Of a DNA stretch of 64,000 nt, positions 1 to 64,000 are shown piece by piece (positions within the stretch are counted from its first letter, which is position 1; the number at the start of each line of letters is the position of its first letter). The stretch is taken from assembly GCA_029964075.1 (NCBI GenBank), contig CM057149.1, positions 28,286,197 through 28,350,196 of the forward strand. The letters are read 5' to 3'. The position numbers and the translations under genes are program-made. The notes under the pieces were generated by a model. The model saw only the letters and a program-made list of their open reading frames with translations, had not been told where the DNA came from and did not search any database. Source of the stretch: Patiria pectinifera (taxonomy: Eukaryota; Echinodermata; Asteroidea; Valvatida; Asterinidae).

Positions 1-462
1 TACGAGATTCAAATGTAATTTAGCCGCCTATAATCAAATCAGATGTAAATAACTTCAAGATGTTGGGTCTGAAGCATTGAAATGACCTCGAATAAACTTT
101 AGGAACATCCCTGGTTGGTTGTTGTTAAAACCAATCTTCAGTGCAAATCCATCGCAAACTTCGTATTTGATCAAGTTAGTAGACAGTTTCTGTACCATTT
201 TGAAGGTTTCTTTTCTTTTTTTAGAATAAATCGACAAACATGAAAAAAATAGCCATGAAAAAAAGACAACGTAAGAAAACATGCAAAGCCTTTTGCTCAG
301 AATCACATGCTGCTGTAGTTATCATATGGGTTTTGCATACATTCTTTGCAATGTAGGCTGCTTACTTTTTGTCGTTATGGTACAAGCGAGCACTGATCAT
401 TGTTGCTTTAAAGAAAGTGTGACGAGTTTGATTCATTTTATTTCTTTCTGGTTATAAAACCA
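1..462. other. AT-rich sequence, nothing recognised
   Basis: No exon, tRNA-like box or repeat pair could be supported. Because the SHIPPO-like gene that follows clearly starts further left, this stretch is probably part of one of its introns (inference). Confidence 0.4.
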
Positions 463-500
463 ATGATTCCTCAAAAGTGCCCTAGGCACGGAGATCGATA

Positions 501-534
501 TCCTAAGAAACCTCTATCTACAGGTTTCTTAGGA
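501..534. repeat. Perfect 13-bp stem hairpin
   Basis: Bases 501-513 (TCCTAAGAAACCT) are exactly complementary to 522-534, with an 8-base loop. It lies just beyond the 3' side of the tRNA-derived SINE at 540-711 and may be part of that element's tail. Confidence 0.6.
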
Positions 535-539
535 GACCA

Positions 540-711
540 TAAGAAATTACAGTGTTGGACGTGGGAGGAAAACCCCAGAAGGGGTAAAACACACGGAATA
601 AGGTATAGGACTGAAAACTCAATCCACAATGTGGTTCGGACAGAAATCGTAACCGGTCCACGGCAGTGGAAGGCGAGGAAAGTAACCACTACGCCAACCA
701 GACTCCCATAA
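540..711 (-). repeat. tRNA-derived SINE
   Basis: Read on the - strand from about 710, the sequence starts GGGAGTCTGGTTGGCGTAGTGGT, and the TGGCGTAGTGGTTA part (683-696) matches a pol III A box. A degenerate B box, GGTTACGATTTC, lies at 643-654. The spacing fits a tRNA-related head. The B box is altered from GGTTCGANTCC and there is no intact cloverleaf, so this is a SINE rather than a functional tRNA gene. The 3' limit is approximate. Confidence 0.6.
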
Positions 712-855
712 AGTTTAACGAGCATTTCATCACAACAATACTGGTTTTTATACTGCACATTAATATTATAGTCCAATACAAAAATATAAACAAATGTTTA
801 AATTTTAAATACTTATTCTGATACTATTCTGTTGTTTTCATCTCATCTTTTTCAG

Positions 856-951
856 AGAATGAAAATCCAGGCCCTACCGTGTACAATCCTCCGATAGACA
901 CCAATGACGGGCCCAAGCACAGCATGAGTAAACGCTGGGACGCCCGTTCAA
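856..951 (+). CDS. SHIPPO/STPG-like ciliary protein, penultimate coding exon (partial gene)
   Basis: This 96-base internal exon lies between a pyrimidine-rich acceptor (CTTTTTCAG) and a GTAAGT donor. It reads AG|AAT GAA..., giving a peptide with the motif NPGPTVYNPP followed by a short basic stretch ending KRWDARS. PGPxxYxxP is the hallmark of sperm-tail PG-rich (SHIPPO/STPG/ODF3) repeats found in proteins bound to axonemal microtubules. One base is left over and is completed by the next exon (phase matches, giving Lys). Earlier exons lie outside the window. The exact family member (ODF3, STPG, LEXM type) cannot be decided from this fragment. Confidence 0.65.
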
Positions 952-1189
952 GTAAGTGCCGATCGAATTGTGGAGATGCTAAAAGTACATTTATTTTGTT
1001 AGGAGAAATAAAAGGTTACCAGTTAAAAATGCTACATAACGCATAGGCCTATAACTGGGGACTACCGATCAGTTCTCTTGACTTTTGCTGAGACACTTCA
1101 GTTTGGTTGGCGGTGTTTTCTGTTAACAGCTAATGATCTTAACCAGGATTTGTGTTGCGGTCATTTTATCACTTGACCACCATAAAGGG

Positions 1190-1430
1190 CTTGTGGCCTA
1201 TTGTAGTTAGGGTTTGTGACTCATGATCAGAGGTTCAGGGGTTCGAATTCAGCTGCTGGAGATATGTGTCCTTGGGCAAGCCACTTCACCCTCACGTGTC
1301 TCTCTTCACCCAGGAGTATAAAGGATACCGGCATTAGCTGGGATGGACCGGCATCCCATCCAGGGGAGACAGAAATATTCTCAGTCGTTTCATGCCTTGG
1401 AAACCGGAGATAAACGCCGGCCTGATGGGC
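1190..1430 (+). repeat. tRNA-derived SINE with conserved CCTTGGGCAAG tail
   Basis: An A-box-like TGGCCTATTGTAGTT is followed by TTGTGACTCATGATCAGAGG and a B box GGTTCGAATTC (1240-1250). Then comes TGTGTCCTTGGGCAAGCCAC (about 1265-1284), which resembles the conserved central domain of V-type/deuterostome SINEs. The same element lies inverted at about 34160-34352. It sits inside the last intron of the SHIPPO-like gene. The 3' end is approximate. Confidence 0.7.
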
Positions 1431-1704
1431 CATGCCCGTGACAGACTTTACTACCTTACTATCATTTCCTCTACCCGGCTTTCTATAAAACATACCCGTA
1501 GTCCAAACATTGTTCGTTTGCACTACCAACAGTTGCGCGCAGTAAGCTACCGTGTTCCTAGCCACGGTGATCCATTATGGCGCCCTCAATGAACTCTGCC
1601 ACCAAACTTAGGACACACATCAGCTCTTCATGCAATCTGACCAATATACCAATGAGCCAACATTAAATCTCAATACTACAGAAGACGTTTTTTTTTGTCT
1701 TCAG

Positions 1705-1862
1705 AAACAGCCCACCCAGCTCCCAACTCCTACGACATAGCCAAAGGTCAGACCAGCAGAGGGCGCTTCACGGGACCCTTAGCAACGGTCAAAGGCCGCG
1801 CTTCGTCCTACGTCTATCCAGGCTACGCACTCCAATCTTCAGCTCGATTGTTCGATTCGTAA
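1705..1862 (+). CDS. SHIPPO/STPG-like ciliary protein, last coding exon
   Basis: The acceptor is TTTTTTTTGTCTTCAG. Joined to the exon at 856-951 the codon split A|AA gives Lys and the reading frame runs on for 51 further residues to TAA at 1860-1862. The peptide begins TAHPAPNSYDIAKG (a second PxPxxYD SHIPPO-like unit), continues with RGRFTGPLATVKGRASSYVYPGY in two stretches, and ends ARLFDS. Proline/glycine-tyrosine units spaced this way fit microtubule inner or ciliary proteins. An AATAAA at 2059-2064 could end the transcript about 200 bases downstream. Together the two exons give about 83 C-terminal residues. Confidence 0.65.
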
Positions 1863-2085
1863 TTTGCTGCCCAGCTTTAACTGAAAATTCATCAGATGAT
1901 GTTTGCTATTTAAAAAAAAAAATTGTCGGTCATGCTGATGTCAAAATGCATGTTTTTTTAAAATTTATTTATTTTATAAGAGATTTGCCCTCTGAGAATT
2001 TGCATGGTGTGTGCTTAATCATTACAAAAATATTTCGCAGTCTCTATATCATTTTAACAATAAAAAACAACACGAAAGAAACAAT
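1863..2085 (+). other. Probable 3' untranslated region of the SHIPPO-like gene
   Basis: This is noncoding AT-rich sequence directly after the stop codon. The first convincing polyadenylation hexamer (AATAAA, 2059-2064) is followed by A-rich sequence. Confidence 0.4.
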
Positions 2086-2364
2086 GGGATTAAAGAATCA
2101 ATTTTGGCGAATAAAATGAAAAGCGAATTTCATGCTCAAATCTGCTTTTCAAATCATGTTTAAACAAAGCAAATCGATGGTCTCCCAAAGAAAGAATATA
2201 ATGCAGGTTACTTTTTCATGTTTCTGCTTACCAAAAATAGATTTATTAATCAGCGATTCAAAATCTCCTGAATCATTCTATATATAAAAATCATCCTTCA
2301 GCATATGTTATCTGCTAACAATTTTTTTAGGACAGTAAGCCTTCAAACTGGCCCATTAACAAAC

Positions 2365-3536
2365 ACAGCAAACACATTGGTCACGTTTAAGCTAATGTGC
2401 GCATGTTCAAAATGATGCAAACAATTTGTGCGTTCGAGTAGCTCATCCGGATCGACTCGGTCAAAGAATTTCTCCATGGGTAAATGCAGACGGGTTAGCC
2501 ACGACAGCCGGGCTAATCGAACGCTCAACCGCGGGCCATCGCGATCCTCACGAGATGTCCATTAGCCACGGCCCTAACCATTTGCTCGTACCCCCGGCCC
2601 CGCCCTGCAAACAGGAAGCTGGGGCAGGCTGATGAATTTACGCTCTGATTGGATAGATTTTGCGTGACATGTGACCTGCAAGTCATCATGCCACGACCCT
2701 GCAAGGTTTTAAACGGCCGTTAAGATTGAATCATCACTCTTTTATTCCCATTCAAAAGTGCGTTTTTAATAGTGCGTACAAATTATCTGTTGTGTAAATT
2801 TTCAATTCCCGTCACTTGCTCAGGCTCCGTTTCGAATTCATGAAGGGACAAATTCGTATTATATTACGCTCAAAATGTATCCATATGGTCCGCAATGAAA
2901 AAGAAATCACATCCGGTATGGAATGTTTGCATTTCTATGAGAAAATTTTCGGATAGCATTTGCGCGCATTGGCTAACTGCGGTCTTAAACAGCTGCAGCC
3001 AGATGTCTTTATACATAGGTCATGATAAATTACCCAGAATGCCACCCCAGTTCCTTCACAAGATTATGTAAAGCTCATCAGCCTTTCTCAATGTCCTGTT
3101 TGCAGGGCGGGGGGTACGAGCGAACAAAACGCCCGCCGACAAAACACCCGTTTCGTGCTGGGTATTCGTTTGAGATTTTAACTTTTCAGTCAACTCAAAA
3201 CAAAAACGTTGGGCTGGAATTATAGCCTCTCAAGTCGCAATGAACTTAATAATTGATTACCTTTAGACTTCAAATAAAGTTGATTTTTTGTGTCCACTTG
3301 ACATTTCTGCTTTCCGGCCGCCATATTTGTCCGTGTCTAAGGATGAACAGCGCATGCGGGTGACGTATTTCCATCAGTGACTCTGCTCACAAGCAGGTTC
3401 TCCCTGCATGGCTGACCCGGATGAGCCCCGAGAATGACGTAAGAGCTAATCGAACGTACGGCACGGGGCTAACCCGTGGCGACCCGGGTGAGCTAAACGA
3501 ACGCACCCGATAAAAAAGGACCAGTGTGTTTGCTGC
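2365..3536. mobile_element. 1.2-kb nonautonomous element with long terminal inverted repeats
   Basis: The ends are inverted copies: ACAGCAAACACATTGGTC at 2365-2382 against GACCAGTGTGTTTGCTGC at about 3519-3536; TGCGTTCGAGTAGCTCATCC at 2429-2448 against GGTGAGCTAAACGAACGCA at 3487-3505; and CCGCCCTGCAAACAGGA (2600-2616) against TCCTGTTTGCAGGGCGG (3094-3110). Arms of roughly 250-400 bases surround a unique centre with no transposase frame. No target duplication was resolved. It lies between the convergent 3' ends of the SHIPPO-like and EMI-receptor genes. Confidence 0.65.
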
Positions 3537-4521
3537 CACCATAGTCTTAAAAGACTCCTATTGGAATTGTGCATTATCCTTTGTGTTCAGTTGTTTTTAT
3601 ACCCTTTAAATCGTCCTCCATTGTAACGGTATTTCCATAACGTTAATAAAATATACGTGAAAACACAATGTCGTCAAGCGTGTGCATAAGCGTGGGTGTT
3701 ACATCTTCTTTGAGATCAAACTATTTCGTTTTTTAGAGGGAACGTGCTGATGTTAGTCATTGGGTAGTGAGTAATTATATATTCAGAACATAATCATACT
3801 TTCTGCAGAAACTGAAATAGTGAGCGTTTAGGTACCTAATAATTGTACAGAAAATAGCTGAAATGTATGTCAGTTCAGTTCCTCAAACGGCATCCAAGCA
3901 AAAGGACCCCGGGGATCGGGAAATAGTGTGGGATTCGTTTTGTAAATAGTGCGATTTTCATTCCGTTGTGCATGCAATCACGGGCAATAATGTGCCAATT
4001 ATTTTGGGTTTCAGTATGGTAGGGTATGGTAATTCTGGGTGCTCATGAATGTAATCTAAGCTATGAATTTACGAACGGACTGTCTCTATTCTAGAAATTA
4101 TAGATTAATTCTTTTTCTTCTTTTTACATTGCAAAATATATCATTTGAGTATAAAAATGCAAACAGACAAAATTTACTTCATCATTATACAATTTCAAAT
4201 GGCATTACCATCATCAGCACTACATAGGGCAACCAGCCAGGGGGATGCATTTCTCCTTTATAAAATGCGCCATTTTGAACATTTTTTATGTTTTAAGTTT
4301 TCTTTTTAATTTGTTTTACGTTCATTGTTGACTCGACCAATCACACTGTTCCAGTCAGCCACTGATTTGCTTTGCCCTGTAATGTCATCATTTGATTCGT
4401 GCCTTCGAGTCACGTGACTCGATCTCCAACCACAAGCCATTCCACATCTTATCACATCAGCTCATCTATCGATTCTGAGGCGCATAATTGGCAATTGTTG
4501 CTGCTGACGACTTGTTTATCT
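3537..4521. other. Convergent intergenic / 3' flank of the EMI receptor gene
   Basis: AT-rich noncoding sequence. The - strand receptor gene ends at 4522, so its 3' UTR must lie here. An ATTAAA on the - strand (4306-4311) is a possible polyadenylation signal. No other gene or repeat pair was seen. Confidence 0.35.
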
Positions 4522-5675
4522 TCAGCCCACGGAGTTGTGCTTCATGGTTGGAGTCGAAATCTTAACCCTCCTGACTGTATCAATGAAGACCAACTCCTTG
4601 TGGTTGTGTCTCGGTGCCCGGATGTACCGTTCCTCTTGCTCCGTGTCCTCGGTTTTGATGTCCTCGGATAACTTCCGGTATTCCAAGGTCATACCTGAAA
4701 AGGTCCCGCTCTGTCTTATGTCCGGGGACACTCGGCACTCCAGGTCCTCGGTTTCTGTTTCGACTACCAAGCAGCTGGTCGAGGTAGTCACCGAGGGAAC
4801 GGCGTATTCCGGCGCGGGAAAGCTCTCCGGAGCCAGGGGTAGATTCTGCCCGCAACGCTCTAACTTATCGTAACCGTTTCCGCTGACTCGATGAGGAAAA
4901 ACCTGGTTTGACAAGGCGCAGTAACCAACGGAACTAATAGACGAGGATTCTGGCGAGTGTGACGTCATCCAGGGGTCATCATCGCCTTCGCAGCACTCGG
5001 TTCCCACGTAAACGCTGTCTGTGGCTGTCTCGGGGTCAAGGGTCACGTAGACTGGTCGCGGCTTCTCTCTGACAGCACTTTTCACGTTGATGTAACGGTG
5101 GCTGATGACTGACTCCTGTGTATAGTCCTCGGTTGTAGTTTGGCTGGGACCGACTGCGAAATCGCGCCCAACTGGTGATTGAATGTCGACACGAGGAGAG
5201 GAGTTCTTACGGTCTCGCTTGTTCAAGCTAGTGTAGCAGTAAGGGCCGGGAGAGGGCTGACGAGGGATAGGCGAGGAGCGTTTAGTGTAGGGTACGGGAA
5301 CGGGTAAGGGAGGTGAACGAGGGGTGGTGTCATAAATGGGTTCGGGTCGAATTGGGAGTGGCGGGGAGGGGCGTCGCTTTTTGGCCAGAGGAGTCAGGGG
5401 TATGGTAAGTAGAGGCGTGCATTTCTTGGACATCAGTCCGTTGACCTTTGACCTGGATTCCCGCGAGGTCTGTGAGAAGGAAGAGGAGGAGGAGGATGAG
5501 GCGTAGGGGAGGAGGCTGGCGGTGTCCTTCCAGCATCTCTCGTACACCACGTGCTTGACGATCCCGGAGTCCGAGTCGTCACTGATGAAAGTCACCTCGG
5601 AACGACCGGATTGATCGGAGCCGGAACGATGTGATAGAGCGGACAGATCGGAGCGAACACTCTCGGTGCTGCAGT
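4522..5675 (-). CDS. EMI-domain receptor-like protein, last exon: cytoplasmic tail
   Basis: This single large exon runs from acceptor TTTTTTTTCGCCAG to TGA at 4522-4524. It supplies the last 383 full codons, numbered 256-638 in the reconstructed protein. The sequence is serine/proline-rich with no globular domain: a Ser run near residue 315, a KKRRPSPPLP stretch (353-362, possible SH3 ligand), and many tyrosines in signalling contexts. These are YTSL 402, YINV 449 (YxN, Grb2-type), YVTL 464, YCAL 506 (VxYxxL), YDKL 523, YAVP 545 and YRKL 587 (LxYxxL). This looks like the tail of a phosphotyrosine-signalling receptor, and YxxL motifs also occur in Draper/CED-1/MEGF10 tails. The open frame, GC-rich composition and matching splice phase (G|AC) with the exon at 8238-8308 support it. 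Kinase partners are inferred only from motifs. Confidence 0.75.
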
Positions 5676-7956
5676 CTGGCGAAAAAAAAGGAAATCAACA
5701 GAGAAAAAAAGATGAAAAACAAATGTGTACATTAACTGAAGTTAAGTTTCATTATTGCCGATTGTAAGACAAGTTGTAAAAATAGTCTTACAAACTGACT
5801 GCAAAAATAGTCAGCTGGGGTGCAAGGTGACCGCTTTCCGAAGCCAATCGTGACTCGATTTTTAAGAGTCCATTTTTCATTTCTTTTCTTTTATTTAAAA
5901 AAAAAATGATTTCAACTTCAAAATTAAAGTTTCAGTCTTTAAAACTTCAAAGTATGATATATATTCCAAAAACATAAACTAATCGCTGTGTGGAATACAG
6001 ACTTTGCCAAAAATTGTCAATATTTGCTCTGAAGAAGAACTTTATGTTACTTCATCAAATGAAGAAAGAAAAACCAAAAGCTACTTTTTTTTCTTCTTTA
6101 ATCTTGTCTACTTGTTATTTTTCTGTGATTTTCAAACGTTTACAAAATTAAGGCGATCCCCAAAACATTGGTGCCACACCTTTTTAATTATGCCGACTAA
6201 TTGAATTAAGAGTCTTGCATAATGAATGACCATGACTCACGAAAGCAATCAACCTGCCCGTTTCTAATTGGTATCCTTCACATTTACAAACACCCTTTGG
6301 ACCCCAATATCGTCCCCATATAGTCCTCTGTGGACCCTATCTGCACTCAAATTGGCATCTCTCCAACATCCCGTATATATAAGCTTCCCCATTCCGTGCT
6401 ATATTAAACCATCACTAACTTTTGATCGATAAGGGAAATTATGACAGGAGGTCAAATTAACGGCTGCAAATACCACTCTATGACATCATGCCTATTTTTA
6501 GACGGTGCACTCTTAAAACCAACAGTCAAAGTACTGACTGTCCTTTTCTTTATGTGTAAAAATGACCACGTGAACAAATCTTGTAAAGTTTTTAGCTGCA
6601 AGATAGCAGCCCAACATATCGTGTCTCTCCGTTAGTTAGGTATTTAGTAAACGTTGACATTGTCTATTGCTCCTATATGTTTTAACCGATTTCAACCAAA
6701 CTTTGTCAAAAGTATCAGCAGCCCATCCCCAAAATGTCACACGACCAAACTGGTCATCATGGGGTCACTGGGGTTTATAAAAACCTGATTTTTTTAAAAC
6801 TCGAAACATTACTTCCAGAAATTACATGGCACAATCACGTGATTCATGCATGAACACGCATTCGTTGGCCCGCAGTTTCCGAAATCCGATCGAGCTTTTT
6901 TTATAGTAATAACAAAACATATTTACTGAATACCAAAGTGGACGAAATTAAACTGTAAAACAGGTGTAGACAGATTTAGCTGGAAAAACAAGACACACTT
7001 GACTCCTTGCTGTAATGCCATAAAGTGACTTTCGTTAATTTAAATCAGTCGGAACTTTTATTTAAACAAAGTTTTCCTCCAGCTGAAAACCTCTTATAGA
7101 CTTCTGATGCCAACGTATATAAATACCAAACGTTGTTAAACTTAAAATAGAATGACATAAACGTTTGTGGATGGAGACCAAAAAAAATCTACCGAACAGT
7201 ACACATAACACGTTTCCCGTTATTAAAAGTAAAAAGGTTTTTTTAATAACCTGTGGATCGTTGAAAGGCATTTATGTAACCACGCAAATCCATACCCACA
7301 TACACACCCCGTTAAAAACTAAAATGTTCTTCGATCAACTGACCAGGTGAAAAAGGTGACGTACCCCCTCTATATGCCAGATATAACAGGAAGGATCACA
7401 ATCGTGCAAGCGAAGCCAGAACAATCTAATTTCCAATTGCCAAGGGACTTTTAGGGATTGTTAACATGTTAATGTAATATAATCACCAAAAAAGGGAAGT
7501 CGTCACTTGACTTGGGGCTGTGACTCAACGGTTTGAATCATGTGCACGCTACATTGCAATCCTTCCTTTCAATTGCCTTATAGTCGGATGTAAGCCTTGC
7601 TGTTGGCGCCATTTTGTGGAAGTCTTGGGTTTTTGTTACCTTTAGTCATGTTTCCTATTATTTGCACATTTTACATATTACCTTAAAGGTGTGTATACGG
7701 TACTGTTTGTCTCATTGTCTCGAGTCATGAGTTTGTTTAACTTCCCTCTTCCCTTTTATTATGGTGTCGATCACATTAAGAGGCCTTTGGCCTCAAAATG
7801 AATGTTTTCATTCCAACTATTTAGAGCATCATTAGAAGTTAGGACCCGAGTCATTGATCACAATGTAGAACTTTTAAAATGACATGATAGACCTCAGGGG
7901 ATCCCCATGAGCCTCAAGAGATCCCAACTTTTGTGATTGCCACAATTACACACATT
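5676..7956 (-). other. Intron 4 of the EMI receptor gene
   Basis: AT-rich intronic sequence with no exon, SINE or clear inverted repeat that I could support. Confidence 0.4.
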
Positions 7957-8228
7957 TCTGATCAGTCACGGTGATCGATCATCGATTATCGATCTTTACG
8001 ACAACTTATGAGCAGTCACGGTGATCAATTAATTGATTATCGATTATCGACCATTACGACAACTTCTGATCATTCATGATGATCAATTAATCTGTTATCT
8101 ATTATCGATCATTACGAGAACCTCTGATCATTCATGATGATCAATTAATTTTTTTATCAATCATCGATCGTGACGGCTAATTCTAATAAGTTTTCGCTGA
8201 TTGATTAATCGATTATCGATTGCCAATA
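7957..8228. repeat. Minisatellite rich in ATCGATTA, about 65-base unit
   Basis: Roughly four degenerate copies of a unit containing ATCATTCATGATGATCAATT, then ATTATCGATTATCGA and TTACGACAACTTCTG. The core palindromes (TGATCA, ATCGAT) recur throughout. The array stops 10 bases before the predicted receptor exon at 8238, inside the intron beside its 5' splice site. Confidence 0.75.
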
Positions 8229-8237
8229 TATACTCAC

Positions 8238-8308
8238 CAGAGCTAATTGTACTGAGGATGCAATTGATCTTCTGAGAGTCTTCGGGGACATCTCTCCCAT
8301 TACGTATC
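8238..8308 (-). CDS. EMI-domain receptor-like protein, exon 4 (71 bases)
   Basis: A small exon predicted from splice signals and phase. The donor CTCTG|GTGAGTA is near perfect; the acceptor ends TCAATCAAG after a T-rich tract. The frame needed by the upstream exon (two bases AG carried over) opens as R|IRNGRDVPEDSQKINC... and ends STISS plus one base G. That G joins AC of the next exon to give Asp. Without it, exons 13420-13834 and 4522-5675 are out of phase. It encodes residues 232-254, in the juxtamembrane part of the tail. There is no domain, so support is structural only. Confidence 0.55.
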
Positions 8309-8452
8309 CTTGATTGATTAACAAATCACAAAATCACCAATAAATCAATACACCACGGGTCGTGTAATCGATAGTAACATGCAAAATCCATTTTCTTATT
8401 TACATTTTAAAATTGACTCTCTTCTTATACGGACTCGTAAACCAAAACCAAA

Positions 8453-8902
8453 TGTGCCCTGCCAAAGCATAATGAGGAATAACCCCCACCTGTGACTTTT
8501 CATGTTGTGTACATCATGTTAAAGCGCAAATCTTGGCTTTCCAAAAATACCAAATTTATTTCTGTAGCTTAATTTATTCCAAAGATATGACGCAGGAACT
8601 TCAACAGTGTCCTGCCAAGTTTCGCTACCCTCATTTCGAAAAAAAAAAACAACGGCATTGAAAAAAAGACACGCATTGCGCCGCCAACAGCAGTGAAAAA
8701 CGTTCTTCTGCTTTTCCACTTTTGTTGGTATATTTTTCCCAACAAAATTGTATAGTGTGAATCTTGGATACCTTGGCTACTCAAAAATACCAAACAATCG
8801 ATATCGATTTGACATGATTTTTCTAGCATATCCGACGTCAGTCGTCGTTTTCTCAAAACAAGGTTTTTGGGGGCATTCCTCGTTTTGCCTCAGTAGGTCA
8901 CA
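8453..8902. mobile_element. 450-bp MITE, family A copy 1
   Basis: The element begins TGTGCCCTGCCAAAGCATAA and ends with the near-inverse TTTTGCCTCAGTAGGTCACA. Both ends carry AATGAGGAAT or its complement. A second copy in the same orientation lies at 44804-45250 and aligns along its full length. There is no coding capacity. It lies in intron 3 of the EMI receptor gene. Confidence 0.75.
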
Positions 8903-11199
8903 AATATGCTTGGTTGCATATAACCGAATGGTTGTGGTCTAATACGGGAATGATACTGTATGTATCTTAAAGGTAGGGTAGATCATTTTGTAGTTAAGTT
9001 TGTGAAATGTTTTCTTCGTTTGAACCAACAAAAGTGCTCAAAATCTAAAGACGGGCGCTTAATAAATAACCTGATAAAGTTTAAGCTCCGTGAATGCTCT
9101 ACATTTCGAGAAAACAGAACAAATATACATGTACACTATTTTCTGGATCTTGATTTCAGATCACAAAGTGTCCAAGTCCTATTTGAAATGCACCCTCTTG
9201 TGACCACACCATCCCGAATTCAGCATTCGGGACACGATTCTCATTCAGCCGGTTGTTACCATTCATTGATTCGACCAATTGCAAACCAACTGAAAATTAG
9301 GACAAATTGGGCGAATTCCTGGAATTTTCCAGAAATGTGTCACTTGACACATCTTTGGAAATGACCTTCTTTCGTTGTTTTTTTCCCCTTCATAATGACA
9401 GCTTGCCAGAATGAATAATTTCACAGGGAGTTTAGTGTCATTACTATCTTTAAGCCAAGCAAGCTTTTGCACAGTAATTTGGTCGGTTACGTTTTTTGAA
9501 TAGCTGCAAATAGTCTACTCTACCTTTAATAAGGAGGGGAAAAAGTAGGTTGTTGAACGTGACCTTTCGATTTACCGTCACAACTTAAAAGGTCATGCAA
9601 TAATGTCCGACTATGAAGTTTTTTAGAGTGATGTTCGATGTTTATAAATTTAGAAAATTTCCGCCCCCAGAGAAAGCAAGCCACAAAGCCCTTCAAACTA
9701 GCCGAACCAATAACAATCAAAACGAAGCCTCAAACGTTCATTTGCCAAGACAGATTGATCATAATGTGCTAACTTAAGCTCTTTTCTTTTTCAAACCTCG
9801 AGAAAGGAAAGTTCAGACCCAGTTAAAAAAAATTGGTAACTTTCCATAACTTGGTATATTTAGAGCATGACGTCTACGTGACTTAGCTGCGAGCTATACT
9901 CAAGAAATCAAGAGGAAGTCGAGAAACCAGACTAAAATCTCCAGACCTAAAAACGCCCATTCAAATTAATGTCAAATGTGAAGGGAAGAACTAAACTGAA
10001 GACATCCTTTATTCCTGCTACAACATCCTCAGGGAAATAAAGCAACTAATCCTCAATGAATTGGCGTTGATCCCTTATTGCAAAAAATATAAATAATAAT
10101 AACTGGGACTAGCGCCTAGAGGTTTATGAATTAAATCCAAAGGGGCTGATGGAACTCAATTTGGAAAAGAAGCTAATATTTTAAGATTCAACAGCATGGG
10201 TTGTTTTGCATTTAGATTCTACTTTTAAAAAAAAACGGCCTTCGCCTAGTAATTGGTTGCCAAATTTAAAGAGAAATTGTCATTACTTTAATTAATGTCG
10301 CACCATGTAGGGCCTATTTAAGCCTGGCAAAATATTACATGTGGATCACCATTATGCCGCAGTAGTAAACTAATAATTGAAAGCTGTTTTTCCTCGAGCC
10401 AGCAAGTCCGCCATTTCGGAAAAAGTGTACTCATTACAATACCCTAAATTAATACCCAGAAGATCATACGAGCTAATTTGTGTTAGTTTGCTCAATAACA
10501 GGTGATGTGCGAGACTTCAACCCAGTGCCATTTGAAAACACGGCATACAGAAGCCTTACATTTTGGATCCCTTCCCGCCTCAGTTGGATAAAAAGGAACG
10601 CTGTCAAAGCTGTCTAAATAAGGCAAAACAACAAATAATTCTGCTCCCAGTGACCCCAGCTACCCTATTTTGATAGCCCCTACCCTAATATTTGTGGTAA
10701 AAAAATGAGGAAAAAGTCCCGAAAATCATCAATTACTACCTTTTACCCTTGACTAAACGCAGACACCTCCATGTAATCGTACACAAAAAAGTGCCCCCCA
10801 AAATATAATTTCCCTACCTACCTACCTACTTACTTACCCTATTTTCAAATGCCTAGTTGGAATCAGAACTATTTATTTTTGGCCCAAGTGTAAGACGATA
10901 CGTATTACGATTCATGATTTGATCTGAATTCTATTATATTTGGAGTAGATGGTTGAATTAGGTTGGTTTAGGATCTATCGCTTACTCGAAAAATGTTTTG
11001 GTGCGAGGGGGATTTGGTCGTACGCACCAGACCCACTCTTGAAGGTAGTTGACTCTGTGCCAACCTGCTAGTTTCAATTCCTGTTCTGGCCTGTTCCTCT
11101 TCGAGACTTCAACCCCCTCCCCCTCCCCTATACTTCAGGATGTCTGACTAACCTCCTGTCGGCGTACACACAGCTAGCCTACTTTATGCCACACATTTT
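8903..11199. other. Intron 3 of the EMI receptor gene, largely featureless
   Basis: No exon was supported. There is a short CTAC/TTAC microsatellite at about 10814-10838. Open frames here are short and lack splice signals or family motifs. Confidence 0.35.
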
Positions 11200-11762
11200 A
11201 AAGGGTCCATGAAAATGATTGTTTTTTTCCGAGGAACATATTTTGTACAACTTTCGACTACTCTTGAAAGTATGAAAACTATTTGACATCCCCTTTTGGT
11301 TAATTGTATTGAAAAGTGTACTCTTTTATCCATCTAATATTGTCCATGCTTTTCCCGACAACCGAGGGCGCTGTTGTTGTGATGTCATTTCAGGAAAGAC
11401 ACTGTTCAATTGAGGGGTTTTCTGTTCAAATTGTGAACCCCCAAATTTGCTCATTGAAAACATTGGTGAGAAAAGTTTGCACACTGACTTGCTGCCATGT
11501 ACTGACACAACAACGAATCACCAAACAACATCCAATTTACGACAGCAAAATATCAAAAATGTTGACAACTTTTGGTGCTGAAATAACTGTAACATTGTGG
11601 TTTAGGCATGAAATGACATCACACTTTTGCTCATGAATATGTAAAGTAAAATTAACATAAAAACCAAATAGGCACAAAATACCCTTGAAAATGGCAAAAT
11701 AAAAGTTGAAAATAAAGTTAAATGCAAAGTTAAACACAAAGGTGCATTTTCATGAACCTTTA
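11200..11762. mobile_element. 563-bp MITE, family B, full-length copy
   Basis: The terminal inverted repeat is AAAGGGTCCATGAAAATG at 11200-11217 against CATTTTCATGAACCTTT at 11746-11762. The interior contains GAGGGCGCTGTTGTTGTGAT and a long T-rich half. Related copies lie at 14811-15180, 33493-33750, 35466-35972 and, inverted, 47225-47757. No protein is encoded. Confidence 0.75.
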
Positions 11763-13419
11763 AGTGCATTTCACAAACAATTACATTGCATGTTTTTAGC
11801 CTCACTTAATAACTGTTTTCAACAAATGAAATTTTAAGTAAAATGCTCAGTAATGCAGCAGCTGCTTTCAAGTACGTTCTCTTCTCTTATTCCTTTCCAT
11901 AACAATTGAAGTAAAGCACAAAATATCCATGACTTTTTCCCACGTTAAGAGGTGTCCTATATAGTTGTTGCCACTTGAGCATCGATAAAGTTTGAAGTTG
12001 TTTAAAAGTTGATAATGCCCAGAGAAATATTGGCCTGTGTCCGCAACATTTCGCCTCGATTTATTGTACTTGGAGAAGTTTTCATGAAAACTCGACTTAT
12101 CCTATATTAAAACATCCTACGCTGATGTCCGTCTATATGATGTCTGTCGGTCTGTTTGTCTGATGTCTGAATGTCGCTTTTTTTTTTGTAAAAGGCCAAA
12201 AAATCTGATTTTGCGGTCATCCAGTCTGTGGAGGTCCTTAACTGGTATGCACCGATTTCATTGTCCTCTGAAGTCACGGTTGGCACAGGACCAATGATTG
12301 ATATGTTTTGTTTTGCTTTATTTGGAAATGTTGGTTTTTATTTTGAGACTTTGAATAGTGCAAACACTCACAATTATCGCTATTACGCAAAACATAACGT
12401 TCATGATGTAAATCTGGCAAATTGCTGAATTCGTACGATATGAATGTGCATTTCAAAACCTGACCGAATGTAATGAACAACTTCTCAAAACTAAGTCAAT
12501 TGAGGGCGCACTGACCAGCTAGCGGGTGCCGCGCAAAGCGCGGCATCCCGCAAGTACTTTAAAGTCTTGTTTGTCAAAAAGGGCAAGCCAAGTCTGTTTT
12601 TTTTTAATGCATTACGGTGAATTACGGAGAAAAAAGGAAGTTGCCATGACGTTATTGCATACCAATTATAACTTGGAAGACAGGACTTTCATTTTGTTGT
12701 GGAAGGGCTTCCACTTTTAGGATCATTTTAACCAATTTCAGGAAACACTAGTGTTTTGGAGGCTAACTGATTGTGTTAAAACTACAAGCTGATTGTCATT
12801 AAAAGTAGATTATGTTAAGATCAAAGGCACGTTATGACAGTATGTATTGGAAGTCTTAAGTTGCAATATGTATGTATACTAAAATAGAAACCAAGCATTG
12901 TCTCAAACTGATAAACACCAAGACATCATAACAGAAAATTAAAACCCTTTAAATTATTAAACTTAACAAAATTTCAATGTGGTCATTTGAAAAAGAAGGA
13001 TTGCAATGGTGCCAATAAACTGTGCATAAACAACGTCAGGCTATAAATGAATACTTTGAAAACAAAAGCAAAGCAAGCGGAAGATTGACTGTTATGAACT
13101 CCGTGCACAAGTACCCCCTCAACGGCCAGAAAAAGAGAGTTGGGGAGACCTTGACTGGTTCCCGGTCCATCCACTGCGTATTTCGAATGATCCAATGTTA
13201 AAGGAATAAAATGGTTTTTATTTCCAATGTATTCTCATGCGTTTAGAACACCGTCTTAGCAATGTGAAATGAAACAAAAGAGGAAATATATTTTGCAAAT
13301 TTCTCATTCGTTGAAGTTTTTGGTTGAATACGTTTTGCGCTGAATGAACAAATAGGAAAACAAATACAGCACAATAGTGTTCAAAACGAGACTAATAAAA
13401 TTATGAACTGTCAGCCTAC
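11763..13419. other. Intron 3 of the EMI receptor gene, continued
   Basis: Mostly unique AT-rich sequence. The only structure noted is a short GC-rich hairpin at 12522-12551 (GCGGGTGCCGCG against its complement). No coding exon was supported. Confidence 0.35.
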
Positions 13420-13834
13420 CTTGGTAAGGATAAAATGCCGAAGCAACAAGCCAGTCTGCCGCGATGCCACAGCTTGGCTAAGTGAAAAGCAAAACTGGCG
13501 ATAGCAAACAAGGCCACCAAGATGACAAGAATAAGGAGGATGATGAGCAGTTGGTCCCTGGGTCCAGGGGGGTCCACCTCGGCCCCTGGGGTGCGCTCCG
13601 GTTTGGGAAGACCCGCATCAGTAGCGGGGATCTTGGTGGAGGGGCCCGGGGGAGGCGTGACCGGGCGAGCGGTCATGAAGAGCCCCGTGAATCCAGGCAC
13701 CGTGGACCCATCCTGATCGTTATCCGACGCGGGCGGGGGACCCGTCACAGGGTGCGTGCTGCCCGGTGGTCTGCTGGGAGTTGGCATTGGCGGAACCGCT
13801 TCATTTACGACCGGGGCAAAAGGGGAAGTGAGAA
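13420..13834 (-). CDS. EMI-domain receptor-like protein, exon 3: proline-rich stalk and transmembrane helix
   Basis: A 415-base exon with acceptor GATTTTTAAATTAG and donor CCAAG|GTAGGC. It encodes residues 93-230 of the reconstructed protein. A Pro/Thr/Ser-rich stalk (about residues 95-185, e.g. TPPPGPSTKIPATDAG) is a likely O-glycosylated extracellular spacer. It is followed by an uninterrupted hydrophobic run LLIILLILVILVALFAIASF (about 188-207), a textbook single transmembrane helix, then basic KLWHRGR, which orients the C terminus to the cytoplasm. The incoming phase (G|TT = Val) matches the EMI exon, and the outgoing AG matches exon 4. Strongly coding by composition, in contrast to its AT-rich surroundings. 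Confidence 0.75.
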
Positions 13835-14198
13835 CTAATTTAAAAATCAGTGAAGTTGGCTTGATAGTTTGCGACGTTAAACCGGCGTAAAGCTTCAGTT
13901 TCAGGCTTCGCGTAAAGCATCATGTTTTCTTGGCCCGAATTGATAGTTAGCTTTGATCAACGTGAATCGCCATATAATGAATCGTTTAATAGCCAAAGTG
14001 ATAATGGTGAGCGTATTTCACAGGGGTTAGCAAGGAATTATAAAGCAATCAAATTTGCCGTAAACTAAGGATCATGTGCTTTAGAATTTGCGCTTTTAGT
14101 TTCTTTGCTAGCACAGAAGGCAAACATAGCCTAGACATCAAAAGGTTTTGTAATATCTGCCAATAAATGCTTAAATTTAGCACAGGGCTTTCTACACC

Positions 14199-14639
14199 AG
14201 TGGCGGCGCTACAATGACTTTTTCCTATAATTTTGTTCTAAATAGATTATTTTATTATTTTTTTTTTTCACAAGATTCATAAAATGTGGATAGGGCCTAC
14301 ATTTTGGGGGCCCAACGAAAGCATTATTATACATTGGTACATTAGGCGAAACAAAAACCACACATGCATTTATACAGCCGTAGATAGTGGTTACCTAACG
14401 TCTTTGTACATTTGTTATACGTGTGTTATACACCTCTCTGCGATTTGATACATTTCGCATTCATAAGAACGACTACACTTCTATAAGTTGCTCTAGTTAC
14501 TCATTTCCGGACCATTGACAACTGGCACGTGCGAGCGTACATAGTCTTAAGATTTCATTTTGACTGCCCCCCCCCCCAAAAAAATCTGTCCTTGCCTCCA
14601 ATTTCCCCCAACGCCATTTTAGAGTCCGGCGCCACCACT
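14199..14639. mobile_element. 441-bp MITE ending AGTGGCGGCGC
   Basis: The left end AGTGGCGGCGCTA (14199-14211) is inverted at the right end GGCGCCACCACT (to 14639). The flanks CTTTCTAC and CTCTCTAA are similar, but a target duplication is not certain. It lies in intron 2 of the EMI receptor gene, only about 20 bases beyond the 5' splice site of exon 2. Confidence 0.55.
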
Positions 14640-14659
14640 CTCTCTAACTAGCACAATAC

Positions 14660-14778
14660 CTGTTGTGGGATGATTCGGCACACATGAATTGCCAACTCGA
14701 GTGTATCCTGAGCAGCATACGAAGCCACTGACATAGACTGTGCGAAAAGCTACCTTGTAAACAGGAGTAAACACAACC
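14660..14778 (-). CDS. EMI-domain receptor-like protein, exon 2: C-terminal half of EMI domain
   Basis: A 119-base exon with acceptor TTTTTCCAG and donor CAACAG|GTATTG. It encodes residues 54-92. The segment FRTVYVSGFVCCSGYTRVGN followed by SCVP matches the conserved end of EMI domains (aromatic-rich strand, CC-x-GY/W, then C about ten residues later), as in MEGF10/11, CED-1/Draper, EMILIN and multimerin. EMI domains are extracellular protein-interaction modules near the N terminus. No EGF-like repeats follow; the next exon is stalk plus membrane helix. It begins with one base (G) that completes AG from the signal-peptide exon and ends with one base completed by exon 3. The N-terminal cysteines of a full EMI are not in this exon. 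Confidence 0.7.
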
Positions 14779-14810
14779 CTGGAAAAAATAAAAAGGTAAT
14801 TTGGAACTGT

Positions 14811-15180
14811 TAAAGGACTCATGACATGAATTTTGCTTTGGAAGACGTCTTGTACAACTTTCTACTCCTCTTAATTGTATGAAAACAACTTGACATCCAT
14901 GTTTTGTTAATCTTATTGAAAAGTGCACTTCTTTAAACATTCAAAATTGTCCATGCTTCTCCGGACAAATGAGGGCACTTGTTGCTGTGATGTCATTTCA
15001 GGTAAAAAATGGCAATGTTCAGTTGAGGGGTTTTCTGTTCAACTTGTGAACCCAAACTTTGCTCATTAAAAAAAAATGTGCTCGTTGGCCTATACTGTCA
15101 TGTACTGAAACAACAACGAATCACTAAGAAAAGAACATTTACGACTCACAGCATAATATCCAAAATTCTGGCAAGTAGTT
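14811..15180. mobile_element. Family B MITE, truncated copy
   Basis: It begins AAAGGACTCATGACATGAAT and follows the full-length copy at 11200 through GAGGGCACTTGTTGCTGTGA and the CAACAACGAATCAC segment. It then diverges near 15180. The distal third and right terminus are missing. Confidence 0.65.
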
Positions 15181-15959
15181 GTGCTTAAATAAGTTCGGTT
15201 GACGAAATCGTGTTTCAGATTTTGAGTGGTGTTTGTATTGGAAACGAACAAAATGCACGAAAAGCAAATGATCCTATGCCTGTAAGAGGCTACAATTAAG
15301 CCCATAATTTTCGCATATATCGTCAAATTTAAAACAAAAAGTGTGTCCACTGACCTATTTTTTTTAATCACCTTCAATAGCATTTAAGGCGGAAGAATTT
15401 CACAGAGTATTTGAAACCATTTCTTTTTTCACTTTTGAGCATAACTGCATGGTTAAATCGGGTTTGTTTTCTGGCAAGCGGCCAATGTCCCTTCGTGCCT
15501 TAAAAATACACTCCTTAAACCATAAACCCATGTTTTAGTTACATCAGCTACTCAACACTTTTCGTTTTAATTGTGTGTCAATGTTGTGAATGTCAATTTG
15601 TAACCATGGTCCATTTTCCTTGAATCAACACAATCAAAGTCTTTATACAAAAAAACACACCTCTTGCCACTACTTCCTCGGCATGTTTACATTAACATGA
15701 AGAATGGTCAAAAGAAAGCTACATCCTTAAAATCAAGCTACATCCTAAAGAAATATTGATGCCGTGAAACATAGACTGCAGACCGGTGGTTGGTGTTTGG
15801 GTAAACTGGTCTGAAATAGCTTGCCCTAATCCCTTGTTCCGCAGTCCGGAATGCTGCCCCGTGCTATATTTTGACTCCGCCTTGCATAACACCGGTGCCT
15901 CGCACTACCTGTGATACCTGAATATTGGTAACAGCTCAGATGAATTTTTTTTTCAACAG
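15181..15959. other. Intronic sequence, nothing certain
   Basis: AT-rich. A short GC-richer piece (about 15842-15907) reads PECCPVLYFDSALHNTGASH on the + strand after CCGCAG. However, no convincing donor links it to the following putative exon, so it is not called. Confidence 0.3.
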
Positions 15960-16201
15960 AACAGCCAAGACCCAACTTCAAACCAGACCAGGATCGGAAG
16001 AGGTTTAAATTGATTTGGCAGAATCGTCTGCCAAGTCTGCTGCGTAAATCCTGGCATTTCCAGGGCTGCAACCGCTGCACCTTAGCCCGTCAACGCGCGG
16101 CAGGTGTTTTCTCTTTGACACGGTCCAGACTCGCCGGCGTCTCCCCAGCCGTGGAGCGTGTTACCCATCAACTTCGGACGCGTCTGAACTTTACAGAATA
16201 A
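15960..16201 (+). CDS. Putative terminal coding exon of unknown protein
   Basis: I do not recognise this protein. A strong acceptor (TTTTTTTTTCAACAG) precedes an 80-codon open frame ending TAA at 16199-16201, which overlaps an AATAAA. The product is basic and Trp/Arg/Leu-rich: it starts QPRPNFKPDQDRKRFKLIWQ and has a CxxC (GCNRCT) in the middle. The stretch is GC-richer than its surroundings, as expected of coding DNA. No matching upstream exon was found, so it may be the last exon of a + strand gene nested in the receptor intron, a pseudogene fragment, or chance. The opposite strand is also open for much of the stretch, which weakens the case. Confidence 0.3.
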
Positions 16202-17164
16202 AAAAGTCATCTTCGCCTATCTGTCAATTATCGCCAAGTTTGTTGTGATGATAGGAGGGTATATAACTATTATGCGCCCTTTGGCAATCGACTGAAGTGA
16301 TTAGTTTCCTAATCAGTTTCAACATAAGGAAATGTGCTGTCATTCATGACAGTATAGCCGTGTCCGATATACTTGGCTGGGGCTTGATACACTCATATTT
16401 TAGTCCCTGTTTTTCTCATTCAAGTCGATCCTTTGCTTCGTGAATGACTGTTGCATGGTAATTGGTGAGTTTAATCTCAACTGGGTTCGGAAAATGGGGG
16501 AAAGGACCAAAGGCCGTTTTTCACGGTCTCCGCCATTTTCCGACCGCTGGAAAAAAAATTGTCCCCCCAGCTGTATATATGTCAAATTCCCGATAAGCGT
16601 TGGAGCTGGGGTTTTTCCCAAATTAGTTAAGGAAGTGTTTTGTTGCGTTTGTTGATTATGTTGTTTATTATCAACAATCAAATACTATTTTTGTAATCAT
16701 TAATAACATTTCTTCAATCGCAATTGTTTGCAGTTTTGGGCCTTCCATAATTCGGCAACCCGTGTTTGGCAACCACGGGTTAGCGATAGAAATGTTTATA
16801 CCCTCCTTTTTGTCCGACACATCTCATTAAGACTAATGAAATTATTGCCACAGATTTTAAAAGTTTGTTTGGTTTTACATCGCATCAAGTCTTTAAAAAG
16901 TCTCAAAAAATCCATCATACGAATCAGAAAAATTCAGTTATGATCCTACTTGTATTGTTGACATCCGTTGAGTTCCAGCCATGTGCAAATGCCTCCCTTT
17001 ACTCCGACCAGGGAACTCTGCAGGTTAGACTCAGTGTATGACTGCACCTTGCTGCAAATTTAAAAAAAGGAAGAAGAAATATAATATTTCTTAACAGATA
17101 TCAAAGTTCATCAAGAAATAGCAGAGTGGTCAGTCACAAGTCACCAAAAGTCAATTCACATGCA
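16202..17164. other. Intronic sequence with a short palindrome
   Basis: No gene was seen. A palindromic patch around 16745-16772 contains CAACCCGTG...CACGGGTT. Otherwise unique AT-rich sequence. Confidence 0.3.
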
Positions 17165-17433
17165 GTGCGCCACCAAGATTTGCCACGGAGAGTTAATTTT
17201 TCCCAGTGCATTGTGGGAGACGGTCGACAAATATTAGCAGCGCGAATTATTTGAAATTGTTAATTTGTCCAGTCAGTAGTTTCGTAAGCGTATGATTCGA
17301 GTATCTGTTTGCCCTTTTTTTAAGGCGGCAGAACGCTATGCCCCAATCCTTCACAAATTAGCTCAAGTTGTCTACTGGTCGACCGTTAACTCATGAAAAA
17401 TGGACTCTCCGTGGCAAACTCTTGGTGGCGCAA
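17165..17433. mobile_element. MITE family C, copy 1
   Basis: The left end GCGCCACCAAGATTTGCCAC is inverted at the right end GGCAAACTCTTGGTGGCGC. GGAGAGT...ACTCTCC continues the arms inward. A second copy with longer arms lies at 42787-43147. Confidence 0.7.
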
Positions 17434-17519
17434 ACAAGTCAGGTCAGAAGTAACAAGAAATGAGCAATGACAAAAGGAATGGCTTTGTCACAGTTCATTT
17501 CAATAAAGCCTGAGAGTTC

Positions 17520-18115
17520 ACCCCGGTGGCGCGCTTACGGAACCATTGAATAGGAATAGAAAATTAACATGCAAAAATTCAAAAATTTGCAATTATTTTA
17601 GGTAGTTACATTGATTTCTTCAGGAAATCACGCTCTAAAAGGGCCTATGTAAATTTGTTTCTATAGCATCTCAATTTGTGGAAATATGGTGCCAAAAATT
17701 GACCTCTCACTTCCGAAAAAAAAATTGAACGCATGTGGACTAGTGGAACTCGGTGTATTCGTACAAAGATGACAATTTATGAAACAATTTTGTGGCGGTC
17801 ATTGGGTGAAAACCAAAAGTTAAATAAGAGACTAAGATTTCTTTTAGGATATACAACTTTTTTGTTTTTTACTTGAAGGACTGATTAGCATTCACACAAA
17901 ATCTAAAGTGACCGCTGATAAGGACTGTATTCAAGCCAGCCCGACGAAATCTAGAACCCATGGGCTGAAAGTAGGTAAATCTTTATGTCGCTATACATTT
18001 TCGTTCTCACGCAAGCACGGGATGTGAAAACAAACGTGATCGAACAAGGAGACGTAGGAACGAAAATGCCGGATGTGAAAGGTAAAATTTTACCCGTTTT
18101 TTTATCTCGCCGCGT
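17520..18115 (+). repeat. Dispersed repeat shared with 36738-38075
   Basis: Segments such as TACATTGATTTCTT, GTGGACTAGTG, AACTCGGTG and CGTACAAAGAT occur in the same order and orientation at 36738-37095 and 37845-38075. In the second place the copy is split by a 0.75-kb insertion. Confidence 0.65.
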
Positions 18116-18168
18116 GACCTTTTACTTTCAGGCTCTTTAGCTTGTGACGTGACTAGGGACAAGAGTTG

Positions 18169-18312
18169 CTGACTCGAGTCATGTGACTTGGACTCGAGTC
18201 GGACTCGAGTCGCTATTTTTGTGACTTGTGACTTGACTTGTAAATACCAGCTTTGACTTGTGACTTTACTTGGACTTGCAAACAATGACTTGTGACTTGA
18301 CTTGGGATTGCA
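18169..18312. repeat. GACTTGTGACTTGACTTG minisatellite, block 1
   Basis: Tandem short units of GACTTG/GACTCGAGTC type. A larger block of the same motif lies at 18905-19150, with about 590 bases of unrelated sequence between them. Confidence 0.8.
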
Positions 18313-18904
18313 AAAAATTACTTGTTACCAACACTTTAATTAAGCTATTATACTTTTAATTAGTTTTTATCATTCCAGAAAATAGACCTCAGTGACTGAA
18401 TCCAGTAAAATGAATAGTTCCCACTAGTTTAAAAAGTGTTCAATAAGACTGTCACAACAAACCACAGTTTTCAATGACCAATTGTCTCTTGCTTAATGTA
18501 TTGGTTGAACAAACTTTGAAAGGAACCTTTCATGAAAAGAAAGCAGGCCTTTGTCAATTGCATGTAAAATACCGGATAGCCTAATCCATTGGTAGGCGTT
18601 TAGTATACATGAAAATTGAACAATAAAGTGTTAGTATACTACATGTAATCGAGTGAGGAAGTCTTTTTTTTTCACGGTCATCTCAACATTTATTTCTACA
18701 ATGTAAAGTAAATTTATTAAAGTATACAAAGGGCTAATATCCGACAGATATGTGATAAACTACAAGAACAGTAATTGCAACACATTGAAAAAGGGGAATT
18801 AAGGAGGCATGTTCAAAATAACTCGCAAGTTCACGCTAGGTTAATTCTTTTAGCTTATTACAGCTTGACAAAATAATGTGCAACTTGACGTGTTCTTGGA
18901 CAAA

Positions 18905-19150
18905 GATACTTGTGACTTGACTTGTTTTTAGACCAAATGACTTGTGACTTGACTTGTGACTGGACCTAATGACTTGTGACTTGACTTGTGACTGGACCTA
19001 ATGACTTGTGACTTGACTTGGACTTGCAAATAATGACTTGTGACTTGACTTGGACTTGCAAAAAATGACTTGCTGCCACCTCTGCTAGGGACTGGATGAC
19101 TTGTGATTGACTTGTGATAATTTGTCGTGACTCGTGACTGACTCGATTAC
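18905..19150. repeat. GACTTGTGACTTGACTTG minisatellite, block 2
   Basis: Units of about 24-28 bases, for example TGACTTGTGACTTGACTTG followed by TGACTGGACCTAA or GACTTGCAAA, repeated in tandem. Open frames across it are repeat artefacts. Confidence 0.85.
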
Positions 19151-20269
19151 AACTCTGAGAAGAATAACCGAAAATACGAACAAGAATTGCCACTAGACAG
19201 AACGAAGAATACAAGCAATATACATGTAGGTCACACAATTGCGACAAGTATACAATCCGTAATATGATCGGCCTTTGTTAAAGTCTTAAAAACAAAAGCA
19301 GATATTGCCATACATCGTATTGAAGAGACGTCCGAAATCCTGATCATTTCCTAAAAATCACAATCCTCTATCGCACAAGCCTAACATGTTGTCAAATGAT
19401 ACAAATACCCCACGGTTTTATTACCGACACTGTTGGTCTTTGTATCTTTGATTTAAATGCTAAGATCAGATTCATATTCCCTCTTTCTCTTCTGCTGGTT
19501 GTAAAAATCCAGATTTGAACGGCTGTTAAACAACGGCAACCATCACAACCAAAGCATCCTGATGTTACAAAGCAAAGATGCCACAACTGCAACACGGAAT
19601 ATGTTAAAACCTTGCGACTTGTAATCGCAACAACAGCAACCGAAGAAGTCAACGATCACAAGAAGGCCAACATGATAGTCAATTTCAACACACACATGGC
19701 TTTGTTTATAAGGCATTTTTATGTACTTTTAAAATTCCTCTTTGAATTGACCAGATTGTCTGCGTTGGGTGGATATATGATCCGCAAAGCTCTAGCAATC
19801 TCACCACTCATCCCACTTAAACCTGGCAACTTCCCCTCAACCTGGCTCCCATTAAGACCCGTCTCATTTGATAATCGTGTCAACACTCAAGAGAATCCAA
19901 GATACATGTGGGCACCTAATCAAGCTCTACAAAACACACGTTTCCTCGCTTTTACTTTCAATTAACCAAATCGACCTGACATACTGACGCGCTTCGTCTT
20001 GAGCGTCAAACTAAGACAGCTTTCCTGCAGACCTGTACTGGGTTTTCTGTACGGATATACTCATGCACTTTATTTTTCCAAACCTTGCAACCAAACTGAA
20101 AAGTATTTCGCCTAAAGTGCTTCGACATCGGATAAGCAATTAAGCCCGCGCCCGTATGCCGTTGGGAGTTGCACCCTTAGGGAACTGACTTAATGGTCAG
20201 CGGAAAGGCTTTAATTCCATTCTATTAGGCGGTGCTATCACCCGTTAAGTGACATTTGAGGGAGTGACC
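19151..20269. other. Intronic sequence, nothing certain
   Basis: AT-rich; several open frames of 60-117 codons without splice signals, family motifs or biased composition. No repeat partner was noticed. Confidence 0.3.
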
Positions 20270-20289
20270 GTTCTCAGCACAAACTCCAT

Positions 20290-20410
20290 ACCCACAGACC
20301 TTCTTCACGAGGAAGCCATTTTTGATCGTGTTCCCTGAATGTATTGTATAAATTGTAAACTGTTGAATGGAATGGTGCCAGACTATTTACGCGTTCCAAT
20401 CTTCCTTTTC
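20290..20410. repeat. Fragment related to the 23.1-23.5 kb foldback
   Basis: The segment GTTCCCTGAATGTATT...ACTGTTGAATGGAATGGTGCCAGACTATTTA recurs (split here) at about 23418-23480 and, inverted, at about 23158-23215. Confidence 0.6.
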
Positions 20411-20439
20411 ATTTTTTTTTAAAATAGGGAATTAATGTG

Positions 20440-20730
20440 TGCTTGGCCGGTTTTTAAAACTATGTTTAAGACAGGTTGGAGTCTGGATGCTGATTATTGA
20501 CCCGAGCCGAACCCATTCATCAATACCTTTTCGGTCCAACAGACAAAACAAGTCACAAATTATATATTTCAACGATTTTGTTCAACATTATTTTACTTCA
20601 TGTTTTTCGAAACACCCCTCTAGCTATGCTATGGTATGGTCTTCTCACGAGTCGTCGTAAACAAATCCTTATATGGAGATTGGCGCGCGTCGCGCGCACT
20701 GCGTGCTTTGACGCAGAACGCAGCTGTGCC
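20440..20730 (+). repeat. Dispersed element, inverted relative to 35084-35330
   Basis: AATACCTTTTCGGTCC, TTTTGTTCAACA, TTTTACTTCATG and GGAGATTGGCGCGCGTCGCG occur in the same order on the opposite strand at 35084-35330. The GC-rich end around 20680-20725 gives it a distinctive signature. It is noncoding. Confidence 0.65.
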
Positions 20731-22949
20731 GGTGTATTGTTTATTTAGGACTATGAAATACTGACTCACTGATAGTATTGCGCATGCTTACGTGAGGAAT
20801 GTGATCGTTCAACCAATATAACGGCACTGGCACCGGATTACATAGGTGTCCAAGTTTCGTGTGACACTGGAAAAGACCAGCCAGTCGGTCTTTATCAACC
20901 GTTTAAACCGGCCACATGACGGGCTCTCGACCAATAGGAATGGGTGAAAAATAGCTAAAACAATGGGGTCATGTTTAATCACAAATTATATATTATCCAT
21001 CAGAGCAGCGGCTGGTGTTAATTTTTAATTAACTTTATATCATTTCGTTCATTTCTATCTTCTTCCCCCCCCCCAAAAAAAAAATCGGGTAAATTTTAGT
21101 AAAACAATTGAAAAAATGTCACCCACATTGAACAGGGCCCGCCTATTGTGCCTACCATATCCAATAAAGGCTCATTTAAGTGCTGCAAATAGTTTTGCTC
21201 GACCGAAGTTTTATTAAGGGTGTGTGTTGTGAAACATCCCTTTTGCCACGTCTATGGTAGGCATATGTGCCTCGCGCGTAGTTCTACAAAACATCGACCT
21301 TCGCTCCTAATATCAAAGGCGAAAATAGCCAGTACCTCTAATACCAATGATGAAGGTCAAGGACAGTACTCTCAAGAATAACCTTACGGCGGCCTTTAAG
21401 GCGCCAAACTTAAGCAGGGTATAAAAGCGCCATTTGACGGCGAAGAGATTGCAGGTACGTGCTACTCAACAACAGAAGTAACCGCCTTGATAGGAGATTC
21501 TAAAGGGTCACCTTAGTTAAGAATGCTCCAGATTTAGACGGTCGTTGATAGACAATAAGCTCAAGTTTATGAGCAGTGATCCAGTCAGCCAAAGTCCGGA
21601 TGCTCAGGTGGAGGGAGATGCTACGTCCCTATAATCCCCAAATGATTGTCTCAGAAACCAGGCTGATAATGGCCGCACGACCTTGAACCGTCCGAATTTC
21701 TCAAAAGCCGTTGCTGTATTGCCGGCACTGCGGTAGGGTTATCAGCGACTGCAGAATGAGGCTAGTTTCCTTCCACAACAACCACGATAAGCAGCCAACA
21801 CCCTGGGGAAGAGGACGTGCTGAATGGGCGGTGCCCGTGAATTTTGACCTTGATGTGTCCACACTCGTTCCGAGAGGTACTCACCTAGCGAATATAGTGA
21901 TCCGTCAACTTGAACGGACATTCGTTGGTGTGTAGGCAGAACCAGGCCTATACATACCCTAATGGGAATCACTGATAAGTAACACTAATGTCTATGTGTT
22001 TCGAGGAGAATCGTCCTGTAGATTTACTTGGTTTCAATGTACATTTAAAAAAATATATATGTTATACATGTATACAAGCAGTGATCCTGTTGTTCATTAC
22101 CGTGTTCATGGACTATAGGCATATCATCTGTATACTGTCCGTACTCGACATTCAATTCGATTTTTTTCTCCAAACGCTTTTAAAATTGTATGATTTATTA
22201 ACGACCCCCACTCCTAATGTTCCTTTTTGGGGCCTTTTCAACCCTCTAAAAAAAATAATACAAGTTTGGGTTGCTTTTGCGCACAAACAGATCCATCCTG
22301 CGAGTAGACTGCTTAGTGGCCACATGTGGGTCGGGAACCAACCTACCCTCCATTGCCTGAACTTCAGTGTCGAGCCGCAAATAGTTAGACATGTGTGAAG
22401 TAATTATTCCACGATTATAAACGTTGGAAGATTTTACAATCAATGTCTCATTCAAAAGTGAATAATTTTTGTATGCTGGGAAATTAAGAGATCAAAAACA
22501 AAATCTCGAAAATAGCAAGGAGAGAGTGTCTATAAATCACAGGCCCTGATATCGAAAAAAAATCTCGGCCAATTTAGCCACGGTAAGACAAATGTCAGTA
22601 ATACAGGGACCTCTGTCTCTTCACCCTTAATTTTAAACGTTTGGACTTTCACAAAAAGTTGGACGTGGATCGTAGCCAAACACTACACTGCAGAAACTGT
22701 GTTTAGCAATTAAACACCTTTCTAAACATTTTAATTCTTGCTCTCAGTTTCTAAACATGTCTTCATGTAAACATGTTTAGAGGCCTGTTATTAATGGCTA
22801 TTAGTATTTAGCGATTGAATATTGAAGTTCAGGAAATGGACATTATGTGGAATTTTTGTTTGTTCGAATTAGCAGGTGACATCTTTAAGACGATTTCCAG
22901 CAAATAACCTGCCAGAAAATCATGTAAAGAGTCTACGGGATTAAAGGTC
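20731..22949. other. Mixed intronic sequence with a TATA-like site and a short ORF
   Basis: The part from 21200 to 21960 is GC-balanced. GGTATAAAAGCGCC at about 21418-21431 looks like a core promoter. Downstream, an ATG at 21756 opens 59 codons to TAG at 21933 (starting MRLVSFHNNHDKQPTPWG). I could not match the peptide to a family and found no partner exons, so it is not called a gene. The rest is AT-rich and featureless. Confidence 0.25.
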
Positions 22950-23678
22950 TGGGCCATATTCACGAGTCGGCCATATTGGATTGAGAGCGAGGTAAAATCT
23001 TAATTTTTGGAACTTGTGTGATGAAATGAAAGCAATGACGTTACAATTTAATATCAGTCTGCTCTGGTGAATAATTTAACGTTTGTGATTTAAAGCATAT
23101 ACTCTTATGTTTTAAGCCACAGATAAAACAAAATGAAAGTGAGGCTATAGTGAATAAATAGTCTGGCACCATCCCATTCAACAGTTCGCAATTTATAAAA
23201 TACATTCAAGGAACACGACAAAAATGGCCAACTTGTGCATAAAGCCCATAGAAGAACACAAACAAAGGAAAAAAAACATATAAGAAAAGCCTAGTAAAGC
23301 TGGTCCCAGAGCGCACAAAACTATAGTCAATCGATTCATGATTGCTTTTCACTGTAGTCTTTGCATGCATCGAACTTTGCCAATGGACCATATTCACGAG
23401 GTAGCCATATTTGTCGAGTTCCCTGAATGTATTTCATAAACTGTTAACTGTTGAATGGGATGGCGCCAGACTATTTATGCAGCCTAATTTTACTGTCATT
23501 TTTTTTTTAATCTGGCTTAAAACATTAGGGAATGTTAAAAACAAACTCAGTTTAATTTATTCATTGAAGCAGTCTTGAATTAATTAGTAATTTACTTGCA
23601 ACCCTTTCTCTTCGCAAGTTCCAAAATGAAGATTTTACCTCACTTTCAATCAACATGGCCGACTCGTGCATAAGGCCC
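22950..23678. mobile_element. Foldback element with nested inner foldback
   Basis: The outer arms are GGGCCATATTCACGAGTCGG (from 22950) and the inverse GACTCGTGCATAAGGCCC (to 23678), extended inward by GAGGTAAAATCTT/AAGATTTTACCTC. Inside, 23158-23480 is a second inverted repeat of the same family (AGTCTGGCACCATCCCATTC against GAATGGGATGGCGCCAGACT). Confidence 0.7.
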
Positions 23679-23724
23679 ATTCTTTGGCGATACGGGACCG
23701 GGTACTTTTTTTAAAAATGCAAAT

Positions 23725-24014
23725 CGCCCTTCTCAAGGCCAAATGCCACTCGAGGTGTGGGCTACAGGGGAAAGTGTGGAAGAACCAGCCCCTCACACTG
23801 AAACAAGACAAGATAATCTAATCTCCTCGCAGTATGAATGGGGTTGGGATGGGTAACTATAGCCCACTGCAAGGCAATAATAATGCCTCTACCCATATAC
23901 CCATACACCCAGGCGTAGAAATGTCATAGCCTAGGCTGGGTTCGAACCCACAACCTACCGAATTACCCGCAGACCACGAATTCAGTGCCCCAGACCACTA
24001 GGCCATGGCACTCC
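23725..24014 (-). repeat. tRNA-derived SINE, full length
   Basis: On the - strand the element starts near 24014 with GGAGTGCCATGGCCTAGTGG (A box 23995-24005). It has a perfect B box GGGTTCGAACCC (23938-23949) about 55 bases later. The tRNA-unrelated body continues to about 23725. The two boxes and spacing fit a tRNA head, but acceptor pairing is lost, so this is not a tRNA gene. Confidence 0.75.
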
Positions 24015-24049
24015 ACAAAATCCGATACAAAAGCACTGCCCAGCTAACA

Positions 24050-24128
24050 TGTGACAGTCAGTGAGGCAATCAGTCAGTCAGTCGCGCAGTCAGTCGGGGA
24101 GTCAGTCAGTCAGTCGGGGAGTCAGTCA
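24050..24128. repeat. (GTCA)n microsatellite
   Basis: Repeated GTCA units interrupted by GGGGA and GCGCA variants. Confidence 0.85.
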
Positions 24129-25171
24129 CTGAGATAGGACACTAGACTGGCCTTTTTGGACCATCAGAACAAAACAAAAAATTGACAAAAAGTGGCTCTT
24201 CACGACAACGTCGGGTACTATACGAGTATACGTAGCAGTCAATTAGACACACAGTACCAGCAACAGCACTGTTCCTAAATAACAAGACAAGTGTGTTCTA
24301 AATAACAAGACGATATCATTATGGAAATTATTTCAAGCTGCGAAATGAAGCCACAAAAAGTTGAAGATATTTTTTTTTGTAGAACACAAGACAAATCCTT
24401 GCCTAGGTCAGATGATCAGCCCCACCCAGTTCCATGTAATCCCTTTCACCAAGCTTCCTATTTTGCTTAAACTGATTCCTTCCCGTTCCAGCCGTTTGCT
24501 CCCGGCTGATAGCCCGCCCCTGGCCTTGGCACCCACGTCAGCTGATTGTGCAGGCTGATACATTACAAAACCACACAGCCCGGTCCGGTAACTGGCAAGT
24601 TCCCTGGAATTTGCATGCATCCATGCACTCAAACTTTAAGGATAAGTCCGAGTATCGGAGGCTCTGTGTACAACTTGTTATTTCATTTCCTGAAAATTAA
24701 AAGAATTGGCATGCGACCAGATAGCAGGATGCATATTGATGTTATAGTAAATGAAGTGGGTCAATTTTGACCTGACTTAGCCAGAATAATTGTGCGGCCT
24801 TTCACTTTCTGATGTCCCCAGAGAGAAGACCATCATACAACATGCAGCGACTTCTATTTTAACTACAAATTGGTCATTTCAATCCACCTAATGTACCACA
24901 AGCCGTTCCACCTATAAATTGACATGGTAAATCAGTCCGCCACCCTGCTCGCTTGCAAGATACTCATCAAAAATGTAAAAGTTCCTGGCTTTTCAATATC
25001 CGGTTGTGTTTTTCTGGCACAAAATAAAAACAAGAAGCTGCCCATAACTGCGCCCGTTTGATTGTTTTTCATTACTTCAATTTTGTAGAAGAAAATAACC
25101 AAAAGTCAATCTTGGCTGACGTTGCACTATTTACAGCTAATACAAGCTCGCATGCAAAATTCTGTTTGATT
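24129..25171. other. Unique sequence, nothing recognised
   Basis: AT-rich noncoding sequence upstream of the tandem repeat that leads into the first peptide gene. Confidence 0.3.
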
Positions 25172-25800
25172 TTTATGAAACAAGGTCAGTACATGGATAG
25201 GTCTCGTTCAAGTTGACGATGATATATAGTACAAGTCTCAACAAATAAAAGACACATAACATCACAAGTGAGATGTTTGTTTGCGTGCGAACAGACCTCT
25301 GTTGTTTGTAGTTTCAATAGGCCGCAGTTTTCCATTACACTTTGGCATTCAACAGTGCACAATTGTCCCTTTGTCGGTCGGATTTGGAATTTTCCTACTT
25401 TGCTGGATGACAAAAGAACATCAGAGACGGGTAATTATTCACATCTTTCCTTGACAATCGGGCTGAGTAAAAAAAGTTCGCATTTGAAATTTTGTTGGAC
25501 TTTTATGAAACAAGGTCGCGGCGTGGATAAGTCACGTTCATGTTGCCGATGATGTATACATTGTAGTACAAGCTCTCAACAAATAAAAGACACGAACCAT
25601 CACAGGTAAGATGTTTGTCTGTGTGCGAACAGTGAGTCTGTTGTTTATTCTCAATATAGACCGCCGTTTTCACACTTTCGCATTCCACAGTTCCCAATTG
25701 TCCCTTTGTCTGTCGGATTAGAATTTGCCTACTTTGCTAGGTGACAAAAGAAAAGAGACGGGTAAATATTCAAAATAAAATGTCCCATCTTTCCTTGACA
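25172..25800 (+). repeat. Tandem pair of a 329-bp unit
   Basis: Two successive copies start at TTTATGAAACAAGGTC (25172 and 25501). Each contains GTTCAAGTTGACGATGAT or a variant, CAACAAATAAAAGACAC, and CAATTGTCCCTTTGTC. A third, more diverged copy is at about 36459-36725, upstream of the second peptide gene. Confidence 0.75.
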
Positions 25801-26387
25801 ATCGGGCGGTTCTATTACAGTTATGATGAATTAGGTACCCAGAGGCACAAATACAATGCTGATTTCTCAACTTGTTTTTGCATATTCGCCCCAAAGGCTA
25901 AAAGCCACTCCAGGCACAGAGCCAAAAGAGAAATTAAAGGAAGAGTACAGGTACTCGGGAAAAACTGCAGAGGTAGGAACTAACGTTCCTCTAGAAAACA
26001 AAAACAGGAAAGATTGTAGGCTGGACTGGAGAGAATCAAGCATCGAAAAAGCTATATTAGAATATCATTTTTTTTTCTACATCTAGGTACTGCCACAGTA
26101 TAGGATGAGAACAGACAGAGAACCGAATTTCTGTCTCATAACATGGGTAAAATTGCGGACATGCAAAGTCTTAATGCTGGATGTGTTCAACTCTCATTGT
26201 ACAATATGGCTTACGTATCAGGATGGGTGTCGATTAAAGGGTACAGAGACTGATTTTGATAGCTTCCCAATGTCACATAACCTCGGGAAAAGCTGGGTCA
26301 GTAGATGATAAGGTTGACTGAACAAGGAATGTCACATTCAATATTATTCAATGACACTGATAATACTACAAGTAAACCAGACGGGTT

Positions 26388-26446
26388 GATATCACGTGAC
26401 CGATCTTGTCATGTTACTGAATTTGTCAGGGGTTCGAATATATAGC
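26388..26446 (+). promoter_or_regulatory. Core promoter of cysteine-rich peptide gene 1
   Basis: A CACGTG E-box (26393-26398) in the context ATCACGTGACCGATCTTGTC lies about 40 bases upstream of a TATA box (AATATATAGCG, 26437-26447). The arrangement and local sequence are conserved in the copies at 34.5 kb and 38.84 kb. Confidence 0.65.
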
Positions 26447-26469
26447 GTTGGCATTTCCAAACCGATTCA

Positions 26470-26543
26470 GACAGCCAGTTAGAGCAAAACGGAAAACGAC
26501 AAGACTTTGTGCAACTTAAACATTCATCAACCGTCAACTGAAG
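26470..26543 (+). other. Noncoding first exon (5' UTR) of peptide gene 1
   Basis: About 25-30 bases after the TATA box, a block ending ATTCATCAACCGTCAACTGAAG is followed by donor GTATGCC. The same block precedes the donor GTAGGCC in gene 2 (exon end 38999). It contains no start codon for the peptide. The start coordinate is an estimate from TATA spacing. Confidence 0.55.
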
Positions 26544-27159
26544 GTATGCCTACGTTTCTTTCCTCCGTACGAATTTCCAGTTTTGGGGTTAATTCTGAAC
26601 TGTTATATTTCTTAGCTGAGGGTTTGTAAAGTTAGGTAGCTACGACTACGATGTTCTTTTAACTTTCCTTCAATCTATACCAAAAAATGACGTAAGTTCT
26701 CAAATTTGCTAAAATTGTCAACTTGTGCATTTAATTCAAACACTCTTCATCGAGATATGAGATGTAGTTATATTTTCCAGTACCACTGTTATTATGTTTC
26801 TTAGAGCCAGATCGATATAGAATTTGTTCGTGATCTTGTTCTTGATATACACGTAGGCCTAGTTGTTGTTTATTCCATTTAGTTGTTATTTTAATTATTA
26901 TTTGTTTACATATCAACACCGATGAATAGCGCTCGAACAATTAAAATGATCGGCTCATGCAATCACATAACAAGTACGCAATATTCGTCGGGACACCGCC
27001 ACCCATAATCGTTGTTCCAGCTGAAGTGTATGAGCCCAAAACTCGGCGTCTGAGCACCAGATTTATGGATGTCAAGCAAGTGGCATTTCAATGTGGGTAA
27101 TCAGGTCCCCACAATAAAGCATATGCAAGTCTCGCCAGTCCACGTTCACGTTTCGTGTT

Positions 27160-27496
27160 AGCCTTGACCAAGGCTGTCACGCTTGTTCCCCAAACGAGCT
27201 TGTTCCCGCTACGGCACACCGCGCCGCACACACTACAGCCTACTACTGTACAGCCTCAACGACCTTTGCATGTGCTTTGTCTGCACGTACGTACGTACGA
27301 CACATCCGTAAACAGCCGTATAGTAAGGCGGGTACGTAGTAAACTTGTGTGTGATGTACGTACGTGCAGACAAAGCACATGCAAGGGTCGTTGAGGCTAA
27401 CGGTAGTAAAACTTAGTAGCGTGTACGGCGCAGTGTGCTGTATGTAGTGGAAACAAGCTCGCTTGGGGAACAAGCTTGACAGCCTTGGTCAAGGCT
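27160..27496. mobile_element. 337-bp foldback element in intron 1 of peptide gene 1
   Basis: Long arms: AGCCTTGACCAAGGCTGTCA (27160-27179) pairs with TGACAGCCTTGGTCAAGGCT (27477-27496), and pairing continues through GCATGTGCTTTGTCTGCACG. ACGT microsatellite lies near the loop. It is absent from the corresponding place in gene 2. Confidence 0.85.
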
Positions 27497-28137
27497 ATTT
27501 GGTGTGAGTGTCTTGGTACATGTACCTCACACTGACTAGTATAGGCACAGACCCGTGTTTGAATTCACCCAATTGTTATCTACGGATCGGTCCAACGAAG
27601 ATCAAAGTTTTAATTGTATGATAGTCATCAAATTGCACATAATTAGTTTTGGTCTGTTCTTAATTGAAAATCTTTTTCTTCTTCTTCAAAGTATCCATTT
27701 ATTGCCCTTGATAGGATGGCCCAGTCTGGAAACAAATATAGGACTTTATACACGTTTTGGGTCGTATGGTTCCCGGATGTACTCAATTCTTGTAAAATCT
27801 CACAGATTTGTTGTTTAGGTCAACAACTGTGTTACAAGAAATGTTTTCGAAAAAGAAACTATTGTTTATCAAAACATTACACTCTGACGTCTCGATGTTT
27901 GAGAACCAAACATAAACCAATCTTAGAGACTGGCGATCCGCTTTATTTAGTTACCTTGGCTTGATAATAAATTGATTTTGTGCTAAGCACTTTCGACTAG
28001 CAGTCTCAGGAATTATGCTCTGAATCATAGTTTCTTAAAATAGAGCCAAAATTGGAAACGTGGCGGCTTAAAAAAATATATGTATAGGCATTCACTCCAC
28101 GCTCATAAAAAGCACTGTTAATAGGTTGGTCACAAAC

Positions 28138-28269
28138 CTATGTTCCGACACCCCTATGTTCGGAATGTTCATATTCCTATCCCTAACCCTAACCCTAACC
28201 CTGTACCCTAACTGGGAGTATCACAATCTGATGTGCGGGTTGTCAGAACATAGGGGTGTCGGAACATAG
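28138..28269. mobile_element. 132-bp foldback enclosing telomere-like repeats
   Basis: Arms CTATGTTCCGACACCCCTATGTTC (28138-28161) and its near-exact inverse (28246-28269) enclose (CCCTAA)3.7 at 28181-28202. It is missing from the corresponding place in gene 2, so it was inserted there or lost from the copy. Confidence 0.85.
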
Positions 28270-28768
28270 AGCAGTCACCTTTAAGTCAAGCTATGCACGC
28301 CGTTCATGTCGCAGGCTCCATTAGTCACAGTAAAAATGCATTGAATTGCAGACTTTTTTGTCCCGTTGACAAACCAAACATTCCATTAATGTAAGCATTT
28401 ACGTCGGTGAAGGGCAAAACCAAAAATGATTTTACATCTCCCCGATGGAAAAAGGCCTTTATACAAAAAACAACATCAATGAAGTACCCAGTCACTCGGA
28501 GTTGTGCTGTGGGGTCGAGAGTCAATTAACTCACTCATAATTTCAAAATAAAATTTAGTTGTTTCTTATCGTGGACTGATGTTGAAGTTTATGTGAAAGG
28601 TATTAAATTATGACGGAATTAGCAACAAAAATAATAATGATTGGGACGTCGTGTCTGAAATGTACAGTTTTTAATTAACACTCGAGTTGATTTGTTGCAT
28701 TTGTTTGCATTATTAACTCAACTCTTTCTTTCTGTCTTCGTTTTTTCTTTCTTTAGAAATCAGCAACA

Positions 28769-29689
28769 ATGAAGGCAACCACCTGTCTTATTCTTGTGTT
28801 GTGTCTCAGCTGCGCCATGGCAATGCGTTGGGAAGATGGTGCGTGAATGAAGGATTCATTACTTTTACGTATACGATTATTGCTTTTGCGTCCAATTTGA
28901 CATTTGCTAGTTAGCACATAACTTTGAGGTTATTCGAACATGCATGGTAATCTTCATTCTGAAGTAGGCTCTATAATGACAACCAAGCTCCCGAATTCTG
29001 AGTAAATTTTGGTTCTTCTCGATTTATGATGCAGTTTAAGAGAGGACTACACACTTGCCTTAATAACACCCTCATTATTGGCACGATATAGCCAAACAGT
29101 TGTTGACTGCTGTGATGTGGAGTATGCCGTTTTTAACCCCCTCGGGGCGCATAGCATCCTCGTCGCGCCCCTCGGGTGTTACAAACGTCACATCCTACAT
29201 CAAGCAGTCAACAGTTGTTAATTCTTTCATCTGAATAACTCTGTGATCGCCGGCGTTGAAATTCTTTTTGTGACTTGTGTACAGAGGAAATTGGTGAAGA
29301 GAAGGAGCTGATGCGTCTGCGTGACTTGCTGGATAAATACCTTGCCAAAAGAGGTACGTTTTTAAGGCCAATATTCTGGACGGTCATTTTTTCAGGCCAT
29401 TTTGACCCAGAAGAGTGCCATTTTGACCCGGAACAGCGTCAGGTCAAATACGATCCGGATTTGGGGTCAAATCTGACCCTGGACGAAACAATGATATGCA
29501 TGCATGCATGCAGTATGCATGCATAGTTCCTTATGATGAGCCGAGCCTATTTAATCCAGATTTTTAATTTCAGTGGGGTTTTATGCTTTATATTCTTGTC
29601 ATTATTCACTAGGGGAGTGTTCTCGGGATGAAGACTGCGCCTTCGGGAAGCATTGCTTCACTGGGAGATGTATGACCTGGGTGGACTGA
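28769..29689 (+). CDS. Secreted cysteine-rich peptide precursor 1 (3 coding exons)
   Basis: Coding exons are 28769-28838, 29285-29353 and 29613-29689, with donors GTGCGTG and GTACGT and acceptors TGTACAG and TTCACTAG; exon 2 starts at 28757 after TTTCTTTAG. The 71-aa product has a signal peptide MKATTCLILVLCLSCAMA, an acidic propeptide (EEIGEEKELMRLRDLLDKY) ending AKR, and a 25-residue mature peptide beginning GECSRDEDC with framework C-x5-C-x5-C-x4-C. The CxxDxDCxxGxxC pattern recalls short Dickkopf/colipase-type half domains, but no family is certain. Secretion with cleavage after Lys-Arg suggests a hormone-, defence- or venom-like peptide; which one is not shown. Each intron interrupts a codon after its first base, the phase-1 pattern of exon-shuffled secreted proteins. 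ATTAAA near 29850 may be the polyadenylation signal. Confidence 0.85.
29095..29219. mobile_element. 125-bp foldback in the second coding-region intron upstream of exon 3 of peptide gene 1
   Basis: AACAGTTGTTGACTGCTGTG (from 29095) is inverted at CAAGCAGTCAACAGTTGTT (to 29219). The centre contains CCCCTCGGGGCGC and its partner GCGCCCCTCGGG. Gene 2 lacks it. Confidence 0.8.
29385..29495 (+). repeat. TTTTGACCC repeat patch in the last intron of peptide gene 1
   Basis: Several copies of a CATTTTGACCCGGAA-type unit, ending GGGGTCAAATCTGACCCTGG. A longer version occupies the same intron of gene 2 (41450-41735). (ATGC)n follows at about 29497-29525. Confidence 0.75.
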
Positions 29690-30024
29690 TAAAATCCGGC
29701 ACTCTGCGACCGAACGAATTTCGACAAGTAACTCAATAATGGGTTCATGGGATTTTAAAGTCTAGCTTTGTATTTTAGGTCGAAATAGCGGCTCAATGGA
29801 ACAAAGCTGTATCATAATCTTTGTGAGTGCTCTTTTATATAGCTATGCACATTAAAGTGGTCTGCCTTATAGTTAGGATCTACATAGATGTAACCGGTAT
29901 GCGTATTCTGTGAAATGTTGGCTTTTCAATCTTTGTAAAGCCATAATTTGAAATTTCATATAGGCCTACATGTCATTCTGTTTATGCTGATTAAAACAAA
30001 AATATTAAGTAGAAATTAAAATAA

Positions 30025-30346
30025 CAGATTGGTGATAAGATTGTTCATTTGATGAAAATTGGCACACAGTCAGAGTAGACCTATGTCATGGGTAAGATAT
30101 TTGGCTAAAGGGCCATCGCAGATTTGTCCTTTGACAAAAATATCATAGAATAGCAAGCAATTTTCAAAAATTTTCAAAAATTTTCAAATGGCGGCCATTG
30201 CATAATATCCTATGATATTTTTTTCAAATGACAAATTTGCGATGGCCCTATAGCCAAATATTTTTCTCATTATATACTCTGACTGTGTGCCAAATGTAAT
30301 GTTGTATCACTAAATGAACAACTCCATCATATTGTGCACCAATCTG
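30025..30346. mobile_element. 322-bp foldback 3' of peptide gene 1
   Basis: The ends CAGATTGGTG (30025) and CACCAATCTG (to 30346) are exact inverses. The arms continue with GGCACACAGTCAGAGTA/ACTCTGACTGTGTGCC, GGGCCATCGCA/TGCGATGGCCC and a central run of TTTTCAAAAA. It is absent from the equivalent place in the second duplicon. Confidence 0.85.
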
Positions 30347-31764
30347 CCTGACTATAATTTTATACCCTGTGGGTATAACTTCGGGGTGGATGCACAATTT
30401 GATCAAAGGCAACGCTGTTTAAGGGTATGTTGAAATGGCAGTTTCACAACGTTGATATGCTTGTCCTATGTCCTCTTTAAAGTCCACACCACGACGGCTG
30501 ATTGATGAGGATAATTTGAAATGGAGCCACTTCATATCAAAAATGAAGTTAGCACGAAACAGCTGCAACATAAAACATGCGTAACATGCGTAAGCTTTTC
30601 TTCAACAGTTTTCACATAGCTTTCTTTTTTTGATTTTTGGCAGTTTTTTTCCTTTGAAAACCTTCATGTCAAAATTGCTGAAATATGATATCTTCAATTA
30701 TGTTTTCTACACTTCTTTCCCAGCATCATATGACTATATATCGTATCATGTATATGAAACAAAATGTACACATCTGAAGCGTATTGGAAATAAATTTCAG
30801 GCTGATTAAAATTATAATTATTCATTACATGTATTATCTAGAAGAAAGAAAGGGGGATTGCCCGACATACATTTGAGAATTCCATTGAGAACACTGGTCA
30901 CACAATTGGTGGAAAAAGAATACAAATTAGGAAATTCATGTATGTTTTCCCGCTCTATAATTCTTAATATATAACTGTTGGTAGAGCACAATTTTATCGA
31001 CCGTCGAGAAATTTTTGCTGCAAGTGCAGGCACTGTTGATATTGCTCATGTTTTAGGGTGAAAGAACAGAATAGGTTTGATTTCTTCGAAGTGAAAAAAC
31101 CTAACAAAATAAAACCCTAGGATGGTTAAGCTATTCTAATTGTTTAATGAGCACCTTGAGGTTTTCAATTTGTTTCCGTATCTAGTTAATCAAAGAACAA
31201 ACACTGTAAACATGTTTTCTGATTGTTTTTAGACATCAACTTACTTCTTGGTACCTCTGGAAGAGTGTGAAGTCAATTTCATATTATTAAAATAATTGCA
31301 ACAAATGGCTTCATTAATTAGTTGTTATGTTTGCATTATTATTACAGTGCTCGGAGTACCCTATATTGCTTTTAAAAATTCCAAGTGCTACTTCTTTAGT
31401 AGATCAGAGACAAGAACGTCCTCATTGATACAATTGCCTGCTCAGAGGCGTAAATCTGTGCCGTTTTTTTAAGGGGGGTCAGGGATGACTAAAATAACAA
31501 AAATGCCCGGTTGTGGCAATTTTAAAACTGGCGTGGGAGGGGGGTATGGCGGGCTTGCTGGACACCGCGTGACGCTAGGGGTGCTGTTCATGACACCGAT
31601 GTACATCTTATGTATGCTTACAGCAGGATCCAGAAATTTTCGCAAGGGGGTGGAGGGTTCATCGGCAAAAAAAAGTCTGAAATGTAGACAGAATTTGTTT
31701 CCAGACTCTTGGCCTCCGAAGGTCAATGGGTGGATGGGGGGGGGGGTAATCACGATTTCAAGCA
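30347..31764. other. 3' flank of the first duplicon and unique sequence
   Basis: From 30347 to about 30840 the sequence parallels 42240-42765 (e.g. TTGGAAATAAATTT and ATTCATTAC), marking the right part of the duplication. The remainder is unique AT-rich sequence, plus a G-rich stretch 31470-31750 with no gene. Confidence 0.45.
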
Positions 31765-31802
31765 CACTCTAAAAACTTAATTTTAACATTTTCGAAGTGT
31801 TA

Positions 31803-32179
31803 GGCCAAAAAAAAAATACTCGGTCTCTGGTCAGCGCGCGCGTCGATTTTAAACATGCGCGTCAACCTTTTTTTTATTTTCAAATTAACACGGAAGCTAC
31901 AACAGCGCCCTCTATTGCCGCGCTCCTCAAATTTTTGTACCAAGGAGCACCAAGGAATGGGGAAATTGCACCAAGGCAAATGATAAAGGGCACCAAGGCA
32001 AATTATGGAGGACACCAATGTATAATGAGGACACAAAAAAGCAAAATAGTACCCACCTTGTCTGTACAATACAAGCTTGGAAAAAAAAGCCACCCCCCCC
32101 CCAAAAAAAAAACCAGCGTCGCCGCATCAATTCCGGAACTTCGGTCTGACCAGAGACCGACTATTTTTTTTTTTTGGCC
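31803..32179. mobile_element. Harbinger-like MITE, copy 1
   Basis: The ends are GGCCAAAAAAAAAA...TTTTTTTTTTGGCC, followed inward by CGGTCTCTGGTCAG and its inverse CTGACCAGAGACCG. TTA occurs on both sides, a 3-bp target duplication typical of PIF/Harbinger. The second copy is 56146-56527. No transposase. Confidence 0.75.
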
Positions 32180-32397
32180 TTACTACCAAAACAACATTTC
32201 AAATGTTGCAAAAGGTTATTCCAACTCTTAGTTATGTTAAATCTAACCAACTTGAAGATGTGACTTTTAACATTTTAAAGGTGTTGTGAGTTTTCCCGCA
32301 TAGACGCATGCGCAGTAATGTATTAGGCGACTGGGCGATTTGATAGCGAGTTCAGCGTGCCGCGCGCGCGCACTAGATCATTTTCCGTCGAGCTCGG

Positions 32398-32998
32398 ATA
32401 TGGCGTTGCGTTTTTCATAAACTTTTTTCCTAGATTTGACCAGCATCGCCGACCATCATGATATAATCAGTTGAGTAAAGGTGAGATTTTTTTATACTGA
32501 AATATTATATCGTAGGAACACTGCACATTTTGATGTTAATACTACTTTTATATCGTACGAAATTGACGGATAATTTTAGACCTTAGTCCTAACATATCGC
32601 TATACATTGTACGTATACGTACATACGTGCATTTGATTTGCGTTATGTATCGATACATGTTTAAGTACGTATCTTACAATCGACAGAAGCATGACCAATC
32701 TTTAATCTTTACAATCTCAGAAATGTGTACATGTATTTTGATGATGACCATGTATCGATACTGTACATCACGCAAATCAAATGCACGTGCGTACGTACAT
32801 GTATGGCGGTATAGGGTCTTAAAATAATCTGTCAATTTCGTACGATATAAAAGCAGTATTTACATAAAATTGTGCAGTGTTCCTACGATATAATATCTTG
32901 GTATAAAACATCTCACCTTTACTCAACTGGTTATATCAGTATGGACGGCGATGTTGGTCGATGTAGGACGAAAAGTTATGAAGAACGCAACGCCATAT
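32398..32998. mobile_element. 601-bp foldback with ~270-bp arms
   Basis: ATATGGCGTTGCGTT at the left pairs with AACGCAACGCCATAT at the right. Pairing continues almost to the centre through GAGTAAAGGTGAGA, ATCGTAGGAACACTG, TCGTACGAAATTGAC and GCATTTGATTTGCGT. It is entirely palindromic, with no coding frame of its own. Confidence 0.85.
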
Positions 32999-33492
32999 TG
33001 GAGCCCTTACTATCAATGACATTCTCTGTTTTTATTGGTCTTTTTTGCGTGCATTTGAAGGATAATATTTTTTTGACATTATAATAGGTCAAAGTAACAC
33101 ATTTAAAGAGTAACAAATAGTTGTTTCAACAGTTTCAAAGGTTGAATAGCAACACTTTTTTAACACCTGGCAATGGGTAAAGAGGTAACTGAATAGTTGT
33201 TTGAACATTTTAAAAGGGTCAGATCCAACACTTTCCTACACTTTTCCAACATTTTCAAAGCGCCGGATCCCAACACTATTTTAACACTTGGAAAAGTTTT
33301 GAAAAAGAGACCGACACTTTTGTAACTTTCTAAAAGTGTTGGAATTCGTAACACTTTGGAAAGTGTTGAATCAACGTTTAAAGTGTGGTCACTGATCGAA
33401 CACATAGCAAGTGTTGAGCTTATCATTTATAAAGTTGGATTTAACACTTCAGTTTTTAGAGTGCAGGATGGCGTTATCCGCCAAATGGATTA

Positions 33493-33750
33493 TGTGCTGA
33501 CACAACAACGAATCTTTACGACAGCTAGATATCCAAACTTCGGGTAAATTGAGGTTTCTGCCTGCAATGACATCACACTTTTGCTCATGAATATGAAAAT
33601 TTGCATGAACATAAAAACTGAAAAGGTACCAAAATACCTTTGAAAATGACAAAAAGAAAAAAAAATCGAAAAAAATATTAAGTGTGACACAAAGGTACAT
33701 ATTATCCAAGGATTGAAGGATTGTTACATTACATTGCACGAGCCCTTTAA
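33493..33750. mobile_element. Family B MITE, right-end fragment
   Basis: It starts at GTGCTGACACAACAACGAAT, runs through AATGACATCACACTTTTGCT and stops at GAGCCCTTTAAG. It lacks the left half seen at 11200. Confidence 0.65.
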
Positions 33751-34159
33751 GTTTCCAGAAGATGCCATACCTTTTTATATTTTCACTTTTTTGACAAACT
33801 GTATTTGGTAATTGATGCACTTAATCGTGTATTCTATGCTTGTATTTATCATTTCGGTATGGGAATATATGTGAGATTAAATTGAATTGAAAAAAGTTAT
33901 TCCAATTGTTTGAGGAATCTGATGGGGTTTCCAATTTATGTCCACCTGTAACTAGTTAATTAACAAACATTTGAAATTCGTTCGAATAGAATAGCCATAG
34001 AATAAGGCAAGTGCTTTATTTTAAAGTAAGTTTTTTCGTTTCTTGGCATTTTTTTTAATGTATTGCACAATGGTGTAAACGTGTAAAAATAAATAGACAA
34101 CTAAAGTCTGTCATAAGCCAATACAGCTCATCAGACTGGCGTTTATCGATTGAAGATAT

Positions 34160-34352
34160 TTCTATTCCCACCTACATAGAATGCCTGTCCATCGCTGGTG
34201 CCTGTACCCATTTATACTCCTGTGTGGAGAGTGGCAAAGGGGGGGGGGGGTTAAAGTGGCTTGCCCAAGGACACACATATGGCCAGCAGCTGGTTTCGAA
34301 CTCCTGACCCTCTGATCACGAGTCACAAATCCGAACCACCAGGCAACACTAC
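34160..34352 (-). repeat. tRNA-derived SINE, same family as 1190-1430
   Basis: On the - strand: GGTGGTTCGGATTTGTGACT, GTGATCAGAGGGTCAGGAG, a B-box-like GTTCGAAACC, then TGTGTCCTTGGGCAAGCCAC. A G-run (34240-34250) interrupts the tail. Confidence 0.7.
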
Positions 34353-34406
34353 CCCTTATAAGGGAATACAGATGCTAAATATTTTGATAGATTTCCATAT
34401 TGTATA

Positions 34407-34600
34407 TAACCTCGGGAAAATCTGGGTCAGTGGATGATAACGTTCACTGAGCAAGGAATGACAAACCATTGGTATAGTCACTGACACTAATAAGGTCACC
34501 AAACGGGTTGAAATCACGTGACTGATCTTGTCACGTGAGTGATTTTTTTCTGGGGTTTCCAATGTATAGTGTTGGCATTCCCAAAGAACGCACAGGGTTT
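34407..34600 (+). promoter_or_regulatory. Orphan third copy of the peptide-gene promoter
   Basis: CCTCGGGAAAATCTGGGTCA, GATGATAACGTTCACTGAGC, ATCACGTGACTGATCTTGTC (CACGTG at 34515-34520) and GTGTTGGCATTCCCAA occur in the same order as in the promoters at 26.28-26.46 kb and 38.72-38.91 kb. The TATA position reads GTATAGTG (weakened). Homology ends soon after, and no peptide exon follows before the next unrelated sequence, so this looks like a remnant of a third gene copy. Confidence 0.65.
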
Positions 34601-35083
34601 GGGAATGGCTATATACAGCGAAATTCACGAGGGTGCTAATGGACCTTATTAGAGGGCAAGGTCTTTCCTTCTGCGATATACACGAGAGAATCGTTTGCAC
34701 ATTCATTATTACTGAGTTAAAATAACAAGATATACCCTCTAAGATGGCGTTCGCCGCTACGTACACTCGTACAAAGTCTATTATCAATTAGGCCTCGCAC
34801 AGAAAACACTTACTATGAACAGGTGCCTGAGTAAAGTGGAACGTGACGTGTAAACTGGCTTCCATACCACGATTTGCTTTCAGGCCCAGGTAATTAATTT
34901 GCTAAGCGCTATGGCGGCTCTTTAAAAGTAGGCTTACTGTGTAATATCGCACAATCAGTTACGAAGTTCAAACGTGCCATCTAAAATCAATATCACGGTA
35001 ATACAATTATCCGTTTGTATACGTGATGAATGAGTGTCGGAGCCTTTTCACGTTTCATATTATTTCATAGCCCGAAATTCACA

Positions 35084-35330
35084 CTACACCAGCCCTGCTG
35101 CGTTTTGCACGACATCGCGCAGTACGCGCGACGCGCACGCCAATCTCCTTATAAGGTAATGAGTTGTGGAGGGGCATTCCATATTATAGTCAGAGTCATG
35201 AAGTAAAATTGTTGAACAAAATGGTTGGCAACGTCTAGTTTTTAACTTGCTATGATTTTTGGACCGAAAAGATTTTTTTAGTACCAAAGGTATTTATGAA
35301 TGGGAATAAATATGTGTTCGGTCGGTATTA
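35084..35330 (-). repeat. Dispersed element, inverted copy of 20440-20730
   Basis: The same ordered blocks as at 20440-20730 on the opposite strand, including GGAGATTGGCG and GTCGCGCG. One end runs into the hairpin at 35331. Confidence 0.65.
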
Positions 35331-35416
35331 AACACTCTGTTTAAGACCCGCCGGTGAGAGTCTGGATGGGTGATAATTACCCATCCAGACTCCAACCGGT
35401 CTTAAACAGAGTGTTA
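35331..35416. repeat. 86-base near-perfect hairpin
   Basis: AACACTCTGTTTAAGAC at 35331 pairs with GTCTTAAACAGAGTGTT at 35400-35416. AGAGTCTGGATGGGT pairs with ACCCATCCAGACTCC, leaving a loop of about 8 bases. GTTTAAGACAGGTTGGAGTC at about 20463 shows it belongs to the same dispersed element. Confidence 0.85.
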
Positions 35417-35465
35417 TAATGCCTCCTGAGCACACTTTTATTCCCTTATTATTAACCTTCGGATG

Positions 35466-35972
35466 GTTAAAGGTTACACGAAGTGAATTTTTACAGGAAC
35501 ATGTTTTGTGCAACTTTCTACACCTCTTAAATGTACGTAGTAAGTATTTGACACCCCTTCTTGGTTAATTTTATTGAAAAGTGCACTTCTAAAAACATTT
35601 CAAATTGTCGGTTTTATATGAGTTTTCTGTTCAAATTGTGAAATAATGAATGGAAATATTTGTGAGAACAGTTTGCTCGTACTGACATAACAACGAATCA
35701 CCAACGAAAACAAAATAACGACAGCAAAATATCCAAAATTCGGGTAAACTTTTGTGCTGAAACAGCTGTAACCTTGAGGTTTCTGCCTGAAATGACATCA
35801 CACTTTTGGTCATGAATTATGGAAATTTGCATTGACATAAAAACCGTAAAGGCACCAAAACAACCTTTAAAATGGCTTAACGAAAATAGAACATAAGGTT
35901 AAATGGGACACAAGAGTGCATTTCCAAGGATTGAAGGATTGCATAAAAAAACACTATATTGCAAGGGCCCTA
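35466..35972. mobile_element. Family B MITE, nearly full length
   Basis: It follows the 11200 copy from the GTTTTGTGCAACTTTCTAC block through CAACAACGAATCACC and AATGACATCACACTTTTGG to GCAAGGGCCCTATA. It has lost the central GAGGGCGCT segment. Confidence 0.7.
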
Positions 35973-36028
35973 TACGTTATTCTAATTGCCTAATAAGTCT
36001 CTTGGGGTTCAATTAGTGTCCATCAGTA

Positions 36029-36430
36029 ACCGCCCTGAATCCTTCAAAATCCTCTTTGCCAAAGTGGATTGGGAAGATGGAGGTTAGGCCTACATGGCAA
36101 AAGTGCGTTAGTGATTTCGTAGGATGCACTTTGTCAAGGTCTTGGGCCAGACCTTGTATTGTTTTTGCTCAGCTATGCATTAATATAGGCCTGGATTATG
36201 CTTGAAATCCTCCGTACTGCTCCAGGATGTCACTGGCCAAGCCTCAACATATTGACAGTCACTGCCGCAGGATTTTGCAGGATTCAGGCAGGGGTCACCC
36301 TTCCACGGACCATATTCAAGAAATAATGGAGGATTTTGCAGGATTGAGGCTATATGCTATTTTCCATGAGGCCAGTTGGAGGATTTTGCAGGATTGAGGC
36401 TACATCCTAGCAAAAAAGGCCTATGGAGTT
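36029..36430 (+). repeat. 402-bp dispersed repeat, copy 1
   Basis: It starts ACCGCCCTGAATCCTTCAAA and ends AAAAAGGCCTATGGAGTTT. It has internal repeats of GGAGGATTTTGCAGGATTGA. The copy at 50510-50900 has the same orientation and looks very similar along its length by eye. No inverted ends and no coding frame. Confidence 0.85.
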
Positions 36431-36458
36431 TTAACACACATTTGGAAATTCGTTCGAA

Positions 36459-38320
36459 TTGTGTAAAACAAGGTCACTGCGTGGATAAGTCACGTTCAAG
36501 TTGACGATGATAGTACAAGCACACAACAAATTACAGACAAAACATCACAAGTAAGCTCTTTGTTTGCGTGCGGACAGACGTCTATTGTTCAATCTTGATC
36601 GAACCGCAGTTTTCCAATTTGCTTTGGAATTACCCAATTTAAACTGGCCCCTTTATCGCTATGATTTTTTTCCCACTGTGCAAGATAACAAAAGAACAGA
36701 GCTGTATTAACGTTCAAAATAAAATGTCACGTGTTTCAACCCCTAGTGGCGCATTTCTGGAACCCTTGACTATGAACATTAACGTACAAAAATTATAAAA
36801 TTTGCAATAAGTTTTGGTACATTGATTTCTTAAGAAAATCACCCTCGTAAAAGGTCTTTATAAAAATTGTTACTAGTATCTCCATTGATGGAAACTGAAG
36901 AATCGCCTGACATGAAAGAGAAATATCGTGCCAGAAATTGACCTTTCACTTTCGAAAATCTAAACTGCATGTGGACTAGTGAAACTCGGTGAGCTCGTAC
37001 AAAGATTAACATTCATAAAATAATTTTGGGGCGGTCAGTGGGTGAAAACTGAAAGTTAAAAAGGAGACTAAGATGTCTCTTTTATGATATACAATTCTTA
37101 TTAATAAATACCTTGGAGAGTTGATGGTTTCTGATTGGTCGAGACTCGATCACGTGGCCGGTCATTAACGGTGATAATGGACCGGCTTCAAAGATCAAGC
37201 GAATAAATGGCCCCTAAACCAGCATTGATCGAGCCCCGTTCAGCCCCATGCAAGCCAATGATTGGTCAAAATATAGTAACAGTCCTACGGTAGCTTTTAA
37301 CAATTGAGCACTGCACATGCGCTCAACCCCCATCGCGTGAGACTGACGTGCGCGTACGCAACACAGTTGCTAGGGATGCGTGCGTGCGCGCGCGTAAGGA
37401 AGTTTTGAAACGACATCGTACAGCAGTGCAGTATATAATGAGGATGTTTACGACGAAAGCGTAGATCCGATTTATTTTCTTCAATGAAACACTTCACCCA
37501 CCGACATATTTACCTTTCCTAAACCAAGCATCTTTGTAATTCCGGACACAAGGAATGTGTAAACGAGATTTCAGCTTCCTCCATCAGGTAAAGATATGAA
37601 AACATTGTTGTAATTTGTTTCGCTACGGCAGCAGTTTCTGTTGAGTTTACGTCGTTATAGCTGTTAAGCTAAAATATGGCCCATGAACATGAACACAAAA
37701 AAGTCTGGAAATGTCGCCGGAAAAAAAGTCACAAAATTGGAGCATTTTAACTGTTTATTTCGTTATAAAGGTATTTATTAATGGGAATAACAGTTAATGG
37801 ACCTCGACTTCGTCTCGGTCCATCATTATCACGCAGTGTTATTAATAAACTAGACGGGACTCATTAGCATTTACACAAAAGAATATTAAATGACCGCTGA
37901 TAAGGACCGAATTCACGTCTGCCCGACTAAATCTAGAATCCATCGGCTGTAGGTAGGTAAATCTTCGCTCCTCGAGCAAATACGAGATGTGAAAACAAAC
38001 GTGAACGAACAAGAAGACCTAGGAACGAAAATGCCTGATGTGAAAGGTCGTAAGCAAAATTCAATTTTTCCCATCTTCGAGTGATTTCGTATCATTTTTT
38101 TCCCTTGAGGAACACCAAGATAAACTTCCAACATGAATAATTCTTAGGATGATTACGGTTAGAAATCACTCTGTCCAAACTACATGTATAGCAAGAGAGA
38201 GGGCAACCCAGTGTAAAATACCCAGTGTAATAAAATGCCGGAAGCTGGCCGCGTGACCTTCACCTTAAGTACCCAGAGGCACAAATACAACGTTGATTTC
38301 TCAACTGGACCTAACATGAT
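36459..38320 (+). repeat. Upstream part of the second duplicon, with insertion
   Basis: 36459-36725 matches the 329-bp units at 25172-25800. 36738-37095 and 37845-38075 match 17520-18115. About 38270-38310 (ACCCAGAGGCACAAATACAA) matches about 25835. The segment 37100-37845 is an insertion whose ends, TTAATAAATACCTT and AAGGTATTTATTAA, are inverted. No peptide gene is present here. Confidence 0.65.
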
Positions 38321-38833
38321 AGAAGAAGTCAGCCCTGAATTAACTCAATCTGTTTTTGTGTGTAATAAATGCAAGAAAGACATGTGATGGGGGGGGGGGG
38401 TACACATAAAATGTTGAGGGATCATAATGTGGAAGTTCTGAGGCCTTTATAAAGTATCCTGGATGTGTTCCTGGTGTCATATGAACATCCGACTCCTTTG
38501 AAGATCTGACTCCTTTTCCCTATTATTTGTTAATCCCTCGCACGTGACAGGTCACTCTCCCATAAATAGCATATTTTCGGACTTATGCTTGCGCAATACT
38601 ACCAATGAGTCCATATTTCATGAAGTCGGATATTCACGCTACACTGGCATTGGTTTATGTATCGGGATGGGTGTACATAAGGGGGAACGCTGCCTGAATT
38701 TCATAATTTTCCAATTCCATGCAACCTCGGGAACAACTGGTGTAGTAGATGATAATGTCCACTGAGCAAGGACTGACGTATCATTGTTGCATTCAATGAC
38801 TCTGAGAAGGCTACTATGACAAAAACGGGTGGA

Positions 38834-38897
38834 AATCACGTGACTGATCTTGTCACAGGGAAAGGGGGATTCGTTATATATAGCGTGGTATATATAG
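38834..38897 (+). promoter_or_regulatory. Core promoter of cysteine-rich peptide gene 2
   Basis: CACGTG at 38836-38841 in ATCACGTGACTGATCTTGTC. It is followed by two tandem TATA boxes (TTATATATAGCGTG at 38873 and GTATATATAGCGTG at 38888) created by a local 14-15 base duplication. Gene 1 has a single TATA. Confidence 0.65.
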
Positions 38898-38919
38898 CGT
38901 GGCTTTCCCAAGCGGATTC

Positions 38920-38999
38920 AGATATAGCCAGTTTGACTAACACGGAAATCGAGAGACTTGGTCCAGCTATACTATTCATCAACCGTCAACTGAATTAAG
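38920..38999 (+). other. Noncoding first exon (5' UTR) of peptide gene 2
   Basis: It corresponds to the gene 1 block and contains TATTCATCAACCGTCAACTG before AATTAAG|GTAGGCC. The start is estimated from the TATA spacing. Confidence 0.5.
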
Positions 39000-40363
39000 G
39001 TAGGCCTGATAAGTTTTTTTTTCGTAAGATATTCAACTGCAATGGTTCCAAAGTTGGTTCATTACTGAGAGTTAGGTAGCTATGGACTATGGTGTTCTCT
39101 TATTTATTTAAATCTATACCAAAAAAAAATTAAGCAAAAACTACCTTTTTTCCAAATTAGTAGAACTTTACTCTCTGAAAAGCAAACACGTCTTCTTTAG
39201 ATTGCTTTTTCAAAAAAACAAAAAAAAACAAAAAAAACGGGGTCCACTTTGCGAGAGGCTAGACTGGTTTCCAGTCATAAAATCATCGCTGCTGAAAATC
39301 AAAGGGTGGGAACCAGTCTACGCTGCATGCGAAAACTGAATTACTGGTCGGGCTGGAAAGGATTTTTTTTTATAACAGAAAGTGGGTTGATTTTTTTTCA
39401 GTTGATGTCTCATTCAAAATTGACTAATAAACTTTGTAATGATAGGAACATTTAAAACCCTTCAAATGGATTCTAAAAATTGTTGTTTTTTTAATTCATT
39501 TTCGGTACCAATTTTGCAAAAAGCAAGGCCATACATTTTTGAAATAGAACCCCAAAAATGGAAGCTAAGGGCATCATATACAAAACGCCACTGTTAACTT
39601 GAACCCTAAACGCCATTTGGAACCAAGGATAAGAGAGTCCATTGTTATCTCTATAACACACTCCTTTGTGCAATCGTCACTATTCCCGCAAGTCAATCTT
39701 TCATCAAACGGATACGACCTTGATATTGATACAAGATGCCACCCTTGAATGTCGCAATAGATTGTGCAGCAGCTACAGGGTATATAGAGCCCACTTTTAT
39801 AGAACTGTTAACAATTGGCATTTTTTTGGTTCGAGTGTCTAAAATTGAAAACGTGAGCCAAAATTGAAAACGTGGCGGTTTTTTTTTTAATTAAAATCTC
39901 TGTTAAGCATTCAGTCCACATAAAAAGCCACTGTTTAGTTGCACAGATACTTGATTGATATGTTACTAGGATCGATTGTTCACTGTCAGTAAAAGTGCAA
40001 TGAAGTGCAGACTATTTGTTCCTCTTCAATCCCGTGAACAAACCGATCCTTTCATTACCTTGAACGTGATAAAGGACGCGATTATACCTTGGTGAAGGGC
40101 AAAACCCAAAATAACTATACATCTCTCCGATGAAAAAAGGTCTTTATACCCCCAAAAGGAGGGGAGTCAGATTTGTGCTGTTGGGTAGGGAGTCATTATT
40201 ACTCATTCAACATTTCAAGACGGACATTAGTTGTCACATGTACTTAATTATCGTGGACTGATGTTGACGTTTATGCCAAAGCCCTTCAATAATGACGGAA
40301 TTGGCAATTAAAAAAACCTAATAATCGGGACGCCGTTCTTAAATGAACGGCATTTCTCACTCA

Positions 40364-40619
40364 CAGGGTGGTGCAAAAAGGAGGAAACACACTTTTGACA
40401 GGAATTTCAACCTACTTACTTAAATTATTTGATTTTTTTTGTAGTTAAGTATAGCTCTTCAACTATACGTGGTGAAACTAATCTTTTTGAAAATTCCCAA
40501 GAATACTATTATTATGCTATCTAGAATGCAAGTCATTAAACTGAATTTTTGGAAATAAGCTCACCAGGTTGGTCAAAGTTTCTGTCAAAAGTAGGTTTCC
40601 TTCTTTTTGCACCAGCCTG
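40364..40619. mobile_element. 256-bp mariner-like MITE in intron 1 of peptide gene 2
   Basis: CAGGGTGGTGCAAAAAGGAG at the left and the inverse CTTCTTTTTGCACCAGCCTG at the right. The interior is AT-rich. Gene 1 has uninterrupted intron here, so insertion followed the gene duplication. It ends about 40 bases before the acceptor of the signal-peptide exon. Confidence 0.85.
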
Positions 40620-40671
40620 TATACTCGACTACTTCTCCCTATCTTCGTATTTTCTTTAGAAATCGACAACA

Positions 40672-41925
40672 ATGAAGGCATACACCTGTCTGATTCTCGT
40701 GCTGTGTCTCAGCTGCGCCATGGCAATGACTTGGACAGATGGTATGTGAATGAACGATTAATTGTTTTTATGTACGATTCTTGCATTTACGTCCATTTTT
40801 GCTTGTTGGCAAATAACCTTAATGTTATTCGAACAAGCATGGTAATCTTCATTCAAAACACATCTGAAGTATGTTCTATATGACAACCAAGCTCTCAAAT
40901 TCTGAGAAATTTCGGTTCTTCTCAACTTTTGATGTGGTTTAAGAAAGGAGATATTACACCCTCAGTTTTTGCAACAACATTGATTTCGAGTATAGTGTAA
41001 CAACAGTCTTAATATAAACATTGTGTGCGTGTATAACAACCATTCTTTCATCTGAATAACGTACTCTGTGATCGCCGGAAGTTGAATTCTTTTTGTGACT
41101 TGCACACAGACGAACCTGGTGAAGAGAAAGAGCTGATGAGTCTGCGTGACTTGCTGGATGGATACCTTGCCAAGAGAGACCGTAAGTTTAAGGCAAATAC
41201 AAAACGCAGCAGGCTTTGAGCGAATGAGGGCGCTACATTCTAGGTAGAAACACTAGTGAGACAAATTCCTTGCTTAAAACAGTCTCAGTGACTTTTGATA
41301 TTAAATATGAAGAAATAAATACTGTATAAAGGTAGTTATCTTTAGTTTGGAAATGAAGCAATATGTAAACTTACGGTCAATGAACTTGGATAAACGTTTG
41401 TTTATCCACCTTAATGGCGACGTTACAGCGCCCTCAATCGTTCAAGAATACACTCTAAAAAGTTTCGGGTAAGATTTGGTCCGAAATCAAGGTCAAATTT
41501 GACCCGACACTTTCCGGGTCATTTTCCGGGTCATTATCATTTTAATAACCGGGTCAAAATGGCATTTGTCCGAGACACTATTCCGGGCGATCATATTCCC
41601 AGTAACTTTGACCCGGAAAAGTGTCAATTTGACCCGGTAAAGTGTCATTTTGACCCAATGAAGTGTTATTTTGACCCCGAACAGTGTCAGGTCAAAATAA
41701 TGACCCGAGTTTCGGGTCAAATCTGACCCTGGAAGAAACAGTGCCATGCATACTCATGCACAGCTGACAGTTCACTATGACGAGCGGAGCCTATTTAATC
41801 CAGATTTTCAATTTGTGATTTCTTTTTAACATTTGTGTCATTATTCAGGTTGGGGATCCAAGTGCCAAAGGGATTTGGAATGTGGCAGAGGGTGGCATTG
41901 CTTAAATGGGTTCTGCAGGGAGTAA
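40672..41925 (+). CDS. Secreted cysteine-rich peptide precursor 2 (3 coding exons)
   Basis: Coding exons are 40672-40741, 41110-41181 and 41849-41925. Splice sites are GTATGTG and GTAAGT donors with CACACAG and TTATTCAG acceptors; the exon begins at 40660 after TTTCTTTAG. The 72-aa product has a signal peptide MKAYTCLILVLCLSCAMA, a propeptide containing GEEKELMSLRDLLDGYLAKR, then a mature peptide DRWGSKCQRDLECGRGWHC continuing to a fourth Cys (C-x5-C-x5-C-x4-C) and ending CRE. Exon phases are identical to gene 1; the last exon has exactly the same length (77 bases). Compared with gene 1 the precursor half is nearly unchanged, but the mature half shares little except Cys, RD, G and H. Net charge shifts from acidic to slightly basic. 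An AATAAA lies near 42036. Confidence 0.85.
41450..41735 (+). repeat. TGACCC-rich array in the last intron of peptide gene 2
   Basis: It starts ACACTCTAAAAAGTTTCGGG and contains about six units of the type GTGTCATTTTGACCCG, with inverted CGGGTCA units at the left. It ends GGGTCAAATCTGACCCTGG. A short version is in the same intron of gene 1, so it predates the duplication and later expanded or shrank. Confidence 0.75.
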
Positions 41926-42786
41926 TGTAACTGCACTGATGAAAGCTAGCACGGAACGAACGACCGACCGTATTTCGACAAGCAACTCAACAATGGGTAC
42001 ATGGGAGTTTAAAGTCTAACTTCGTATTTTGGGTTAAATAAAGGCTCAATGAAATACAGCTGTATTGTAATCTTTGTGAGTGCTCTTCATGTTGTTGTGC
42101 ACATTAAGGATTGAATGAGCATAGATGTAACCGGTATACCTATTCTGTGACATGTTTGCTTCTCAAGTCATATTGGTTAAGACTGATTTTTTAAAAAACC
42201 TGGAAATTAAAATTAGAAATTAATCATTCTAATTAATAGTCCATTGTCCGATGGCTGGATATAACCTGCGGGTATAAAACACAAGCGTGTATACACAATC
42301 TGATTAAAGGTGGTGCTGTTTACGATATAATTTTTTACGAATGTACAAGGACCTTCTGCAAGGCAGTTTGGCACGTTTACATGCTTATCCTCTCAATACA
42401 AATCATTACCACGACGGCTGATTGATGAGGATAGATTTAATAATTGAGCAACAAACACTTAATGATGCCAACACGAACCAGATAGCTGAAACATAAAACA
42501 GCCGTAACATACGTATACAACTGGTTTAAGAGTTTTCACAACTGGTGTCTTTAAACATTTGGTTGCAGTTTCTTACTTTTTTTTCTTTGAAAACCCGGAT
42601 TCGAAAACAGCCGGAACGTAATCTCTTTGAAAACAATTATTCACTCTAGCTTTTCACCATAATTATATTCTTTCTTGAATCATTCAAAGCTATAATGTAT
42701 TTGTGAGTGGTGTTTTGGAAATAAATTTGAGGGTAAAACTGCAAAATGTTATCTATTCATTACGTAGTTTTTATCTGAATGAAGCG

Positions 42787-43147
42787 GATTGCGCCACAAT
42801 TCGAGCGATTCAAAATGCAATGCGCCACCAAGAGTTTGCCAAGTCGAGTTCATTTTTCCCCAGTGCATTGTGGGAGATGGTCGAAATTGTTATTTTTTCC
42901 GGTCAGTAGTTTCGCAAGCATTGTGATTCGAGTATAATGTTTGCCTTTTTCTTTTCTTTTTATCAATATGTTTTTTTTTGTAAGGCGGCAGAACGCTGTG
43001 CCTCAATCTGTAACAATTTTGCTCAAGTTGTCTACTGACACTCATTCAAATGGGTCATGTTTTGTAGACCGTAAACTTGAAAAATGGACTCTCCGTGGGA
43101 AACTCTTGGTGGCGCACTGCATTGTGAATCGCCCGAATTGCAGAATC
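42787..43147. mobile_element. MITE family C, copy 2 (long arms)
   Basis: GATTGCGCCACAATTCGAGC continues to AATGCAATGCGCCACCAAGA at the left. At the right the inverse runs CTCTTGGTGGCGCACTGCAT and on to CCCGAATTGCAGAATC. Confidence 0.75.
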
Positions 43148-43327
43148 TCACTAACAACACTGGTTACTATTGGTGAAAAAAAAGGTAGGGAATGTTTTTT
43201 TTTCCACCGGAGAATTGGTATTATATTACCTGCACTGTTGGTAAAATCGAGGGCAAATTTACCCACCTTTGTGGCAACTACATTCGCTTTGGTCCAAAAT
43301 GAATGTAGTTGAAAATTGTCCTGGCTC

Positions 43328-44172
43328 AAGGGCGGATCCAGGGGGGGGGGGGGCAAAGGGGGCCATGCCCCCCCCCAAAAAAAAATGAAACCAATTTTTT
43401 TTTTTTATGTGACATCGCAATAAAGGCAGGCAATGAGTACACCACCATCTTTTCCTCAAAAAACATTGGTTAAAGTGGTCAGAAATTGCCTCAGATCGCA
43501 CCACAGAGCATCTAGAATCCAAAAAAAATTCGGGGCCCTTAAAGGGAATGTACATCATTGGCTTTTGCTGTAATTTTCGGAAATGAACTATTTGAGGGGT
43601 TAGTATAATAGACCAAATATTGTTACACTGACATTTTTGAAGTTTTGTGTTCGAAAAGGTTGGAAAAACCAAGAAAAACAAAAATGTTCAAGTAGTCTGG
43701 TTCCCCGACTCCACAAAAGATGAAATGGATGAAATTATAGATGATGGAAAATTGTTAGGCAAGGGAACCAGTCTTAGCTGGCCTGCACCCGTTCATGAAC
43801 ATGTAACCAATAGCAAACAAAATTTGGACTGAAAAAATGGTAAATTTGGAGCAGTGGTTGAAAAATAGTTAGGTTTTTCCAACGCTGGTCGGCCGACTTC
43901 CGTTGGAAATGTATACAAAAATACCATTTTCTCGAAAATGACTTCACACCAGGTGCCATAATTTTACAAGATGCTTGAGACTGTCATTTACCAACATCCT
44001 AGTAAGGTATTCCGTAAAAACTTGTTAGTTTTATTTTTCGATGTTTGCAAATGTTGTATATTCCCTTTAAGCGGGCCCCGAACCCCACGCCGTAATTTTT
44101 TGACCCACTTTTTTGGGGGGACCACAATTTTTTTTGGCCCCCCCAAAAAAATTGTGTTCTGGATCCGCCCTT
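43328..44172. mobile_element. 845-bp Mutator-like MITE with 10-bp target duplication
   Basis: The ends AAGGGCGGATCCAG and CTGGATCCGCCCTT are exact inverses. GTCCTGGCTC occurs directly on both sides (43318-43327 and 44173-44182), a perfect 10-bp target-site duplication. G- and C-runs follow the left terminus. A shorter relative is at 58299-58573, sharing the GGCAGGCAATGAGTACACCA block. No transposase. Confidence 0.85.
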
Positions 44173-44182
44173 GTCCTGGCTC

Positions 44183-44803
44183 TGGGGTTTAATAACAGAA
44201 ATGCTATGATATTATGAATATGCTATTGAGCAAATTCAAACTCATATTTTTATGGAATCTATTCACTGTAGAGCATCTGTGATAGTCGATAAGGTAATAC
44301 CCATCATAACGTCCCTCTGTCCTTCGTTGGCCACCGTAGGGCCAACGCCTACCAAGTTCAACATTTATACTCCCATGTCACCTGCAGTTTCCGACACTTC
44401 AAATTTATCACAATAGCCTACAGGTGCCCCCGGCTCCCCAGAGGAAGCCCTTTAATGCCAGGAAGTGCGTCATGAAAGGTACACATCGTAAACCGGGCCT
44501 CTGGCCCTCTACCCCTGGGACGAAGCCTGTTATACTGCATGCCGCATCACCACCACAGGCGACTTATTAACCAGCAGCCAATAGCCGTCTGGTAAAATCC
44601 AGCAGCAAACAGCCGTCAGATAAAACCTAAAGTAACAGATCAGCAAATAATAAACTACCTTATACCTAAGTGATAAAAATAACCACTTCTCAAGATCAGG
44701 AAAAACAACTCTGCAAGGTGTTTGATACATACACCTATGAAATTAAAGCTTTCTTTGTCTCATATTGAACAGTTCATTTCAGCACATATTTAAACTTTTC
44801 ACA
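44183..44803. other. Unique intronic sequence
   Basis: No gene or repeat partner was seen. A small inverted patch with CCAGCAGCCAATAGCCGTC occurs near 44570. Confidence 0.3.
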
Positions 44804-45250
44804 TGTGACCTGCCATAGCATAATGAGGAATAACCCCCACTTTTGACTTTTCAAGTTACGTACATCATGTTAAAGCACAAATCATTGGCTTTCTAATGAT
44901 ACCAGATTTATTTGTGTGGCTTGATTTATTCCAAAGATATACCGCAGGAGCTTCAACAGTGTCCTGCCAATCTTCGCCAAACGCATTTCGACAAAAAAAC
45001 GGCTTAGAAAAAAATATACGCATTGCGTCGCTAACGGCAGTGATAAACGTTCTTCACTTTTTACACTTTTGGGGGTATTCTGTGTCCAACAAAAATGCAA
45101 AGTGTGAATCTTAGATATCTTAACTTCTCGAAAATACAAAACAACCATTATCAATTTTGACATGGTTTTCCCACTATATCCGACTTAAGGCGTCCATATC
45201 TCAAAACAAGGTTTTTAGGGACATTCCTCATTTTGCCTCAGTAGGTCACA
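44804..45250. mobile_element. 447-bp MITE, family A copy 2
   Basis: TGTGACCTGCCATAGCATAA at the left and TTTTGCCTCAGTAGGTCACA at the right are near inverses. It is colinear with 8453-8902, with scattered substitutions throughout, so this is an old family. Confidence 0.75.
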
Positions 45251-47224
45251 TATTTCAAGAGAGATACATGCAGTACAGAAGAGAACCGTTTCCTGAAAGT
45301 TGACATCACGTGACCACAACATCCAATTCTGTAAACAGATGTCACATGGTATATATTCTATACAAAAAATTGTTGTCTTATTTTAGCATATAACAAAATT
45401 AAAACACAATTCAAAGTGAATTTCTAAAAACAAAAAAAAAAGCACAAGGAAGTAAGCCGTCCTTCTGAGAAATGTCAGATTTGTTGATTTATAAACAAAA
45501 CACATCCAAACTCAAATCTTTTCCAAGGGAGGGTACTGATGGTGCCACTCAGTACCATCCACGCCAATATAAGCCCATGCAAGCTGAACACCGGATACAA
45601 CTCATGGAAAGAGCTCGTTATAAGCTTGACTTACGAGATTATAATAAGATCACGCGAGATGTTACGGGATAATATGAGATTATAAGGGACAATATCCTCG
45701 TGAAATACTTTGAGCTTAGTGACTTGACTATCGACTTATCTGTGGTTTTGATGCTTAAGTCAACTTTTCCGGACACCCTTCGGTCATTAAATTATCAGAA
45801 TCCGGGAGATGGATTCCCCCGGCGCATTCAGTTTTCCGGATGTTCATTATTTGGACACAGAAGAACACGTGCTATACTGATGCACTTGTAAAGGGTCCAG
45901 ACCATAAATATACTGCCATAGACGTTAGTGATAATTATGCGCACTTCCCAAAATTACTCACAACTCTCTAAGGTGTTCAAGACACGCATCGAAATAAAGC
46001 TCATTTCATCATCTTTCATTTTTGGGGGTAATTCAGTGACTTTTGGGAGTAATCATTCCATCCAAAGATGACCACCACTACAAACAGTCCTAAAGCCCAT
46101 CGCCATTACGAAAACGATACCTACGCTCCATTGCAAAATATAGCGCTTTAGGGTCCAACTTCACCAATTTCACAGAAATACAAGCTGACAGTCATGTGCA
46201 CGGATTCCACTAATTTTTTTTTATTCAAAACCTCGAGGTCAATTGTCCACAAAATGTTCTGATACTGAAGAATTTGAGGGCATGGAAATCGTGATTTGGC
46301 CGGCGTAGGCAACGTTTGACCAATTTACTGGTCTGAGCCAGTAATCATTGGGTCCCGAGTACTGTGTACCGCTTTTCGCCCGATGTGATACCGGGTGAAA
46401 AGTGGCTGGCCGGTAAAATTACCGGCCGGTAATTGGATGCTTGAACTTATTTGCTATTTACATCGTCAATGACATTCGTGAGTCCACATAGCTTTGAGTG
46501 TTTTCTCTCAATATCTGGAACAAATACAAAAAGTTCATACTTTGGACATAAAATTACTTTGTTCTAATGGTCTCAAACACTATATGTACTCGGCAAAACA
46601 TCCAACGTTTAAAATAATTAATGCTTGCTAGACATAAAATTGATTTCCAGAAAAGCACATCAATAAATTATATCAAAAAGTCACAGAACATGAACTTTCG
46701 ATCCGGAAGAATCTTTCTCAATGGCAAAAAAAGTTCCCTACAGTCCTCTGCATCTATGTTTTTGAACAGAAAGTATGTTATGGTCCTCCCTAAACCCCAT
46801 CCCCCCAATACCAAATATCAACCGTGTCTTGGCATAGTGCGTACTGTAAGGACAGGAAGTTGGGCCCCTAGGGTAGTAGATTCCGCTCAGGTGTATGCTC
46901 CTTATCCAAGAGGAAGCCTACATCCTTGAACTCGGCACAGACACAACAATCTCAAACCACCGCAGGGAGCCGGAGAGGAAATTGTAATCTACACAGAAAC
47001 TCTAGTCAGGGCCTGCGAGAGCCGATAGAAGTTTCGATTTAGACTTCGGTGAGTTCACTCGGCTTGTTACTGAACACGATGCAGGCAGGTTTGACAAGCT
47101 ATATAGGTCTTGGATGTTTCTGGGAAACATTTTCTGGTCTACGCTTATTCGAAGCTGCTGTAACGAATCGTTGGTCAATTTATTGTCGAACGTGACAAAC
47201 TATGAAGTGAACACTTTATGCAAT
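45251..47224. other. Unique intronic sequence
   Basis: AT-rich with short open frames only. A palindromic patch at about 46415-46432 contains ACCGGCCGGT. No exon was supported. Confidence 0.3.
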
Positions 47225-47757
47225 GTATTTTTTTAATTCAATGCTTGAAAATGCAGCTTTGTGTCCCAGGTAGACTAACCATATTTTTCAATTTCGTTTT
47301 GTCCTTTTCAGGGGTATTTTGGTGCCTTTATGGTTTTTATGCTAATGCAAATGTCCATATTCATGAGCAGATGTGTGATGTCATTTCATGCAGAAACAAC
47401 AATGTTACAGCTATTTCAGCACCAAAAAAGTTGCCATAAGTCTGAATATTTCGCTATCGTAAGTTTTCATTTCTTTGGTGATTCATTTGCTTTTCTCACT
47501 TTCCAATGAATGCATTTTGGGTTCACAATTTTTAATAGGAAACACCTAAACTGAACAGTGTCTTCCTGAAATGACATCACAGCAACAGCGCCCTCGTTTG
47601 TCTGGAAAAGTATGGGCAATATGAATGTTTAAAGAAGTGTACTTTTCATTGAAATTATTAAAAAGGATGTCAAACAGTTTTCATATATTTAAGAGGAGTA
47701 GAAAGTTGCACAAAATATGTTCCCAAGAACAAATTCACTTCATAGCCCCTTTAAAGG
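47225..47757. mobile_element. Family B MITE, inverted copy
   Basis: Read on the - strand from 47757 (AAAGGGGCTATGAAGTGAAT) it follows the 11200 element, including GAGGGCGCTGTTGCTGTGAT and CATCACACATCTGCTCATGA. Confidence 0.75.
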
Positions 47758-49083
47758 TAATTCCATCGCTCTTACTTGGTAAAACAACACTGTACTGGCC
47801 AAACTTCCACAAATAGTGTTCGCATTGTTTATAAAAAAATTATTATAGCTTGAATACTAAACATGAATTTGTTCAATTGCAACCCCCCCCTGACTTTTCC
47901 CATTGTTTTCACTATTTGTTTTTAGATATTAAAGTGAAACAATCTTTTCGATTGCTTGAACGTTCAATATTGGAGTTCAGGTCACCATTTGCCCTAATAG
48001 ACTTGTGTATATTTATCTCTTGTTTAATATCCCAAAAGGAAACTCGTCAAATGTGCAGAATGGGAAGGTGGAATACCGAACCTGCTTCTTACAAGACACT
48101 CCATAAAAAATGAACTTTATGGTTTAGCGGAAGATATAGGCCTACTAAAAATAAAAACAAGTTACAGAGCTTAATTTATTCCAGCCTCGCAAACCGGAAA
48201 AGGGAAGCAAAACGTCAAACATCTCATAAACCAGCGGAAGACATAGATCATGTAAAGCTATAGAACTGTAATCTTTAAATACCCAGGAGATTTAAATGAA
48301 AGATTAAAAAAAGCCCTAAACTATTCAAGGAAATTGCCCTTCAAAGATACAAAAAGGGTAGGCCCTACTATAGTTCAATACCAACAGAAACGTTGAGAGG
48401 AAAACTGATAAGAGCGTTGTTTTGAATCCGCCGATAGACATGGAGCCGCAAGTTGTCACTTTCGGAAAGCATTAGCGGATAAGACGCCCAAAGAAGTCCT
48501 CCCGTCTTAAAGATATAACGGCCAAGGGTTCAAAACTCGGCCTAACTTATGAAATCATCCTAACATTTACCCCGAAATGTCAACCAAACATACTCGATTC
48601 TTCTCGTCGTTGAAAAAAAACCCACACACACAAAGCGTGACTTCTAAAAGTAAACTATCCGCAGGATCTCGAAACTAAGACTAATAGAAGTTGTGACAAA
48701 CTGTCTGTCACGGTCAATTGAGATCAGAGGGTTTAAACTCGCATATTGGTTAGGAGATATGGATTATGAAGACGTTCCCGCCCACTGGGAGGAAGGATGA
48801 CTAGTGGGCCGTGTCAAACGCGCGACCCTTAGGCGCTCCTCTTGTATCATCAAGTCATTTATTGAAAACACTGGTTAGTTAGCTAATAGCACAGAACTGG
48901 AATTGAAAAGCTCTCAGCTGTGCTGTATAGGCCTACAGTTCATAACTATAACTAGGCTATCAGTGCCCGCAAATTTGTTTTCGTTGGTGTCGTCACTTAA
49001 GGTCATTTAATTCCGAAAACATATGGAGTAAAACAATTAATTGAACTGAGAGGGCACGGCCGAGGTTTAGCGTTATTTATTTA
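47758..49083. other. Unique intronic sequence
   Basis: AT-rich; no exon, SINE or repeat pair supported. Confidence 0.3.
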
Positions 49084-49085
49084 TA

Positions 49086-49594
49086 CAGGCCGGTGCCAAA
49101 AAAAAACCCGAAACCCAAGTGTCGGGGCTACTGTTTTATTGAAGTTCTGCATGTAGCACTTTCAAATCTAGAATATAAAAGGCAAATTCATCAGCTTTCT
49201 TTTAGTACAAAAATCATTCAAATCACTCATGTACTTTTCATGTTACGGAATTTTAAACACAACCACCGTTTTAAGGTTCTGTCAACGGATCACATAAAAG
49301 GTCTGCGTTCTTTCAGCAAAACGAAAACAATTCACACACATCCCTATGTGCTTCTTTTCGTTTTGTTGAAAGAACACTGATATTTCTTTGTGATCCGTGG
49401 ACAGAACCTTGAAACGGTGGTTAAGTTTAAAATTCTGTAACTTGAAAACCACCTGAGTGATTTGAATGATTCTTGTACTAAAAGGAAGCTTAAGAATTGG
49501 GTGTTCATATCTTGCATTTTGAAAATGCTACATGCAGAACTTCCTTAAAACAATGGTCCCAACATTTGGGTTTCGGTTTTTTTTACTCACCCTG
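49086..49594. mobile_element. 509-bp mariner-like foldback flanked by TA
   Basis: Ends CAGGCCGGTGCC... and ...ACTCACCCTG flanked by TA on both sides. The arms continue with AAAACCCGAAACCCAA/TTGGGTTTCGGTTTT, GAAGTTCTGCATGTAGCA/TGCTACATGCAGAACTTC and ACCACCGTTTTAAGGTTCTG. It pairs almost to the centre and is noncoding. Confidence 0.8.
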
Positions 49595-49849
49595 TACTGG
49601 CCTTTCAACTATGACATTTGTACTTTGAATTTCGTGAATTTTTTAAGTATACATACATGTATTGTTTTCCTTTACATATTAATGATACCTTTATCTTTTA
49701 TTAATCATAATAGGCAAGTATCGAAAAATGGATATCGAGTGAATGGTCAGAGATTGTTCCAGCTTTTAGATGTCACAGTTACATTATTGCTATAATGTTA
49801 GAATATCAAGAAGACCAGTACGTGGGGAATGAGTTGACTGCTGTACGCG

Positions 49850-50186
49850 TTCCGTTCACAGACGTATATGTTCGGGCAAGGACCATTAGTCAACTAGTGG
49901 TTGATTTGTGACGTACCTTACGCCTGCGCACTGATAGCAACGTGCGAACGTCTCTAGTACGCTGGTCAAAATGTCATCGCAAAACTTCTGGATCCTGGCT
50001 CTCTGCTAGCGTTATGAATGCGCGCGGCTGTTGGTTACCAGCGAAGCAACCAACCCCAGTAGGTTGGTTCCAAATAGTCGACTAGCGTAGTCAACCACCG
50101 TCGACTAGACAGAGTTCGGGCAAACGTTAGTTAACCATTGGTCCACTATAGTCCTTGCGCGAACTTGGCCTATGTCTGTGGTTCCG
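49850..50186. mobile_element. ~337-bp foldback with GTCAACTAG/CTAGTCGAC motifs
   Basis: TTCGGGCAAGGACCATTAGT at the left is inverted at ATAGTCCTTGCGCGAA at the right. Short TAGTCGACTA-type palindromes fill the interior. Limits are approximate. Confidence 0.65.
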
Positions 50187-50509
50187 CTTCCCATAATATC
50201 TCGATCGCGCCCTCTAGAGACTAACATGTACCCTACAGGTGGGGATGTACAATTTCACTGATTCAAATAGGAAATAGGATCATTCATTGAATGATTCCAG
50301 ATTGAAGGTTTTTTAATTGCGATTAAGTAAGTATTTACTATATAGTTTGTATAAAAATGATACATTTAGAGAAAACAAAATATTAAAAATACTAGCTGCC
50401 ATTTTGTTTAATAATAACTTATATACGCTTACAGAATGAATATTTTCTCAACACAATACTGTTTTCCAATTTCATGTGGACACCTACATCCAGATATATA
50501 CCGCCCTGA

Positions 50510-50900
50510 ATCCTTCAAAATCCTCTTTGCCAAAGTGGAGGAATTTGGCGGATTGAGGTTACATGGCAACAGTGCGTTACTGATTTCGTAGGATGCACTT
50601 TGTCAAGGTCTTGGGCCGGACCTTGTGTTGTTTTTGCTCAGCTATGCATAAATATAGGCCTGGATTATGCTTGAAATCCTCCGTACTGCTCCAGGATGTA
50701 ACTGGCCAAGCCTCAACATATTGACAGTCACTGCCGCAGAATTTTGAAGGATTCAGGCAGTGGTCACCCCTCCACGGACCATATCCAAGAAATAATGGAG
50801 GGATTTGCAGGATTGAGGCTATATGCTATTTTTCCATGAGGCCAATTAGAGTATTTTGCAGGATTGAGGCTACATCCTAGCAAAAAGGCCTAGGGAGTTT
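50510..50900 (+). repeat. 402-bp dispersed repeat, copy 2
   Basis: Colinear with 36029-36430 in the same orientation and very similar; differences are few substitutions and short indels. Confidence 0.85.
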
Positions 50901-53514
50901 AGGTAAATTTGAAGGGATGATATGTCAATGTGGTCTAATTTGCAGCAAAGTGGGTGAAAGGAGATTAAAATGACATCAATATCTCATCTGGCCAACTTAC
51001 CAATTGTTCTTTGCTAATCAATATTGAGTTGGAACAACCAAACATTATGCTCTAATGATTACGTAAACGAGTTACATAATCAATGAATCATTGGTTGAAA
51101 AGTATTCATTCTTAAGCGTATAAAACAAAATATGAGCTAGTATTTCTTATGTATATTTTTTTTAAAGACTACTAACCGAGAATTCATAAAAATATCGTTT
51201 ACGTATATATTCCAAAATTGTTTTGCATTTTGAGGCAATAAAGCAAACTTTTAACGTGTTTGCCTTTAATAATCGTTGTATCTGAAATACTTAATTACCA
51301 CGCCACCTGTCTTCCCTATGTTACGATATGTGCAGGGATCCGTGTGTGATTGTGTATGTGTGGTGAAGAACGGTTTTCTAAAGGATATGGGACTTAAAAT
51401 CCTCTCCCTTTTGTGCTAAATCTGCCCATTTTCTCTCATCCGTTGTAAGCGGAAGCATGCTCCCTAAAGATCCTGGGAGTTTGATGTCGAACAGATGTGA
51501 ATCATTTTGAAGGGAAAAAAAATATCATCTTTAAAGCGAACGGACTCCATGTACATGTACAAAAACTCATCTAACAGCCCAAAACTTCACATCATTATAT
51601 CACCGCAGTATGAATCATCTGTATGCGACAAGGCATAAACTCCGTTGCTTGATGCATGGGGAAAGCGTTCTCCCGTGTGCGTAAACTGCCATAACGAGCA
51701 ACAGGGAAGTGCAAATTAAACTCGAGTTGAACGAAGTTCACGTATGCCTAGGCCTATGGAGTCCGATCACTTACTTTGTTTATATGCGAGAACTAAAGCA
51801 GACCTCGTCTAAAGGCTCCCGAGTTTTCATATATATAAGGAAGCTTCGTCATTGAAATAATTGTGTGGCAAAGAGATGATTACAAAGTACAGTGGTTGTG
51901 GATCTTATTGTAGCACCACCTTTTTGTGGGTATAATTGCGAGTGCTGTTCCACCTTCCAAATCATAGGCCCCACTTAGAGTTAAAGCCATCGATTAGGCC
52001 AACCACACGTGCACAACTAATTGAATGGGAGTGTTCTATATAAGGTGGGTGCGGACATCCAGGAACTGCTAAATTTCCTTGTCTGGTTCCGAGTTCTATT
52101 TTCTTGAAATTGAAAGGGTCGCGAGTCCGGGCTATCGATGAAAACTGACGTCTGATCCAATTGGTGACTTCATCGGCTGACGAAAGTGGCCGATATAACT
52201 GAAAGATACAACCCCAGAGCTAAAAGCGAAACGAATGGCAATGGCTAGGAACAAATGCTACTTAAAGGCCTAAAGGATCAGTTGCTTTTGATGCATTTTG
52301 TTCGTTTCCAATAGTAACACCACTCAAAATCCAAAGAAAGCGTTCAAAACCTAACCTGTTCAAGTTTCGGCTCAGTGCATATACTACACCCTTCGAGAAA
52401 ACAGTAAAAAAACCACAACTTTATGATCACTCGGAAAACCGACTCTGTCATTAAAGTTCTATTATTCCAAAAATATCAGTCAACAACTAGTTCGCTGGAA
52501 ATTACCTACATTGTTTGTTTGTGTGTTTTTTTTCTAAATGACAGCAAGCCAGGTGGAATAATTTCACTGCGTGTTTATAGTACGAGTGTGATTTTTTTAA
52601 TCCGAGTACGATTTTTGAAATAATTGAAATAATTCGATAGGTATACTTTGGCAAACGATATTGTTTTCCTTAAATACGGAAATAATTAATATTAATCGCA
52701 ACAGGAATACATTGTATTTATATTCTTTTATATGCTCATATCGAACCAACAGTGGGTAAATAAATATATGTAAGTACTACATGGGGTATAAAAAAAAACA
52801 TAACACGGTTAGTTCCGAACACTGTAACTAGGACCTGAGTTCTGGAGCACACTGGGTTTTAATTACACGAATGGCATTAGCAATACCTGCTGGTGTTGTA
52901 TTCTTTAGAAATAAATGTCACTAGTTGTATGTCCATAAGTTATCCATAAGAAGTCTTCCTATAATGTCACGGTACAGCGCGTTGCCGAGACTGGCTTCTT
53001 AAAACGAATTTCAATATGTGCTAATATTCGTTAAAAAATGTCTGTTCAGCCACTCTTTTACCGAAGCTGCTGTAATGACACCAAGTACTGCCTTCTTTAC
53101 TTTAAATAGAACCTTTTTTCTCTCAATCTAGCAAAATTTACATTCTTCGCTCCTTTTTAAAAATTTCTTTTTCGCTGATAACTTTATTTATTATTCGCGC
53201 TCACTGATAACTTTATTAAGGGTTAATCCAATGCTTCATAAAAAGCTATTAAGTCTGAAGGAAATCAGATGATCCTCTACGAATAATCCTGTAATTCGCT
53301 TAAGTAAACTTAAACCCTTGCTCACCTGTACATTCACATGTAGGCAAGCCTAGTTGTGAAAATGGATGACCATGAATGAACGAAACACCTGAACGACAGA
53401 TAATGACGCAATGGACGATACTGACCTCATGTAGACCGACAATTAACAGCTTAGATTTGTCACACATTTTGCCGAGAAAAAGTCTGGACTATGTCTAGGT
53501 AAGGCGTTACTCAC
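50901..53514. other. Start of the 38.7-kb first intron of the EMI receptor gene
   Basis: Unique AT-rich sequence between exon 1 (53515-53672, - strand) and the repeat at 50510. First introns often carry regulatory sites, but none was recognised. A middle exon of the EMI domain could be hidden here or elsewhere in the intron. Confidence 0.35.
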
Positions 53515-53672
53515 CTGATGATGGCCCTGCAGACACCAGGTAACCCCGGGTGGATTTGCTGCGGGTGTCTGGCGGATGCGAGCCCCGCTAGGCCCAGGCA
53601 GAGCAACGGCAAGATCCAGCTCCTGAGCGGCCAAGGCAACCTCTGATGCGACACAACCACTCCCCACGACAT
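53515..53672 (-). CDS. EMI-domain receptor-like protein, exon 1: signal peptide
   Basis: The ATG at 53672-53670 (context GGAGATGTCG) opens 52 codons to a perfect donor CATCAG|GTGAGT. The peptide has an N-terminal basic stretch, a hydrophobic core (WILPLLCLGLAGLASA) with likely cleavage after Ala-Ser-Ala, then HPQQIHPGLPGVCRAII. A Cys preceded by Pro-Gly-Val resembles the NVC start of EMI domains. The carried-over AG plus the G of exon 2 gives Arg and keeps the EMI frame. Upstream in-frame codons (GTG...) are not starts. Assignment to the same gene as the EMI exon rests on phase (one chance in three), strand order, and the need of the membrane protein for a signal peptide. The EMI formed this way would lack its middle part. 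Confidence 0.55.
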
Positions 53673-55245
53673 CTCCGTGTTATAAGTCCGTCCGTATCGA
53701 ACCCTCCTCACAACGTATAATGAAGGGAAAAAAACTCCTTTGTTGATGTTACATGCACAGTCCGGTCAATCAAGCCAGTATCATGTTCCACTCGTACTTT
53801 TCTCGGAATGTACTCCTTCACATGTTCAGTTGAAGCACATTAGTTCTTAATGCTGTAAAGTGCCGCGGAAGTAAGCATTTATAAGCAACGTACCACACTC
53901 GGGCCACTGCACCTAGAGGTTTTTACAGCGTGTAACTAGCAAAGCCTGTACATACATGTATTCCTCGTGTATCAGGGAATAGACTTAGCTGCCATCACGC
54001 AAAGGAAGTTACTCCTGACTCGGCCTGTGGCTATGTACCCTAGCTATCCAGGGGTCCGTATACTTTATACCCCGTAGAAGCAGGTCCTGCTTTTGCTGGG
54101 TGCAAGGTTTGCGGTGAAGGAAAGGCTGGCTCAAACTTGTCAGAGGGGTGTGGTTAAAAGAACAACGCATTTTGCCAATCAAAACGAGGAGTGCGCACAC
54201 GCACCATAAGTACAAACGTAATTGCGCTGTGAGAGTCCCTCCGTATTTTTTTGTATATAAATTGTGTGGCGAGTCACGAGACTCCATTTTGTATATAATG
54301 CCGGAGTGGATCAACCAACGTGCCTAAGAGATAAAGTTAACAGTTCATTAGACATCTGTTGTAAGAAATTGATACCTAAAAGCTGGTTCTTTTTTCTCAA
54401 AATATTTGTCGAGTCCATCATACCGCAATTACATTGTAACAACGTTGGCGTCGTCCTTTGTTCAAAGCAAAGAGAAAGTCGTGCTCAGTGGCCGACTGAC
54501 AGGTGCATTACTTTGAGAGCAAACGATAGGAACGGAGGGCTGCAGCCTACATTTTCCATTGTTTTCTTGCATTCTTCATTAACCTAGATCCGCCACTGTT
54601 ATGTCTTTTTTTTCATCCGAGGATAAATTAAAGATCAGATTGAAGTACTCGTGCAACAACTATTGTCATCGCGAAAATACGCCAGTCGTAACATTCCAAA
54701 GTCGTTCTCCATATTGCAATTAACTCTACAGAAAAGCCTGCATTGTGTTCACTGAATGCAAAGTATGCGCGAGCGTGAACCAAATGCATGGCGCTGATTG
54801 GGCATTTTCTTCTGGTGACGATAACATGCTCTTCATTTACTTGCATGTCAGTGTTTTGTTTTGTGCAGAAAGAGGTCAGTTTGCATTGTAGTCCAAGTCC
54901 AGGACGGGCACTTCATGATGAAGGCCCTGATCTGCACACTTCAAGAATGTTGCCATTTTACGCCAATCCCTTCAAACCCGTAACCTTCCCGCTTTAAACA
55001 TTTAATTTCCTGATTACTCGCATTAGTTTTTAAATGATGAGAAGAGAACGATTGAACGCTGCTGAGCAAAATATAATATTGCTTAGCATTTTTCAGCTGG
55101 AAACCAGTCACAAGCAATACACATTGCATGACATTTTAGCTGGCACGTAACCGAATTTTGCTGTTAAGCAATTTGTTTCCGTGCCTGGCATGGCAAAACT
55201 TGTGATCATTGGCTCCATGAAATGGTTCTCCTAATATTTGCTTGT
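53673..55245. other. Upstream region of the EMI receptor gene
   Basis: The promoter of the - strand gene is expected just above 53672. No clear TATA element was recognised, and no other gene is supported. Confidence 0.3.
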
Positions 55246-55500
55246 ACCCACCGCCCAATCAGGGAACTGGGAAGGGCTAATCTCCTTCACAAACTTTTGT
55301 GAAGGAAGCACAGGCGCGCAAAGTATTGTGGGGAGCTAAATGCCTCTATCCAATGCACGTACACTCTGTGCGCACGTGTCACACGCTTGCGGACGAGTTG
55401 ACCCGTGATATATTGTTAAAACAAATTCTATGGCATGAGTGCTCGAAGAAATTACGTCATGCATCCCAGAAGAAATTAACCCTGCTTGGGCGGTGGGAAC
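55246..55500. mobile_element. ~255-bp inverted-repeat element
   Basis: TACCCACCGCCCAA at 55246 is inverted at TTGGGCGGTGGGAAC (to 55500). A short hairpin CTTCACAAACTTTTGTGAAG lies inside. Confidence 0.5.
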
Positions 55501-56145
55501 CAGCGAACTCTTAATAGGCCATTTTTTCTGGGCGAGTGAGGGCGCTGTATCAATATTGTCTGGGTACCGACGCTTGAAAAATCCCGTTTATTGAAACAAT
55601 TAATAACTTTACTTGAATCTAAATATTACAGATTGAGCAAATGTATTTTGGGGACTTTGCAGTGTTTAAATCACGTCGATAACCTCTATTTTCCAAATAA
55701 GGTCATTATAGCGCCCTCACTCGTTCAAGAATAATTAAGGCCTATTAAATTGTGATATAGGCCTATGTGGCTTTGTGAAACTCTTGTTGGTCAGACGTTT
55801 CTTCGTCACCGAATAGTTTCGGCCAAGTGGTTGGCAAACTATGGACGTACGACCACCACTGCAAAAGAAAAGAATGCCCCCCCCCAAAAAAAAAACAACC
55901 CACAACACAACAAAACAACACAATTAAACTGATTCAAATTAGGTTTTGCCCTTCACCGACGTATAAACACTGTGTTACCTACCGAGTGAAAGCTCGACCA
56001 TCGAGCTAACGGGATCGATTGGCTGGTTCGAATCTAATGTACATAGCAGCGGGTACCGCATTAACTTTAACAAAAATTCCATCTTATTAAAAATTAAACT
56101 GTGTGTTATTCCATAAGCATTCTCAAAAAAAAAACCCGAGTCTAT

Positions 56146-56527
56146 GGCCAAAAAAAAAAAGTCTCCGGTTTCTGGTATGGAGCTTGCCCCAAAAGTGGTG
56201 CGGCGACGCGGCTTCTTTTTTTTTTTTACATGGTTTTTTTTTTTTTTTTGGCTTCAAATGTCGGCAGATGACTGCAAATGGTGCCCGACTAAACTTAGTG
56301 CAAATATATGGGAGTCCAGAGAGGCCACATAAATCTTATTCTCGATCATAACCCCTTCTAAAAACACGTTAAAATTGTGCAGCAGCAGAATTCCAGTCAA
56401 ACCAGTGAGTTTGGCGGTTTTGAAACATCATCTTGTATTGAAAAAAAAACTTTTTCATTTTGCCGACGCGCATGGCTACGGCGACGCGCGCGCATACCAG
56501 AAACCGGAGACTTTTTTTTTTTTGGCC
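56146..56527. mobile_element. Harbinger-like MITE, copy 2
   Basis: GGCCAAAAAAAAAAAGTCTCC...GGAGACTTTTTTTTTTTTGGCC, with GGTTTCTGGTATG inverted inside. It is flanked by TAT on both sides (3-bp target duplication). Same family as 31803-32179. Confidence 0.75.
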
Positions 56528-57592
56528 TATTGTAACCGTACTCTAAGTGCTTTAAATTGCCATTTCGCGGAAAATCTGTTGTCAGCGTCGGTTGAAAGTT
56601 TTGAAGAAAAAAAATGATGTCCGCCAATGCGAAACGGCACACAATATTAGTACATATACATGAAGTTACAACCACTAGAGCTGAAAAGATACACCTGTTT
56701 GCCTACACATTATATGAGGGGATCGGGGGAGAAAAACAGAAGGAACCTGATGCCTCAATGCATCAGCTAGTGCGTTCTATTAGAGGTGGCGTGCACTATT
56801 ATATTCAGTCACTTGCATCCGCACGTAATGGCTGAATGGCGTTGAGACCTTCATACCGTGTCTTCACAGAGCAGGTTCCTTGCTTATGATGCCCCTTTAT
56901 GCACCACTTCTGGTTTCGATGCCCGGTTTCGAAGTCAATGCCAGGCTGGCATATGGATTGTGTTTTCAGCTTTAACATGAACCACGTGGAGCCTGCGAAT
57001 TGCTTCCGAGAGACGACAGACTTGTCCGATGTGCTATAGCGCCCTCTGTTGGAACTGATTCATTTTGTTCAGATCGGTACTTTTTTAGCACACTCGCAAA
57101 AGACACAAAAAATGACACAATTATACACTGATTTCAAAAGATCTTAAGTCATATAGGATCATGGCATATATAGGATCATTTTCCAAAAGTAACATACCGA
57201 ATTATTATCAAAAAGTTTACTTTGAATAGACTAAACACCCTGTGAATTCATTTCGTCTGGCTTGCTGTCATTTAGACGAAATCGAAAAAAATGTTTATCG
57301 GACATGTCCAACAAACACTCAATTGACTGATCCCGGAAATTAAAAAGTCCTCCCGACGAATTGTATTTCCTGATGACGAGCAGAGCATACTGTTCGAAAC
57401 GTCGAGTTAGAACAACTGGTTCTTTTCAGAACCACACAACTCACAAAGGGGTAACATTTACATGATGTTACAGCAAACCTTCCATTCATTAAAATGGCTT
57501 TCGTTATCGAAAGGTTAACGTGCATGTAATGTAGATTTTCCCGGCCAAGTTAGCAGATTTGGGGCCCTTGCCATAATCAGTGATGTAGTGCC
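56528..57592. other. Unique intergenic sequence
   Basis: AT-rich; no gene or repeat supported. Confidence 0.3.
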
Positions 57593-57720
57593 TTGATGCT
57601 GGGCCTTGGCCTTAAGGCTGCCTTAAGGCTGGATTTTAGGGCCTTGGCCTTGGCCTCGAGGCTTGAGGGCAAAAGCCTTGGCCTTGGCCTTGGCCTTGAG
57701 GGTTCAGGGCCTTGCAATTT
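57593..57720. repeat. (GGCCTT)n minisatellite, block 1
   Basis: Hexamer GGCCTT/GGCTGCCTT units with GAGGGT spacers. A second block is at 58638-58740. The open frame across it is an artefact of the repeat. Confidence 0.85.
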
Positions 57721-58298
57721 TGAGTCAAGTCTCTTCAAGGCTCATAGATTTTTGCATTTTCCAGATAAATCTGTTCGAAATTTTGCTGTTACCATTTTAA
57801 TCGTATTACCATGGAGGAGGGAAGCACCCTATAGATTTGTGTGTTGGGCATACTTCCACTTTTGTAGCATCACATTTTGTTACCATTGTAGTAGATTTGC
57901 TGCAAAAATATTCCGTACACTTGTGGGGCTAATGAGATGATCACTTTAATTGCATATAACTATTGAATAGATCTGATTGGTTGTATATGTCTCCCTGATA
58001 AGTGCTAAAGATTTGCATGTATCTGTTTTAGATAATGCTGATATTTCTGACCATGTTGGGCCAGCAAATAAAAATTTCCCAAGGGTTTACAATTTCTTGG
58101 ATCCCCCTTTTGTTACACTTGGGAGAATTGTGTGTCAATATAGAAGTAAATCATTATTTTGTTTAGTTAAACCATATTGAAGACCTGAACTTATACTTTA
58201 ATAGATACAGTGCAGTCATAAAACGGTGTAGGCCTATGCGAGCATGTTGATTGCAATTAAATAAATGTTGTTCTTCGTAACTAGCAATTCGTGATCAT

Positions 58299-58573
58299 AA
58301 GGGCGGATCCAGGGGGGGCCAAAAGGGGCCATCCCCCCCCCAAAAAAAAAAACAACAACCCGAAACCATTTCTTTTTAAGTGACGTCGTGATAAAGGCAG
58401 GCAATGAGTACACCACCATCTTTTCCTCAAAAAACATCGGTTAAAATGGTCAGAAATTGCCTCAAATCGCACCACAGAGCATCTCGAAGCCGTAATTTTT
58501 TGACCCACTTTTTTGGGATGGGACCGAAATTTCGTTGCCCCCTCCCCCCAAATTGTGTTCCGGATCCGCCCTT
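58299..58573. mobile_element. 275-bp Mutator-like MITE, short relative
   Basis: AAGGGCGGATCC at the left and GGATCCGCCCTT at the right. It is flanked by TCGTGATCAT and ACGTGATGAT (a 10-bp duplication with two mismatches). It shares GGCAGGCAATGAGTACACCA with 43328-44172 but lacks the inner 500 bases of that element. Confidence 0.8.
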
Positions 58574-58637
58574 ACGTGATGATGTGTCACTCATGTGACT
58601 ATAATTAGTTCTATATCAGTGGGCATTTCATAAAACA

Positions 58638-58740
58638 GGGCCTTGGCCTTGGCCTTGGCCTTGGCCTTGGCCTTGAGTGTCAAAGCTTGAGGGTCGAAGC
58701 CTTGGCCTTGGCCTTGGCCTTAAGGGTCAAAGCCTTTGCT
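58638..58740. repeat. (GGCCTT)n minisatellite, block 2
   Basis: Uninterrupted GGCCTTGGCCTTGGCC runs, then a GAGTGTCAAAGC spacer and more units. Confidence 0.85.
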
Positions 58741-58796
58741 CCAACACTGCCCATAATGGTTTGTAATCATAAAGATCTAAAGGTGTTAAGGTAGAT

Positions 58797-59282
58797 TGTA
58801 AAGAATTTGGATTATCTCAGTACGCTGACGATACTGTTTTGTTTCTTGATGGATCTGAAAGATCAATGTACGCAGCATTTCAAATTCTTGAGCTTTTCGC
58901 TAATATGTCAGGACTGAGGATCAACGTTGATAAAACGAATGCGGTTTGGATTGGTTCGAAGAAAGGCAGTGCGGATAAGCTATATATGTGAAGAGATTAA
59001 GGTTCATTGGGTGCGACCCGAGGAGACGTTTAAAGTACTCGGTATTGTGTTTTCCACAGATTTAAATTCCATGGTTTTGCTCAACTCCAATAATGCTATT
59101 CTTTCTTTACGAAATTTGATTACGTGTTGGTCAAAGTGGAATTTTACGGTGCTCGGCAGAATCACTGCTTTTGTCTAAACTTACTTTTTTCATCTTAACT
59201 ATTCCTGCTCCACCTGTTCATATTGTCAATGAATTACATGAGGTGTTAAGAAGTTGCCAGTTACGTATCACATGGGGTACTT
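58797..59282 (+). pseudogene. LINE (non-LTR) reverse transcriptase fragment, broken
   Basis: The + strand reads EFGLSQYADDTVLFLDGSER, the YADD active-site block of non-LTR reverse transcriptases. It continues with FANMSGLRINVDKTNAVWIG (conserved SGL-x-N-x-x-K-T and W-x-G). After a frame change near 58970 it goes on with FKVLGIVFSTDL and WSKWNFTVLGRITAF, then after another near 59175 with LTFFILTIPAPP and LRITWGT. The order matches the palm-to-thumb part of L1/Tx1-type ORF2 proteins. Frame breaks and missing ends make it a dead copy; no poly(A) tail or endonuclease was found. Confidence 0.8.
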
Positions 59283-61090
59283 GAAGCACATGGGGTGACA
59301 GTCGACTTAACCTCAGGTGTGTGTTTAACCCGACGTTGACACTTCACGTGCATCAATATGTTCGATTCACGTTTAAGGGTCATTGCGTTTACATGGCGAT
59401 ATTCTTTGAACGGATCGAGTAAATTCAGTTTTTTTGTCATCTAAAAGTAGCTTATGAAATTGTCTTTCCAGTCATTATTAATTTTGGTGCTACATATTGT
59501 CTTAAATATGAAATATATTTTTGGGGTTTGGGTTCCGCTTTTTTTTTTACTTACCCTGTATATCTAGTTTTCTTTTACACTGTGAAAACCCCCCAGGAAA
59601 AGCTATGTATGGATAACTCATTTATGTGTCATCCATTGCACAAATTGAATAAACATTCATATGGTGTCATTTTCTCTTGGGGGAGCCCTTAGCAATTGCA
59701 ACAGAACGAAAAACAAACTTTCTTTAAAAGACTTTTGATTGCATTAATACCATTAAACTGTCAGATGTACATGGGGAACATTAGCGGAATATTCTAGCTT
59801 AATGAAAATGTATGGAATAGTTTGTATAACTCTCTAAAAAATACATCTTTTCAAGATTATGCGAAGGTGAAGTTTAATATCTTAATTTGCAAACTGCATG
59901 TGATAACCATCAACCTAAATATTATATATTTAGCAATTGTTGGATGTGATGTGGGATATTACGCTTTGAACACCCGAGGTGTTGTTATACCTATGTCTTG
60001 GATTCTTTGATTTTTGATGTAAAAATCACGAAAACAAATAGAAGTAAACACAACAACCATGACAATCGAAAGTCAACTCACATGCATGTCGCGTGCTCGA
60101 AACAGGTGATCGTCTGCTAGTTCGCTGCTCCCTGTCATGTGTGGAAATATGGTGAAAATAACGTGGGTACCAACAATACAGGCGTTTCAAACGTACGTAG
60201 CGTACACGTGTACATGGTATCTCATGGGGAGTGTGCCATGCAAACTCTTTTCTTTGAATTCATATTCATATTGAATTCAAAATTTGGTAAATCGTCTTTC
60301 ACATCCTTTGCCATTTTTGGGGGTCTTTTCCAATTAACTTTTCTTGCAATTGTTTGTTTTCTACCATTTTGGGTTGCATTGTTGTTTCGAATCGTTACAC
60401 CACTGAAAAGTCACACGTATGATATTTCGGATTTTTGGTGATTCTTTTGTAATTGATTCTTGGACAATCACTGTTGACATTGACGATTTATGATATGTTG
60501 ATGAAATAATAACGGGGTGAATCCATAGAGGAAAGGACCAACTTTAATATCTGCTATCAGTGTGATTTTTATTCTGAGCAAAGTTCCGTCATTTTAAACG
60601 AACCGACATAGGTCCTCAGAAAAAGCTTGAGATTAACCTGTGCCATAACTAATTGCCATTCAACTAATAGTAATATAATAGATATATTAAAAAAAACACC
60701 TAAAAACTTCCCCACTTAATTCTTACAATACCTGATTCACAAATTGATATGTTGTTTAATGTCTACTTAGGCCTATTTGTTTAACCGTCATATATTTAAC
60801 TATTGTTATTATTTGTAAGTTCCCAAATTCTAAAATAAGTGTTGCTTGTCTTGTTTTGTCTTGTATTGTTGGGCACGTCCACCACAAGGTCCAATAGTAA
60901 AAGAAATCAAGCTCAGAGAAACACGTCACTCCTACCACACCCAGTCATAATACTCCTCAGTGGGCAAACATTGTGTTCTACAGCCGATTTAACGAAACCT
61001 TAAGCAAAGGCATAACTCCGTTTGCGCCACAATTTATTACAAACGCGCATGCTGCGCAACATTAATCGCTGCTGCGCACTCTCATAGTAC
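59283..61090. other. Intergenic sequence, nothing certain
   Basis: AT-rich, with one patch (59522-59563) resembling the end of the 49086-49594 mariner-like element (GGGTTCCGCTTTTTTTTTTA and ACCCTGTA). An open frame of 100 codons at 60139-60441 has no family motif. Confidence 0.3.
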
Positions 61091-62771
61091 TGTGGCGGAA
61101 CCGACCCCTGACACTATTTGTGGCGGAACCGGTGACTGGTAGAACCCAGGGGGGACTGATCTTATTTATCCCAAGATTCCAGCCAACTCCTATTATCCCA
61201 CAAAAATATTTATTAGCCTAACGAACGGGTGAGCGGCTACCCATACGAAAGGGGGACAATTAACGGACGGTGGACTAAGCCTAGGGGCTGTTCATTTAGT
61301 GGAAATATACCACCGTTTTGTGATTGAGTAATTAATTAAATGTAATTAGAGCAATACAAGTAGCAACATTAGGCCTCTAAGTGAACTCAGGTAACCCTCA
61401 CGGCAGACCTAGGTAACCACCAGTGAACATGGTAACCCTCACAGTGAACCCGAATAAACCTCACAGAGACTAGTGATTCCAAAGACGATTATCGATAGGA
61501 TTTATTCAAGAATCTCAATCATCAATAGATTTTGGTCAATAATTACAGCTTAACAATAATTTACAATAATCTACAATAACGCACAATTAACAGCAATTAA
61601 CGAGGCGATGAATTATGGACATATATCTCACATATAGACAGTAACCCTCACTGGTTATAACAAGGGTCAACTGCACCCTTTGTAGTAAACTTAGCCTTAG
61701 GTAGCCCTCACGTGGTCAAACTGCACCACATGATAATGAACTTATACAATTATAATCCCTGTGTCACAGTTCCAATAACCCTCGCACAGATTGAGCTGTC
61801 CCAATAACCCTCACAGAGGAAAGGTTACCCTCAACCCAATTCAGCGTCAAAGCAGGTTGTACTGTGTAATTACAATAACCCTCACCCAGGAAAGGTAACC
61901 CTCAACACAATTAATACAATATAATCCTTATGTGTAATAAACCTCACACAAAACAGGTAACCCTCACAAGTGCTCAGAGCACGGCAAAGAGTAAACTCGT
62001 CAGGCAAGCTAGTTCAATGATAACGGTAATGATCGCCTTAGTCGTAAAACCCCACCGAATGGTGTCCAACCCACGACAAGCAATCTACCACCGAATCACA
62101 GTCTCACCAGCCTCTCAAACCAAGTTCTACAACTCCTAGCCCTTTTGTTCTAGCAATAATCAAGACAAAATAATCAGTCTTAATTTCCCTACTTAAATCT
62201 GTGTCCCAAATTATCTTAGATAATCGACACAGAATAACACACCTTGAGCTACGTACAACTTCACTCAATATACATTACATAACACTTAGCTTAATGCTAG
62301 CTAAACCCAGAGCTATAACTCCCGAACCCGGCCGCACCAGAGCGTCCACCGTCAGAGATGAGCTCCTACTCCCGACCGGGAAGTACGCAACAGCAACGAA
62401 GACCCCAGCGAAGGCACTGCGACTTGACTCGTCCCTGAACCCCGAAGCTTGGCTTCTTGCGACTTGGCAACAGCACCAGAACGCGTTCCTACTGCATTGA
62501 CGCCATCTTGCGAACTAACGAGATGATCTCAGGACCCAACGCTATAATATGCTAATTCGCGCACAGCCTTCCCAATACGCGATACTGATTGGTCAAATGC
62601 ACGCCATGAATTATTAATCTCCTGATCACGCAGCACAATTCGTTTCTAATTGGTCCATGCGCACTTCATCATTATAAACGCGCACAAAATGCCCCAGATC
62701 GCGCGCATAAACAATTTCTGACTTACACTCCTACACAAGTCTGCATATACCTGTACCCCTGTTTCGCCACA
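61091..62771. mobile_element. 1.68-kb TG...CA-ended element with GTAC target duplication
   Basis: It begins TGTGGCGGAACCGACCCCTG and ends GTTTCGCCACA. The outer ~11 bases are inverted. GTAC flanks both sides (61087-61090 and 62772-62775). The first 20 bases are partly repeated at 61119 (TGTGGCGGAACCGG). TG...CA ends with a 4-bp duplication fit a solo LTR or a Ginger-like DNA element. No coding frame was supported. The middle holds the CCCTCAC repeat; the right part has several ATTGGTC (CCAAT-type) motifs. Confidence 0.55.
61389..61975. repeat. Degenerate CCCTCAC-motif repeat
   Basis: Variants of GGTAACCCTCACAG recur about a dozen times at irregular 20-60 base spacing (GTAACCCTCAC, ATAACCCTCGC, GTAGCCCTCAC, ATAAACCTCAC). 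It is confined to the 61.1-62.8 kb element. Confidence 0.75.
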
Positions 62772-63161
62772 GTACGTATAAGCGTAGCTACTGAAAATTA
62801 CTCATTTTACCAGCAAATCGTGACCTTCATAGAGCCCGGTATTGCACAACTTATCAAGATTGATACAGGACACTCACAGCTTCTTGTTTGAAGTTAATGA
62901 AATGTTATATACTCATGACAGAGTGTTTAGAGCTTGCCGCACGATTCCAAAAAAGGCAGACAAAGAATTTTCAAAATGCCGGGCTGAGGTGATCCAGTGC
63001 CTCTTTTGTGAATCAACAAATTCATACACAAACAGCCGTCGTAAATGTTAAAATTATCCTCGTCCAAGATGTTTTAATTATTTTAAACGTTGCGATGCAA
63101 CGCCAACTTTCGTGAAATCGATCGTAGGTTTATTGTGCAATTGCAACAAATTTGTTGCATA

Positions 63162-63290
63162 TTTTATTACAGTCTTCATGGGTGTCGTCATCGATGATAA
63201 GCTCTCTTGGTCTGATAATAACACTTCTGCTTCCAGGGACGTCAGCCGTAAACTTCTGACGTTAAAATTGTTATTAAATTGCCAATAAAA
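63162..63290 (+). pseudogene. Possible LINE reverse transcriptase remnant
   Basis: The + strand reads FMGVVIDDKLSWSDNNTSASRDVSRKL, split here as FMGVVIDDKLSWSD and ASRDVSRKL. It resembles the FLGVxIDxxLSWxxHI block after the palm of CR1/RTE-type reverse transcriptases. The His-Ile after Trp is lost and no catalytic block is nearby, so the call is tentative. Confidence 0.4.
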
Positions 63291-63291
63291 T

Positions 63292-63422
63292 TCAAGCCGT
63301 CTGCTGGGGTTTGTATTTCGCCAGGACCCGTTCTATCAGTAGCGCCACCAACGACAGACCTGATATGCATCCCAGGATGAAAAAGGCCCAATCGAAACTC
63401 CCCGTCTGGTCGTTTATCCAAC
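63292..63422 (-). CDS. Monocarboxylate transporter-like (SLC16/MCT) protein, last coding exon
   Basis: The acceptor TTTTTTTCCAG is followed by GT|TGG ATA AAC..., giving WINDQTGSFDWAFFILGC, then a hydrophobic stretch to LLIERVLAKY and a stop (TGA 63294-63292). (G)W-I-x-D-x-T-G-S-x-x-x-x-F is the conserved segment leading into the last transmembrane helix of SLC16 transporters, which move lactate, pyruvate or related monocarboxylates with protons across the plasma membrane. The exon supplies helix 12 and a very short cytoplasmic tail (KYKPQQTA). All earlier exons lie beyond the right edge, since the gene runs on the - strand. Substrate cannot be told from this part. Confidence 0.75.
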
Positions 63423-64000
63423 CTGGAAAAAAATATGCCATCCAAACTGTAGCTCTAGTATCGCAGCTCCAGTGGTACCACTTATGATAATTTATTCTTA
63501 CCTCAACGGGCCAGTATGTTTATTCATGAGAACAGAGCAATGATATCAAGAGCAATGTTGTTATGTAGTCAACCCGTTACATTAAAGCAATTTTTTTTTT
63601 AGAACGGCTGTCGTGGAACTACCACACATTGGCCAAGTTGATAGAGATGAGCCATGGATACACAGATCCCTGCTTCGAGTCCATGTCGTCGCCGTTCATT
63701 TTCATCGACTTTTTTTCTTCTTTGAATTTATCGTTGACATAATTTTAATTTAAGGGGAAAAGAGAACGATAATCTAAGTGTCTTGCGATGATTCAAAGGA
63801 AAAACATAATCATAAGTGGTGCCTCTGGAGTTGTAATACTGGCGCTACGTTCCAAACAGTTAACATTTCTTTTGTTTCGTTGATGTCACGTACATAAATG
63901 CAATCAGCAAATATGTGGGTGTTCTTCAGAATATGCAACAGGCATTGTTGAGGTGGCGAAGGAAGGGTAGGGAATATAATATTTTGGACATAAAAACTTC
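63423..64000. other. Intron of the SLC16-like gene, nothing certain
   Basis: No further transporter exon was recognised before the window edge. A 26-codon - strand frame (63619-63699, starting MNGDDMDSKQG) is GC-richer, but has no identified partner. Confidence 0.35.

Follow-up and report, generated by a model that had tools for sequence, protein, structure and literature searches.

The window analysed, a stretch of 64,000 nucleotides from the sea star Patiria pectinifera (GenBank assembly GCA_029964075.1, contig CM057149.1), contains two tandemly duplicated genes for small cysteine-rich peptides, which we call A and B (Table 1). Re-derivation of the exons and splice sites gave three coding exons in each gene, with coding spans of 28769-29689 (A) and 40672-41925 (B). 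Introns 2 and 3 are bounded by GT-AG in both genes and give each gene its two coding junctions, all in phase 1; intron 1 lies upstream of the start codon. The last exon measures 77 nt to the stop in either gene. A and B thus have the same exon plan, the same intron phases and last exons of equal length, as the preliminary description of this locus had stated. A non-coding leader exon is putative in both genes (ending at 26543 in A and at 38999 in B), being proposed from conservation and a common GT donor.

Table 1. Features of the A and B genes and of the orphan promoter copy (positions in the window, counted from its first nucleotide).
Feature	Position	Strand	Remarks
A promoter region	26207..26461	+	TATA-like 26437-26447; 31-bp element with CACGTG E-box 26381-26411
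A putative non-coding exon 1	26466..26543	+	start approximate; conserved with B (0.83, 81 aligned bases); common GT donor after end
A exon 2	28757..28838	+	start codon 28769, signal peptide, first part of propeptide
A exon 3	29285..29353	+	acidic propeptide, ends AKR
A exon 4	29613..29689	+	mature peptide GECSRDEDCAFGKHCFTGRCMTWVD, stop
A 3' flank/UTR	29690..29929	+	81% identity to B, 223 aligned bases
Orphan promoter copy	34381..34585	+	31-bp E-box element 34503-34533; TATA-like GTATAG
B promoter region	38651..38905	+	doubled TATA-like TATATATAGCG; 31-bp element 38825-38855
B putative non-coding exon 1	38918..38999	+	start approximate; conserved with A; common GT donor after end
B exon 2	40660..40741	+	start codon 40672, signal peptide, first part of propeptide
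B exon 3	41110..41181	+	acidic propeptide, ends AKR, then D and one base
B exon 4	41849..41925	+	remainder of mature peptide DRWGSKCQRDLECGRGWHCLNGFCRE, stop
B 3' flank/UTR	41926..42166	+	alignment with A flank

The precursors are 71 (A) and 72 (B) amino acids long and consist of a signal peptide (assigned by eye from a signal-peptide-like start), an acidic propeptide that runs to Lys-Arg, and a peptide of 25 (A) or 26 (B) amino acids with the framework C-x5-C-x2-G-x2-C-x4-C. Up to the end of Lys-Arg, A and B differ at seven of 46 residues; from Cys1 to Cys4 they share nine of 18, the four cysteines and five others. These counts bear out the conserved signal and propeptide and the half-shared mature core that had been described. 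The tails had been said to swap length, with three extra residues before Cys1 in one peptide and three after Cys4 in the other. The second part holds (five residues past Cys4 in A, two in B), but the excess ahead of Cys1 in B is four (six residues versus two), because three residues come from exon 4 and one from an exon 3 that is 3 nt longer. The reported change in the sign of the net charge is confirmed, the predicted mature peptides carrying -2.2 (A) and +0.8 (B) at pH 7; the propeptides carry -2.5 and -4.5. A Gly-basic amidation signal is absent from the C-terminus of A and of B. With two disulphides formed, average masses near 2850.2 Da (A) and 3108.5 Da (B) are calculated. The re-derived exons and the comparison of A with B support the general picture of small Lys-Arg-bearing precursors of secreted type in which the leader is conserved and the four-cysteine part changes fast.

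The exact framework occurs at two places in 260 kb, namely in A and B, and nowhere in five Markov-shuffled versions of the sequence. A loose four-cysteine pattern is not enriched over chance (28 places, versus 15-29 in the shuffles). Promoter, introns and 3' flank of A align with those of B at 68-81%. Given these alignments, the common splice structure and the absence of the framework from the shuffles, chance open reading frames are ruled out, and the tandem pair of secreted four-cysteine peptides is confirmed as a real observation.

The promoters of A and B are related (identity 0.685 over 232 aligned bases), and a third, orphan copy is 77% identical to the A promoter and 75% identical to that of B. 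The 31-bp E-box element is invariant at 28 of 31 positions among the three copies. No exons were found downstream of the orphan copy. A tblastn search within 100 kb on either side (20 stretches of 10 kb plus the window) revealed no further exons, the only matches besides A and B being short ones with E of at least 0.9. A larger local array is thereby ruled out within this range, and the term 'family' used previously is too strong for two genes and one promoter-only copy. Rfam (at gathering scores) and ARAGORN gave no matches in the window.

We compared A and B by the Nei-Gojobori method over 46 precursor codons and the 18 codons of the core (Cys1-Cys4). The expectation of a higher dN/dS in the last exon did not hold across the whole core, where the ratio is 0.39; the precursor has 0.61, and the two intervals are wide and overlap. 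The core ratio is not above that of the precursor because dS is also higher in the core; shuffling of codon columns gave P values of 0.006 for the difference in pN and 0.013 for that in pS. With the four Cys codons dropped, the loops have a pN of 0.48, above both their pS of 0.35 and the intron level, in a comparison of 14 of the 18 core codons that was picked after the first result was known. At the rate of intron 2, 28.0 nonsynonymous changes would be expected in the precursor, where there are 12 (P = 0.0001), and 8.7 in the loops, where there are 16 (P = 0.006); at the rate of introns 1 and 3, the expectation for the loops is 10.5 (P = 0.036; both P values for the loops are uncorrected). 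The precursor codons are under purifying selection, and the inter-cysteine loops have changed at least as fast as the introns. Since loop pN exceeds both pS and the intron level, change faster than neutral is suggested, but not proven, by this one gene pair.

AlphaFold2 models of the mature regions were calculated from single sequences and include five or six intron-derived residues and an artefact Cys; with these residues included, the mean pLDDT is 86.7 for B and 81.0 for A, and both models show a strand, a short helix and a hairpin. Their nearest structural neighbours are mostly knottins, among them a two-disulphide intermediate of MCoTI-II, and all neighbours are weak. The models thus predict with confidence a strand-hairpin fold close to the knottins, compatible with a disulphide-directed β-hairpin (DDH). 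Arachnid single-domain DDH peptides have a four-cysteine hairpin scaffold with a Cx2[G/P]x2C turn and the consensus C-x5-19-C-x2-[G/P]-x2-C-x6-19-C. A and B share the four-cysteine framework, and their first three cysteines and x2-G-x2 turn fit the consensus, but their last loop, of four residues rather than 6-19, falls outside it.

A search of 5.8 billion proteins for homologues of A and B returned one candidate and none at E ≤ 1. The precursors gave sub-threshold Pfam matches only, five for A and three for B at E ≤ 10. The weak profile matches over the cysteine core were to Dickkopf_N (PF04706; 18.3 and 18.4 bits, gathering score 25), the EB module and DUF7107, each below its gathering score; of the 48-52 positions of these profiles, 21-32 are matched by A and B. 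The top PDB sequence matches of A and of the mature profile, a Nab2 zinc finger and a methyltransferase, were rejected as unrelated. In the literature, of which the text but not the sequences can be searched, we found no description of A or B. In the available part of PMC13409769, the word 'Kartesh' is a place name only.

No described family had been recognised in the preliminary description, but the same precursor architecture and four-cysteine kind have been described in Asterias rubens. According to PMC11891777, the KARTESH and CHUPA precursors of this species have a signal peptide, an acidic region, a convertase site and a four-cysteine mature peptide, and are upregulated after injury. A and B resemble KARTESH (KASH1, KASH2; UPI000FECD03F, UPI000FECAB46) in having a single such peptide at the C-terminus, but mature KARTESH peptides have 28-30 residues (26 if amidated), and KASH2 carries the amidation signal that A and B lack (PMC11891777). 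CHUPA (CHU1-3) shares the precursor plan and the four mature cysteines with A and B, but its mature peptides are 35-48 residues long. In the same text, the NMR structure of KASH2 is a disulphide-directed β-hairpin (C1-C3/C2-C4) for which an origin convergent with arachnid DDH is argued, CHUPA3 has no well-defined structure in vitro, and the authors retrieved no usable KASH2 homologues from sea-star genomes besides A. rubens (PMC11891777). In our own PDB sequence searches with A and B, KASH2 (8V2M/8V2U) was absent at E ≤ 10, targets of 26-28 residues scoring low. Its chains are also missing from the Foldseek matches listed (45 of 45 for B, the best 50 of 60 for A), which is uninformative either way, and at 26-28 residues they are too short for the second structure aligner. 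KARTESH peptides were reportedly first described by Shabelnikov in 2019. Given their mature length, we place A and B with the same kind of peptide without filing them under KARTESH or CHUPA; they may be regarded as new members of a known four-cysteine kind, likened to KARTESH by precursor architecture and not by homology.

LEAP2 also has a signal peptide, a pro region, a basic site and a four-cysteine peptide paired C1-C3/C2-C4. A and B begin with C-x5-C as it does (human mature LEAP2, checked against 2l1q), but the LEAP2 framework is C-x5-C-x4-C-x4-C, with a second loop of four residues instead of five, and its N-terminal arm is longer; 2l1q was absent from the PDB sequence matches of A and B at E ≤ 10. 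PpCrAMP, reported from P. pectinifera itself (Kim 2018), is, like A and B, a sea-star cysteine-rich peptide, and a review gives it a predicted β-hairpin. It is a cationic peptide of 38 residues with four cysteines paired C1-C3/C2-C4, whose mature region is split by an intron.

With a probability of about 0.5, A and B are tandemly duplicated sea-star genes for small host-defence or injury-response effector peptides. This reading draws on the precursor layout and cysteine framework, the likeness to KARTESH and CHUPA, the AlphaFold2 models, and the combination of a constrained precursor with fast loops. The propeptide would balance the mature peptide and aid its folding in the secretory route, and a furin/PC-type convertase would cleave after Lys-Arg. 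The released peptide would fold as a two-disulphide β-hairpin (Cys1-Cys3 and Cys2-Cys4) and reach the coelomic or epithelial fluid. The fixed cysteine framework would keep the scaffold while the loops vary with changing targets, be they microbial surfaces, proteases or receptors. Since the loops change on a fixed scaffold, the acidic A and the slightly basic B have probably acquired different targets since the duplication.

The main rival to a defence or injury role is a peptide hormone or neuropeptide role, in which the paralogues A and B would be convertase-processed two-disulphide ligands for a single receptor or for two; we consider this possible, though rather unlikely. The tandem paralogues differ at nine of the 14 non-cysteine core residues but have a conserved spacer, and hormones usually show the reverse. 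The amidation signal of KASH2 would suit a hormone, but has no counterpart in A or B. The precursor plan itself, with signal, acidic spacer, dibasic site and one C-terminal cysteine-rich peptide, is also that of the putative starfish neuropeptide precursor Arnp11, which has six cysteines (PMC4772807).

It is improbable that constraint on the mature exon was relaxed after the duplication, in one copy or in both, the leader staying functional and the peptide drifting nearly neutrally. The core dN/dS is below 1, core pN does not clearly exceed the rates of the introns (P = 0.08 and 0.27), and the promoter-only copy shows that parts of the array decay. However, the four cysteines, the frame and five further residues have survived 41% nucleotide divergence in the core, and three of the four Cys codons differ by synonymous changes only, which is unexpected under drift. 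Even less probable are knottin-type protease inhibitors binding through a cysteine-framed loop: the Cys that opens the inhibitory loop of squash inhibitors is missing from the real A and B peptides, the artefact Cys of the model sits at the loop start, and the E-values are not significant. It is hardly credible that A and B are a stand-alone Dickkopf/prokineticin-like module with Wnt co-receptors or comparable proteins as its targets. DKK4 matched at E = 0.03 (two-sequence profile, PDB sequence search) and Dkk4 and Dkk1 are among the structural neighbours, but the Dickkopf/colipase likeness noted earlier is weak, with many other miniproteins among those neighbours, about 20 residues and four cysteines only, a sub-threshold Dickkopf_N score, and unrelated proteins scoring equally.

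It is doubtful, though conceivable, that A and B found a separate lineage-specific two-disulphide mini-knottin system, of an origin independent of KARTESH, CHUPA and arachnid DDH, in which selection keeps signal, propeptide and cysteine framework fixed and has driven the last-exon loops apart since the tandem duplication. The sea star would then possess a small, diversifying repertoire of peptides for recognition or attack, controlled by one shared E-box/TATA promoter. The presence of A and B in a sea star outside Asterias means that four-cysteine precursors of the KARTESH/CHUPA kind exist elsewhere. Rapid divergence of the mature exon may hide such precursors from sequence searches, even though their leader, gene structure and promoter can still be recognised. 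Leader, intron phase and promoter together offer a practical handle for gathering these genes, which would help to date the origin of the fold in echinoderms and to test function and selection.

Genes A and B lie in tandem on the plus strand, with 11.9 kb between their start codons. Both consist of a TATA-like box, a short putative non-coding leader exon and three coding exons, of which the first encodes a signal peptide, the next an acidic propeptide with Ala-Lys-Arg at its end, and the last, of 77 nt, a four-cysteine peptide. Intron 1 lies upstream of the start codon; introns 2 and 3 have GT-AG boundaries and are in phase 1. The preliminary description had claimed that layout, intron phases and last-exon length are alike in the two genes, and this is indeed the case. 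The gene A precursor (71 residues) reads MKATTCLILVLCLSCAMAMRWEDEEIGEEKELMRLRDLLDKYLAKR before and GECSRDEDCAFGKHCFTGRCMTWVD after the predicted convertase cut, and the gene B precursor (72 residues) MKAYTCLILVLCLSCAMAMTWTDDEPGEEKELMSLRDLLDGYLAKR before and DRWGSKCQRDLECGRGWHCLNGFCRE after it. The position of the cut was predicted because of the Lys-Arg site; cut and signal peptide were assigned by eye. The leader exon would be spliced, and the precursors would be secreted and cleaved. By eye, intron 3 of each gene contains short direct repeat runs around GGGTCAAA / TTTTGACCCGG, the run in B being longer.

The similarity between A and B spans the promoter, leader exon, intron 2, exons, 3' flank, one downstream piece and parts of introns 1 and 3. 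No further exon matches beside A and B were found in the window and 100 kb on each side. A 31-bp element containing a CACGTG E-box, located ~40 bp upstream of the TATA-like box in A, recurs in each of the three promoter copies and is a candidate regulatory site. When the genome was searched with an 801-base query that included the A promoter, two matches came back, A itself and the B promoter; this was an insensitive test, because it missed the orphan promoter copy detected by local BLAST. The five near-palindromes around the genes are likely foldback/MITE-type elements.

Features of the window
Feature	Position	Strand	Remarks
Gene A, coding	28769-29689	+	
Gene B, coding	40672-41925	+	
Intron 3 repeat runs, A; B	29398-29480; 41460-41720		
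Orphan promoter copy	34381-34585		third promoter copy; search found no exons downstream
31-bp E-box element	26381-26411; 34503-34533; 38825-38855		three copies; 28/31 positions invariant
Long near-palindromes	27159-27497; 30059-30293; 32392-33004; 35302-35445; 49100-49584		75-81% self-complementary; between and around A and B
400-bp direct repeat	36029-36431; 50500-50900		92.6% identity, closer than A vs B gene copies
Reverse transcriptase fragment	58785-58949	+	RVT_1 sub-threshold, 21.3 bits vs cut-off 29.6
Open frame, 390 aa	4522-5694	-	Pro- and Ser-rich
Frame with transmembrane-like segment	13416-13919	-	upstream of 390-aa frame

Together, the two minus-strand frames may make up a single gene for a receptor that has a long cytoplasmic tail; Pfam searches of the minus strand of 1-9999 and 12001-22000 gave no match at E<=0.01.

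Identity between A and B reaches 0.884 in exon 3 and 0.866 in exon 2. The 3' flank (0.812) and intron 2 (0.743) are less alike, and introns 1 and 3, where they can be aligned, have an identity of 0.69-0.70. In the core (Cys1-Cys4, 18 codons) 32/54 bases are identical, fewer than in the 3' flank (Fisher P = 0.001) or intron 2 (P = 0.03). A higher dN/dS in the last exon than in the first coding exons had been anticipated; over the whole core this formally failed, at 0.39 (bootstrap interval 0-2.0) versus 0.61 (0.14-2.8) for the precursor, with widely overlapping intervals. The underlying Nei-Gojobori values are dN 0.495 and dS 1.26 on 9.8 synonymous sites (core), and dN 0.119 and dS 0.196 (precursor). 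Replacements were also counted against A-B intron divergence as the neutral yardstick; only alignable intron enters it, and the neutral rate may be understated. The precursor has too few (12, where the intron-2 rate predicts 28.0; P 0.0001), and the whole core shows no clear excess (16 versus 11.3, P 0.08; versus 13.6, P 0.27). The 14 non-Cys core codons show an excess (16 versus 8.7, P 0.006; the intron 1/3 rate predicts 10.5, P 0.036), both P values being post hoc, uncorrected and from one gene pair. We read this as purifying selection on the leader (exons 2-3) and Cys framework, with loops that appear to change at a neutral to faster-than-neutral rate.

The A and B precursors are of the same kind as those of the KARTESH (KASH) peptides of Asterias rubens, a likeness drawn from precursor plan. 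According to the KASH2 paper (PMC11891777), KASH2 forms a disulfide-directed beta-hairpin with C1-C3/C2-C4 pairing, has homologues reported from other echinoderms and no other phylum, and elicits no response in human fibroblasts; its authors could not retrieve usable homologues outside A. rubens. PDB sequence searches from A and B gave no match to the KASH2 entries; targets of 26-28 residues score low. Disulfide pairing and fold are predicted features of the A and B peptides. The second relevant sea-star peptide is PpCrAMP of Patiria pectinifera.

The sequence itself shows the genes and their duplication, the precursor plan, the Cys framework and the rate contrast; function, expression site and target are what we infer. 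The main rival reading, that the peptides are hormones, seems unlikely. We favour a role in defence or injury: the A and B peptides would be released from their precursors by a convertase and may then act in defence or in the response to injury, a reading to which we assign a probability of about 0.5.
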